Part shown: positions 1 through 64,000 of the stretch, piece by piece
Layout of the letters: every line of letters starts with the position of its first letter
Numbering within the stretch: the stretch's first letter is position 1
Source of the DNA: Hysterium pulicare CBS 123377
Taxonomy: Eukaryota > Ascomycota > Dothideomycetes > Hysteriales > Hysteriaceae
NCBI GenBank assembly: GCA_000467715.1
Contig: AJFK01000173.1
Location: 1-64,000, forward strand
DNA: 64,000 bases
Direction: 5' to 3'
The notes under the pieces: model-generated
The model's database searches: none
What the model was told of the DNA's origin: nothing
The model's input: only the letters and a program-made list of their open reading frames with translations
Made by a program: the position numbers and the translations under genes

Positions 1-1213
1 GCGCGAGCAGCAGCCCTGGGGCGAGGCAAGCGTAATCGCATGGTGTGTATCTCAGCATTTTGTCTGTTTGCGCCCATTTTAGAACATAACTTACACTGTA
101 CAGAATGTCGATTACAACCTCAACGAGCGAGAACTTGGCGCGTTGGATATCTCACCAGCTAAACCAGCAAATCGCAAGCGTCGCAACGATGACGATAGCG
201 ATACCGACTTCCAAGCAGAACAAAGCGAAGACGAGCACAGCGCCGAAGAACCCGAAGAGGAACCAGTGCAGCCTGAGGAGCTGGCCGAACAAAACAGAAG
301 TAGGAATAAAGGTACCTTGGCTGGAGCAACCATTCCGCCGGGGGCGAATGGATCAGGTGGGCAGAAACAGATTTCCTCAACTCAACCCATTAAATTTCCG
401 TCAAAGCCAGTCACATTCAAGTCTATCAAAGTTTCTCAGCCAGTGTTGAACCCAACAGTGCCGAAGCCGGCCAGGTTCAAGTCAAATCAACCTTCTCAGC
501 CAGTATCAAAATTGCCAGTCAAGATTCGAGCCCCATCTAAGCAAACTAATAAAAGATCGGGCGAATCTTCAACTGGCGTTCTTCCAGCTTTAACATCTGT
601 CGATGTCAGCATAACCTTCTCTAACGCTCCAGCAGTCAAAGCCTTCAAACGCGCCGAAGTCCCCGAACGCTCACCCTTCGACAACCACATATCCAACGCA
701 TCCTACAACTTCCCGATCTGCCCCGCATGCCACGCGCAACATCCCCGCGGCGCATGCGCCCTCAAAGTCGCCGGCCCCGAACACTGCGGTCTATGTGGCC
801 TCGCGCACTTCGGCCACGGTCGAACCTGTCCTCACATAAACTCGGAAACCCAAGTCAGAGATATGCTCGCAGCGCTCAAGAATTCCCCCGAGCCGAGATA
901 TTTGGTTGATAATGCGGTTAAATATCTGAGAGGGGTGAAGGGGACGCTGGTGCAGAAGAAGAAGAAAGATAGGGAGAAGGCTGCTGGGATCATTGCGCCT
1001 CCGCCCCTTAATAAGGAGAACAGGGTTCCTGGCGTTTTGGCAAGTCAGCCTGTTGGTGCGGCTGGTGGACCTCTCTTTGATGGTGGGAAGGTGAATGGGA
1101 GTGCGGTGCAGGGCCATTATCCACCTCAACAGGGTGTGCAGCTTGACGCGGCGGGAAACCCGGTTGATGATGCGGCTGTGGAGAGTGCATTGCTAGGGTA
1201 TTTAGGGAGGTAG
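1..1213 (+). CDS. C-terminal part of SNF2-type chromatin remodeler (Mit1/CHD-like), 5' partial
   Basis: The gene enters from the left edge. Exon 1..42 reads ALGRGKRNRM, and a 40-bp intron (43..82, GTGTGT...TTTTAG) joins it in phase 0 to exon 83..1213, giving 390 visible residues. The G-R-G-K-R-x-R run, soon followed by T-Y and an acidic/basic linker, is the hallmark of the region after the SNF2 helicase domain in CHD/Mi-2/Mit1 remodelers. Nt 715-835 encode a Cys/His knuckle (CPACH, then GAC, then HCGLCGLAHFG and RTCPH) that matches my memory of the C-terminal zinc finger of fungal Mit1 proteins, which act in SHREC-type heterochromatic silencing. The rest is disordered and basic. ATPase and chromodomains would lie outside the window, so the assignment rests on these two motifs. 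An intron of 40 bp is short even for fungi; the in-frame TAG at 80-82 requires it or a close variant. Confidence 0.6.
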
Positions 1214-3213
1214 ATGATGGGTGTCTGGAGGCAACGAAGGCGTTCCGGCCATGGCGCGATGGCTTTCTGAAATTTCTCTTTCTGGTAGCATGAGGTGTCC
1301 TTTGCACTTTCTTCTCAATACCAAGCCTTCGGTAGCTGTTTTGACCTCTTGCAGGAGTTTCTGGAGTTTTATTTCCCTATTGTATGGCGCTCTTCAGCCC
1401 CGTACCTTGAGTGCGCGTGGGCTATCTACAACGATTGTCATATGCTAGATATTGGGTATCTTAGCTTGAAGGGAGTGATCCCCCTCAACCTCCACGCCGA
1501 AAGCACATCGGCAATAAAATACTGTGCGCAGGCACATTTGCCTCGCCCTCTCCCTCTCCCTCCCCCGTCACCCTGATTTTCTTATTACAATCCGTGACGT
1601 GTATCTCCTCCCCCTAAAAACCTCGGAACCAATCTTCCACTCCGACCCACAGTCGTGGTAAATATTACACATACTCCCCACAGCAACCGATTAAACCAAA
1701 GCTAAAGTGAATAGCCCGCCCGCGAGTGGGTTCCCAACACCCGGTCTTCGGCGTTCTTAGTGACGGGCGCGATGATAAGTTGACGGGATACAGGCGGAGG
1801 TGCCGCGAAAGCTTGTTTAGACTTGTCTAGTAGAGGCGGTCTTAAATTTAGCCAGCGAGAAATTTATTGCTGGGGTGGGAGGATGCGCGGGGTCTGTTGT
1901 TGGGTGGGTGGTTTAGTTTGATGGATGGTCTGGTGGCGCGAGACGGTGAGCGTCCTCGTCTTGGGGAGGCGCGGGAGGAGTTACAGGCATGGCGGACGGT
2001 GGACGAGAGAGAGGAGAGAAATGGGAGGAGGAAGGGGATATTTGAGGTTCGGTGGGCGTCGTGTGTTGGGTGGCGTCAGGATGGAGGAAAGTCGAGAAAT
2101 GGAGTTCGATAAGAGAGAGGGTAGGCTTCTGCGATGCTGTGCTATTTACATCAACCAAATAAGCAGGTACGCGGAGTGGCTGGCGAGAAAAAAAGTAGAC
2201 ACTTCCCGAAAGATCCATCGCGCAGAAAATCAGCATTCACCGCCAGGAACCCACCGCCAAGGCAAGATTCACCGCTTTCCTCACTCACTCACTCACCACC
2301 AAAAACAGATTTTCAGGGTCCATCACATCGAGAAGACGGGGCTCGTGGCTTGCAGGGATCAAGAGCGGGAGATCGACGTTTTTCGCGTATCGAAATCGAT
2401 CTAGGTTTGAGATGCTGCAAGATGGAAAGCGTTGTTTGAACGACAGACACACCACATCACATCACAATGTTTATCAAGTGCAAGCGGGACAAGGGTTTTT
2501 TGGTTTTTTGGTTTTTTTGGGTTTTTGGGTTGTTATCTTATACAATTTGGGTGAAAGCATGTACTTGCAGTAAACGCAGCAAATATGCAGACAAGCAAAA
2601 CAGCCTGAGATGGCGATCAAACCGAGAGCCGAATACACCAGCATCGACAGTGAGACCGCATCCTGCCACAGATGTTGTGCGCAGAGGGCGTGAATGCCCA
2701 ATCAGACCCGCTGATGACAAAAACTGCAAAACGCCATACGCTATGCAAGCCTCCGACTCCTCCTCCGTGTGTATGCATTGTAGATGAACAAGAAAATTGG
2801 TGGGAGAACCCGCGTTGCACAACGACGAACGACCTTGGGACTCCTAATCATACAAAGAAGAGAAGAACAAGGTGGAAAGGTGCGTGTGTGCGACGCGGGC
2901 TGTTTGTGTACGTTGTGGTAAAGGGGGAAGACATAAAGAAATGAAAACAATAAATATGTTCCTGCAATTTCGAATGGGATACATGTGTCCAGACAAAAAA
3001 CGCCAAAGGGAAATGCAAGCAGTAGATGACAAGGCTGGTGCCTTCAATCGGCGTAAATGTGTTGAGCTGAAGTAAGTGGACAAAATAAGACAACAACATG
3101 TGCAGACCGGGCCAAAGGGCCTAAATCGTGGTCTGCAACACCTCTATGGTATCCAATGCAGAAGTCGTCGATAAGGTGCAAGATTCGTTGTTAAATTGCT
3201 GGAGAGTAGTTGT
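1214..3213. other. Intergenic, 2 kb, no supported gene
   Basis: This stretch lies between the tail-to-tail ends of the remodeler and the ORP1-like gene. Short open frames occur on both strands (for example 1913..2236 minus, proline/serine-rich) but have no recognisable motif, splice pattern or promoter. A T-rich run with G interruptions lies at about 2488-2530. Probably 3' UTRs and spacer. Confidence 0.5.
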
Positions 3214-4380
3214 TCATGGCTTCTGGATAGCACCCTTCGTAGAGACGCGACCTTTGCCCTTGGTAGCCTTGGTAGCCTTTGGGCGTGGAATCTGAGGCAG
3301 GAATTCGACGTCTGGCAGCTGGACGCACTGGTCGGTGTCGATCAAGTGGCACATCAAATCAACCGTTCGGCGGCACTGTTCCTTGGTCTGTCCATTTCCG
3401 AGGTGGGGATGTAGTTGTTGGAGGATAAGGATTGGTGCCGCATGAGTCTTGTCGAAGTTTTGCTCACCTCCAGCGTCAGCGATCGCAGCTTTACGAGTAG
3501 CTTCGTCGGCAAAGGCGGTAGCTTTGGCGAAATTGGAAAGGCGCTGCTCCTCGGATTTCTTGAGCTGGACATTATAGAGGGCTCCTGGGTGGTGGCGCTC
3601 GATGACGTCGAATTGAGATTTGATCATTGAGCATTTACGTTGCTGCCACTGCTTCTTGTGGTAGGTGGCACGCTGGTAGTGCATGCGGCAGAACAGAGGC
3701 CACTCCGTGATGAGGCGGGTGCAGGATTTGTTGCGACCGAAATGGTCGGAAATGGTCTTGCGAGAGAGATCCAAGGTGTACTGGTTGGTATTGCAAGGGG
3801 TGTAGTCGTCGAATCGGCACCGAAATTCACGAAGTGGCTCTGACGGTCCCGGCTGAGGAATCGGAGTGGCATCTGCAGAATGATACTCCAAGAGGGGCTC
3901 TTGAGGAGGTGTGGGCAACATTGCCGGAGTGTTTGAAGCTTCAGTAGTAGCCAGAGGGATAGCGGCCTCGGAAATTGTGGTAGCTCGAGATCGCATTTGC
4001 GGCGTTGATGCTGGGTCCGAAGTGGGAGATGGTGGAGCTTCGGGCATTGGAGCTCGATTCGGCTGTGTTGGGAGCGTCGTGGTCTGGGCTGCCCCACCGG
4101 CGAGCTGATCCTGCTGAGTTTCGAAGCTCAATGAAGTCATCGGGTGAGCTTGGGGCATTGAAGCTCGAGTTGACTGTGCTGGGGGCATCGTGGTCTGAGC
4201 TGCCCCGCCGGCGGGCTGACTCTGCTGGATTAATAAGTTCGAAAAACTCATCTGGCGAGCGATATCTTCAACTGATCGCTGAGGTTCCTGATTTACTGCA
4301 TTCAAAAGTTGTCGAACTGCAAGAGCTGAAGCCGTGGTATGGGACTTCTGGTTTATCGGGGTGAATGCGGAGCCAGACAT
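3214..4380 (-). CDS. Orphan fungal protein resembling 'ORP1-like' proteins, 388 aa
   Basis: Single-exon frame; I take the ATG at 4380 (MSGSAFTP), since the frame upstream offers only TTG. The N-terminal 180 residues are Ser/Pro/Thr/Ala-rich and include a 37-residue tandem duplication sharing AGGAAQTT. The C-terminal half is basic and compact: R-K-T-I-S-D-H-F-G-R-N-K-S-C-T-R, then WPLFCRMHYQRATYHKKQW, then a C-terminal tail rich in Lys/Thr/Gly. This signature resembles proteins that I recall being labelled 'ORP1-like' in Helotiales genomes; their function is unknown to me. A possible TATA element on the minus strand lies near 4559-4570. No signal peptide or membrane span is seen. Confidence 0.7.
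   Translation of the reverse strand: MSGSAFTPINQKSHTTASALAVRQLLNAVNQEPQRSVEDIARQMSFSNLLIQQSQPAGGAAQTTMPPAQSTRASMPQAHPMTSLSFETQQDQLAGGAAQTTTLPTQPNRAPMPEAPPSPTSDPASTPQMRSRATTISEAAIPLATTEASNTPAMLPTPPQEPLLEYHSADATPIPQPGPSEPLREFRCRFDDYTPCNTNQYTLDLSRKTISDHFGRNKSCTRLITEWPLFCRMHYQRATYHKKQWQQRKCSMIKSQFDVIERHHPGALYNVQLKKSEEQRLSNFAKATAFADEATRKAAIADAGGEQNFDKTHAAPILILQQLHPHLGNGQTKEQCRRTVDLMCHLIDTDQCVQLPDVEFLPQIPRPKATKATKGKGRVSTKGAIQKP
4035..4256. repeat. Imperfect tandem duplication, two ~111-bp units inside the ORP1-like gene
   Basis: Units 4035-4145 and 4146-4256 share long matching runs such as GAGCT..GGGCATTG, GTCGTGGTCTG and GGGCTGCCCC with scattered substitutions. The length is a multiple of three, so the duplication adds 37 residues without breaking the frame. 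Confidence 0.8.
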
Positions 4381-7300
4381 CTTGACCAATAGCAAGAGTC
4401 AAAGGTAGACGAAGAGGGTTTGATGGTGTGGGAGATGCAGAAGTGCAGACCTCGAAGATTTGATGGAGGCTTCAAAAGGTGGTCTTAGTGGTGATGAGGT
4501 CTGGGTTGTCGAAATGGGTGTGGATGAGGAAGGAAGTCCGGAGTGAGGTGGGTGCCTTATTATATATTTTGACAGCGCAGTCAAGGCGTCACGACCGTGG
4601 ATTTTTCACGGAACCAGCAATGGGTCATGCGAGCCACGGATCCCAACGACCTCGCAAGTGACTCAATCTTATAGAGTTTGTGATGACCGACGGTACACTT
4701 GTGAAGCCGATACCAAGATAGCTTACCCACAAGATGGCATGTCTCACCGAGATCATCGGCAGCGACCATCTCATATGCGAATGCATAGTGAATATGGGTT
4801 TCTCTACCTTCGGTGTTGCTCGAAGAACCCTCCAGTGTGCCCTGCTTTGAGGCGCCCTCACTCACACCGCAAATACACAATGCGATAGGGGCCACAATAG
4901 CTGTATCCGACCCAATAGCCACAGTTTCCGCATCTTCGTCTTAACAACGTACGACTCATCATGGTACCAGGAAAAGTATACTGCTCATTAACCAGAAAAT
5001 TGCACTGCGTCCATTGTCTGGAACAGGTACCCAAGGAAATCCCACGGTCCGATCACGGGGCGGTCAAGCATCAAAGCGCTCCGATAACGCTCGACTCTTT
5101 CGTCGTCAGAAGACGAGCACAGGTTCCCAGGCTGTCAGCCTCATCTGTGTATCGTGATAGAACAATGCCGATCAAGTCGTATACAATAGGAAGTCCTGAA
5201 TACACGTTGGCTGGCAGCTGGGTAGGGGCGGCTTGTCGATTTGCTCCTCGTAATAAAACAGGCAGCAACGAAGGACATTGGTCAAGGTCGTCTATCAAAC
5301 AGATCCAAACTAGGAGGCATCGGAGAACCTAGGATCTGTAAGGCTCTAGCTCCTTCAATGTTTTCGGTCTGTTGAGAAGTTGAAGTGTTCGCCATCGCAC
5401 TCGCCAACTCATAGCTCGATTCGGCCAGGGAAGGCCCCTTCCCTGGGCGCTATCTTTCCCCACTGGGGCACAGTCATGGTGACTGAACACTTCGTGCCAG
5501 GACCAAGTACTATGCTGCGCAGCTGCCAGCAAAGCGCAGAGGCAGCCACATCATCCATCACTTCACGCGTTTGAGACGCTCGAAGTCAATGGGGGTCGAT
5601 TGCGTTATTCCCGTGAGCAGTGATCATTTGAAGTCATTTGACGTATCGTAGACTACTGCCGTCGGATTTATTCTTTCCAAATGGGCGGCCATCTCTTCTA
5701 CTGGCGCCAGGGAGTAATTGCTCGTCCTTTACCAGGAACCCATATTTTAATTATTTGTAACAGTGGACCCTTAAGATGTATATTGCGTAGATTGTTTAGA
5801 AAGGTGAAGTCGCTCCCCAGTATGGCAGAATCCAGAAACTTGCGCATTCCAGCGCAATCCATTCCAAGCAAGATGACCGATCCTCCATAGATCAGCAGGA
5901 CACAAATTTTCTCTAGCGATAGTCCCGCGGCTGGCAGTGGTTTTTGGACACCTATGGTCGGCGCTGGCGGCCCAAGATACGATGGTGATCCGAGCAGGCT
6001 ATGCGATATTCTTTGGTGGGAGCCGCTCCCATCAGGTAGCTCCAACGAACTTGCACCGACCATGAAGCCGGCACATATCCCGCAAGTAACCACCGATGTG
6101 CACCAATGCCTCCATTTGCGACCGGAACGGCCTCGTCAAAGTCGAGCATCGACACATGCGTCACTGTTGCCTTTACAGCGTAAAGTAACGGTTGCATTTT
6201 CCGGGATTGCCAAGCGCGGGAGACTAAGACTCATAAGACGCCCAAACATCGTGAGCTCTCTAGCGGTGGGATCCATGGGACAAATGTTCATCTCGCGCGC
6301 CATGGGTGAGCCAGGCGTTTCATATCCACGACTAATCTATTCCCTTTGGCCACAGTCACGGTTTCCGCTCTCCTTCGTTGTCCGTGCATTGGGGAAAGTC
6401 CTAGCGATATGCCTACCCACCATATTACCTTTGGGAAATTGATAACTAAGAAACTTAAGATTGAATAATGATAGTGATTTATATACGACTAAGAGAGTCA
6501 AGTATAAAGAGAGAATAAGATAAGAGGTGGAAATTGCAGAAGATGTTGAATAAATATGAAGATATGGTATCGCTCCGAGAACAAGCTCCACAAAGGGCTG
6601 CGAGCGACTAAGCGCGAGTAGAGGTACTGATGATGCAAGTTGACGGTTGACAGTATTCGTCTTAATTGAGGCATATGGTTCGTAACGGGCATTGAGTCTC
6701 CCAACACGGGTGTTCAAGCCTTGAATCAAAGTCGCGCACCCGCTCTGACAACCCCAAAGATCACTGCAAATGGTCCAATTATCAGCAGAGCCCCATCGTT
6801 GTTTGCATTTGTACCTACAAGCGTTGATACTGAAGTGGGGTTGTCGTGGGAGGCGTTCTCCGGTGCTCCTGGTTGACAGGCGGGCGCTAGGGTACTCTCT
6901 TCCAAGGAGATACAACAACGCTCGCATTGGAGCCGCCTCGCGTCTCAGAGTACACCCTTGAGGATACTGACAAGCTCGTGGAATGGAGTGAGATGGTCCG
7001 TCTCCACAGCCTAACGCGAAATCCCCAGGGAGGCGAAACAAACAGCCATCATGCTGCCAGGACTGACTCACTTGATCTGGTCGCGGAGTCGATCAGCCCA
7101 ACTTCATCTGTACCCATATTCGCATACAGCTCAACTGCGAAGGAGTTGTTTCGTCGCATTCGTACTCGTTGACGCGAGGCGGGTTTGTTTTGGTCATTCT
7201 CCCGCTTGTTTACGAAAGATGGCATCGCCAAATTCGCGATTTCGACGCGAATCTTAGTTCGCCTCACTCGAACCCCTATAGCGAAATGTCAGTAACGGAT

Positions 7301-8078
7301 TTTGGAACGTTTTGGTGGTTGGTTGGTTGGTTAGTTGGTTGTGTGGTGGATGATTGTCGTTGGTGTGCCCTCGCTTCCAAGCTTTCAAGAAAATGAAGCC
7401 CGAAGTTTCCTCTCACCCTCACGTGCTGAATCTTCTTATCCAAGCGGTAAACTTCCAAGACTTCTTTCCTTTCATGATGCTTCCAAATCCTCGACAGAGT
7501 CCATTCGCTCCATGTTCTCTTGCAGCGCCATCGCTTGCAAAGCGCTGTTCTCATATATGAGCGCAAACTTGTTTTTCTTCATCAAGAAACCCGAAGCCTC
7601 TTTCTGAACGAGGAGCTCATGAAGGCAGGATGTGCAATAAGAAAGAGGTTGTGGGAGAGAAGTGGCTGGGACGAGTTATGTAATACCCACCTAACTAATC
7701 GTAATGTCTAAACATGAGCGCCACCTCGCCATTCACAGGCACTGGCGTGTCCACGTCTTATCCTGCCAAAAAAAAGGGACATTTTCTCGCAGAACAGACA
7801 CGGAAATACCACATAGGCCTCTAATAATACCTCATTATTCTATCTTTAACGTTTATCCATCTTTGTCGTACTTGCGTCGCTTTTAAACTGTCTCAGAAAC
7901 GTCTTAGTAGCTTCAATAAACCGAGACACCCATCAGTATTCAGCCCCAAAGAGGTCAACGCCATGGAACATTGACAGCTAACTCGTCGCGCCTACTCAGC
8001 CAATACAAGGCTGCTGCTTGCCGCCTCGCAGCTTCTCAGCCTTCCCAGCTTTAACGAAACTTCTCACCTTTTACTTAG
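4381..8078. other. Intergenic, 3.7 kb, no supported gene
   Basis: Upstream of both flanking divergent genes. Several overlapping open frames (the longest 6337..7071 minus) are readable in more than one frame at once and show no family motif, so I do not call them. A TATATAAAT element on the minus strand at 6478-6485 is followed 55 nt later by an ATG (6423) opening a 28-codon frame MVGRHIAR..., recalling the miniature units at 24-32 kb. The composition is heterogeneous and could include old decayed insertions, but no terminal repeats were found. Confidence 0.4.
7312..7342. repeat. TTGG microsatellite
   Basis: About six successive TTGG units, with one TTAG variant, in intergenic DNA upstream of the helicase gene. 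Confidence 0.85.
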
Positions 8079-8143
8079 ATGTCTATTCCGTCGTTTTGTG
8101 AAGCATGTTAAGCTTCTGTATCCTTTCGCTTATTCTTAAATGA
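8079..8143 (+). promoter_or_regulatory. Two upstream ORFs, the second overlapping the helicase start codon
   Basis: uORF1 (8079..8111) encodes MSIPSFCEAC. uORF2 (8105..8143) encodes MLSFCILSLILK, and its stop TGA shares bases with the helicase ATG (8140) as ATGA. If the mRNA begins upstream of 8079, ribosomes must bypass or reinitiate at the main ATG, which would lower or condition translation. The TSS is not known, and TTACTTAG just before 8079 could instead be a 3' splice site. Confidence 0.5.
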
Positions 8144-11100
8144 CGAGTACTAGCAACTTTGTGATCCCTCGAGGATCTAAAGCGATCCCGATCGTACCGC
8201 CTAGTCCTACCAGCAACGACCAGACCGAGACCATTGTAACTAGTCCAATCAAGCAGTCTTCACATCAGAATCTCGCTTCGAAAATATATCCAAATGTACC
8301 CAACACATCGGTTACGCGGTACAGCAAGGAGAACGAGCGAGATGATTGGGCTTACGATGTATACGCCCAGCCTTACGTACCACAGAGCCTGAAAGCGATC
8401 AACGCCGAGGCGGCCCAGGTTTTTGATACCAAAAGCAAGCATCGAATCAACTACTCAGCTTACATTCAAACCTTCACTGGAACTAACTTCCTTCCGAGGC
8501 AAGCCCTTCCCACCAATGTGCAATACCACGACACTTTCTCCGAGGGTCCGTCTGATCAATCCTATGAATCGTTCTTCAAGCACCACTACTCTATCGAAAT
8601 GGCTGCCCAGATAAAGGAGAATGAAAGCTACGCCTTATACAAGGTCACACTTGGGGTGGCCGACCGCCAGCAAGGCATTTGTTCCTTACAGGTCCCCGGC
8701 TTACGTGAAGACAGCCCACAGATCGAGATGGGTGATATTGTTCAACTTCGCCAGTTGCGCTTGGACTCTCAAGGCAACCTGCTGTATATGGATGCTTGGA
8801 TAAGAAACGGACTTGGGGCTAGACAAGGGCGTCCATGTCCATCGTTCACAGGTTGCCAATACAATGCTACCGTATGGGGCATCAATCGCGCATCGGAAAT
8901 GCTGTATGTACGCGTGGATGGCTTGATTCCGGAAAGTATGGTCTTCAATGTGACATTCCCGATCAAACAGCGACGCATTCAAGCTTTGTCGAACGGACTA
9001 GCAAGAATGCAAGAGCATCTTCGAGATTCATATACCTTAGACGAACACGTTCAACTTTGTCAGAGGGTAGCAAGCATTCTCCCAAATGGATTCGATGCTG
9101 CGAGCAGCGCTGAAATTAATACTGAGGAAAATACACGCAGAAGCGATTGGGTCCGCCGAATGTTGTTTCCAGTCGAGTCAGACGCAGTGATACAGACCAA
9201 ACTCCATGCGATCCCATACCGTCGAAATCTCTTCGATCCCAAGCTCAACTACGAACAACTCAAAGCAGTAGATACCATCTGTCGCAATGAATACGGCGTT
9301 CTTCCATTCCTCATCTCCGGACCTCCCGGAACTGGCAAGACTAAAACACTAGTAGAGACAGCTCTCCAGCTCTTAACAACGACGAAAGTATCTCATATCC
9401 TAATATGCGCGCCTTCAGATCCCGCTGCCGATACACTGGCTCTTCGACTCCGAGAACATCTGAAACCTCATGAGCTCTTCCGCCTTAACGCTCCATCGAG
9501 AACTATCCCAGAAGTACCCGAACGACTACTCTCTTACTGCTACATCGAAAACGACATGTTTTATCTCCCGCCCTTCCCTCAACTCATGAAATACGAGATC
9601 GTCGTCACATCGAGTCGAGACACCGCGCTACTCGTAGACACACGAGTCACAAACGAAGATCTCTGCACCATCGAGACCAAATTCCTCTCATCTCTCCACC
9701 CAAACAATCCCCAAGCTAATCCGCCAGCTCTCCACTGGGGCGCCCTCCTAATGGACGAAGCAGCACAAGCCACAGAACCCGAATCCACAATCGCCCTCTC
9801 AGTAATCGCACCACCGCAAAACTACCCGCCTACATCTAGTCTACAGCCTCGCCAATCCCCGCAATTCGTCATGGCGGGCGACGAGAACCAATTAGGCCCA
9901 CGAACATCTTCCAAGAATCCCGCTATATCCACATCACTTTTCGAGCGTGTCTTCGCTCGCGAAATCTACACATCCCACCCTCTATCGCGCCATAAAACCA
10001 AAGCATATACCACGCCCCCCATCCTGACAAAAGCAATGCTACCAATGCCCTACCCAGCCTTCACAAACCTAACCCGAAACTATCGCTCCCACCCCTCCAT
10101 CCTCAGCGTCCCCTCCACCCTCTTCTACAACGACACACTAATCCCCGAAGCCGTGGCGCCTCTCACCTCCCCCTTACTCTCCTGGCCCGGCTGGCGCGGC
10201 ACGAAGTGGCCAGTCCTATTCCGGTGCAACACCAGCCTAGACGAAATCGAAAGGGACGGAGGAGGCTGGTATAACCCCCTGGAAGCCCGAGTCGCGTGTG
10301 GGATTGCGGCGAGGTTGATTGGTGAGATGGGGGTTAGTCAGAGGGATATCTGCATCATGAGTCCCTTCAGCGCACAAGTCCGCGTACTGCGAAACCTGAT
10401 GCGGTCCGGTGAGCTGGGCGGGAGTTACTGGGACGTGAATATCGGGCCGGCGGAGGCGTTCCAGGGGTTGGAGAGTAGAGTTGTCATTGTAAGTCTACTC
10501 TTCCATCCCCACTACCTACTTTTGCATCTTTCATATCTGCTCTGTATATCAGAATTATCTGAACGTTGAGATGGGCCTGACTGACTGGCTGAAATTAAAA
10601 AAGCTCTGCACAACTCGCACTCGCCCCCGCTTCCTCCCCTCAGACGCCCTCCGCAATCTCGGAATCATGTACCAGCCTAAACGCCTCAATGTAGCGCTCA
10701 CACGCGCTAAGGAAGCGCTCGTCGTGATCGGGAACCCGCAGCTCCTTGTTCTCGACCCGAATTGGTCGGCTTTTCTGGCGATGTGTTGGCGGAATGGGTT
10801 ATGGGAGGACGAAGAGGGGGGAGAGGGAGGGGCGAGATTGGAATATGGGGGTGATGGGGGTGAGGGTGGGGGTGAGGGTAAGGATGGGGATGCAAATGAT
10901 AAAGCGGGGTTTGAAGGTAAGATTGGATTGTTAGAGAAAGCGCTTATTAGGAAGGAAGACGAGAAGAAGGAGTTCGTGGATGGGAATACTGCGAGGGAGA
11001 GGAGTCTAGGTGATGGGGCTATTAGAGTCGAAGATGAGATGTGGGCGGCGGGGTTAAGGTTGGCGCTAGAGGAGACCGAAAACGAAGATGGGATGTTTGG

Positions 11101-11230
11101 GGATGAGGACGAAGAGGGAGAGGAAGGGGAAGAACAAGATCAAGGGCAAGGGCAAGGAGAAGATGAAGATGAAGATGGATCGACGCATATAGAAGGTAGT
11201 GAGGGTGAGAGTGAGAGCGGTGGGAGATGA
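8140..11230 (+). CDS. Superfamily 1B helicase, UPF1/MOV10-like, 991 aa
   Basis: Two exons (8140..10488 and 10604..11230) flank a 115-bp intron (donor GTAAGT, acceptor AAAAAAG); splicing in phase 0 restores RVVI-LCTTRTRPRF, the usual run after motif V. Helicase motifs in order: I GPPGTGKTKT (about residue 394), II MDEAAQA (539), III GDENQLGPR (580), IV TRNYRSHPS (647), V AEAFQGLESRVVI (774), VI NVALTRAKEALVVIG (812). The N-terminal 330 residues carry a conserved-looking region before the motor, as in UPF1/SDE3/MOV10 relatives. The last 170 residues are an acidic Gly/Glu/Asp tail. These enzymes unwind or remodel RNA in decay or silencing. The DEAA box and overall plan fit MOV10-type helicases, but I cannot separate Neurospora SAD-3-like, Hrr1-like or UPF1-like identities. 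Two uORFs precede the ATG. Confidence 0.85.
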
Positions 11231-11630
11231 GATACTACGTTTTGGATGAAGTTTGTTCTGGGAGCGCAGAGAGAGAAAAGGTTCCGAAGTTTTGGATTAA
11301 TGATGGAAGAAAGTTCCGCGCGGTTTTGATTTTTTTGGATTGGATATATGAAATTCGCATGGTTTGCTTGGGATTGATCGATAGACTGGAATTATAGCGA
11401 TTAGGACATGGGCTACGACAGCGGAATCGGCGCAACTTGTATAAAAATATTGATATTGATGATATTTTGGGCCTCTCTTTCCATTTGCTGAAAGCATCGT
11501 TAATTTTCATTCGAACTGCAGATATCCGTTCAGGAAAAGATGAGAAACGAGTAATTTCCAAGGAATTAGTACAGTATATCAAATCCCCATTTGACCTTCT
11601 CTCAACTCGCACGCCTCGCCCTCTCCATAC
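11231..11630. other. Convergent intergenic region
   Basis: AT-rich spacer between the 3' ends of the helicase (plus) and GH43 (minus) genes. Only short chance frames are present. Confidence 0.5.
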
Positions 11631-12614
11631 TCAAACTTTCTCCTGCGGCTCCGCCAGTTGAATCTTCCCCTCCCCATCATAAACAAGTTCCCTAACCTTC
11701 ACACACCTCAAATGATTAACGCCATTACTCAAACTCGAATCATGGTAGAAAAGATACCACTTCCCCTTAAACTCGACAATACTATGATGCGTCGTCCACC
11801 CGACAACCGGTTCCAGAATCCTACCCGCATACGTAAACGGCCCTAGCGGGCTCTCGCTCGTCGCATAGCACAGGAAATGCGTATCGCCCGTCGAATACGA
11901 AAAGTAGTATTTGCCCTTATATTTATGCATCCACGCCGCCTCGAAGAAGCGTCGATCGTGATCGTCTGCCGCTAACGGCTTCCCGTCTTCAGGAGACAGG
12001 ATCTGTAGGTCTTGCACTTCGGACGTGAAGCTTCGCATGTCGTCGCTCAGTTTTGCGACTTTGGGGCTGAGGGCTACGCCGGAGGTGGCTTCCATGTTCG
12101 AGTACGCGGCTTTGTCGAAGCTGCCAGAGGTCCAGCATTGGAGTTGACCGCCCCATATGCCGCCGAAGTAGAGATAGCCCTGTCCGTCTTCGTCTACGAA
12201 ACTCGCGGGGTCGATACTGAAACTCCCTTTAATCGGCTCAGGATCCGGAGTGAATGGTCCCTCGGGTTTATCTCCCACGGCAACCCCGATCCTAAAGACA
12301 CCCTCTTTATCCCGAGCGGGGAAGTAGAGGTAGTATTTCCCGTTCTTGGTCGCGGCGTCGGGCGCCCAGAGTTGTTTTGAGACCCAGGGGATGTCGGATT
12401 GTTTTAGGGCGATGCCGTGGTCGGTTACTTCGCCGGGGATGGAGGGCAGGGAGAAGACGTGGTAGTCGTTCATGTCATATTGGTCTCCGTTGTCATTGTT
12501 CTTAATGTTACTTTCGCGGTCGTGCGAGGGGTAGACGTAGAGTCTGTCTCCGAAGGCGTGGGCGGAGGGGTCCGCGGTGTAGAGGTGGGTGATGAGAGGT
12601 GGTTTCTCGGACAT
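11631..12614 (-). CDS. Glycoside hydrolase family 43 protein, intracellular, 327 aa
   Basis: Single exon, ATG at 12614. A five-bladed beta-propeller hydrolase of the arabinofuranosidase/xylosidase type. The expected catalytic acids are in place: the general-base Asp in YTADPSAHAFGDRLYVYPSHD-like N-terminus (Asp 15), the pKa-modulating Asp in SIDPASFVDEDG (about 133), and the general-acid Glu in RRFFEAAWMHKY (about 223). Blade motifs such as KYYLYF, GYLYFGG, KYYFSYS and KWYLFYHD recur. There is no signal peptide, so it would act in the cytosol on short imported arabino/xylo-oligosaccharides, as bacterial-like GH43 enzymes do. The length suits a single-domain GH43 without a C-terminal beta-sandwich. 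Substrate cannot be set from sequence. Confidence 0.88.
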   Translation of the reverse strand: MSEKPPLITHLYTADPSAHAFGDRLYVYPSHDRESNIKNNDNGDQYDMNDYHVFSLPSIPGEVTDHGIALKQSDIPWVSKQLWAPDAATKNGKYYLYFPARDKEGVFRIGVAVGDKPEGPFTPDPEPIKGSFSIDPASFVDEDGQGYLYFGGIWGGQLQCWTSGSFDKAAYSNMEATSGVALSPKVAKLSDDMRSFTSEVQDLQILSPEDGKPLAADDHDRRFFEAAWMHKYKGKYYFSYSTGDTHFLCYATSESPLGPFTYAGRILEPVVGWTTHHSIVEFKGKWYLFYHDSSLSNGVNHLRCVKVRELVYDGEGKIQLAEPQEKV

Positions 12615-13389
12615 GGTTACGACTGTTGATAGGAGGTACTTCGAATTTTGATTGGCTGGAGGTTCGGAAGGGAGAGAAAGGTCCTAAGTAAGCCGGAGAT
12701 GTTGGTTCTGTATCAGTAGTGGCATCTGGAGCTCTTATGAAGTAGCCCAGCGTGGGGCGTCATAGACGTCTACGAGCATTTATCCATTTTATCCATTTGC
12801 GTGGCTGGAGCCTTTGAAGCCAATAGAGCCTCATGTAGTGGTGCTCGAGAAGATCGTATGAGTGGAAAATCTAGCAGAACTAATCGTGTAGTCAGTTTGC
12901 ACTCTTTAACCGCTTCATTTTGCCGATGCAAGAGCGCCCATCTTTTGAAAGAAATGCCTCGGGTTGCCGGAACTCGGGCAGCAGGGCCCGATTGAGGTAG
13001 TTTGGCGGAACAGGCATGATAGAGATGTGTGGACGCGATAAGTTACGATGTGGTGATGGAGGAACGATGATGAAATTTGGTGGTGACACAAGAAATCGCG
13101 ACTTCACGTGGGACGCTAATTCTATTCGGTACTAGGGAATAGAAGATTATATTGTCAAACACTCGGCCATCAGTAGAAGCAAGCAGGTCATGATAGTCTT
13201 TTAAGGCTATAAAAGACAGTCTTTGGTCATTGTATTCCTAGAACAATCTGAGAACAGCCGCCTCAGAGTTAAAATAGCTATCCATCTCCACACTCCCGGA
13301 TTCCATCGACTTGACTCCACAACGAAAGCATGTTGACTCCAGACTCCAGATCCCATTAATCACAGCAGTATCCCATGAAATTATCGACT
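12615..13389. other. Intergenic, 775 bp
   Basis: Promoter side of the GH43 gene and 3' side of the MOSC gene. No motif or convincing frame seen. Confidence 0.5.
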
Positions 13390-14487
13390 TTACATTCCCG
13401 ACACGTAGCGATGCTGATCCGTGACTTTCGTAATCACAAGCTGCATCCCAACACTGACTTCGCCGCCAGTTCGCGGCACACAAAGCATTCCGAAGCACGG
13501 TTTGAATTTAATGCCAGGATCCACTCTTCGATACTTCATCAAAGTATTCCAAGGCTGTCTCTTATGCTCTTCCGCCGTCTCCGGGTCGACATTGGGAACA
13601 TGGCATCTAGCGCACCTCGCCACGACATCTAGCGACAATCCATCCATTCCGAACTTGCTCTTAAGGTTCGAAATGAGCGAAGGAGATTCGGACCTGTTCT
13701 TGTCGCCTAGCTTGATGCTCTTCCATCGATCCTCATCCCATGCTTTTGTCCCCTTGACTAGGATGTTTGGGCGGAACCGGGTCACGTCGATGTTGAGTCC
13801 CTCCGCCTGGTTCAATCGCTCATTCAACTCCGCAATGCTCTTTTCGCTTCCAACAAGTACAGGCATTAGATCTGCGAAACATGTTGACGCATCGCGCCCG
13901 AGAAATCTCTTCGCTCCATTGCCGGTCAACGCGCGAGGAGAAGATGAGATGGGTGGTTTGTAAACCAGTCGAACTTCCTTCCCAAAGAAAGCATCGAATG
14001 GACCGGTGAGCGCTGTGGAATAGCAATGAGCCGGGGTAGTAGTCCCCCACACAATCGCCGGCACAATCTCCGTATTCTTTCCCAACCACTCCTGGCTCGG
14101 ATGCGCTGGGATCGAAAAGCTCAATTTCTCATCCATGGAGTCTGGTGCTGGCGCTGTGACGGTGATGGTATCTGTCTCGGCGTTGTATGAAGGCCGGATC
14201 AAGGTCATCTTGGCGTGATTGCGGATTGTGAGAAATTTGTGGTCTGGATAAGTCACCCACATCCATTGACGATCGAGATCAAGGCCTGTGGGCAGAAGGC
14301 GTGCGGAAGGGACCGAGATGCCATGGCAGGACTTTATCGGGTAGATGAAGAGGTTCGTGATTGGCGTTGGGGGAGGGATGGGAAGGGCAGGCCGGGTTTG
14401 AGATCGAGAGTAAAGGACATATGTGAGAATTGGGAGGATGAATATAGAGAGAATTATGGTGGCCTGGGTTGAATCTGAGAGTGCCAT
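13390..14487 (-). CDS. MOSC-domain protein, mARC-like molybdenum enzyme, 365 aa
   Basis: Single exon, ATG at 14487. Residues about 9-27 form one hydrophobic span, a signal anchor like that tethering mARC proteins to the outer mitochondrial or ER membrane. The MOSC N-terminal beta-barrel begins with FIYPIKSCHGISV and continues GLDLDRQWMWV. The MOSC domain follows, with FRPNILV, then the cofactor segment DVVARCARCHVPNVDPET, where a Cys before the V-D-P-x-T run is the expected Mo ligand in the mARC/MOSC family. Family members reduce N-hydroxylated substrates with cytochrome b5 and its reductase. The length and order of domains are complete. Substrate and partner are inferred from the family only. 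Confidence 0.88.
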   Translation of the reverse strand: MALSDSTQATIILSIFILPILTYVLYSRSQTRPALPIPPPTPITNLFIYPIKSCHGISVPSARLLPTGLDLDRQWMWVTYPDHKFLTIRNHAKMTLIRPSYNAETDTITVTAPAPDSMDEKLSFSIPAHPSQEWLGKNTEIVPAIVWGTTTPAHCYSTALTGPFDAFFGKEVRLVYKPPISSSPRALTGNGAKRFLGRDASTCFADLMPVLVGSEKSIAELNERLNQAEGLNIDVTRFRPNILVKGTKAWDEDRWKSIKLGDKNRSESPSLISNLKSKFGMDGLSLDVVARCARCHVPNVDPETAEEHKRQPWNTLMKYRRVDPGIKFKPCFGMLCVPRTGGEVSVGMQLVITKVTDQHRYVSGM

Positions 14488-15387
14488 TGTGGGTGGTGTC
14501 TTTATCGGAAGATAAGAACGACCTCAACGAGAAAGAATGAGAGTGAGGTGTTTATGTAGGGAAAGACCGTCAGGATGGATTTACCCCGACGAAATTCCGT
14601 CTAGAACAGTGTATGTGAATTGCGTTTGATTATAAATGTGCCATAAACCTTTTTGTCAACACGTTGGTATAGAGTTGTCTAGAAGTCCTAATTCCAGCAT
14701 CAATTCTGTGTGCATGTTAATGCGACGCGACACGGAGAGGAACAGTGGCAATTACTCTGTATAGAGTAATTTTATGAAGACTAAGGATTTGTAATACAGA
14801 AAATGATGAAAGACCTCATGGCAAAGGGCGTGTGCGGAAGGTTACTGTAAGAGCCGAGCGTGGAATCAAGTGGGCGGGGATCATCAACGTCTGCACGTGA
14901 TCCTATCTTGGTCCAATAAGAGTACGAGCGATCGATTTGGTCGTCCCGATTAGGTTATACCTTTCTGCGGTTGAAGAATGTCAGAGCCAAGAGCTTGTCA
15001 ATATTTATTTGATTCTTCTATCTTTTGCATCATAAGTATACGGCCGCCATCATTGGGCTCTCGCACAACCCAGCATTATCTCAGATTCCTCGAATTAAGC
15101 TTATCAACAAAGCAACAAGCCTGACTATTATGAAAAAACATTGAAGCATTAGGCTTTAGTTTCAAGATAAGTGCGTAGAACGTTAGGAAAAGTCAATTCT
15201 CGGTCAGAGAGTCTGGCGTTGGTGCCATGTCGAATAGCCAATGGGTCAGCGCAGGACAAAACTGAACGTCGACACGCTCCAAAGACCATCAAATCATGCT
15301 CCATGGGTATCGTGGGGTATAGTTTCGTGCCGCCGGGTCCAGCCGGCGAGCGTGAGTGTGGAAACAAAGGAGAATTTTTGGCTTGTG
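14488..15387. other. Intergenic, 900 bp
   Basis: Upstream of the MOSC gene and downstream of the zinc-finger gene. AT-rich stretches around 14620-14820 and 15000-15150; no gene supported. Confidence 0.5.
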
Positions 15388-17099
15388 TTAAGTCCAGTTA
15401 TACGCGGTTTGCCATTGCTGCGATGGTGTTATAGCAGCGTGGCGCGCGGGATTATCCGCCCGTCTTCTTACTCCGACTTGAGATATCCTGGCAGTATCCT
15501 TCGGGGGTGGAGGAGGTGGATGATGCTCGTGTATCGCCTCTCGCCTACTCGGTATAGTGACGAGCCGAGGGGTCCATTTCTGTGGCGTCAGATCTGGTGT
15601 ACTTGGCAAGAACGATGACGGAGTAGTTCTGGGATACGGCCCACCCGTGTCAAATTGTGTCCCCGTTTCTACAGCTTTCGTGGTGTAGTTCATGTAAGCT
15701 CCGGGTTGCTGGAACGTGACGAGATTTGAAGGATGTAGAAAGTTCGGTTCAGACCAGGTGTGTTGATGGTGGAAGTTGCTCGGAACAGGTTGCGTCATGT
15801 TGCTCGTGGTAAAAGCGAAGCTATCTAGACTCTCGCTATGACTAAGGTGTTTCGAATCCATGTCATCTGTAGGCCACGGAGATTGTGAGTAGACTTGCGA
15901 AGTCTCCAGGGAATCTAGCTCCATAGGCATCGACAAATGTCTGTCGGAAGGCAGCAGCGTTTCCTCCTCCTCCTCCTCCACAGTCTCCATCATTTTGGGT
16001 TCGGTGTTTGTTGGCTCGATATCGGCCAAGTCGTATACCTGTTGGACAAGCTTTCGGACATCGAATGATCGTGTATCCCATTGTGTCTCTAGAGAAAATC
16101 GCAAGCGATGGGATGTTTTCGAGTCCCACGTGAATTGAGGCCAATATAGCGAGTTGTCACCATGCGTCTCAATTAGGAGCGCTCTCCAAGCATCGGCAAC
16201 ATCCGTCTGTTTGAGGAGACCCAGAATGACGTTGGTGAATTTCCATTTTACGCCCCCTTCTTCGAAATGTGAAGCAACGTGTTCGCACCTCTCTTCCCAA
16301 GACGTCATGAGGCACGCACAGTGACCACAACCGTATGCATCTTTGACGTGCATGATGCGTTCGACCTTTTTCACGCATGGCGAGGGTCTTCTGGTATTTG
16401 CTTGCCCGTTCTCTTTAGGTTGCTTGCAGTTCTCACAGCCGTGGAGCTTGAAGTGGTGCTCTCGAAATCTTTTTCCCGCATTGAATATCTGCTCGCAATC
16501 GGGACACCTCCAGGTTTTCCTCTGCTCATGGAACTCCTCTTCATGCGACTTCCAGTATGGTTTTGACTTCAGTGCTTTATCACAAAACGTGCAGGCAAAG
16601 CTCTTGGCCGGTGCATTGACTGGTTGCTGGGATAGATGAGACGCTTGCGACAACCGTGACCCTACGCTATAGGTACTGTATGATGTATCGGTCGACGCAA
16701 TTGAAGATCGTGGATCGGAGAAAACACTCGTTACCCTTGATGGTATGCTCAAATACGAAGACCGGCTTCCAAAGGTAGAGATAGAGGATCGATCTGCTTC
16801 GGGAATTCATTAAGCGCCGTGATGATAGGGGAGACGTAGCACTTACCTTGGCTGCGAGCCGCTTTTAATAAATGGAATATCTGCTCATCGTCGAGGTGTT
16901 TGAGTCCATTGACGTGATTGATTACCTCCGGGGTAAGCTGCACCTGGGTGGAGGGCAGAGGGGACGGCGACGCGTTCTCAGGAATCGACAATGGCGTTGA
17001 GCTTTGAAGACTGCGACGCGGGCGCTTCGCGGTGTGGAAGACTTGCGAAGAAGTATTCGAGAGGCCATGGACCTGGTCTGATTCCATGATCATATCCAT
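15388..17099 (-). CDS. C2H2 zinc-finger protein, probable fungal transcription regulator, 552 aa
   Basis: Two exons on the minus strand: 17099..16847 and 16793..15388, with a 53-bp intron (donor GTAAGT, acceptor CAG). Splicing joins ARSQ-D-RSSISTFGSRSSY in frame and removes the stop that would end exon 1. Two adjacent C2H2 fingers follow a Ser/Thr-rich stretch: ACTFCDKALKSKPYWKSHEE and WRCPDCEQIF...REHHFKLHG, then a third Cys/His cluster CGHCACLMTSWEERCEHVASH. This N-terminal pair plus the EERCEHVASHFEEG module is a plan I know from uncharacterised fungal C2H2 regulators. An acidic run of Glu and a long disordered C-terminus with PPPPPP follow. DNA binding and target genes are unknown. The acceptor choice is well supported because the frame before it is open only in this phase. 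Confidence 0.8.
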
Positions 17100-19183
17100 C
17101 GAAATATGGGCGTAAATGCAAATAGCATTCCGGGGCTGATGCTAAGTGCGAACCGGCCGCCGTATGGTGCTGATGTTTGCTGAAGGTCGAAAAGGAGAGC
17201 AGGTATAGGATTCTTTTTAACAAGGAAAGCAGAGAATAGATGAAGGAGATGCACAGCTAATTAGCGGGCAGAGTGCGCTGGAGCTTGGATCTCAGATTGC
17301 CAACTGTCGTCAACTTAGCTCTCGAAAATCCCGGGTGGTGGTGATCGTCTTGTTTTGACATGACCTTCGTTTCAACCTTCTCCCGAGCGCGCCCTGACCA
17401 AGCCGCTTGGCATGATGCACGTCTTACGGCTCCGTGCGCAGGGCTGTATATTTAGCATGCCATTCCACGGTCACCTCGACTAAGCTGTTCCTACAGTGCT
17501 GCGGCGCGAGAATATATCTTTAGAGGCCAGCTCTCGTGCGCCTTTTGCTTGACCAGATGCCCCAGATAGTATCGCCATCTGTTCCGGGTGCCACGAGAAT
17601 TGCATCTGGGATGGCGTTCGCGAGCTGCCGACATGCCCTGGCCCGGCCCGTCAATTTGCTTTTGCCCAGGTGCGAGCCATCCAGGGGTTCGCCTCTGAAA
17701 CAAGACTAATTCAGAAACAGGGCGTTTCTGCTCGCCCAAAGCAGGGCGGCGACAAACATGTCGCGATGGCCTTCTCTTCAGCTATCGACATTCACACAAT
17801 TCGCACACAGCCGCACACAGAGCCGCAAAACACACCTGTTGCTGCCTTGCGACGGCTCCCAGGCTGCGTCTGAGTAGGCTTTTCTTGCCCCGATCCTGCA
17901 GCTGTGAAGCTGGATGTGCTTCATGTTTGGTGGAGAGTCTTGTTTCAAAGTGCAAAAGGTGCAGTCGAGCTTCTGAGTGGTGAGAAGACCTTCATGCAGC
18001 AATTCATCTCGCGTCCGGCTGAAGGACTTTGTTTGAAGGAAACATTCATGGGAAATCGCACGCGGGCCCCAGACTGGATTGAGCACGGCAGGGGTGGCTG
18101 GGCAGAGCTGTAACACGCGAAATCCCCTGAACGAGATTGACCCTTCACGTATTGCGCGTAATCTTGCGCGTGTTCGCCCAAGGCAATCCGACCCGCTCTG
18201 TTTCGTCATCGGACAACGGCACGAAGAGGTAGTTGCTATAACACAGCGATACTTGTGGAGTCGCTACTGATGGCTTTCGACCGTCGTGATCCTCGCCGCT
18301 ACCTTCACCGGTTGTTGGACGCATAAGCATCCAACACATGCTATTTTCAGACAACACCACAGCTGGAACATCATTGCTTTGTGGAGAAGCCGCAAAACCA
18401 ATCACGGGATTTACCCAATTGGGAATGCTCAAGTTAACAATTCCGACATCGTTGGCCCGTAGTTAGCTTGGGTGTCATTGTTATTTCAAGAAACGAACAA
18501 TAGGCCTGATTGCGATCACATGGTATCGCACCACGAAAGATCGTCCGGATGCGGCTGCCTGAATCTAAAAGAGGAAGCCGTGCCAATCCAAATATCAATG
18601 ATGATCCTGTTGACTAAGCGGAGGATTCGATGTGTTTAAGAGTAGCCCATCGACTCTATTGACTAAGCAATAGTCGTACAACAGCATTGGCGGAGACCCA
18701 TAGTATGCTCCATCTGATGGGCGGCTAAATGGAACCAGTCGTTCCTATTTACGGACTGTTGCGGTGAAAGATGATTTCCTAAAGAGGAATTACGTTGCGC
18801 CACATGTGGCGGTGCGATATGCTCCCGAAGAGCTGAATATCTGACTACTCCATGGAATGTCGCGGATGTTCGAATAAGCAGTGAGGATATTGAGTCTGTT
18901 TTGAAGTCCTCTGGAAGGTCGCCTAAGAGAGAAATAAACACAGGAAATGCATTGAAAGTTGGATCCTCAATTTTTAGCAGCGACTTTGTAGGTGATGGTT
19001 GACGTCGGCAGAAAACGTCCGTGCACGAACCTCTTCAACGCGCACCGCGTTCGCGTTGAACACCACTTTACTATCTGCACCGTTTTACGATATCTTCAAC
19101 ATAACAACTCATGACGCTTGAAATTGAATGTCCTTATTCTTTCTGAACAGCAGATAAGCTCTGTACATCTTCAGATTTAACAA
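17100..19183. other. Divergent intergenic region, 2.1 kb
   Basis: Promoter region shared by the zinc-finger gene (minus) and mrc1 (plus). A 143-codon ATG frame at 17778..18209 minus has no recognisable domain and conflicting frames on the same DNA, so I leave it uncalled. GCG-rich motifs GCGCACCGCGTTCGCGTTG near 19039-19058, 130 bp before the mrc1 ATG, include two ACGCG-like elements of the type bound by MBF at G1/S genes; this is a weak but fitting signal for a replication-checkpoint gene. Confidence 0.4.
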
Positions 19184-22100
19184 ATGTCTACCCCTCTATC
19201 ACCGACGCGGTCAAGCCGCGCTTCCTCTTCATCACCATTCAATACTCGCACAAAATCTCCAGCGGCCAATTCACCTGCCAGAAATACACGAGAGCCCGTG
19301 CCGAATATTGATTCGGACTCAGATATCGAATATCCAATTGCTTCTCCCAAGAATAATTTCATTTCGGCTCATTCCACACGCAAAATGAACGATCTCGATA
19401 AGCCCTCGAAAACCGCCAATTGGCGCGAATATGATTCTGAAGATGAGGATGTACCCGTATATATACCAAAAGGGAAGCTGGTGGCGCGTTTACTGGGTCA
19501 GAATGCTGATGGCAGTTCTCCAAACAAAAACAAAGACGAGGGCATGGACGCGTATGAGAGGATGAAGCGGCAATTCATGTCTGGGGCAGAAACAAACAAA
19601 ACCGCAGACGAGCCAGGTCAAGCAGTATCTCTGTCAGACAAGGTCAATAGCGATGAAGATGAGGACATGCCCGTCCAGACGAACCGGTTCCGTCGATTGG
19701 CCCAGAAGGGAGCCAGGAGGACCTCGCCTGGAGCGACACCTTCCCCAGGGATCCAATCTCGACCTTCTTCTCCTGGTTTATTCGTTTCCCCTCGTGCCGT
19801 ATCTCCTACATCTGCAACGTCACCAAAAATAACAAATGCCGCGGACTCTGATTCTGACCTCCCAGCCGACCCTGCCTACAATGCCGATTTCAAAGAACGT
19901 GTGGCGCGTATCCGGGCGGAAAGAAAAGCCAAAGAAGAGGAATCTCGTAAGGCGGAAGAGGCAAAAATCAAGCGTCTGGAAAAGCTATCTGGACGTTCTC
20001 GCCGTGCTGGCGGGGAAGGTTCAGACAGCGATGAAGATGGCGAGGCTGGCAGACGTCTCACACAACAAGCTCGGCCAACTCGAAAGGCCAGCAAGAAAGC
20101 TCTGGAGGAGCTCAGCCGAGAGAATCAAAGAATAAACAGGAACATGCAGCTTACGCATCAGGCCAAGACAAAGAAGAAATACGGAGTTAAGGATCTGTTT
20201 GCCAAACTCAATTACATCCATGAAGGTTCGGAGGTCGAAACACCAGCGCCTGTAACTCAGGATCTGACAGGAAGCTCTGTCCCTGCATCGTCTGATGTTG
20301 AAGAGAACCATAACCACGAGACCCCTCCAACAAGCCCACCAAGCCATGACGAGGATGGAGACAAAGATCGCAGAATTGATCGCGCTGAGATACCGTCGGA
20401 TGTGACAACAGCTCCACAGAGTAAATCTCCTACTTCTCTCGGTGACACCTTCGTTCAGACCATCAAGAAGGTCGACAAAGGAAAAGGGCGTGCGCCAGAA
20501 TTCCAACACGTCCCTGTAAACCCGTTGGTAGCACAGGCTAAGCCAGTCATTGTTCGAAGCGTCCGAGTTGTCATGCCAAAGCCTCTGACATCGGCCGAAA
20601 TCGACTTAGATTCCGATGATGATTTGGAAATCACGAAGACCAAAAGCAGATTCCCTGTCTTTGATCGCATGCCACAGAAGAAGCAGCAAGACTCTAGGTC
20701 GTTGCTTAATCTTCGCCACCTAGCCCATCTGACTTCTCCAGGGAGACGAGGTCCCAAGGGCCGATCTTCGATGAATTCAATGGAACTACAAGCCTCTCTT
20801 CAACGTCGAGCCCGACAGCAAGCCCAGAAAGAACGCGAGGAGAAGATTCAAGACCTTATCTCCCGTGGTATTCACGTCCAGACTGAAGAGGAGCGAGAGA
20901 AGTTCCAACTCGAAGTGGAAAACATGCTTGAAAAGGCTCGAAAGGAGGCTTTGGATATTGCCAAGAAGGAGAAGGAGGCAGCGAAGAAAGAAGGCAATGG
21001 CGAAGTTGATGGGTTATCCAGTGATGAATCCGAAGATGGTGACTATCAAGCAAGTGGAGAAGAAGAAGTGGCCGAGGAGGCCGAATTAGAACTGTCTGGG
21101 TCCGAGGATGAGGAAAACGTTGACGGAGATGACGAACTCGACGAAGACGAAGAAGAAGAAGATGCCGATGAGCCAGAGACCAACGGTCTTTTTGATCAAG
21201 AAGCTGCTGAAGACAAGGATGACGAGGAGGAAATGCAAGACCAACAACATTTCGAGGATGACGAGAGTGACAACGAAAAGGAGACCGTAGGTCCTACACG
21301 CAAACGTGCGATGAATCGTAGCAGAAATGTCGTCATGGATGAAGAGGATGAAAGTGACGGGGAAACTCAAAAGCAGTCGACTCCTACTCAAGTTACCCAA
21401 GATGATGCATTGGCCGCCTTTGGTTTCAACAATGGCACCTCGGCCTCTTTAGGACTTACTCAAATGTTTGCTGGTACCATGGCAAACTTGCAGTCACAAT
21501 CCCAGGGAATCAACGCTCTCTATGCGGATTCCGAAGAAAACTCGCTAGACTTTCTACGGAGCCTCCCTGATACTCAGCCCGACCTCGATGTGGCAATGCT
21601 GGGCGTGTCCCCCGACCTACAGGTTCCAAATAGCCAAGCTTCGGCCTCGCAACAGCATGAAGCTGATTCACAAACTGTCGAATCTCAGATCAGTCTAGGG
21701 CTTAGCCAGTTCCACACGCAATCCCAGGCAGCGTTCTCACATACTCAGCTTTCCGACGTGCCTGAGCCCACACAAGATGCTGGCTTTGAGTTGTCTCGCT
21801 CCCCAGCTGGGCTAAGGCCACCTCCTTCTACCATCGACACGGTCATCATGCCGGTATCTGAATCTCCAGTCGTCAAGAAAAAAGGCCGACTTCATCAACG
21901 CCGTAAAGATGCAGTGCCTCTGCTATCTGATGTTGACGAGGATGAGTCTGTTCCGGCAGCTGAGTCTGATGAAGATGATGTTGAGAATGCTTTCGCCGCA
22001 ATGCTCAAAGCTGCAAAGAAACCCCAGCCACAGATCGACGACTTCAACAAGAAGACGAGCCGAGCGAAAGACATGGTTGAAGAGCAGGCCGAAGAATCCG

Positions 22101-23385
22101 AAGATGAATATGCTGGAATCGGAGGCCAGAGTGACGACGACAGTGGCGGTGAAGACGAAGAGGTTGCGAAGATGATCGACGAGAGCGATGTTAAAGTGGA
22201 TGAGAGGAAGATTGCTGCATTCTATGCGTGAGTGAACATCACGCGATACTTGGCAAGAGTTCCGTGCTAACTCTATTACAGAGATAAAGAGCGGGCAGAT
22301 GACGAGAAACGAATCAACCAGTTATACAAAGATATTCACAATGGTGGGCTTCGACGCAAACGAGGTGGCGATTTCGAATTGTCAGATTCCGAAGATGAAT
22401 CAGCACAGAGACGCAGGAAGAAGCAACTGGAATTCCAGAAAATGAGAAAAGCTCTTCTCGCGGATGAGAAGCTGGGCAAAATTGGTATGTTTCAACCTCC
22501 AGATAGTCAAAGGATTACGGACTAACTTTGTTTCTCCTAGCAATGAACCCCAAACAATCAGCCTTCTTCCGAACTCTAGAAGACCATGATGACGATCCCG
22601 ACTTTGAGTTCCTCAACGCTCCTGACATAGATATGGACATGGACACCGAAGCCGAAGCTTCCCAATCAAACGAAGACATTTCCGTTCCAGACTCCCAACA
22701 GGCAGAAACTACTCCTACCACAACTACCAAAGTCCCCGCAAATCCACTAAAGAGAAAACAAAACCCCTCCGACTCCCAAGAAAAAGAAAACCGTCCGCCT
22801 CCCCATCTCCGCCGCACTGCCGCAAACGACGTAATCCGCAAACCCGTCACCATCGCCGATATCCGCGAATCAGTCTCTTTCCTAATCGACGAACCACACT
22901 CGATCCCAGACTCTCAGTTCACCGCATCAGAGTCCGAGTCCGAGGACGAAACTCCCGCTACAAAGGACAGAAGCATGCGGAAACCAATCATCGATCGTCT
23001 AACCCTCTCCCGACAAACCTCTCTCTCGATCTCTACAACCACATCCGCGACCGGCAATATGGCATTCCATGCCCCGAATTCAAGCCACCAACCCGGTTTC
23101 CGCATCCCGAGTTTAATCCGTCGCGCCACTTCCAACCTCTCCAGTGCAGCCACCTCTACTACCAGCTCAAGTGCAAACACTCCAACGACGGAGTATGGAT
23201 CTGGGATTAGGAGAGGTGGGACGGGACGCAGTAACATCCATGCGCAGGCTAGAGAGGCGGAACGCAGGGCGGCGGTTGAGAAGACGGAGGCTAGGAAGAG
23301 GGAGAGCTTGATGAAGAAGGCAAAGGCGGGGAGGGCGAGGGGGCAGAGGAGTGTGCTTGGGTTGTTGGATGGGGGGTTTGAGTGA
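19184..23385 (+). CDS. mrc1: Mrc1/Claspin, mediator of the replication checkpoint, 1,363 aa
   Basis: Three exons: 19184..22227, 22282..22484, 22541..23385, with introns of 54 bp (GTGAGT...TTACAG) and 56 bp (GTATGT...CTCCTAG). The joins read KIAAFYA-DKERADDEKR and DEKLGKI-A-MNPKQSAFFR. The conserved MRC1 domain runs from about residue 930 to 1080, including NAFAAMLKAAKKP, ERKIAAFYADKERADDE, INQLYKDIHNGGLRRKRGG and FELSDSEDE. The long N-terminus is charged and coiled; about residues 745-870 form an SQ/TQ cluster (LTQMF, QSQSQG, DTQPD, LSQFHTQSQ, HTQLS) of the kind phosphorylated by Mec1/ATR. Mrc1 travels with the fork (Tof1-Csm3) and passes the stalled-fork signal to Rad53/Cds1. Length and layout match filamentous-fungal orthologues. 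Very acidic Glu/Asp runs around residue 630-720 are typical. Confidence 0.93.
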
Positions 23386-23940
23386 TTGGGGGAGGTTCTT
23401 TTGAGGGGTTGGGTGTCAGCTTTGTATTCTGGGATGGGAAGGGCGTTTTATGGGAATCTTGTGGGGTTTGATTCACTGTGCTGTGCTGTGGTCGTTCTTT
23501 TGCGATACCGTTAGTTGGACGTTAGTAGGTGCGAATATTATTCATCCTCCACAGCCTGGCTTTACAAACCGACATTTTTCATGAATAAACGGATCAACAG
23601 ATGTCGGTGCAAGAACCGCATAGTGATATAAGATATACGAAATTCCCTAATACTAACGCAAAACACCAATATCGATCTTATGATACCCTTCATCATCGAA
23701 ATAGTATTCGCCTCACCACGATCATAGAAAGCCTCCCCCATCAGGCTTTTGATCGTTGAATTTGATCACGCCTCAAAGCCCATTGTGTTCCTCCGACCGG
23801 CCATGTCCGATCATTGATACGACTTCGCCATTTGTTCGGCACAATATCTATTATCTTGGTGTTGTATTGGAGTTTCTCTTTCGAGTGATGTGGGTTGTGA
23901 GTGAGGAAGAAGAAGAATAGCAGACGAGGGGGTAGCGGGG

Positions 23941-24037
23941 TTTATATAGCTCTTCGGAGGAGGAGTAGGGCATCTATTACGGTCTAGGAGGAAGATATGG
24001 AGGCTGAGTAATCGAGCGCCTTTGGAGGTGTATAAAG
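23941..24037. promoter_or_regulatory. Divergent TATA pair 1
   Basis: TTTATATAGC (23941, minus-directed) and GTATAAAGAC (24030, plus-directed) point outward with about 85 bp between. First downstream ATGs are 23831 (minus, 6 codons) and 24121 (plus, 29 codons, MQIWRLQ... with CARCC). Confidence 0.6.
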
Positions 24038-24360
24038 ACTCCCTCCTCGTTGTGCTTGACTCTTACTTACACTTGTTGGGGAAAGGGTACTTGGGGAAGG
24101 GCCAAAAGTCGCCGCGCCCAATGCAAATTTGGAGACTTCAAACCCACATGAAGTTCATGATATGTGCTCGCTGCTGCTCGGCGGGGTCTGATATGCTGAT
24201 AGTTGGATGAGGACGATGGTGGGAAGAAGGAGGTTTGAAGTGCTTGAATGGAGTCTTCAAGGAGAAGGTAGTCGTGCTGGTGTTTGTTAACCTTTAAGGG
24301 CGATCATCATCATCACGATCTGTTCATTACCTATCTTTCTCTGAACTAGAGTCCCTTAGC

Positions 24361-24634
24361 ATTGAAATATCTGATGTCCGCCACATCTCCCACAACAGCA
24401 TAGGTATTGATAGCGTTGGTTTTAGACGAGCCAATTCTCCACAGTGGTATCGTCTTTTCTCATTCGATGGTTCGGCTAGAGCAAATCCACGCATCGCTCC
24501 ATCACATATCGGTTTTTAGACCCCAGGAGTCCAACATCGGATATTTGTGTGTCGGATTTTGGACCCGGACTGTAAGCGAGTCCATGTTGATGTGAAGAAA
24601 AAGAGATTAGGTGGTGGAGGACGTGGCTTATATA
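24361..24634 (-). pseudogene. Decayed miniature zinc-finger unit
   Basis: A minus TATA at 24628-24634 leads to ATG 24585 and a 27-codon frame. Further downstream, 24374-24400 read on the minus strand gives CCCGRCGGH, followed by IFQC and a stop, and an upstream frame reads YHCGE. These Cys-rich pieces lie in different frames, so the unit looks broken by at least two indels. The CCC-G...C-G-x-C-G-H pattern recalls WECCCG and CSRCGH in the 39,416..39,649 gene. Could be chance, hence low confidence. Confidence 0.35.
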
Positions 24635-27600
24635 GATGGGTAGGTGAGGATGAGCAAGCTACGTTACCTATTCGGAGGTATGCGAAGCTCTCGATCGTCT
24701 AAGAGGAATGAAAGTTGGATGTACTCCAACCGGTAAGATTCCACAGATATTTGATGAGTATTGAAACTCACTTTCTATACACTATATTTCAATAGTCCGT
24801 ATTATCACTGATCAGCAACGACGAGCTACCGTATCCGTGTACCCGAGTGGAACGATGGAGAAGGAGAGGGTTTTAGCTGGTTGGGGGCACGTGAGGAGGA
24901 GACTTAGAAGACGAAGGTGATCGAGCAATGAGGTAGAGATGATAGGAATAGGAGAACGTGCGAAAGTACACATACCCAGCGAGAATACAAAGCAGAACAC
25001 ACTAATTCTTAGCATCAGCATTCTCCAAGACGAACATCATAACCATTCCACTTGTCTTCACCCTCCAGACCCTCCTTTAACCCCACGCTGATCCGCTCCC
25101 ACTCTCATCAACTGAATCCGATTCCGTGATTTAGAGCACAAGTCTCGAGGGCCCAGGTACTATCTGTTCATGGGTCGTTCGATGATCTCACAAAGAGGCC
25201 AGCCAAGCAAGGTCATATGAACCTATGAGTTTTTGGCTCTGCAAAGCGCTCCACCATGAAGAATTTCGGCGGCCAACTTTCGGTATAGACTGCGAAGGAG
25301 TCCACTGGATGTGACAAGAGAAAACTGGGAGCGAGGGAAGATGGTTTATATGGGTGTGTGGGGTAGGAAGAGAGGTATTGGGTGTACTAAGCAGTGCCAC
25401 GTGAGAAGCTTTTAAGCGTGTAAGAAGAATGAGAAACTTGGGGGGAGATGCTGTGTATGTGGCGAATGTATTCGCTTATACCCAGGAAAGATATCGCGCA
25501 GGATATACTGATCATCGATATCACCCTACAGCAACGACAATTCTCATCATCCTTTACCCATCACCGAAAACCTTCACCCAATCTGACACTCATCGCTTCC
25601 CAGCTCTCTCACAATCCCATACGCATGGTCCAAGCTTCGTGCAGCAATTTAAACGCCAAACGTCCATGATCCCATACGCTTCATTTTGCCGTCCTGGTTA
25701 AACGATCTCACACAGAAGCAAAGCCAGGCATGAGGATATTGAATCAGGTGGTTCAGCTCCAAAAAGGCTCCGACATAGATCGCGACAGCTACGGGATCCA
25801 GTGGACTGCGAGTGAATCTGCTGTGGATGTAGAGAGGAGTGAAGGAGGACGGGAGAACGGAAGATGTTTATATGGGTGAGCAGACGAGGAAGAAGTACAA
25901 TTCTAGTGAGCAAAGGTACGTGAGATGTCCTGAACAAAGAACCACAAACGCAGCTACAAGCTTTTCGAGAAGCTGACGTTATACTGATGATTGCTACGCT
26001 TCAACGGCAATGATCATCATCACATTATACTCCGTGCCTCTTTGTAAGCCCAATCAAGGTCTCGTTACTTCAGATCTTCCCACCTGGTGTCCATCAGATC
26101 CTCCAAAGATCATGAAGACTTTCCCCCGTTTCTCTTGGACTAATCGAGCTGCCACGGAAACTATCATAAGTATGGCGTTCAAAGTCTTGGAGGTCCCAAC
26201 CAGAGCAAATCCACGCATAACAGTGTAAGGCCTCTCATTGTTGGCTCCGCCAGCGCTCCATCTTCTGGGTTTTTTTTTGAATTGTGAGTTCTGTCGTAGA
26301 TGTGCGGAGAAGGGGTTTAGGAAGTAGAGAATGAAGGTTTTATAGAGGTAGGTGATAGAGAAGGGGGGTGAGTAGGAAGGGTGGGTTTGGCACGTGGCCG
26401 CGGGGTTTCTCATATTGCTAAAATTCAGAGTGGTTGGAGATAGGAGAGGAGAGGGCACAGCAAGGAAGTCTGTATCAGAGGGAGAATGAACATAAAGCTA
26501 ACGCTTAGGACGCCTCGATAATGCTAAACATCATTCGTCTGAGTCTCCTTCATACTCTGGGCCGAAATCTATAGCCCGACCCGCGTTCCCTATAGGCTAA
26601 CAATCCTTGTTTTCAAACTCCCCGACTCGCCACAGCCACCACCCATTTTTGTATAGGAGTTTTCAGTGGTTCCACCCAGGGGTAGATCCAAACATATGAC
26701 TGTTGTTGACCACAATTTGGAGCCCGTGGAGCTGACGAAGCTCCAGCATTCAGCTATCGGAGAGCTCTCTGATAGAGATTTCGATCGAAATAATTGTGGG
26801 TGTGAGGAAGAAAAATCTGGAAGAGGAAGAAGGTGCGCTATATAATTGTGGACACGTGAACGAGGAAGAGGAAGGTGAGTTACGGGATTAAGGCACGTGA
26901 AGGTTGATTGCACGACGAAAATGAACGAGAACTCCGATGTAGTGATGGGAAAGGGAGAGTGCCCTGTGAGAATGTCTTCAAAAAACATATTGTAAAAGAT
27001 ATTGATACCGACTATCATCATGCTGCAATTCTGGCCATCATCGCATCTTCTCCATCACCAGTGTCTATCCTACTACATCCATGCTTTTTACTGTATCTCT
27101 CGCCCACGTACCATTGCGAGCTTGATGCGTCGGTTGGAATTTCCCAACTCTTCACAGTCCCATCCATCATTGCTATGAATCTACTGAATTTGAGGAGTCG
27201 AGAAGTAAAATCCGCATATGCCCTCTTTGTCTGTTCGTTTTTTCTTCATATCCTGCACCTCCGTAAGACTCCATAGTATTCCTTCAGTTTGTAGTATGGT
27301 TTGTGGCCAAGGAGGGGAAGCAAGCAACGCATCCAGAGAAAACTACTGGGATTATGGGTCCAGCAATTCGGTGTTCAGTACACCTATGATGGAGTAAAGA
27401 CCGAAGAGTTTGAAAAAATAGAGGATGTTTCCCTATCTGCATGTTGGCATGACGAGCTAACCCAACACAACAACTAGTATCGTCTCCCTCCTTTGATACC
27501 TATAAAGTTTCCTTCCGGTATCTACTTTTCTTCTTCCACGCTACAAGCTGCCTAGCTCCTTTGATCTCCTGCAAAGTGAGTTCGAATGCGAAACCTGGGA

Positions 27601-28957
27601 GCCAAAGTTACAGCTGCGCACGGATCATGGGCTTTGCGTCCGCAGCCCAGTTAGAAGACGTATTCGACATAAATCAGATCACGCTCGGACGGGACAACTA
27701 TGCAATGAGCATGGTCCTCGTAGCTGGAAGATATATCAAGAAGGGGTTTATGAGAGCAGATTCATAGAGTGGAGAACAGCATTGCTGTCGAAATTTAATG
27801 ATAGTAATCAGCGCAAAAGGAAGCAGGGGAGTACTTCGTGAGGCCCAAACCTTATTAGGCTTCTTCAATTTTAATTGATCCAGCACCAAGAGGCCAGGAA
27901 CTACGGCGTTTGCTTTGGTGCTAATCCGCTATGTCAAATCATAGATAGTGAGGTTATTCGTACTTGAAGCTTGCGGAAACTGTCTACCCATTGTGCATCA
28001 TTGGCTCTTATGATGTTATTCCTTGAGATTTGTTGTGAAGAGGAGACTTCGGAAGTGTCTGCGCGTCGGCTAGATATAATAAGCTAAACTGCTTATAGAA
28101 GCTTACTCATGACCCCTCAAACCGTCTATTAAATCTTCCTTCAATCCTCAATTTGAACTCTTTCCTTCTCCGCAGTGAGCTCGGAGTGCTTCATCAATCG
28201 AAGGAAAACACGTTCGTAGGCGGAGCTTCGTCGTAATCAAAACGATGCTACCTGAAATTCGATGGCTGTTTCTCCGAGCGGAGAGACTACAAAAGTCGAA
28301 TGCCATCTATCGATGATTGAGCCGCTGCGGGAGGAATCAACGAGGCTTAATCAAAACTATGATCAGGCAACAAAATGTGGCAACAGACTTAGATATTTGG
28401 GTGCCTAGGGAAGTGTCACTAACATGGGCGAATGGGGAATTATATCAGGAGGGAGTAGTGACGGAGATCATCATCAGAATTGGAATCTATTCATCGAACT
28501 CATTTACGCATATTAGCTCTCACGATGATTCATTCTGAACAGGCTTCTCTAGACTTGGCCCAGAAACTCTGTTGAAGTTAGAACCAGCTGAAGGAAATCA
28601 TTAGATTGAATTGATGATGGTGTCTACAACTATTGTAAGTGCCTAGTATAGGCTCATGAACAAAGAAAGGTTTACCTAAGACAGCAAACTACAGCAAACT
28701 AACTAATGGTGATGGTGTTTGTGATGAGAGGCTTCTAGAAACCAACAAACTCCAAACAGAAGCTCCCCAAGGCACATTCATCTGAGTATTCCTAGTTGAT
28801 AGACTAGAGAAGGCACAGACGAGAAGGCCTAATGGCTTCGATTTTGCATCGAAAAGAAGAACAAGCACGGCCTAGCCAGTCCATCTCGAATACTTTAGCT
28901 CTTCGACATTCCAGTAACTCGTAATAAAGAACTCGAAAGAAGAGGACATTGAGCTTG

Positions 28958-29049
28958 TTTATATATTTCGTATAGACCGCCATAAAGTACTGCAATCCAA
29001 GAGCTTAGTAATTTGGCTTTTCCAGGAGTGGTACTAGAGGCTTATAAAC
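28958..29049. promoter_or_regulatory. Divergent TATA pair 2
   Basis: TTTATATATT (28958, minus-directed) and CTTATAAACT (29041, plus-directed), about 80 bp apart. The plus side leads to ATG 29136; the minus side shows a short frame with ECRRAK and ACSSFRC before a stop at 28804. Confidence 0.6.
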
Positions 29050-29135
29050 TTATCTCCTTCTTGCTTGTCCTTTCTTTCTTTCCTCGCTGTACCTCTTTCC
29101 TCCGGGAGAGAGGGCCGAGGTTCTTCGTGTCAAAC

Positions 29136-29246
29136 ATGGTTGGCGACGAATGCCATGGGAGTGGCGGTTGTGTGGAAGGACGAAAGGTCTGCCACTTTTT
29201 TTTGGATCCATACACTCGAGGACGCGAGAAGGCGACAAACTCATAA
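29136..29246 (+). CDS. Possible 36-aa Cys-containing mini-protein of the array
   Basis: First ATG 93 nt after the TATA at 29043. The frame reads MVGDECHGSGGC, then VEGRKVCHFF and a basic tail, with Cys at 6, 12 and 19 and His nearby. It is one of the two longest ATG frames that follow a TATA at the standard distance. No family match is certain, and the alternative frame from the internal ATG at 29151 also contains a W-R-L-C-G motif, so coding status is doubtful. Confidence 0.3.
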   Translation: MVGDECHGSGGCVEGRKVCHFFLDPYTRGREKATNS

Positions 29247-30346
29247 AGAAGATTAGCGTCATCATCCAATACGGCTAAGCAGAAACATATTATCATCCCA
29301 GGCGGAAAGGTAGACTGCCATCCCCGCAGATATTATAGGCTGCCATATCCATGCAAAATCAGAAGTTCTCAACTCCCCAATCGATGGCGGAGGAGAACGA
29401 TTGAAACAAAGAAGAGATGACAGACATTGCGCATCTCTTCTGGTAGTTTGTTATAGATTCAGGGGAACCAGCGAAAAGCCGCATGCATTTCGGGTCTCGC
29501 GGTTTTTCATATGTTGAATCCAACGCGCCTTTGGCGAAGAAACTGGAAACGGGAGGAGTCGAGGAAGCTTTGTGATGGTCTCCAAATTTCCAAGACGAAA
29601 AGAATCTGGTCGAATGAGTAAGCGGGCCCCCTTTCTAAAGGTTATAAAATCTCCCTCTTCTTTGCTAAATCTACCCTCGCTACACACTACATCCTGCTCC
29701 TTCACACACAGTAATCGGAGAGAACTATGGAGTACCCGGGCTAAAATATCCCGGAAGAAGAAATGATGGAATTCTTCCATGTGACTATGTCGCGCGTCAA
29801 AAATTCCTGGACGAGAACTACGATGTTTCGAGTTGCCGTTTTTAGGCTACGAAGGCATGGGCCAAAAAAGGACACAATCTCAAATAAAGAGTGGAGTGAA
29901 CTCATGTCTAACAAAGCTTTGTAAGCGCAAGAGAAGTAACGGATGATGAAGTTCAACATCAACACAGCATGCATATCCAGCCTAATGATGTCTTCCCTTT
30001 TTACTTCCCCTCAAAGTCCAAAGAGTCCGAACTTCCACCATGAGGTGTAGGCGTCTTCGTTTTCGAAGGATGCTGGAGCCATGAAGTATGATGCAAGTGA
30101 CTTTTTACTTCTCCACATTCTGATCTCCCAACCATGGGTTCTGAAGAGAGTCGAAATGTTATTGTCCAACAGGCCTGGGAGCAAGCTACCTGCTCTTCTA
30201 AGCCTTACCTTACTTCACTAAACGTCAAAGAAAGAGGAGCAGAACCGGACTCTCCATAACAGGACAGACTCGAGGTTGTTTGGAGGACGAACCCGTAGAA
30301 GATTGTGTGTGTGAAGAGAAGTTGTCGAATTGGGAGGAGAACGTGG

Positions 30347-30437
30347 TTTATATATCCTGGGAGAAGTATCGTTGGACGATCAAATGATTAATAATCAAGG
30401 CCCTTAGTAACCCGACTCCTCTCCAATTCCTATAAAG
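30347..30437. promoter_or_regulatory. Divergent TATA pair 3
   Basis: TTTATATATCC (30347, minus-directed) and CCTATAAAGC (30429, plus-directed), about 77 bp apart. ATG 30257 lies 90 nt into the minus side, ATG 30534 (31 codons) 103 nt into the plus side. Confidence 0.6.
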
Positions 30438-31220
30438 CTCTCCTCCCTCGCCATCCAGTTCCCTCCTCACCACGGAGTTGGTCCCCGGAGTCTCGAAGGA
30501 AAGTCGAGGATAGCCAGACGGCGTTGTTCCTCTATGGCTATGGGGCGACTCTCAACTGATCTGGGCATGGATATGAATGTGCCTGAGTCTGGCCGCCATT
30601 TTCGAAGACCGCCATGCTATGGCCGTTGAACGAAGTAGAGGAACACTATGGGGTCTCAACCTTCCATGTTTCTCTCTACATGTGGAGCTAAATCGAGACT
30701 CATAGGGGAAGTTATGGTGGAATATATTCAAAAATGAAGGGAGTTCATGGGATCAGAGTCAATTTCCAATCTGCTTCTATGTTGCTGCCCGGTGCGCGAT
30801 GAGTTAACGTTGACTCAAAGAGATCATGTTCGACTCATTGACTCTTTTTGTCGTCAACGGTGACGATAGCGTACCAGAACCAAAGAAACCAAACCAACGA
30901 GAACTCAACGCAAAAAATCACTCTTCTTCTATGTTGCTGGCGTTAGAACTGGATAATAAAAAAGAGACGGAAATGTATGCATTGGATGGTGGCGATGAGT
31001 AGTCATATCCTCTCATGAGGACAATCATCTTCGTCAATTTATCTCTTCTTTTGCTTCATTCCATCCTTTTTGCACGTTCTCTCTCTACCAAGGGACATGA
31101 TTCTCTAGAGTTCGTTCTTTCTGATCATCAACGAGCTCTTTCACTGGTGCTTTTTTCGGCTTTGTCGGTAAAGCTCCTGGGTTGAACGGTAGCACTGTCA
31201 AAATCTGAAAGTAGTCGTAC

Positions 31221-31320
31221 TTATATCTTGAACAAGCCTATCATGTGCGTTCCGCGTCGAGAGAAAGGCCCATGCTGAAGGAGCTTACTGATCCTTACCC
31301 CCTTTCGACGTCTATAAAAG
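31221..31320. promoter_or_regulatory. Divergent TATA pair 4 (minus side weak)
   Basis: TTATATC (31221, minus-directed) and TCTATAAAAG (31311, plus-directed). The segment GAGCTTACTGATCC between them resembles AAGCTGACTAATCC near 31971 and GAGCTTAGTAATTT near 28999. The plus side leads to ATG 31418 (MWRFQ, stop); another frame at 31462-31482 reads S-C-I-D-S-V-E, as in the tails of two intact mini-genes. Confidence 0.5.
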
Positions 31321-31738
31321 CATCCTCATCCTCATCCTCAACTGCCTTTTGCTCTTCACAAGATCTTAAGGCTTTGGAAATTTGATAACTCACCAAAGAC
31401 CTCTTTGCTAAATCGCGATGTGGCGTTTTCAATGAGTGCAGAGACCTGGGCCCATGTGCCGTCTTGCATTGACTCCGTCGAACCGATCCTGTTCAGAACA
31501 ACGATGGAGTCGTGATGGATCAAAAACAATACGTTGAGACATCTTATGGCCTTTGGTGTTCTCTTGCTGTCTGAATGTCTCCGCAGGAGAAGGCATCATG
31601 CGCGTCTCATGACCTCCGAAAGGTCTTTGATGATGATAACCAGCATTTGGGATAGCTTATGCATACATTCATCATCTCAAACCAAAAGTTAATATCTGGA
31701 TACCCAGACTAACACTCATGACCCGACTCCATGCCATT

Positions 31739-31852
31739 CTAGCAGCTTTCGTTATGAAAGTCTTCCCTCTTCAACACCCTCTCTGCGCCGCCGCAAGACA
31801 TTGAACGCTCGTTGAAGTGGTACTGGACCGAGCAAACATGATATTCAGTCAT
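31739..31852 (-). CDS. Possible 37-aa Cys-containing mini-protein of the array
   Basis: First ATG 80 nt after the minus TATA (31932-31938). Length, 37 codons plus stop, equals that of the intact gene at 40,694..40,807. The frame reads MTEYHVCSVQYHFNERSMSC, GGAERVLK..., ending HNESC, with an aromatic before Cys 7 and Asn/Cys at positions like those of the zinc-finger family (C...N...C), but the second and fourth zinc ligands are not Cys. Either a divergent member or a decaying one. Confidence 0.35.
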   Translation of the reverse strand: MTEYHVCSVQYHFNERSMSCGGAERVLKREDFHNESC

Positions 31853-32152
31853 GATTCGATCGGTATTCCGCAACCCGAGGCCTCTACTGGATAAAGAAAA
31901 AAAGAATTCAACTTGACGAGAGGCTGAGAGGTTTATATCTCTTCCACCCACATGACCCCAGAACCACGACCACAAGCTGACTAATCCTTTGAGCTCCTAC
32001 TCCACACTCTATGAATTCTTCCTTCTCCTTCGCTCTCTTCACATCTTGCCTCTCTCCCGGCACAATACAGGACTTTTGCTCCATGGCCAAGAACAATGGC
32101 AAGCAAACCCCATGGAGTGGCGAGATCTCGCCTGGGAGACTCAACCTTCAAT

Positions 32153-32844
32153 AATTAAATACAAACAACGCCATGTCGTTGGCTCGTGGAGAGCTACGCA
32201 AACTTGCAAGTGCAGAAGCGGCCGTGGTGTATCAAAAGACGGCCCAATCATCAAACATGGGTGTGTGTCGGTCTTCTGGAAGTGCCTATGGTAGGCAGAA
32301 ACGAACAGTACGGCCAGGGATGAAGCCGCGCATCATTCCTCTTGAAAACCGCCAACCTTCATCGTTAATGGAAAGCATAAACATCTCCATTCCCACCCGC
32401 AGGAGAATTTGAGTGTGGAAGGGATATACCTAGGTACTCGATATAACGATAAGCGAAATCGCTATATAGATCTCGCTAGTACTGAAATCTATAGTTATTT
32501 AGAAAAGTTACCGTCTTGGGAAGTGCCACTACTTAAACGAAAGAGGTCCCACCTAGATATTCCTCTAGCTCTTCGATGCTGGGCAGTCTTAATGATAACC
32601 AGTAGTAAATATTTGGTTGGATTGATAGGGTTATAGATAGATGAAGCCCTCTTCTAGATAGATAAAACGTTAAAACGCCCCAAGCATACTGCCGGCCATC
32701 TAGGGTAAAAGTAAACGATGAAAAAATCGTACAATCCCATCCCCCTCTATTCATAACACCAATCAAGAAATAACAATCCATCCCTTGACAACACCTTCCC
32801 CAGTTCCAGTAATACACTACAATATACAAAAGCAACGATAACCC
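32153..32844. other. Spacer with AT-rich tail next to Osh3
   Basis: 32420-32660 is strongly TA-rich (for example CTATATAGATCTCGCTAG and repeated TATAGATAG), unlike the DNA around it, and looks mutated in the way old fungal repeats are by RIP. A short ATG-free basic frame at 32173..32412 is not supported. Confidence 0.4.
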
Positions 32845-35800
32845 CTAAGCCTGAAAAACATCCATAACCTCCGTCCACTCCCCCCTTCCCCTCTCCTCCC
32901 AATACCCCTCCTTCCCTCCTTTCAACCTCCAAATCTCCTCCCCACCCTGATCCATCTCATCTCCATTGACCCTCGCAAACCACCTCGGAACCCATTGCTC
33001 ATGGTGCTCTTCCATAACGCGTCTCCTCGCACGCTGTCGCTCCTCCAATCGCGCTTTAAGCGCCTCCGCACGATCCAACTCGCCGTCTTCAGCGGCGCGC
33101 TGGTCTGGCCGTAGTCGACTATCTGTCTTAGGAAGTTTGTCGCGCTCGATATCTGTGATTTGGTTCAAGGAGGCGGCGAAAGTCGTGAAGCCGTACTTTT
33201 GGGTTGCGTTGTCGACTAGAGCGCCGGCAGTCCAGAGTGTACGACCGACGTTTTGTCCGTTGCTGGTGAGATTTAATTCCGTAGTCCATTTCCCTTGCAA
33301 GCCCATGGGCAGAATGTTGCCTGAGGCGTCGAAGACTTGCACGGAGACGTCCTCGCTGCGGCCGGCGAACATACCGCCCGCTTTGAAGGTGCAGACGGCT
33401 TTGGCGCCTGAGGTTTCGGAGATGATGGTCATGTTGCCGACGGGTTCAACGTATTTTTCGCCCGCGATCACGTTGCGGAGGAAACTTGTTGCCATGGTCC
33501 AGGAGTAGTGTTCGTTTGTTGCATGGAGGAATACTCTGGCGCGACCGTCTGTGTTTAGTTCTGCGGACTTACCCCAGAACTTCTGCACCGGCATAGGACT
33601 TTGGAGGAAAGTCCAATTTTGCGATTCGGCTTGGCAGGCCATGCGGACGGGACGGTGGGAGACTTTCTCGGCGATGAAGCGGAAGCCTTTGTCTTCGCGG
33701 ACTAGCTCGTAGGTCTCGCCTAGCATGGGATTGAAAGGTTTGCGGATGGCGCGGTCTTTGACGCGAGCGTTGGAGAAAGAGGAGATAGCGAAGGCGGCAA
33801 TGTGGACGAGGCGTTCGCCGTTGTCGGCAGATGCGGCAGTTGCTGCATCGAGTAGTTCGGAATATTCCATTTGCTCAGCAAGACGTTGAAGGAGGGAAGT
33901 TGGTTCGTTGGCTGTGACCGGCATGGCTATTGTAGACAAATCTTTGCCCACGTTCTTACGTAGGAAGCCAATGAGACTTGGAGGTTGACCTTTCGATGGA
34001 GGAACGGTAGTACGACGGGAGACTCGATCAAGAGGCAAAGGCGTGAAAGATTTGGGTTTAGTCGGGAACATGGAGGGTTGCCCTTCGCGGGAAATGCGAT
34101 CAAACGCTCCGATTCCTTCTCCCCCGTCGCTGCTCGATTCGGATTCGTCATCAGAAACATACTCCTGCTCCTCGCTGTCGTCACTATCTCTTCGAATAGT
34201 GACCAATTGTGATCTTATCGTGTCTCCATCCGTGGCATCGAAGAACTCGTCCTCTGACTGCGAATCCATACTCTTGCGCGGGGTCGCGGATACTGGAGCA
34301 GGCGTTCTTCTAGCCCGACTTTCTGCTAGCAGTGTCGAGAAATCCTGAACTACAGTATCCAAATCTCGGAGAAGTGCCATACAATGACCATGAACACCTT
34401 CTTCTTGCGGATGAAAATGAGTGCTTGTACTTGGCCGGTTGTTCCTCTTCGGTATTTGGAGATTGCCGTTGGGAAGGGGAGGCACAGGAGGGATAGCCGA
34501 TGGAGTAGCAACGGCCGTCTGAGCTGATACGCTTCTACGGAATAATGCAGATGGGCTATGTCCAGAACTACTTGCTTTCCTCTTCCAGAAAGGAATGCGT
34601 TCCGAGCCCCTGTCAGCTTCTGAGAAGTATTCCATCGATTCTGTATCGGATGGGCTAGGCGAATGACTCTCATTTAGTTGCGATTTGCTGATTCCTAGAC
34701 CAGCGGAATGGTACTTTGGATCGGTATCTTGTGCCAGTCTTCGTACTGCATCTCGTGTCCCTGAAATTCTACCCACCAACGCTTCAACTCTAGCCCATTC
34801 GCTTTCCTCGGCTTCATTGACAATGTAAGGAACACTATCCCATGGAGAATCCCGAATCGTCAGCGTAGGTGATGAAAGACCTGCCGCGGTTCGAGAAGCT
34901 CGGTCAAGGGCCTCTCGCCATACTTCAAAATCTTTCATGTTGTTTGCTCGTAGTTGCCATACTTCTGCTCCAGAGTCAACTGATATTTCTCTTGTCTTTA
35001 CATTGGTTCCGATGACGGCTAGTGATAGGGGAATTGCCCCTCGTAGGGCTGAGGAATGATTATTGCGATAGTAGGATAGTGTAGAGGATGTAAAATCTAA
35101 GGAGAAGAATCTTCGCGCATGGCCTTGATTCCGCTTCCGTCTTTTCTTTTGTAGTATGCCAGTAAAAAACGTTGTATTCGTCAAATCTCTTGAATCCATA
35201 TGTGACGACTTGGGCCTTGAATCTACTCTTTTCCCTAGAAAGTTGTCTTGAGGCAACGATTCGGTAGAGTCGCTTACTGCCAATAGAGACGGACTCCCTT
35301 TTTGCTGCAAGCTTACTGTACTTCCATTTGCCAAAGCTTGCGCATAATGCATGTGATGACCGGATTTTGGAGGAGCGTTTGTAGGATATGTCATCAGCAC
35401 AAATGTTGCCGTCTTCGACACTGTCTTCGAAAACGTGTTGTCGAAAACTAAACCATACATTCCTTCTTCTCCTTCCGGTACATCATATTTTCCCACAGAG
35501 ACTTTGTCTGCTTCGCACTTCCCAGCCCAATGGACCTGCTTCAGTCCGAGGCTCTGCATCTTCTCCAATACAAATGTTTTATCGTTTCGGGAGGTGGCGT
35601 TGGAGGAGCCTCGTGGCCTTGAAGTTGGAACATCTAGGGCAGGTGTGTAAGGAGCTTCAAAAGTAGCAGAGGATGGTAGGTTCGGGGTGATGCCACTGGC
35701 TCCGCCTGGATGCTTGAAGATTCCAAAGTTTATGGATTTCTTGTGTGGCTGTATACTCCAGGAAATGGTATGACCAGACGTGACATTTACCCAGCGCACA

Positions 35801-35895
35801 AGGTAGGACTGTAGACCGCGAGTTAGCAAATCGCATACTTGTCCGTGTATTGGACGTACCTTGCTATGGACTTCAAGCTGCTCCATGCCCGCCAT
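32845..35895 (-). CDS. OSH3: Osh3-type oxysterol-binding protein (GOLD-PH-ORD), 999 aa
   Basis: Two exons: 35895..35860 and 35808..32845, with a 51-bp intron (GTACGT, GCTAAC branch site, CTACAG). Splicing gives LEVHSK-SYLVRWVNV. A GOLD domain occupies about residues 1-160 (TISWSIQPHKKSINFGIFKHPG-type segment), a PH domain about 225-320 (TGILQKKRRK...FEVWREALDRA), an FFAT motif DEFFDAT near 535 for VAP/Scs2 binding at the ER, and the OSBP-related lipid domain about 620-950 (MPVTANEPTSLLQRLAEQMEY, KPFNPMLGETYE, EKVSHRPVRM). This is the plan of yeast Osh3, which works at ER-plasma membrane contacts and binds PI4P. The signature reads S-H-R-P where most ORPs have S-H-H-P. A Glu/Arg-rich helix ends the protein. 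Confidence 0.92.
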   Translation of the reverse strand: MAGMEQLEVHSKVRPIHGQVCDLLTRGLQSYLVRWVNVTSGHTISWSIQPHKKSINFGIFKHPGGASGITPNLPSSATFEAPYTPALDVPTSRPRGSSNATSRNDKTFVLEKMQSLGLKQVHWAGKCEADKVSVGKYDVPEGEEGMYGLVFDNTFSKTVSKTATFVLMTYPTNAPPKSGHHMHYAQALANGSTVSLQQKGSPSLLAVSDSTESLPQDNFLGKRVDSRPKSSHMDSRDLTNTTFFTGILQKKRRKRNQGHARRFFSLDFTSSTLSYYRNNHSSALRGAIPLSLAVIGTNVKTREISVDSGAEVWQLRANNMKDFEVWREALDRASRTAAGLSSPTLTIRDSPWDSVPYIVNEAEESEWARVEALVGRISGTRDAVRRLAQDTDPKYHSAGLGISKSQLNESHSPSPSDTESMEYFSEADRGSERIPFWKRKASSSGHSPSALFRRSVSAQTAVATPSAIPPVPPLPNGNLQIPKRNNRPSTSTHFHPQEEGVHGHCMALLRDLDTVVQDFSTLLAESRARRTPAPVSATPRKSMDSQSEDEFFDATDGDTIRSQLVTIRRDSDDSEEQEYVSDDESESSSDGGEGIGAFDRISREGQPSMFPTKPKSFTPLPLDRVSRRTTVPPSKGQPPSLIGFLRKNVGKDLSTIAMPVTANEPTSLLQRLAEQMEYSELLDAATAASADNGERLVHIAAFAISSFSNARVKDRAIRKPFNPMLGETYELVREDKGFRFIAEKVSHRPVRMACQAESQNWTFLQSPMPVQKFWGKSAELNTDGRARVFLHATNEHYSWTMATSFLRNVIAGEKYVEPVGNMTIISETSGAKAVCTFKAGGMFAGRSEDVSVQVFDASGNILPMGLQGKWTTELNLTSNGQNVGRTLWTAGALVDNATQKYGFTTFAASLNQITDIERDKLPKTDSRLRPDQRAAEDGELDRAEALKARLEERQRARRRVMEEHHEQWVPRWFARVNGDEMDQGGEEIWRLKGGKEGYWEERGRGEWTEVMDVFQA

Positions 35896-37614
35896 TTTGA
35901 CGGGTTATAGAAGAGCTGAGGGGCTATTTGCCGGTGTAGATGTACTCTGAACTATGCGAAACCGCGATCTCTGAGTCAGTTTGCGGATGCCTGGAATACG
36001 AGGATGTAGGAAGTTCGCGATGCGGGAAGCACAATGGCTTGCGCAAGACCACGTAAGTCTACGTCAGTTGTAATCTTGAACGACGAGCATGTCGGAAGTA
36101 AGAGGCGCAAAAAGGATCGCAAAGGGCATTTAAATACTGATAGAAGCGAGTAATCCGGTATTTGTTTGCTCTAGGTACTGGAACAGACCGAGGCCAGCCA
36201 CAGGATCGGATGCGGGTGGATGCAGTGGCCGATGAGCGAGTAGCGGCGGTGATGGCGGGCAAGAAATACAGGTTCTTGTGACCCGATAACCTTGGAAAGC
36301 GTCGCGGTGTCGTTGATGGTTCTAGACGTGTCGCACAGTTCAAAGTGTCACAGTATACTGCTGTGTTTGCGGAGGGATAGGCAGCTTCATCTTTTTGATA
36401 CGTTGACATTGCGGAGGTGCAGGAGGATCAAAGTGGCTGGTGCATTCAGCCTTCCAGCCCCCATAATCCCTGCGTTCAGCCTTACACCGGCCATCCACAT
36501 CTGGCACATTAGCTCCCTATCATCAGCTTCATTCTACTTTTGTGATCATACCGAATTCTACTCATCGACATAACACTTCTTCACATGCTCTGTGCCGACC
36601 CTCGGCTTTCTCGTGTGTGGTAGGACGCCAACCTCTACCCAAGCGTGGTTTTGCTCAGACACCTGATACCCACATTCCGCACTCATCCTGTTTGCCCAAG
36701 ACTCCAGCCAAGCTTTATAGCACATGTGTCTCTCAGTCGGCCGAAAGCCGTACGAAAGCCGTACGAAAGTGTTTCAAACTGTTCTCAATCCTACAGGAGC
36801 AACCGAGAGGTATCAACGCGTTCTCATGCCGTGAACGCAAAGATATTTAGTATTGACAGAACACCCACATCCTATGAACTAGAGCAAACACAAATATGCC
36901 ATAAACATAAATCGGAAAATTTCTGTCAGCTGAGTACTAAGTATAAGCACCGTCTAACGTAATCGTTGACAAAGAAATCTATCCGCCAACTCCCGTATCT
37001 TACTCATCTCCTACTCATCAAATCCATCTCAAAAACGAAACTAATGTAGTCGCGACTGGTAATCGCTTGGCTATACTTCGTCAAGCTTTGGTACCTGAGT
37101 CCCAGTATTCGAGCTGACATCTGACTGCATTGCTCAAGCCCTTTCCGTCAAGGATGACTATCTAACCATGATGAGCTACATGAAGATCGATTAGCAGTAG
37201 AATATTTTCCGCAACGGCCTTCTGCAACCCGAAATTCCAGGATTGTGCGTCCAGGCTTGTCTGTTTCGAGCACGGAGTGAAACGAAATGAAGCCCGGATC
37301 GGAAATGCCTAACTCCCCGCATCGTGGTGTCGATCATATAAAACGTCACCGACTTATACGTTTCCGGCTTCATTTATTTGTTAAATATGTATCGACTATA
37401 ACTGAACTAGGGATTCTAATACTGTTTCCAATCTATTTCTCCAGGTTTTCCCGCCTGCAATATGCATCCATCATCCTTGTACTGCCTGTACCTGGGGAGG
37501 GGAAGGGATGAAGTTAATATATTTCTATATTTCACTTTTCGGTCGCAGTCTTAAAAGCCTCTCTACTTCTACGCGCCTTGCCCTACCTCAACATTTGAGA
37601 CAACGTCAGCCAAA
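35896..37614. other. Divergent intergenic region, 1.7 kb
   Basis: Promoters of OSH3 (minus) and the SGNH esterase (plus). A small direct repeat GAAAGCCGTAC occurs twice in tandem at about 36748-36769. No gene supported. Confidence 0.45.
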
Positions 37615-38708
37615 ATGAAGGCATCGAATGTATTGATTGGCGCTGCATTATCTCTTTCCACCATAACCGGAGCAGTACCTAGACCGAGAGGAAAGACGAC
37701 ATGGCCGGGCTGGAAGGGAATTCAACACATGTTTGTCTTGTACGTATAATAACCGTTAGATTCGGGTTTAGCAATGGATTAACATAACCACAGCGGCGAT
37801 TCGTATACTCAAACGGGATTTAATGTCAGCCTCCCCCAGCCGAACGCGGCGAATCCTATGGGAAACCCATCGTATCCGTATGACAGTGCCACAAACAGAT
37901 CGTAATGTATTGACTAACGAATATCAGAGGCTGGACCTCCTCCAATGGCCCTAACTGGGTCGACTTCTTAACAACAACCTACAACGCCAGCAGCATCCTC
38001 ACCTATAACCTCGCGTATGGCGGCGCAACCGTTGACGGCGCCCTCGTAGCTCCATATGCGCCCACAGTTCTCTCCATGAAGCAGCAAATCCAAGACGAAT
38101 ACCTTCCCACCTACGCCTCCAACACTTCCTCCGTCCACGTCCCCTGGACCTCATCCACCTCGCTCTTCGCCCTCTTCATCGGAATCAACGACGTCGGGAA
38201 TTCCTACTGGAAGCAAAATGCGACATTAATCGATATGATCTTCAAAGAGTATTCCGGATTGGTAGAGCAACTCTACGGCTCCGGAGCCCGAAACTTCCTC
38301 TTCCTAACCGTCCCACCCGTCCAACGCTCTCCGCTCACCATCGGCCAAGGAAACTGGTCCATAACTACTGAAGCGAGCGCCATCCAAGACTGGAATTTGC
38401 GCGTCAAGAACATGACGGTTTCCTTGCGCGCCTTTCACCCCTCCACCACCGTCTTCATCCACGACACTTACTCTGTCTTTAACCGCGTTCTCGACGATCC
38501 GAAGAGCTATGAGCAGACAGCTGGATATAAGAATACGACTGCCTTCTGCGATGGGTATCAGAACGGCACGCCGAGCTGGTATACATTCAATCAGACTTGC
38601 GGTGTGCCGGTTAATGAGTATTTTTGGCTGAATAGTCTGCATCCTACTTTTCCGATGCATAATGCTACGGCTATGACGATTGTGCAGACTTTGGAGGGGA
38701 GTGGATAG
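37615..38708 (+). CDS. Secreted SGNH/GDSL esterase (CE16-like), 329 aa
   Basis: Three exons: 37615..37739, 37794..37877, 37928..38708, with introns of 54 and 50 bp. The joins restore HMFVF-GDSYTQTGFN and NPSYP-GWTSSNGPNW. An N-terminal signal peptide (MKASNVLIGAALSLSTITGA) precedes a basic PRPRGK stretch. Block I Ser is in FGDSYTQTG, the block II/III Gly and Asn are in YGGATVDG and FIGINDVGNS, and the block V His is in WLNSLHPTFP. The position three before that His is Asn rather than the Asp of the classic D-x-x-H. Relatives de-acetylate plant cell-wall oligosaccharides at the cell surface. Several N-glycosylation sequons (NAT, NQT, NTT) fit secretion. Substrate is inferred only. Confidence 0.85.
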
Positions 38709-39415
38709 GGTTTCGGGGTATGGAGGGAGGTGAAAATTGTGTACATAGTGTGGCAGGTAAATAAGAATCGATTTTTTGAGCATGGATGTGTGAGTTCTCT
38801 GCTCCTTTACTATTTTCAGCTGAGTTGCTTTCGAACAGGAGCACCACTTTTCTGCTGGTGCGTTCCACTCAGTTCTGATATTTCGTTCTTGAGCCGTGAG
38901 GCTGTGGTGTTGGTCAGTCAGAGGTTTTCCTGCCTGCTTCTCCTATCTCATGAAATGGGGTTACCCATCTTAGCTTGCAGTAAGACGTGCTTAACGAGAT
39001 ACACAGTATACTATACATAGCTAAATTTTCTCTACTATACACCCTTTAATAAGATCTTTAGCTATATATAGAGAGTTATTATTTATCCTTAGTAAATTAG
39101 TTAAAGAGGGCACATCTCTTAGCTCCTACTAGACTTCCAGTTCACGAAAGAGTGTCGATTTCTTCTCTCAATAGAACGATACCTTGGTCTTGGCAAAGAA
39201 GTTATCGTTAAGACAAGCTAGGCCTGAACCGGAAGACCACTTCAACAACGCCTCATTTATCGCGATTCCCTTCTAAGACGCAAGGCATCATGATATTCAT
39301 AATATCCCCTATGTATGCATACCTCTACTTCAATGCAAAACATCAACACGCTTTCCTTTCCCCTTCCTCATCTCAAACCTGTTCCTATATCCCCTGCTAC
39401 CAGAGCTTTTAATCT
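38709..39415. other. Intergenic, 700 bp, with TA-rich patch
   Basis: 39000-39120 is TA-rich (AGCTATATATAGAGAG and neighbours) like 32420-32660, possibly a RIP-mutated relic. No gene supported. Confidence 0.4.
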
Positions 39416-39649
39416 TTAGTAATACTCCACACTATCAACTATACAATTACAACATATCGAATGTCCACATCTCGAGCAACTATTCCGGGTTTCCGCCCCG
39501 AAATATGTGTTCGTTTGTCCACAACAACACTCCCAATGGCGGCGGCGGAGGGCAGTTGGTCGATAACATGCAGCACAGTTCGCAGGGGGGTTAGTGCTGG
39601 AATATATGGTTGAACGGCCGCAGGGGCAGGTATACTTACACCGTGCCAT
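39416..39649 (-). CDS. Miniature Cys-rich protein with two zinc-finger-like units, 77 aa
   Basis: Single ATG frame (39649), 110 nt downstream of a TATA box (CTATAAAAT on minus, 39759-39766). Unit 1 reads CKYTCPCGRSTIYSS then ANCAAC. Unit 2 reads WECCCGQTNTYFG, then SCSRCGHSICCNC, ending IVDSVEYY. The Trp-x-Cys-x-Cys, an Asn, then Cys-x-x-Cys order is close to the RanBP2-type (RBZ/NZF) zinc finger, with a further C-x-x-C or C-C-x-C after it. No signal peptide, so cytosolic or nuclear. Fourteen Cys in 77 residues with no stop is strong support for coding. Function unknown; RBZ fingers bind ssRNA or ubiquitin in other proteins. GTGTAAGTATACC just after the ATG resembles a donor, so a spliced form cannot be ruled out. 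Confidence 0.65.
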   Translation of the reverse strand: MARCKYTCPCGRSTIYSSTNPPANCAACYRPTALRRRHWECCCGQTNTYFGAETRNSCSRCGHSICCNCIVDSVEYY

Positions 39650-40125
39650 TTTGCCTGAGAATTGATAGCCTTGGAGATTGGTGGGGTTTGTGTGATATTG
39701 ATACTGGGTGGAGGCGACTTCGATGACTTTTCTGGATGTGGATGAGTATTTTCCGGGATTTTATAGATATGGTAGTCATATAATAATGGTGCTGATGCTT
39801 GAATGAATGTTGTTCTTATGCAAATGACCGAAGTGGAGATCCGCTGCCTTGTCGAAGAGGTTTCCGTGAAGAGGTACCCTAAATATGTCAGGGACTTGAC
39901 AAGTCCATATCTACTCGATACACAAAGTGAAGCCATGAGTTGAGGTCACGTAAAGCATGGTATGTATTATGACATAGCTATAGCTAAGCTACACCTTCAG
40001 CCCTTGAAGTTAGTCCGCCACATCATTCTATGCCCATCATGCCGAAAGGCTCCAGACTTATACAAATATCGTCAGAGCATTTCAACTCCAGTCTCGGCTG
40101 CAAGTGTTCTTCTGCTTATTCATAC
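39650..40125. promoter_or_regulatory. Promoter of the 77-aa mini-gene and 3' region of the next
   Basis: TATA at 39759-39766 (minus) is followed by a 110-nt C/A-rich leader. No other gene seen. Confidence 0.5.
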
Positions 40126-40284
40126 TTAATTTGGAGGATCCCAGTAACAGTTTTGGCAGCGTTCGATGGAGCAATAACGGCAACAATTATTGGATCCGAG
40201 GTTATTGGCTCTGCAATAGCAGTATATCCATGGTGGTATAGCCCTAGTCAGCTTGAGAGTTTGATTTGGGTTGGCGGTGGTCAT
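40126..40284 (-). CDS. Miniature Cys-rich zinc-finger-like protein, 52 aa
   Basis: ATG at 40284, 148 nt after a TATA (ATATAAAAC on minus, 40432-40439). A 19-residue polar leader is followed by WIYCYCRANNLGSNNCCRYC and then SIERCQNCYW. The order W-x-x-C-x-C-x3-N-x5-C-C-x-x-C is close to an RBZ finger, with a second C-x-x-C after it as in its neighbours. It was probably overlooked for size. The DNA 15-35 bp upstream of the TATA (GTGAACCACATCTC on minus) matches that of the 37-aa gene (GTGAACTGCATCTC), so the two promoters share ancestry. Confidence 0.62.
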   Translation of the reverse strand: MTTANPNQTLKLTRAIPPWIYCYCRANNLGSNNCCRYCSIERCQNCYWDPPN

Positions 40285-40693
40285 CTTTGATGGAGAGTTG
40301 GCGACTGGCGACTGGAGCTGATGGAGAGTTGGATTTGGAGGTTTGCTAGTTGGCCTTGGAGGAAGTATGAAAGTGTTGACTGTTGGTACTAAGTAGGGAA
40401 TAGAAGTGCTGTGAGTGCTGTGGAAGGGGGGTTTTATATGTGGGATAGAGATGTGGTTCACGGGAAAGATGTACGAGATTGTGAGTATGAGTGAAGGGAA
40501 GGGATATGTGTGTCAGAAGCATGAGTATAATGACTTAGTTTAGGGATTTAGTATTGGTAGAACCTAACTAAGTCGTGAAGTCGGCCCTGCTACTTCGATT
40601 CCCAAAGGCTCCAGGCCTCCCCTACGAATTCAAACCTTCTAAATGAGCCTCCCTAAACCTTCCTGTAGAGCCTCCGATTCAGTCATCCTCATC
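40285..40693. promoter_or_regulatory. Promoter and leader of the 52-aa mini-gene
   Basis: TATA at 40432-40439; upstream homologous element at about 40447-40465. The remainder is the 3' region of the 37-aa gene. Confidence 0.5.
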
Positions 40694-40807
40694 CTACTCA
40701 ACGCTATCATAAACACATGATGTACAGGGCTCATGCCAGCAAGTGCCACATTTATCGGCGTTACCAGGGTTTTTAGAGCTGCAGAAACAGCATCTCCAGG
40801 AAGTCAT
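40694..40807 (-). CDS. Miniature RanBP2-type zinc-finger-like protein, 37 aa
   Basis: ATG at 40807, 138 nt after a TATA (TATATAAACC on minus, 40945-40952). The protein starts MTSWRCCFCSSKNPGNADKC and continues GTCWHEPCTSCVYDSVE. W-x-C-x-x-C-x3-N-x6-C-x-x-C is exactly the RBZ/NZF consensus, followed by an added C-x-x-C. Its tail C-V-Y-D-S-V-E matches C-I-V-D-S-V-E-Y-Y of the 77-aa gene. It is nearly nothing but the finger, so would act by binding RNA, ubiquitin or a protein partner if folded. No signal peptide. Confidence 0.62.
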   Translation of the reverse strand: MTSWRCCFCSSKNPGNADKCGTCWHEPCTSCVYDSVE

Positions 40808-41299
40808 GGTTGGTTGGTTAAGAGGCTTTGGGATTGTGTTGGTCAACGTTGTTAGAGAGCTGTATCTCGAAGATTGATGTCTTTTGTTGCAGTAGAAAGT
40901 GTATGGATGTTGAGTGTTGCTCGGAGATGGAGGCCTGGGGGAGGTTTATATATGCGGAATCGAGATGCAGTTCACTGGGAAGACGTATGGGATATTGATA
41001 TAAGTGAAGGGAAGAGACTACTATTTTGGATTTATGAATAAAATAATCTACTGTAAAGATTGAGTCAAGGTACCTAAAACAGGCCGTGAAGTATGTCCCG
41101 ATGCTTTGACACGACTCCCTAGGCTTGGTAAGGCACCCGTTCAGTCGCAGAGTGAAAATTGTTTTCGTTTTGCTCCACGGTGTCGCAGATGCAGCAACTT
41201 GCAAGCCTCCTGCGAGCAATGCCAGTCACTTCGGTCGGTCTCGGGGCGCCGGCTTCGTAGTTTGGACATACGGTCTTTGAAGAGGTTCATCGAGGCTGC
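40808..41299. promoter_or_regulatory. Promoter of the 37-aa mini-gene, then spacer
   Basis: TATA at 40945-40952 with the GTGAACTGCATCTC element upstream. Beyond 41060 no feature is clear; it may hold unreadable remains of the kinase C-lobe. Confidence 0.45.
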
Positions 41300-41788
41300 T
41301 CAACATCCTTCTCGAAGACTGAGAAGCTGTGGGTGATTAGCTCTTTGCAGCTGTATTTGAAAGTTGCCATCAACGTGTTGGCCGAACAGGCAGTCATCCG
41401 TTGCTCTATGCCGCAGTGCCTCATAAACAAAGCCCAGCTGACATGAGAATAACTTGCGCTCAACCAGAGAATAAAGCTCTCCATAACCACAAAATTTTAT
41501 GACTTGGTTCCACCAACCTTTATTCGTACACAGTCGAACCGTCTCGACGATATTCAAGCTCTTCGCGATGCTATACTCCAACTTGACTTTCTTAATATAC
41601 TCGTCTTCGTTTTCATCCTTTCCTGTGCCGCGGAATGCTTTAACTCTAGCCAGATCTTCACCGCCTGAGACTCCCTCCCGAGCCATAAATCGCATTTCTG
41701 CGGTAGCACATTTCCCGATATATTTCCCATATTTCTGGATCGTGCCCTTCGGGGGCTTACTTGGAAGGTGAAGGAAAGGAGAAACCAT
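41300..41788 (-). pseudogene. Fragment of a Hal4/Sat4-like protein kinase (N-lobe)
   Basis: A 162-codon frame opens at ATG 41788, overlapping the stop codon of the S8 gene as TGATG. It reads KGTIQKYGKYIGKCATAEMR, then RVKAFRGTGKDENEDEYIKK, VKLEYSIAKSLNIVETVRLC, TNKGWWNQVIKFCGYGELYS. This follows the N-lobe of the fungal Hal4/Sat4/Npr1 kinases (Y-G-K-x-x-G, K-x-F-R-x, E-Y-x-K-K-V-x-x-E-x-x-I, N-I-V-E-T, W-x-x-V-x-x-x-C). The glycine loop is poor, the invariant Lys is unclear, and the catalytic HRD and DFG parts are absent before the stop, so it cannot be an active kinase. The homology continues weakly to about residue 110 and then fades. Likely a decayed kinase, or the remains of an S8-kinase fusion. 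Confidence 0.55.
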
Positions 41789-43729
41789 CACGGTTTCCCT
41801 ACAAAGATATTCAAATGGTTGGCGAATAGTCCGACGAGATCATTTGCGGCCATTCCTCTAGCAGACCACCTATCCTCGTGGTCTTTGTAGTCAGGACCTT
41901 TTTCTTCCGGGCTGAGCTTTCTCCCTTTCCTTATATCGAATATAGTCCAAGGATATACGTAGTCGAAGGATCCGTCTTTACGCACGCTCATTAGTTCAAA
42001 GACTTCTGCCATTCGCGCAGGCATCTTCAACTGTGCAGCAACTGCAGGAAATTCGTTCAATGGAGGCTGTCGAGCGAATTCTAATATGAGTGCCGCGGTC
42101 GCTGCTGCTATGGGTGTAGCGAAGGATGTCCCGGATTTGATCTTGGTGCCCTGCTCTTTTTCTTGATCCGTGAGCAGAAGATGTAATGGCCAAGCCGACT
42201 CAACCTCTTCTCCCAGCATGGCGAAGTTCCTTCCCATCGGGTTTGGAGGAGGATTGAAACCAGAATTCCCCCCTTCGCCATCAGCAGAGAAAATACACAT
42301 AACATTTTGTTCTCGTGCCGGCCAGGCGATGTTGATCGGTTTACTGGCGCCGTCATTAGAAGCTGCTGCAAAGACAAGTATATCCTTTTGAAAGGCGCGT
42401 TTTAGTTCCTCATATATTCCTGCGTGGTACTGCTCGTAGCCAAAAGACATGGTAATGATGTCGACATTCCATTCGTCGATACAATATCGGAGGGCATCCA
42501 CCACGTGGTCCGGATTGATTGTCTTCTCCACGCCACGCACGATACGAGCTACATATATGTCAGCTCGTGGAGCAACACGAAGAAGTAGGCCCGTGACATG
42601 TGTGCCATGACCGTTAGTATCTTTGCTCCATGGTGTGTCTTCCTTCTTAATGAAACTTCTGCCACCTTTGATCTGGTGCCCGCGATCTATGATTGCGTCT
42701 GGGGTGTTCTGGCGGGCGGACTTCTCGACCCCCGTATCTAAGACAGCGATTCGCACTCTTTCGTATTGACTCTTTCCATAGCTTCCAATGAGTTTTTCGG
42801 TAAAGTCATCAAGTCTAGTAAACCATGTCCTAGCAAGTCGTTGCCTAGCAGAATCAGCATAGTGGATATGCCACTTAAAAGGCACATATGACTTACTTGT
42901 ATTTGTTACCACCTTCACGCTGTACATCAAATAACGGTGGGTGCCGTTCGCGTTCGCGTCTAGGAGATGTCGAGGAAGCACGCCCCGGTTTCCCTCTATT
43001 CTGGTCACTCTTTCCCACTGTCGACATATTGTCTTGCGATTGTGATCTCCGCACACCTGTACCACCAGATTTACCGCCTCTCGATACTTTATTCCCTGCT
43101 TGATTGCCTGGCTTGAAACCTCCGCCATTTCCTGGTCTATCTTTTCTCCAAACAGGTTGGGCATCTGGCCCTCCTGGTTTACCTGGATTCCGGTTACTTG
43201 GCCCCGGGCTTTTCCGGCCCATACCAGCTTTCTGAGCATTGGGTGTCGATGACCGATTCTTAATCTCAGATGGGTCAAGTAGCCTCACACCGTCTGGAAG
43301 TCTTCCACGTGATGCGCTCCATGAACGAGGTCTTTGGTTACCATCTGAACCTGGCGACAAGGGCACATCCGAACGGAGAACATGTCTAATGCCCGCAAGG
43401 ATCTCATGGATAGACTTCTCAGGCGTGCTGCCATGACTACCCGAGCTGTTCGAACGAGGCTTGGTGCCGCCTGGCTCAAGTTTCCCGGGATCGCTGTTGC
43501 CAGGACTGGTTGATCTTTCTGGATTGCGCCCTCGTGGCGCATCGGTTTTCCCGTTGAACGCCCCTTTCTGGTTTTTTGGCGGTTCTACGTTGATTTCTGG
43601 AGTAGATCTCGACTCATGTGCATTTGGCCAGCGTCCACCATTCGGGCTCTTCCCGCCACGTTTTGCTGCACCGGCTGCGCGTAGTCTTGGCTTATCAACA
43701 TCAGATTGGTTGTTCGGATCCTGCTCCAT
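41788..43729 (-). CDS. Intracellular subtilisin-like (S8) peptidase with disordered N-terminus, 629 aa
   Basis: Two exons: 43729..42897 and 42844..41788, with a 52-bp intron (GTAAGT...CTGCTAG). The join reads GGNKYK-QRLARTWFTRLDD. Residues 1-275 are basic and Gly/Ser/Pro/Arg-rich without domains. The peptidase has the complete triad: Asp in RIAVLDTGVEKSA (about 310), His in TNGHGTHVTGLL (about 356), Ser in SGTSFATPIAAA (about 518), and the oxyanion Asn in AAASNDGAS. There is no signal peptide or propeptide, unlike secreted S8 enzymes. Cytosolic S8 domains of this sort occur in filamentous fungi, alone or in NLR-like architectures, with suspected regulated-cleavage roles. The start at ATG 43729 is the first in frame. 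A kinase fragment follows directly. Confidence 0.8.
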
Positions 43730-44990
43730 CTTCAAGCGCTTTCGCTCCTGCGTTATCGTGAATAGCCAAATCTTTCGCAGGACGGAAAGTCCTTGTGGAA
43801 TTTGCGATTTCGAGGCTGAAGATTGAAGATCTCACTCAGCTGCATAATTACGTTTAAATCCGGCTTGTGGTTTGTGCACAGCATACGCGAGTCATGTGAG
43901 GCCTCCCGAGCTTGGCATCAACCTCTCACCTTTCTCACGACATATCTTACTCTCTAGTACGCATCTCTCACACACACCACATACCCTTCCATCTTGATCA
44001 GCGGTTCCTTTGTTTTGAGGTTTGATTGGGTCTTATAAACTTGTACGAAGCTATCCAGCGGTACTGACTCTTCTTCCCAATGTGCCACAACTTTTGAAAG
44101 CCTCAATCAGTCCTTTAATCGATACTATGGAGCTCCCATAAACCTCGAATTGTTCATTCTCTCCGTGTTTTAGTAACATATACTACATGATACCGAGCAA
44201 AGTGTCTTTGATGCCCTCGCTGATTTTTCCTATCCTGTCAAGGACCTCAATCTTGGGCATTTAGCTCTAAGTTTGCTTGCTAGTGTGTCGGCGTGAGTAT
44301 GTCTTATTTTCGTTACGTGATTGAACCATGCAAAGGTGATCAATTCCTTTGGCTAAGCAAACCGATCCGGCTCCATTCATACATTATTATGACAGCCTCG
44401 GCACTTAACCCCAGCGTCTACAATGGAGATTAGGAAATCAAGATGTCCCGATAACTTTTAAGTTGGTAAGCTTCAAGCTAAACGCCTTTCCAGTTTTGCG
44501 CTAACTTCTAGTTGATGTGTACCATCCATTAATCATCGCAGTCTCTAGTCTAACACGCCTGTATATCTGATATCCGTACATTTTAATATTCTTCAGATCG
44601 TTCTGCAAAGTCAGGATTTGTGCTGCTTATTCCGAGCCCTCCGAGGTAGCCGTCATGGTTGTGAATTCTTGCGGCCTCGACTCACCATATCTGTCCGGCA
44701 GTCGAGGCTTCGGCGAGAGCAGTTGATTCACTCAATTCACTGGATTCTGCACTCGGCCCCCGCTTTCGGGCCGTGAACACGTCCGAACGTTGTTACGAAT
44801 TCCAACTCTTTCACCAAAATGCCCCGCCCCGACGTTGTTCCGACCCCATACTTATAAACAGGTAGCTACTGCAATTCGGACACCACTTTATTCAAAAACT
44901 TCATCGGCAACCGAACTCTGGTCTCAACCCACCAGCGACTAGAATTCTATTGCCTTGTCTTTTCTGAACACTTTTCTCAACCGTGTCAAC
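43730..44990. other. Divergent intergenic region, 1.26 kb
   Basis: Promoters of the S8 gene (minus) and the orphan membrane gene (plus). A TATA box (CTTATAAACA, 44851) lies 138 bp before the ATG 44991. No gene seen. Confidence 0.5.
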
Positions 44991-47654
44991 ATGCCATCGT
45001 CCATCACATCTACGGCTATTGCATCTTCAGCAATGTCAATTCCAACTCCGAACACTCGACACATGAACCCCGTTTGGCCAATTGTTGCTATGGCTGTCGC
45101 AACTTTGTCTAACGAAGCTCCGATAGCCTTGTTAGCTGGTCTTGCGGCTTTAGGGTATATTCTTGCACAGGCATCCGAGCAAGCTGATGATCATCTCAAC
45201 TCCCTCAAACGAAAGCGGCGAACTCCATCGAAACCCGCCTTGAAATTATCCAGCGTGGACCAACTGTGGCCAATAGGCGTTATTGCAATTGCAACTGTGA
45301 TCAACGAGGGGTCCGTTATGCTCTTCGTAAGCGTGGCAACCTTCTTATACATCCTCGCCAAAGAACCCCCATCAAAGGAGTCAGCTCAACTTTACAACGC
45401 TTGTACAGACATTATTCTCTTTCAACCGTTTCAACAAAATGCTGAATTCAAGATGGAGAGTTACGGACCCCCCTGCACACGTGGGATGGTCAAGTCCACG
45501 GCATCGATTCTTATTCCCAGCTCCATCTACACCACGTTCAAATTGATAAATGAGATTTCCTTGGTAAAGACTGGAACCCACCAATTGGAGTGGTACCAAG
45601 AAGGACTCAAAGCTGCCGTCAGCTTCTCCGAGTGGCTAGAATTCCGGTGGCAGCTGTCAACCTCTCCAATTCTGCACCTCCAGGAATGGGAGGCAAAGTT
45701 TCAGTACCCGTCCACTCAACGTCCACACCTCGCAGAGTATGCTGAAAAGGAGCTCCATAATTCCTGCGCTCTTCTGATCGGAAAGGCGCATGGAGGGAGA
45801 AAATTTATAGGAACCTTACGCACCCCCACGAGCACACCTAACAGTATATCACCCATTATATTCCCTGCTGATACGAATCAATCATTTACTAATCTCGTGA
45901 CAGATGGGCCGATTCAGGTACAACATCATAATCCTTTTGATATTGCCGAGGGACTGAAGGTACTGGTCGGCCGGGATAAGATTCTGGCACGTGGCAATAA
46001 TCGCCTCGGATACGACCCAGTACTTTGCGACCGAGCGCCGCCAATGAACCTGAATGGTCGCTCTGGAACCGCTACGCCAAACGTGGAAGATCTAGATGAC
46101 GATGTGTTATTAGACGAAACAATCCTACAATCTCCAACGCTAAGAGCACAAAAGCTTTCGTGTGCCGATCTCTCCTATGAAAACCATGCTATCCGACGCT
46201 ATGATCCAAAATTAAGATTACCGGTTTCAGACTCATCGTCGTCTGATGAGGAGCACAGCAACCACAGCACTGTGCCGACGACCCCTGACATTATGACTAG
46301 CTCATTTCAGCATTGTTTGGCTAGTCCATCTGTCATCTATCGCTCCCAGATTCCACTGCCTACAAGTACTTCTGAACAAGAATGGCAAAATTACAACGCG
46401 CTCAGGGTGGGAGAATATTTCTATCACCGTATGCAGTTAGCTAGGTGGAGAAACTTCAAGGATCAAGAGCGGCAAGAGCAGGACGTTGGTGAAGAGCAAG
46501 ACAGTATTGGCGAGACGCAAGTTGACCAACGTCTTTGGTATGGCTTGTCAGATGAGGAGCTCTTCTCACTTCTTGAGGAACTGGTATATTATCACGATCC
46601 TATTAGCGAATTCACCCGTGAAAAGTGGCGTCTCGCACTCGAAGTTCAACGGGGGAACACATTCCAAGCGTGGATCAAAGGAAGCACCAATGCATGGGCC
46701 TATGTGATATCAGGACCCTTAGCACAGCGGCGATATCAGAGGGCTATGCGACTCCAAGATTTGCTGAGGAACCCACCTCATACACCCAAGCCCCGTCACG
46801 GCGGAGAGATTGATCGCTTCCTCGAGATCCATAAAATTTCTCGAGCTAAGTTGGACGATGTACTCGCGATCCATTTTTCATATGGAAATGCCCGTTATTT
46901 TCTTCCACAGATTGAGGCTGGAGCTTTGACGCCAAGCCGCAAAGAATTTATCGACTTCCAATTTGCGGATCAACCGACAGCAGTCAACTCCGGACCTGAT
47001 GGTGAATTCGAAGCCTCCGATTCCACCTCAATCCAACCCGGTGCTGCCAATTCAGGATACGGACAACTTCAACAACTAAAAGCCGGGTTCCAAAGCCTTG
47101 CGACACGTTACCAGCAAAATGCTCAACGCATTTGGTTATCCAAAGCTCCACGGCCTACTCAACCGGCTGTAGCGCAGGTCTGTCATCAATATCTGCGCCA
47201 GACCTGCGGGCTAACGGCTCAACAACATGCTATAGATCCGGAGTACGAGAAATTACAACAGCTGCAGGCAGAGTATCAAGGTATTGAAGCATGTCGTCAG
47301 CAGTACGCTGGACCCGTCTACTCGGCGAAGGTTACCGCTCCCGACGTTGCGCGAGTCTGCCACGAGTACTTGAGCCAGATCTGCGCGCCACACCATATTG
47401 AGGTTACTCCTTCAGCCGTTGCACGAGCCTGCTATCAGTACTTGAACCAGGCAATAGCTGAGCCGCATCAAGATGCAATTTCTCGGCAAACGGCGCAGAA
47501 ATTTGGCCTTGCGAGTCGAGTCGGTCCACCCCCTATTCCTTTCCAGACTGGCCTGCGCGCTCAGTTTCCTTTGGAATTCGCGCATATCGACGATATCCCT
47601 ATGCAGGATGGTGAGATGATGTATCAAGAATTCGGATTCAGGAACCTTTGTTGA
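44991..47654 (+). CDS. Orphan membrane protein with duplicated hydrophobic repeat, 887 aa
   Basis: Single exon; ATG 44991 is the first in frame after the TATA at 44851. Two hydrophobic segments, about residues 28-60 and 92-124, are copies of one repeat: VWPIVAMAVATLSNEAP and LWPIGVIAIATVINEGS, each followed by a hydrophobic stretch ending G/L-Y-I-L-A. They may form two membrane hairpins or spans. The rest is soluble and charged; a central region has WYGLSDEELFSLLEELVYYH and EIDRFLEIHKISRAKLDDVL. Near the C-terminus a 13-residue motif recurs three times: VAQVCHQYLRQTC, VARVCHEYLSQIC, VARACYQYLNQAI. No known family. A paralogue follows at 49,013. Function unknown. Confidence 0.75.
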   Translation: MPSSITSTAIASSAMSIPTPNTRHMNPVWPIVAMAVATLSNEAPIALLAGLAALGYILAQASEQADDHLNSLKRKRRTPSKPALKLSSVDQLWPIGVIAIATVINEGSVMLFVSVATFLYILAKEPPSKESAQLYNACTDIILFQPFQQNAEFKMESYGPPCTRGMVKSTASILIPSSIYTTFKLINEISLVKTGTHQLEWYQEGLKAAVSFSEWLEFRWQLSTSPILHLQEWEAKFQYPSTQRPHLAEYAEKELHNSCALLIGKAHGGRKFIGTLRTPTSTPNSISPIIFPADTNQSFTNLVTDGPIQVQHHNPFDIAEGLKVLVGRDKILARGNNRLGYDPVLCDRAPPMNLNGRSGTATPNVEDLDDDVLLDETILQSPTLRAQKLSCADLSYENHAIRRYDPKLRLPVSDSSSSDEEHSNHSTVPTTPDIMTSSFQHCLASPSVIYRSQIPLPTSTSEQEWQNYNALRVGEYFYHRMQLARWRNFKDQERQEQDVGEEQDSIGETQVDQRLWYGLSDEELFSLLEELVYYHDPISEFTREKWRLALEVQRGNTFQAWIKGSTNAWAYVISGPLAQRRYQRAMRLQDLLRNPPHTPKPRHGGEIDRFLEIHKISRAKLDDVLAIHFSYGNARYFLPQIEAGALTPSRKEFIDFQFADQPTAVNSGPDGEFEASDSTSIQPGAANSGYGQLQQLKAGFQSLATRYQQNAQRIWLSKAPRPTQPAVAQVCHQYLRQTCGLTAQQHAIDPEYEKLQQLQAEYQGIEACRQQYAGPVYSAKVTAPDVARVCHEYLSQICAPHHIEVTPSAVARACYQYLNQAIAEPHQDAISRQTAQKFGLASRVGPPPIPFQTGLRAQFPLEFAHIDDIPMQDGEMMYQEFGFRNLC

Positions 47655-49012
47655 CCACTGTATACCCCTTTCAGACCTTCCAGGATGATTGGTCTGGGTT
47701 CTGTGAGACGCATCAAAGAGCTTTCGCAACCGTAAGCGTTGCCTACTTGGTCCCAGTATTTCGTTACTGTCTTTAAAAACTTTAGCTTGGGAAAAAGATT
47801 CACCGGTATTTATATAGACTGAATACTCCAGGCTGTGAGCACACAAATTAGTGCCTGAATCATATAATAACCTTTGATTATCAATTCTACTGTAAGGTGA
47901 TCCTGGTATATGGATGGATTTCGAAATCCCATGCCAACCATGTGATTGGTTCGGTGCATAGTTCCCCCGCTCCGTATCCCACATCCATCCATCCCTTTCT
48001 CTGAACTCTCTACTTCTCTAGCATTTGCACACGATATCTTCCACAATATGTGATAAATGGAAACGTGAATGTATTGAGTCTTTGCCTATCTAATGATTCT
48101 TTGATGAATCTGTCGATTTTTTCCGACCAGCTACGGATGCCATTCGTTTTGCGGTGTGCCTTCACAATGATCGACTTCCACCTTCCTCGTTATCCGAAGG
48201 CCAACGATGATCCAGCTTTGACCCTTCTGGAAAAGTACAACAGGATACTATCGCTTTGCCTTGAAATGAATTCCCAGGTCGCCGTCTATGATAAACTTAA
48301 TACACGTTGACCTGCGGTCCTTCGAAATTGAACATTTCTCCTCCCGTCTGCTACAAGATAGAGTTACTATGCTATTTTACAGGCCTGCCTCAAGTTTCAA
48401 CGTGCCTTTAAAGCCTGTCACGAAGCCCAAATGATGTAGGTAGGCTGGAACAAAAGAACAACAGATTAGGAGACTCAGGTCCTCAATTTTAAGTTTACCC
48501 TTTTCAAGTCGTCATGCCTCCCTTCACTTCTTTGTGGGTTCTCTTACCTACGTCAATCTTGATGACTTCTTTATACAGGAACACGGTATTCAAAGCCCAA
48601 TTGCATGAGATTTGGCAGCCAATAACCTTCGGGATATATCGCTACGTGCATCAATCGAGTTTTCTACTACTAATTGTATATTTACATAGCTCTAAGTCTC
48701 CTTGCCTTAGTTATGTATGACATGCCCTTCGTTGTACGTGTACAGTTCTGACGATGTACTTTCACTTCTTGGCGTGGGCGGGGGCTGTGATTAGTCCGGC
48801 GCATATTTCTTCCGCTCCGTACACGTTATTCACGCCTTTCACTTAGAACCGTCCCTGCAAAATAGTGATCCGGTTCCACTTCAGCCTATATTTTCCCTCG
48901 TAGGTGCTCTACTTTCTTCTGCATTTCATTTCATTTGAATCAACCAGACTCCACCGACAACAAATCAACCCGAGTCTCTGTCTTACCGAATACTTTTGCT
49001 CTATCTACCAGT
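47655..49012. other. Intergenic, 1.36 kb
   Basis: A minus-directed TATA-like TTTATATAGAC lies at 47811 but no convincing frame follows. Short frames at 48050..48310 and 48514..48720 lack ATG context or motifs. TATA-like CCTATATTTT at 48881 may serve the next gene. Confidence 0.4.
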
Positions 49013-51994
49013 ATGTCAACTTCGCTTGCCAACTCGTTGGCCACGTCGACGCCCCCCTCGACCATGTCAGTGCCAACACCGAAAGTACAATCAAAGAAGG
49101 CTCTTTGGCCTGTCCTTGCGGTGGCTATCGCCACTCTTACAAACGAACCACCGCTCGTTCTCGCTGCCAGCATGGCCGCTTTGGGCTACTTGTTTACTAC
49201 AGTATCCAAGCACCCTGACCGTCTTCGTCCACTAAATTTCCCTGATGCGGAGTTGCGTCCACCGTCCAAGCCTCCGCTAAAGCCAAAAAACATGGACACT
49301 ATCTGGCCAGTATTGGTTGTCGCGCTGGCGACTCTTGTCAATGCACCCCCTGTCGTCCTGGCAGCCGGTGTCGCAGCACTTTTCTACATAATGACGGCAA
49401 AGTTAGAAGATGTAGTAGACCAGGTTACCACCTCTCAGCAACTTGTAGTCACGAGGCCTCTTCGATGTTCTCCACAAATCGAAGAAATATCGGTGCTCAA
49501 GACCACCATCCTTCTACAAAGTACTATCGTTAAATCCTTCCGTCTACCTGCGTCGGCCTCCTCTCCACGAAAAAACCCACTACTCCTGGAGTGGTACGAT
49601 GAGAGTTTGCCATTAAAAGACAACATCTCCAACTATGCAGACTCCGCGCTTCAGCTTCCGACAAAGTTTTCCCTTGGGATTCAGGCTTGGATCATAAAGT
49701 TTGGCATACTCAGAGTCCATTCCACGATCTTCATACGAATTGATCCGGACTCCCCTGACAGCCAACAGGACTCTGGTTCAGAGCGAATTGGAGAAGCCAA
49801 GAGTACAGCACCCACTACTCCTGACCTCAGTGTTGTGCCAAAAAGTCGTCCCAACCAACCTCAGCGAGCTATCGAGCTCACCAATCCTATATATGATAGA
49901 CGTCCAGCCAAGGCGCTTAACTCGAATCCCATTGATTGGCCCAAGAATGCAGCTCCACAGTCTGTGGCGGAAGACTTTTACTTCAGCATCAACCAAGGAT
50001 CAGATACGATTGGTATTGACCTTGGACCACGACGTGCGCCCTTCCTTGCCAACGAAGGCCTCCCCGTAGACTTCGCGTCGCAGCTCATGGCCGGCCAACT
50101 GCAAAAGTCGAAGAAAGTCAAGACAATCAAGACAATGAAGCCGAAGTCGAAACAAAAGGAAAAGCATTTCTGTCTGACGGAGTGTAATCTGGACTACGTG
50201 CAGTATTACGGTAAACTGACACAAGATGATCGTGCGGCTGTCCGTCAAGCCAACCGTGCTTTTGGGCGTCAGTCTGATTTCATGGACTCTCGCCCTCTTG
50301 GGCCTTTTATAAATCCGCCTGAGTATACGTGTGAGGATCCGAGGAAGTGGGCTTTGTATTTTCTTCGCCTTCCTCCACTACGACATCAAGAAAAGGTAGA
50401 GTTCTATGCGACTCAATGGAAATTGACGAAGGAAGCAGCGCGCAAGATTCTGCTCCAAGTAGAGATTGACGAGGCAACGCAAAAAATTAACAAAGCCTTT
50501 CAGCATGGAAATCAATGGCGGTCGATTGTTTCGAAACCACAACTTGATTCTACTCAATCAATGGGTCTATATAAGGAACAAACCGCTATTGAGACCCGCT
50601 GGCATGAACAGCAGCTTCAACTTTGGTGGAAGGCCCTGCAGCATCCGAAGACTGTATCGAATGCTCACACTGAATGGGACCCGAACCGATACGACCCATT
50701 CGAATCTCCGGAAGACTTTTTGAAGATGTTGCGAGTCTATCAAGATGCACATCTTCCCGATCCGGAACGCTTGATGCTTCAAAAGGCGTACGCCGACTAC
50801 CTGCGGCTGGGATCAATTGTCGCAATTCTCAAGGAGAATTACGTCTGCCCTAATATCGCACCCACGGGCGAGCTATTCCTACGACGACGCGAGACGCAAG
50901 CCGAACAACTTTGCAACGAGGGAATGGAACAAGGACCTGAGAAACTTCCCTCTCTAAGTCCTGAAATAATGCCTCAATCCGCTGCACCTATACTCCAGCG
51001 TACCGGAGCTGCCTTCGCTGACAAGTACTCATTTGTTCGCCAGCTAGATTATAGCAACGACAAGTTCACAGAAACTCGTCAAAAGTGGGCGCAGATTTTC
51101 CCTTACAACGACACCAACATCCCGGAACAGCTCCGGCCATTTGATCCGTTCTGCGATCCAAATGTCATTCGCAGCCTGATCGGATGGGCCACATGTCTAG
51201 AGAATGAGCGCCAAACGATCATGGCGCATGGCCTTCCCGAACAAAGCCTGGAAGAGCGACGGAAGACGTACCAGGGGAGCATCGAACGTTTCCTCGGTAT
51301 CGATGACCCCATGCGAGTGTTTATTAGTCAACAGGCTGCTGCGCGCGGAGAGATGGTTGTTGATATCGACAAGCAGTACACAGTTCAACGAGCAGCTGAA
51401 GTTGAGCGTATGGAACGTCTCCGGATGCGGAACACGCCGCAGGTACCCGATACTTCTTCAAATATCCCCGCTCAACATCAAACACGTCAGACTCGGCCTG
51501 CTCGTGTGGCTCCACGCCAGAGACGCTGGAATGCTCCTGCCGCAATCCAGCTGCCCTCCTTTCAACCTCCTGTTGCAGCCCCAGCTACGCACATCAATCC
51601 TCCAACGGCAAACCAGTTCGAAGATGCTTTTCAGCACGAGGCCAATAAGCCGAGCAATGCGCCTAAGCTGAATCAGTACGCCGTGCCTGTCCCTCCGGTT
51701 TTTGGGAACAAATTCGATACTGCGCCACGTCTTATCAAGAGCACTAGACGGGAAGGGAAGAAGTCTCGATTCTTTCCCACAACGCAAAGCCGGTCTGAAG
51801 ATGCTTCCCAGGCCGAGGCCAATATATCTACCAACGGACCCAGCCAGACTCAGCAGCTTGTCCATGTTCCTCCGGGCTTTGAGAGCACGTTCGGTCCTGC
51901 TCCCCGTGTTATCAATAGCAGCAAGCAGGAAGGGCAGGGTGGAGGTGTTCTTAGCAACATGCAATACCGGAAGAAGTCCCGATTCTTCCCGTAA
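49013..51994 (+). CDS. Orphan membrane protein, paralogue of the 44,991 gene, 993 aa
   Basis: Single exon, ATG 49013. The N-terminus has the same two-copy hydrophobic repeat: LWPVLAVAIATLTNEPP (about 31) and IWPVLVVALATLVNAPP (about 97), each followed by V-L-A-A...A-A-L-x-Y. The spacing (66 residues) matches the neighbour (64). The body includes basic stretches (KKVKTIKTMKPKSKQKEK) and acidic/aromatic segments such as WALYFLRLPPLRHQEKVEFY, without a known domain. The C-terminus has two related units of about 65 residues, each with a P-P-x-F-x-x-x-F-x-x-A-P-R-[LV]-I core and ending KKSRFFP. The paralogues are strongly diverged after the first 130 residues. Function unknown. Confidence 0.75.
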   Translation: MSTSLANSLATSTPPSTMSVPTPKVQSKKALWPVLAVAIATLTNEPPLVLAASMAALGYLFTTVSKHPDRLRPLNFPDAELRPPSKPPLKPKNMDTIWPVLVVALATLVNAPPVVLAAGVAALFYIMTAKLEDVVDQVTTSQQLVVTRPLRCSPQIEEISVLKTTILLQSTIVKSFRLPASASSPRKNPLLLEWYDESLPLKDNISNYADSALQLPTKFSLGIQAWIIKFGILRVHSTIFIRIDPDSPDSQQDSGSERIGEAKSTAPTTPDLSVVPKSRPNQPQRAIELTNPIYDRRPAKALNSNPIDWPKNAAPQSVAEDFYFSINQGSDTIGIDLGPRRAPFLANEGLPVDFASQLMAGQLQKSKKVKTIKTMKPKSKQKEKHFCLTECNLDYVQYYGKLTQDDRAAVRQANRAFGRQSDFMDSRPLGPFINPPEYTCEDPRKWALYFLRLPPLRHQEKVEFYATQWKLTKEAARKILLQVEIDEATQKINKAFQHGNQWRSIVSKPQLDSTQSMGLYKEQTAIETRWHEQQLQLWWKALQHPKTVSNAHTEWDPNRYDPFESPEDFLKMLRVYQDAHLPDPERLMLQKAYADYLRLGSIVAILKENYVCPNIAPTGELFLRRRETQAEQLCNEGMEQGPEKLPSLSPEIMPQSAAPILQRTGAAFADKYSFVRQLDYSNDKFTETRQKWAQIFPYNDTNIPEQLRPFDPFCDPNVIRSLIGWATCLENERQTIMAHGLPEQSLEERRKTYQGSIERFLGIDDPMRVFISQQAAARGEMVVDIDKQYTVQRAAEVERMERLRMRNTPQVPDTSSNIPAQHQTRQTRPARVAPRQRRWNAPAAIQLPSFQPPVAAPATHINPPTANQFEDAFQHEANKPSNAPKLNQYAVPVPPVFGNKFDTAPRLIKSTRREGKKSRFFPTTQSRSEDASQAEANISTNGPSQTQQLVHVPPGFESTFGPAPRVINSSKQEGQGGGVLSNMQYRKKSRFFP

Positions 51995-54518
51995 TGAGTA
52001 CTGAGTCTTTATACAATGATGTATGGCCTTCTTTTAACGTTCTTCCATAGAGCATTTTGATCATAAATACTCGTCTCGGTGGTGGTAAGGTGTGCTTGGG
52101 TTGGCTGAGTACACCAACGTCTCAGTACCAGACGGTGGTTCTCTTTCGACGGTGGTGGCATAGGATGTGGATATTTCTTTTATATAGGGTTCCAAAAGAA
52201 TACTGATATTCTTTCCTATTCTTTTTAAGGCGTTCTAATAGAGGCATAGGAGGGCATTATCATTCAGCATTATGCCCCCTAGGAGATTGTTATTGTACAA
52301 TGGAGTGAGCAAACCTAGCATTAGAATGTTATAGACTTATCACATTCATGCCAAAATATTTGTCACCCGTCGTGATACCTCGCTATCAACTTACGTTCTA
52401 TTTACAAAGCCACCTAGAATACTACTTCTAATGGTGTTTAATCTCCTTCACGTGGAACCGTAACTCCCGGTCCCTGCTATCTTCGTATTGTGCGAAATCC
52501 TTTCTCGGTCCTATAATAACCTTATCGCAGCATGTTGTTAGCGAATATCCCACTTCTTGAAATGCCATGTCATAGTTTGTTTATTCCTAGAAATTGAATC
52601 TAAACTCTGGTTAATCATGACATGCCCTTTTCCGCACTTCCCTTCGCGATTGGATGCATTCATCAGAGAATCCAAGGTTGGTCTTCCACGCTGAGATGCG
52701 CGGCGAGAGAAAAATACCGAAGCCAGCCCCTTCATATTTTATAGCTACTAACATGAGTCCTGCGAGCGACTTGCGCGAACGTCGAAGAGGATAACTGAGA
52801 CCAATGATGCGGAGAGATTGTGGGGAAGTTGATCAATAGTCGCCCCGAATCGCAGCGCAAGTTACGCGAAGCATCCAGAAGATGACAGGGAAAGGCATGA
52901 GGGCTTGGTAGATGCTTGGGTTACTGAATGCGCGAAAGTGTTACAGAATCCGAGAATGGGGACTATGCTTGTAGCAAATTGAGTTTTCGGTATACCGGGC
53001 GGAGCTCCGTTCGTCGTCTGTGATACTTGTGTACGTTAATCGAGGAATACGAGGAAAGAGGAGCGAGTGGAGAAAGATTTGGCAGTTTCAACGTGCTATT
53101 TTAGAAGAGATCAAGACTTATTATTTCCCATAGATACGAAGCTACTGTAGAGGAAAAAGACGCGAATGCCGAACTCTCTACAGAAGGAAACTCCTGACCA
53201 AGCATGAACCACCATAGCCTTGCCGTACAAGTAAATTACCCTGTTGTCGAGCCAATACTGTCTAATGCAACATTGACTGTCTTCTGGGAGCTTCGTGGGT
53301 ACTCTTGCGCTGGTACGGGACAAACAAAAGCAATCAGCCAACTCATTCCGCTTGTGTCTACGTATGAGCAATGACGGGAAGGCGTCTTTTGCAGTACTAA
53401 ATGCCGAAAGACAGCCTTGTATCGCAACTCCCAAGTAAAGCTCATTCGTTAGCTTGTACCAGTACAACTATATTACTTAGACCTATTCCGCTCCTATCAT
53501 ACATATACCCCTAAACAGTATATCAGTGGATTAATCTCATCCTGCCCACCGAACATAGAAAATGCACGGCGTTGATTGGACAACTATCGACCTCCTTTGC
53601 TACTTCTCTTGGCCTTGAAGGAAGAGTGTCAGCCTTCAACGAAATGAGACAGTTCAACTTACCCGGCGTTTAGAGTACTTCACCAGTACCAACAGTACGG
53701 TCATATTTTGTACTTTCACTATGTTCTCAAACCCACTCTTTCGGGGTCACCCGGAGGAAACCGCCCTGGCACGTCAACACAAAGTGCGAACCTAGCGCCA
53801 TCGTGTGACGAAATAGCGGAGTCTTTGATCTTGTGCGGTGCTAAGACCCGCGCAGCTGAAGCTTTTTGGAGAAAACACTCTCGCATGCCATCGGAAAGAG
53901 TGGTTTTGTCGACGTGATGTGACGGATTCGTAGAGGTGGATCCCGCACAGCCCCTTAAACCTGCTCTCCTGAAGTAATTCAGCGAGAAGTGCCTTCGCAT
54001 GCCCTCGGATTCAGTGAGTTCGGGGGTATCCTGTGGCCGATTAGCGATGTTTCGAGCTCGCGTACTGACGGCTTCTCGTGAACTCAAATTTTGAGATTCA
54101 CTCCCGCATGTCGGAGTGATTTGACTTTCACCCCGAGCTTGCTCGCCAGCCTCTTTCGAACCCACATATAAGCCACCCTCGCCCTCTCCTCCAGAACGCC
54201 ATTTTCCTTGCATCAACTACAACTCAGCCAGCCACAAACAGGACCTCAACCCTAGCTGTGGTTGTTAATACTTCTTACCCCCCACTTACAAAATCATTTC
54301 ACAACTTATCCACTCTTGGTAAGTACCACATCACAGTCACAGTCACATGATCTTCCCTTTCCGCCAACGCACACCACATAAGCTACTTCCCTGCTCTTCG
54401 ATACAAACCTACTGTTCCTCTCCATACACACAACACCACCACTACTCTTGTGGATGAACACCCCATACTGATCAACACAACAACAGACACAACTCATCTC
54501 CTATCAAACTCGCCTGAC
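51995..54518. other. Intergenic, 2.5 kb
   Basis: Holds the promoter of the giant orphan gene: TATA-like ACATATAAGCC at 54163, about 350 bp before its ATG, and a short upstream ATG frame (MNTPY) near 54453. A minus-directed TATA TTTATATAGGG at 52180 is followed only 20 nt later by an ATG frame of 50 codons, too close to be served by it. Frames at 53111..53467 and 53719..54216 (minus) have no recognisable motif. Related segments with TCGCATGCC(A/C)TCGGA recur at 53882 and 53995. Confidence 0.4.
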
Positions 54519-57500
54519 ATGCCACCGCCCAAGCCCGGACAGCCAGGCACAGCCGAAGGGAAGCCCAAACGCCGACAAGGGCATAGGCAACCTAACAAGA
54601 ATGGAAAGACAATTGCCACCGATGAGCAGGTAAGTATAATCATGAAGTATAATGAGATAAGAATCACTGACCGTATTCCAGGTCAACGAGACGGTTCCCG
54701 AAAAGGCTCTGTCCTATGAAGGGTCCAAGGGAAAGCGCAAACGTCGCCGAGGGCGTAAGAGATCTAATAAAAAGGACAAGACAACTGCCGTCAATGGAGA
54801 GCAGGTAAGTATAATCATGAAGTATAATGAAATAAGAATCATTGACCGTTATCCAGGTTGACAAGATGATTCTCGAAGAGAATGAGTCCCCTGAAGCGAC
54901 CGAAGTGTCTGCTGTGACGACATTTCCTCCCACGACTTCACCTTCAACGGCGTCTCCTACAACATCCTCTCTTACAACATCCTCTCCTACAACATTCTCT
55001 CCTACAATATCCTCTCCTACAACATTCTCTTCTACAACATCCTCTCCTACAACATCTTCAACGAGGTGTTCACTGGGACATCAAGAGATGACTGCCCCTG
55101 TTCCTCAGATGTTCGCATCTGTCAACATGAACGCTATGTTGTTGAAGATGGATAAAGCCCTCGCAAACTTCCACGAGAGCAAATCCGAAGTTGAGGAGGC
55201 TCGAGATATGTTGTCGATGTTGATCCATGGTGCAATTGTTCCGCCCCAAGCTGAATCAGACGCCCAGTCTCAATCAGAGGTCCGGCTCGTCGCCTCAACG
55301 ATGCCTGCCGAGAATAAATCGCGTCCCGTCTATGATGGCAACAGCGAACAAGTCATCATTAAGATCGGCCAGCAGACTCCGAATGTCATCTTCCCTGCAG
55401 CTTCTACAGCTCAGACGGCTGCGGTAGTAGCTGGGCCTCCTGTCATTACTGAAGAGATTGTGCCAACTGCATCGAAGTCTGAGAAGTCAGCTGCTTTGCC
55501 ACAAGAGGGAACTATACCGAACGATAGGCCTTCCGGTGAACACTCTGGCGGTTCACAGGTAGAGGAAGTTGGCCCAGTGGCGTCAAGTGATGCTCTAGAG
55601 GAAGATGTCAAGATCGTTTCAACAAGCAATCCCCCCACTGGAACTATCCAGGATGAGCAGACTGGCTCATTAACATCGACGCTTAATGGATCTGCAAACG
55701 ACTTCGAGAATGCTGAGCTTAGCTGCCAACCGCATCAGCCGACTTTTGAGTCTCTCATCCAGACTGGAGATGATGAGCCACATGCTGAGAATCCAGAAAT
55801 GGCAGTTGTGCTCTTCATCTCTAAAGAGACTGTGACTTACGGCAGCCACTTCCAAGAGGATAGGCGTTTAACAACGAGTTTGGCAGGTACCGTTGGTAGT
55901 GAACATCAGCCAGGGAAACTGGACGACCAGGCAGTCATCATCTTTTTGATCCCCTTTGGCGACATCCTGAATCAATCCATGAAGAATCGAGTGATCGGAA
56001 CTACATTAACTGCTTCCACGTCTTATGGAAACGTTAGTACCTCGCAGGATCTTGCGTCGACCGATGCCCCATCTACATCATCCACTGGCCGTAGCGACGA
56101 ACAGCTAAATGAAGAGCGTTCAATTCATCACGCAGGAAAGGAACTTGTCTTATTCAAAGATACGAATGAACCCGACTCTCATGATGATGAAGTTGAAGAG
56201 AATCAACATTATACGATGAACCCGGCGACCGACGCGGATGGTGAGAGTTTTCAATTGGATGAAGATACCACAACACGCCGGGAGGACGAAGACGCTCCTA
56301 CCGAGGATGAAGACGCTCCCGAGAACGGGGACGCCCCTATCGAGAACGAAAAAGCTCCACGTTGGGTTTACGTTTGGGAAGGGCAGCCCCAAAACATCAC
56401 CAACGACGTTCGAGCATACTACAGAGAAATGGATATCTACGTCGACCGGGCGTACTATATACGCCATATCAAAGAACATGAGAAGCAGCGGCGTCAAGTA
56501 TTCCTACTTGGGCAGATGTGGGAGGCAACATGGGAACTTAAGCTGCGTGACGAAGGCTTCCAACGGATAGTGCATTTTTATGGTGTTGCGGAGCTGAAGA
56601 AGGAGGCTAAGAAGATGTTCCCGGCAAGTTTGGCACGTATCTTCGGGTCCGAGAACGCAACCACACTTGGCAAAATTCTGGACAGTATTAAGGAAGCTGC
56701 TACACTGCAGGCGCGCCAAGAAGCGCTGCAAGATTGGAGTCGGAAGATTGAGTCCTTAACCGATATCGACGTTACTCTGGGTGAGGGTGAGCTAGGGAAA
56801 GAAACGATCAAGAGATATGGCACTGAATACGTGCTCAAAACCATTTCTCCGAACTTGGATCTGACTCGAGCCACTCAGACCCAGATCAAGAGAATTCAGA
56901 GAAGAATTAAGGACCTGATCGGGGCAGAAGGCGACTTGTACTACGACCTGGAAGATGCAAAGGCCAAATTCGAACGCGAGAATAAGATTATACGCCAGGT
57001 CATCGTTCCAGAGATCAAGGCAGGAATTGACTTCGAGCGACGAAGAAATGCTGCGGGTCGTATCATCGGCCTTGGGATGGGAGAAACTAGAACAGCTGTC
57101 ATTGGCGAAGCTCTCTCCCAGAACGAAGCAGAGATTTTCAATCCTTTCCCTCCCGCCAGCGAATTTCTCAACCCATCACATACTATCACGCAATATGATG
57201 TCGATGCTCTAGAAACGGTCGAAGAACTACTCCAGGGCATTCGGCGTTCTTCAGGGCACAGGAACTCGGTGTCATCTTACAGTTTTGTCGGTTCGGTCCC
57301 AAATGAGATCCAAGAAGAAGCTGAGCGATTATCAACCACCACCAAAACCACCATCAAACCAGCTGTGGATTTCGCAGAACTTGGGTGGGCTTATGCCAAC
57401 GCTCGTGCAAACTTTAGTGCCGTTTTGCCCGTCATCAGCCCACAAGACATTCGACAACTGCCGGCAAGACATGAAGAATCTTCTCCGGTTCCAAATACGT

Positions 57501-60500
57501 CTTGGGGTTCGCCGCGATTCATACTTCCACAAAATCCGGCAATGGGACGTCCAAAATTCAGAATTCCACCATGCTTTCCAGGATTGTTCTCTGGCCTGCC
57601 TCAGAAACTCGGTTTTAAGGTCGGATGGACTACATGGGAATTTCGACCATGTTCACATGGATTCGTAGATCGCGACAATCCTCAACCGTGCCCTTCTTTT
57701 GATTCAGGACCGGACCATATGGCTGGTACAGAAAATGAGTCATCGTCTTGTTCATCGTCTTGCTCATCCGCTCAACGCTGCTTGTCAATTGGAAACTTTG
57801 GCTGGCTGCGAGGGAACGACAAGGATGAAGGAGCAGCAGAAGCTCCTCAATCAACTGCATCTCCAACAGTCCAGCCGCTTCCTTCGGCCTCCGGTCCGAT
57901 GCTAAATTCATCAAGTGCACCGATGACTTCCACTAACCATCCTCCAGTTGTCAAACAACCTACTACAATCTTCAAAATGGATTTTGGACCGGCTATGACA
58001 GGAGCCCGTGGAGGAAACCCACGAGCTCGAGGAAAGGGGGGCCGCAACAGAACTGCCGCAACAAACTCAACCCCGTCCTCGACGCAACGACCTCTTGGCA
58101 GTCGCCTTTCGAATAGTGCGAAAGGGTTCCAAACTAAAGGTACAACTGCCAGTCAAACACACGGATTTGGCGGATTTGGAGGCTTCGGACAAAGCCAGGC
58201 ATCACCCTTTGTAACGGCATCTGGACCTCCTCGCACCTTCGGGGCCCAGGAAGGCTCATTTAAGTTCACTGCTGGAGCAACGACTGTGAAGAATCCTCAC
58301 CAGTCTGGTTCCTCAGGCACATTTTTTGGATCGAATCCTACCGGTAATCCATCTCCCGCCACTGCCTCCGTCTCTCCAGCAGCTCCTCCACCCCATGCTA
58401 CTGGCACTCCTTCTACTAGTGCAGCCGAATCTTCGTCTCAAACCAACGTTGCACCAGACGATGAAGATGAGCATGCGGATGGAGCTTCAGACACGATTCC
58501 GATGCCCGATACGGAAGATTTCAACAATGAGCCCGTAAATGACGAAAAATCTGCTGCTGCCAACCTGAGCTCAGAAAGTGATGGCTCAGCTAGTACAACT
58601 GTTCGCGGAGATAGGAGGATTCAGACTCCCACAACGGACACTGAGACTGGAGTTACGTCGAAAGAACCTGATGCTACGACATCAGCAGGCCCACAACCAA
58701 AGACCCGATCAACTGGTGCAGCTCCGGCAGACAAGATCAACGTTTCAAATAAAGGGAACGTGAAGGGGGTCCTCGATGAGCGATGTCAAGATTTGGAAGC
58801 GGGCCTTCCATACCAACAAATTGCTCCGGAATTCTATTACACCGGCGAGGAAGACGAAGATGCTCCCAAACCCCGAATGGATGCACCCGGCAATACATCT
58901 AGCCTACCAAGCGGGCCACTTGCCAAAGAAGAATCGACGGCCTCAGACACGGAGAATCAAGAAGATGTTGCCGCGAGCGAAGAGGATGATGCTAGCGAGG
59001 ACGGCGAGGATGATGACGAACTCTCCAGCCATGATTCGGACGACGAAAGCGACGAGGATGATGACGATGCTCCTCCAAGCGGCGGAGCAACTACAGCTTC
59101 AGCCCCGCAGTCGAGCGATAACCATCAAGATGGCAACGGCGACCATAGCGAGTCGACCGGTCAGCATCGTGAAGCAGGTCATGGTGAGGACGTTGGAGAA
59201 TCTTCGAAGCCGGCATCAACAGACTCAACTTCCAAGGAGCAAGACACGCCGGCCAATGACCAGCAAATCCTAGATGATGCCCAGGTACCTGGTTCTCCCA
59301 AGCCACTTCATTCAGCGCAAGAGACGGAGACCAATTTCGAAGAGGAAATTTACGCAGAGGGATTTAGTACACGACCGACTGCTACTCAAGAGACTCAAGC
59401 AACTTGGTCGAGCTACCAAGCTGGGCAGCAGAAGGCACCGGCGTCTCACACAAAACCCATCGAAAATCTGTTTGGAGGGCCAAATCCACATACGTTCGCA
59501 CCATCTCTAGCGAGCGCCGGTCCAACCCAAGGCCCTCTGGATGGAGCATCAGCAGCGCCTTCAGACATATCCAAGGCGGCGTTTAAGGCTGCTGATTGGG
59601 CTTCGATATTTGCCCCGGGATCTGATAGCAACAACCCATTCGGGTCGGGGCTGATCAACAACCCATTCGCAAGTTCATCAAATGGAACCACGAAAGCCCG
59701 AAAGGCTCCGAAACCAAAGGCACAAGTGGCGCCCCAGCCAGCAGGCAATCCGACCTTTGGTGTCGGGGGTTCTGGAAGTAATCCATCAATAGTGGTTACA
59801 CAAGGCGATTTGGGTGCAATTACCAGTGATGCCCTCACTAGGTTCAACTTCAACATTCGCGTAGAAAAACATGCGGCATCTTTACTAACTCCTGCTGCTG
59901 CTGCGAACTTGGAGATTTCTGGCGTGAGTGACGTCCCCAAAGACGCTTCCCAAACCACTCCGAGGTTAAATGGAACGGTGAAGGAGAATGATGCGTCAAC
60001 ATCAACGGTGTCAAAGCCGACTTCGGAAGAGCACACTCAACCAGAGCCGACAGTGTTGTCCAATGGGAGCAACGATGATTCAAGGACAATAGATTCGATA
60101 CGAGCTGCTGGAGGTTCTGAAGTGATTTTTGACCCACTCGTTGCCCCAACCACTACAATAGAGGCTCCAGAAGCGAAGTCTGAAGTTGCTAAAGACAAGG
60201 AGCCACCTTCGCGACTAACAAAGCCGAGTGCAGTGGATCGAGCTCCGGCAGCTCCAAATTCGAAGATTATAACCTCAAACGTCTTTGGAGACTCCGATAA
60301 TTCTGATGGCGCGATTGGTATCCACCTCAATCCGTTCATAAAGTACAAGATACCTCAGATGGAAGATGAGAGTGAAGCTGGTGATGATAGCGAAGATGAC
60401 GAAAATGCTGAGCCGATGCGTATCACTAAGAAGAAGCCTAGGGGTGGCCCTATACCTTGCACGGTTAACTTGCAGGGAAAGTATATGAGCAGAAGCAGTA

Positions 60501-62386
60501 CGAATAAATTTCACACTGGATCAGTATCTCCGAGTCCAGTAAAGGGTGCATCTCCGACTTCAAAGCCTTCATTGGAGTCGCGACTTAGCGGCGGTACTTT
60601 CAGTCAGCCTCGTCCAGCAACAGGAGAAGAAGCCGCTGCACCCACATTGACGAAACCTTCGTTTGAGTCGAGGCTCAGTGGAGGTATTTACAGCAAGCCT
60701 CCACAAGAGGTTGCACCAACCGCCGCACCCACAACGCCAAAGCCTTCGTTCGAGTCGAGGCTTAGTGGAGGCATCCACAATGAGCTTCCTCAAGAGACAG
60801 CACAAGCCGCTGAATCCACAACGATAAAACCATCGTTTGAGTCGAGGCTCAATGGAGGCATCTCCAGCCAGCTTCCTCAAACATCAGTACAGCAAATGGC
60901 TACACCGGATGTTGTGAGTCCAGAATCTTCAACGGCAGAAGCGAAGGCATCAAGAAAGCCTTTCGCGAGCCTCTACAACTTCTTACGCATCCTTGATATA
61001 GCAAGAGGCAATCAAGGCCCACCACTGGAGTTGTTGGAGACCTTCGCGACCCCAACAAGCAACGCTTCATTGGGACTAGCTACTCCAGCACCGGAAGAGA
61101 AGGCAGTCAAATACCCGTCAGAGACAACTTCGCTCTTCGCGCGCGTCCTTGGTGAGGAAAAAGCTCCCGAGGACTCAGCGGCGGAGACCTCTACAACTCC
61201 AAAGGACACTTCATCGGGCCTGAATAAGGTCGAGTCAGCAACAATTGTATCTTCTGTAGAAGCACATGATGCTCCGGAAGATGAGCATGATTCCCTTTTC
61301 GACTCGGACGGCGAGGATGAGTACAAGGAAGCTGACGAGAATGATGACGAGGGCAAAGAGAAGAAGTCTAAAGACGATGAAGGCCCCAAGGACTATAAAG
61401 GTCCAAAAGATGACGATGAAGATGGCAAAGGCAACGACCCTGGAGCAGGCGCAGCTTCAAGCGGCAGCCACTCCAATGCTGACGACAACGCTGATAATGA
61501 TACCCGTGGCTCCATTTCAGGCGGATCATCCTTCAACAATGACCACCAATCCACTCGTCCCAGCTCCGGAGGAGGTCAGCGAGATGAGGAGGTGCAGACA
61601 AAGAAATCCCCATCTACCTCCAACAGTCGGGTAAAGTTCTGCTTCCCAGGTGATGATGACAGGGGCCTGAATTCTGATGGCGATGAGTCCGAAGATGAGG
61701 AAGCGCGTCTGAAGCTCCACGTCGGCGATTATGAGGATAAGAACTCACCAGAAGACCAGGCTCTATCTGAGAAGATGGCACGGCTTTCTATTAAATCTCC
61801 GAAGCAGCTGTCGAGAGGCCGAGTGAAGACAGCACATAAAGCGCCCACCGAGGCCTCGACTCAACCACTACAAGACTCTCCAGCTAGCCAAGATTTCGCA
61901 TCTCCATTAATGATGGGTAAAGGCAAGAAACAACCAACAACAAGTAAGTTCCTGCAATCCGATGCCTTCCGTTCGAATGCCAACACGAAGTCAGAACTAG
62001 AACAAGATCAGCCTAAGCAGAAGCGTTCAAAAACTGCCAAGACAAAGACCAAGCTTCGAAAGAAGAAGTCTAAAGCAGTCTCGCCAGAACTCCGCGCCGC
62101 AATTGAGTACAAACAACGTCAAGTTGTTATCCTTGAGCAAACAGCGATTCAGGGAGCCGCAGATTGCCGGGGGGAAATTGGCCTCTTATCCCGGCAGGCA
62201 CAAGCGTGGTACGATGATATGCAGAGCAGTATTACCGATACTTCAACCGCTTACGAAAAGGCGGTTGCGCAAAAGAGGGTCGACGATGCTGAGCGCCGCC
62301 TTTTTAGAGTGGAAGATTACGTCGAGAAGGGGTGGAAGAAGTACGAGAAGGCTGTTGAGGAGTTGAACAGCTTGATGGGGTATTAG
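54519..62386 (+). CDS. Giant orphan low-complexity protein with FG-like and tandem repeats, 2,587 aa
   Basis: Three exons: 54519..54629, 54682..54804, 54857..62386, both introns 52 bp and phase 0, each exon end reading GAGCAG-GTAAGT. Exons 1 and 2 encode related basic modules (GKPKRRQGHRQPNK, GKRKRRRGRKRSNK). Then: Thr/Ser/Pro low complexity (100-148); charged disordered region; DEDAP repeats (555-580); a folded-looking helical segment (580-890; WVYVWEGQPQNI, WEATWELKLRDE, coiled IKRIQRRIKDL); FG/GFG-rich patches (HGFGGFGGFGQ near 1180, NLFGG 1616, NPFGSG 1675); acidic runs (1450-1487); four KPSFESRLSGG repeats (1980-2085); a C-terminal coiled coil ending EELNSLMGY. It resembles a scaffold or nucleoporin-like protein, but I recognise no family. 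Confidence 0.7.
54556..54856 (+). repeat. Tandem exon-intron duplication with near-identical introns
   Basis: Introns 54630..54681 and 54805..54856 are both 52 bp and share GTAAGTATAATCATGAAGTA and most of the rest; by eye they differ at about four positions. The exon segments before them (from GGGAAG at about 54559 and GGGAAAG at about 54728) are clearly related but only about 70 percent alike. Confidence 0.85.
54951..55055 (+). repeat. 15-bp coding minisatellite
   Basis: About seven copies of a CTCCTACAACATCCT-like unit, encoding S-P-T-T-S/F pentapeptides in the giant orphan protein. Confidence 0.85.
60559..60862 (+). repeat. Four tandem 87-90-bp coding repeats
   Basis: Cores begin at 60562, 60652, 60739 and 60827 and encode KPS-(L/F)-ESRL-(S/N)-GG, with variable Pro/Gln/Thr/Ala linkers. 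Cores are conserved and linkers diverged, which suggests selection on the core peptide. Confidence 0.85.
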
Positions 62387-62552
62387 AGGGAGGTCGCCAA
62401 TAGGTTGACGGCGTGAGGGTGGATATATTTCGGATAAGGGTATTTGGATCGGGAGAATACTGGTGATCGTTCACGGTGAAGGTGGACTTGTTCGGCTGAT
62501 GACAAGACCGAACAAGAGGATCGACGTCTTGGTTTCCGACAATTGTTGGCAT

Positions 62553-62900
62553 TTAGGATTGGGTTGATTCGAGGAGATCCCCATATTTTGCTCCCCTTCT
62601 TGGTTTTCATACTCCGCCTTTCTTCTAACCCCCTTGCACATTTCTTCCCATTTTCCACTGCGCTCCGCTTCATCTCACTGCCCATCTCCTTTGTTCAAGC
62701 GTGGGAATTTTCTTTACACCGAACGGATGGCGTTCTAGATTGGGTAGATCCAGCGAGATCCCCACATTTGCTTCCCTTTCTGCTTTTCACATTCCGCCCC
62801 CTTCCAACTCCCAAGCACCTTTCTTCCCCATTTTACACTGCGATCCACTCCGTCTCACTGCCCATCTCTTTTGTTCAAGCGTGCGAATCTCTTTTACAGA
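62553..62900. repeat. Imperfect tandem duplication, two ~167-bp units 180 bp apart
   Basis: Units 62553-62719 and 62734-62900 share GAGATCCCCA, TTTTCA.ACTCCGCC-like runs, CTCACTGCCCATCTC and TTTGTTCAAGCGTG in the same order. They lie just past the stop of the giant orphan gene, probably in its 3' region. No coding role seen. Confidence 0.8.
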
Positions 62901-63803
62901 AAACGTACCCTAGACCTCTACCCTCGGTAGGTCTGGCGCAGAGACGTTTTCTCCATCTCCCCTCGGATACTTTAGATAGATACCCCGAATTAAGACGTCG
63001 ATCCTCTCCAGTAAAGAATTGAAACAAGATGAGTGAGATTTCGTGAGCGCAGTTTAAATGAATGCAGTCGAATAATATATATCGTAATTGAAAATCTGAA
63101 AAGAACAACAGCTATGTAGCGTCTACGTACTGAGGATGAATCGAGTAAATAACGTCTTGACTTGAAGGTTCCCTCAGCGAAGGAAGACTGCCTCAGTCTA
63201 GAGGTTCCGCGGAGTCACATCTAACACAAACGCGAAATAAAAAGGATAGATGAGACATGATACGATGACGAAACGCGGGCCTGTTATCCGCGAGAAGCTT
63301 GAATAAGGTCAAGAGAGGTGAGGGCTGAACTCGGGGTTCATTGATTCGCGCTACAACCACCACAGTTAGATCAATTTAATTCTCACCACGCCAGAGCCGG
63401 TATAGCTCATTATCGGTCATTTCTCACGCATCATTGACGTAAAATTCAAAAGTACATTTCAAATATCATATTTTGGGTTTGTTCTTTATTTCATGTTGGT
63501 ATTATACTCTCACAATACATTGCTTGAATGTATTACAGAAGGATCATATCCCACCCATTAAGCTTCCACCCAAAATCAACACCATCATATGTATTAAAAT
63601 CCTTGCCAATTACCATTCCCATTCCCAAACCCAAACTCCCTTACTCAATTCCTTTCGGGCAACGAAGCCCAATACCAGCCAGTGAATTCCATTCATGAGC
63701 CATCCCATAGCTTCTATATTCCGTACAAGCTTCCCGAAGCTATCGCTAGTTGTCAGATCCAAGTCCGGCTTGCCGTTCTCAAAGCGGTCATCGCGTCAAG
63801 CGT
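62901..63803. other. Intergenic, 900 bp
   Basis: AT-rich spacer between the giant orphan gene and the MARVEL gene 3' end. No gene supported. Confidence 0.5.
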
Positions 63804-64000
63804 TTAGACTTGGCTCATTGCGGGGCCCCTACGAAGTCCACCACGCATGTTGACATTAACACCGCCGCTCATGAGAGAGAGGACGAGGGAAGCGGTCCAT
63901 GCTGCCCAGCCGAACCAGAGGAACGCAGTTGATGCTTGGGCTTCGTGGCAACGCTTCTTTGTGTCGTAAGAGCCGTTCGTGATTTCGTTGGAGTGTGTGT
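63804..64000 (-). CDS. MARVEL-domain membrane protein, C-terminal part (5' partial)
   Basis: Read leftwards from the window edge, a frame with two leading bases gives YDTKKRCHEAQASTAFLWFG, then WAAWTASLVLSLMSGG, then NVNMRGGLRRGPAMSQV and a stop (63806-63804). A Cys-x-Glu-Ala-x-x-x-x-A-F-x-W-F run followed by one final hydrophobic span, an R-G-G turn and a short tail is the end of fungal MARVEL proteins, four-span membrane proteins of plasma-membrane domains. It is 64 residues here, with the first three spans outside the window, so membrane role and subfamily are inferred from this last helix only. Confidence 0.65.
   Translation of the reverse strand, partial: THSNEITNGSYDTKKRCHEAQASTAFLWFGWAAWTASLVLSLMSGGVNVNMRGGLRRGPAMSQV

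Follow-up and report, generated by a model that had tools for sequence, protein, structure and literature searches.

Three tandem minus-strand frames of Hysterium pulicare as probable members of a dispersed family with a putative two-zinc module

Three small frames and a duplicated promoter

Within the window, by which we mean the whole 64,000-nucleotide stretch of DNA analysed here, three short open reading frames were observed on the minus strand, between a GDSL lipase frame (37914-38708, plus strand) and a subtilase frame (41788-43284, minus strand), the latter adjoined by a further, unassigned frame (41300-41839). ORF37 (40694-40807) encodes a finger-only protein of 37 aa in which all eight candidate metal ligands, 7 Cys and 1 His, are present. 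ORF52 (40126-40284) encodes 52 aa with a divergent finger, in which Tyr occupies the first Cys position, Ile occupies the His position and one extra Cys is found. ORF77 (39416-39649) encodes 77 aa, with a half-finger-like CxC...CxxC stretch followed by a full finger whose C-C-x-C is one residue short. Frames of 77, 52 and 37 codons had been called in an earlier, sequence-only reading of this DNA, and their coordinates were recovered exactly. The D-S-V-E tail that had been described for two of them was also observed, as C-x2-D-S-V-E in both ORF37 and ORF77, with different codons for the S and the V.

Each frame is preceded by a TATA box (pattern TATA[A/T]A, minus strand), as had been claimed, located at 40947-40952 for ORF37 (145 nt before the ATG), 40433-40438 for ORF52 (154 nt) and 39760-39765 for ORF77 (116 nt). 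The leaders, of 139, 148 and 110 nt respectively, are free of ATG in all three cases and have a C+A content of 70-73%. Leaders without ATG were observed in 22 of 183 checks, covering every TATAWA of the window on both strands at the three leader lengths, with the three genes' own TATA boxes counted in. The TATA boxes and leaders suggest separate small transcription units, and the three frames are probably real small genes.

Promoter DNA common to two of the genes, also proposed earlier, was confirmed in a comparison of three sequences. The copies belonging to ORF37 (40940-41109, minus strand) and ORF52 (40426-40598, minus strand) are alike over about 170 bp, with 115 of 173 positions identical (E 2e-17). 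The differences between them comprise 30 transitions and 25 transversions, with no clear bias that would point to repeat-induced point mutation. A genome search with the ORF52 promoter (170 bases, 40431-40600) returned only itself, and thus no high-identity repeat was seen, although the 66% identical neighbour copy was missed by this search as well.

Ten frames of the window were scanned with Pfam, and five of these gave families (oxysterol-binding protein, GH43, MOSC, GDSL lipase and subtilase); the gene content looks fungal. Two neighbouring plus-strand frames of 903 and 1041 aa (44943-47654 and 48869-51994) resemble each other across roughly 250 residues close to where they begin (32% identity, E 1e-28), with hydrophobic WPV..A.ATL.NE segments; Pfam matched neither frame. 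A single open frame of 2516 aa (54836-62386, plus strand) was also observed, in which Ser, Thr, Pro and acidic stretches are abundant by eye.

A dispersed family and the membership of the window proteins

The genome containing the window (37.2 Mb, 596 contigs) was searched for related fingers, giving a family of 22 fingers, carried by 19 frames on 12 contigs, the window's own included; outside the window there are at least 19 fingers in at least 16 frames on 11 other contigs, all member counts being lower bounds. The pattern W-x-C-C-x-C-x3-N matched 14 places compared with 2 for its reversed form. Of these matches, nine belong to the final 22-finger alignment (A3), two are outliers (C376 and C39) that were present in alignment A2 and excluded from A3, and three are without the second half of the domain. 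Relaxing the pattern to W-x-C-x2-C-x3-N gave 82 matches against 35 for the reversed pattern and gained two C47 frames; 81 of these 82 places were examined in their locus, a match with an in-frame stop (C572) being left out. The pattern W-x-C-C-x-C-G gave 14 matches against 3 reversed, including six A3 fingers and one broken relative, while Y-C-C-x-C-G-x-G gave 6 against 1, with the finger present in five of the six. Two subtypes were apparent, W-x-C-C-x-C-x3-N and [W/Y]-Y-C-C-x-C-G-D-G-P. Also excluded from the 22-finger counts were the broken or partial C244, C175 and C511, and C361, C409, C575 and others without the second half.

Protein searches of the genome with members outside the window retrieved further members, and single-sequence searches with ORF37 and ORF77 returned self matches and no family relative; ORF77 additionally matched one weak place (E 0.0055) that has three stops and is without the domain pattern. 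The sequence-only reading had described a tandem family of finger-only proteins. The three tandem finger-only frames are indeed there, but the family as a whole is spread over the genome, on other contigs too.

With the first in-frame Met taken as the start and introns disregarded, nine of the 19 frames do not exceed 80 aa (37, 52, 77, 66, 72, 54, 55, 78 and 62 aa). The C276 frame is at most 86 aa, the C172 frame is long and partly covered, and three frames (133, 155 and 168 aa) contain two fingers. A larger member is the C421 frame of 351 aa (locus C421:14965-15069), which has a family finger at its start and a second Cys/His-rich stretch at its end (ACPFLKHDP...GWPNVHRLK) that resembles a common fungal C2H2-like motif; Pfam gave nothing over a cut-off for it. 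In five finger pairs tried, pN (0.21-0.44) was lower than pS (0.71-1.10) in all five, the alignments being protein-guided, which lowers pN; because such alignments favour low pN, the C50/C421 pair (69% identical) is the most trustworthy.

Family membership of the three window proteins was evaluated with an independent profile built from the 19 fingers found elsewhere in the genome, without the window proteins themselves. With composition correction off, ORF37, ORF52 and ORF77 each outscored every one of their 5000 shuffled versions (32.3, 19.8 and 25.3 bits, compared with best shuffles of 28.1, 18.2 and 23.4 bits). With the HMMER composition correction on, ORF37 was the first of 1970 window frames (E 0.0013), followed by a frame at E 0.13, with the best reversed frame at E 1.8; ORF52 (row 78, E 18) and ORF77 (row 338, E 86) were not found among these frames. 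A leave-one-out profile to which the other two window fingers had been added placed ORF37 at E 0.0015 and ORF52 at E 10, and did not match ORF77. In the search of the window frames with the correction off, ORF77 and ORF52 occupied rows 3 and 4, and a Cys-rich reversed frame scored 18.6 bits, above the 17.8 bits of ORF52. Profile evidence beyond composition was therefore obtained for all three proteins by shuffling, and for ORF37 only under the HMMER correction. Because of these outcomes we regard ORF37, as judged from its sequence, as a clear member of the family and ORF77 as a likely one, while the putative membership of ORF52 rests mainly on the promoter it has in common with ORF37, together with the shuffle test.

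Chance open frames that happen to contain cysteines would explain why the frames are short, and why ORF52 and ORF77 drop out after composition correction. This explanation is very improbable, since a motif fitted to the three frames after they were seen matched three times in the window and never in order-2 Markov DNA amounting to 1560 windows (156 sequences of 640 kb), and both the shuffle results and the promoter duplication also argue against it.

Broken or partial copies of the family were observed at C175, C244 (with a stop) and C511, which suggests birth and death of family members. The window frames could themselves be pseudogenes left by larger zinc-finger genes, or pieces of genes that are spliced, and the existence of such broken relatives, the two ligand positions lost in ORF52 and the three of 19 frames without an in-frame Met would all agree with this. 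We consider decay unlikely, however, because a TATA box, an ATG-free C+A-rich leader and a start are present separately for every one of the window frames, and not one of 5000 shuffles was as good as the corresponding window protein.

Beyond this genome, the C9 protein was compared with prokaryotic contigs (15 stretches with the pattern) and ORF77 with viral contigs (5 stretches), and none of these stretches was a relative. In the literature searched, from which most subscription papers fell outside the scope, no description of this family was found. Hypothetical proteins of a similar C-C-x-C-G-D-G-P type seem widespread among the Pezizomycotina (filamentous ascomycetes), in which case the family would already be known at the sequence level, though not by name.

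Domain architecture and the RanBP2 assignment

The core of the domain is mostly [W/Y]-x-C-C-x-C-x(10-14)-C-x2-C-x-H-x2-C-x2-C. Across the 22 aligned fingers the eight ligand columns are occupied by Cys in 21, Cys in 19 (with His in one more), Cys in 22, 22 and 22, His in 19, and Cys in 21 and 21. The exact pattern C-C-x-C...C-x(2-4)-C-x-H-x(2-4)-C-x(2-3)-C is complete in 16 of the 22, ORF37 among them, and incomplete in six, which include ORF52 and ORF77. A set of seven Cys and one His would fit a pair of zinc ions, and we infer from this that the eight positions may hold two. Pfam and NCBIfam gave chance matches only for the three window proteins, and Pfam gave no match over its curated cut-off for six further members and four longer members. 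Over the 22 fingers the best Pfam match (E 0.0029) was of one member to A2L_zn_ribbon. AlphaFold2 models were uninformative (pLDDT 52 and 40, from three-row alignments of window sequences only). The best reading of these data is a fungal family built on a putative two-zinc module with no clear Pfam match.

A different use of the metal would be buffering by metallothionein-like peptides. The very small size of these proteins and the cysteine content of the 37-mer (7 of 37 residues, about 19%) fit such a role, and one of the 22 members weakly matches Metallothio_11 (E 0.073). A conserved Trp or Tyr, an Asn or Gly-Pro, and a His at near-fixed spacing argue against it, as does the existence of larger and two-finger members, and we regard metal buffering as improbable.

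The sequence-only reading had interpreted the frames as free-standing RanBP2-type (RBZ) fingers, with a possible role in binding RNA or ubiquitin. The RBZ consensus is given, in an extract of PMC7154859, as R/K-x-G-D-W-x-C-x(2,4)-C-x3-N-x6-C-x2-C-x3-R/K, with four Cys ligands and one zinc, and an extract of PMC6384913 names the Asp before the Trp and the core Asn for recognition of GGU RNA. The exact fit claimed for the 37-mer holds for the core, W-x-C-x2-C-x3-N-x6-C-x2-C, but not for the flanking R/K-x-G-D and R/K; M-T-S stands before the W, and a Pro is found four residues after the second C-x2-C. The finger pattern claimed for all three frames is likewise present in the 37-mer, while the 52-mer reads W-x2-C-x-C and the 77-mer has 10 residues, not 6, between the Asn and the next Cys. 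Over the family, the core W-x-C-x(2,4)-C-x3-N-x6-C-x2-C was observed in two of 22 fingers (ORF37 and C57; ORF52 and ORF77 fail); 13 fingers have Asn in the column where RBZ has it, and one has G-D-W, so that the Asp before the Trp is nearly absent.

Two sequence marks associated with RNA and ubiquitin binding, R-R following the Asn and the dipeptide T-F, were observed in none of the 22 fingers. The proposed RNA- or ubiquitin-binding role is not supported, the marks that were checked being absent or nearly so.

Searching the genome with the Pfam RanBP2 model (PF00641) gave at least eight places, at least three of them over the cut-off, and none of these lies in the window or in the family. PF00641 was absent from the matches of the three window proteins and from the matches listed for the 22 fingers (25 of 28 families). 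Three matches over the cut-off, at C105:29093-29407 and C494:825-1146, are the clearest RanBP2 fingers of the genome and belong to two similar copies of one gene, with a frame of 127 aa at C494 and 303 aa at C105.

Fingers of RBZ type binding GGU-type RNA or ubiquitin would account for the core fit of ORF37 and for the Asn column. They would also agree with the best single-sequence PDB match of ORF37, a RanBP2 finger at E 0.37, and with a profile comparison with five RBZ fingers (probability 90%, E 1.7e-6, a pairwise value from small alignments). We nevertheless consider this unlikely and have rejected the RanBP2 label, given the core fit in two of 22 fingers, eight candidate ligands in place of four, with an additional conserved H-x2-C-x2-C, the failure of PF00641 to find any member while it matches elsewhere in the same genome, and a slightly better match to Rpb12 (below). 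The weak core fit and the missing PF00641 match point to a likeness to a ribbon core and not to RBZ membership.

Proposed role and closest known systems

With moderate confidence, we favour family membership of the three frames together with a structural zinc module that has a putative binding role. The three would be diverged, tandemly arranged representatives of a fungal family that has many copies and is built on one compact Cys/His domain, a reading supported at the sequence level by eight conserved positions, the spread over 12 contigs, pN below pS in the paralogue pairs and the duplicated promoter. In the domain, a zinc-ribbon-like half could be formed by Cys 1 and Cys 3 of C-C-x-C together with the middle C-x2-C, and a second zinc site by Cys 2, the His and the final C-x2-C; alternatively, the whole domain might adopt a RING-like cross-brace. 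No hydrophobic N-terminus was observed by eye in the three window proteins, and they would thus stay in the cell, where the domain could offer a protein- or nucleic-acid-binding face.

Finger-only copies might act as small adaptors or competitors for the larger and two-finger members, that is, as microProteins as defined in an extract of PMC6003976. Competition with, or bridging of, larger members is the mechanism to consider first, because this genome also has the module in its two-finger frames and in the 351-aa frame, and we propose it tentatively. Equally speculative is the fuller picture, in which an eight-ligand, two-zinc domain of about 30 residues has spread by duplication, giving larger proteins and finger-only microproteins with their own promoters, and so a dispersed family of intracellular regulatory peptides. 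Should this picture be correct, two zinc ions would organise the fold of a protein of 37 residues, a very small size for any gene product of definite structure, and size cut-offs in gene callers would readily hide an entire family of such genes. The family would also provide a natural test case of fungal microProtein regulation, with larger proteins of the same module in the same genome. A more general lesson is that four cysteines alone are a poor basis for naming fingers.

Among known systems, the Rpb12/RPABC4 zinc ribbon (PF03604) has a similar arrangement, [W/Y]-x-C-x2-C-G-x2-N...C-x2-C-G-[H]. Rpb12 was the best PDB profile match of the family (E 4.2e-4, compared with 0.19 for the RanBP2-type ZNF265), and profile-profile comparison with three Rpb12 sequences gave a probability of 96% (E 4e-9, again pairwise and from small alignments). 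The first half of the domain thus appears slightly nearer to the Rpb12 ribbon than to RBZ. The Rpb12 match ends at profile position 28 of 37, Rpb12 being without the second Cys and the H-x2-C-x2-C second half, and PF03604 itself matches one of 22 members (E 1.5). An Rpb12-type ribbon was accordingly rejected as the family's identity, since the ribbon ends after the second knuckle and the family adds the His (19 of 22) and the last two Cys (21 of 22). The RanBP2 finger (PF00641) has the core W-x-C-x2-C-x3-N...C-x2-C in common with ORF37, whereas the family has eight conserved ligand positions.

The C-x-H-x2-C-x2-C of the family weakly resembles the middle of the RNF4 and TRIM RINGs (E 0.36-1.6), and two members match the IBR half-RING at E 0.013 or worse. 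Compared with a RING, the family is far shorter and is without the last C-x2-C pair. A RING finger, with C3HC4 ligands and a final C-x2-C beyond a long loop, was likewise rejected, ORF37 having no final pair and the best RING-named Pfam match being of one of 22 members to zf-RING_5 (E 0.031). For finger-only organization, the closest counterpart is Arabidopsis SRP1, described in an extract of PMC7154859 as having three RBZ fingers and 'no other known motifs', and the earlier statement that finger-only RBZ proteins are undescribed was accordingly too strong. The window proteins resemble SRP1 in consisting of little beyond the finger, whereas SRP1 is a plant protein with genuine RBZ fingers, several of them in one protein.
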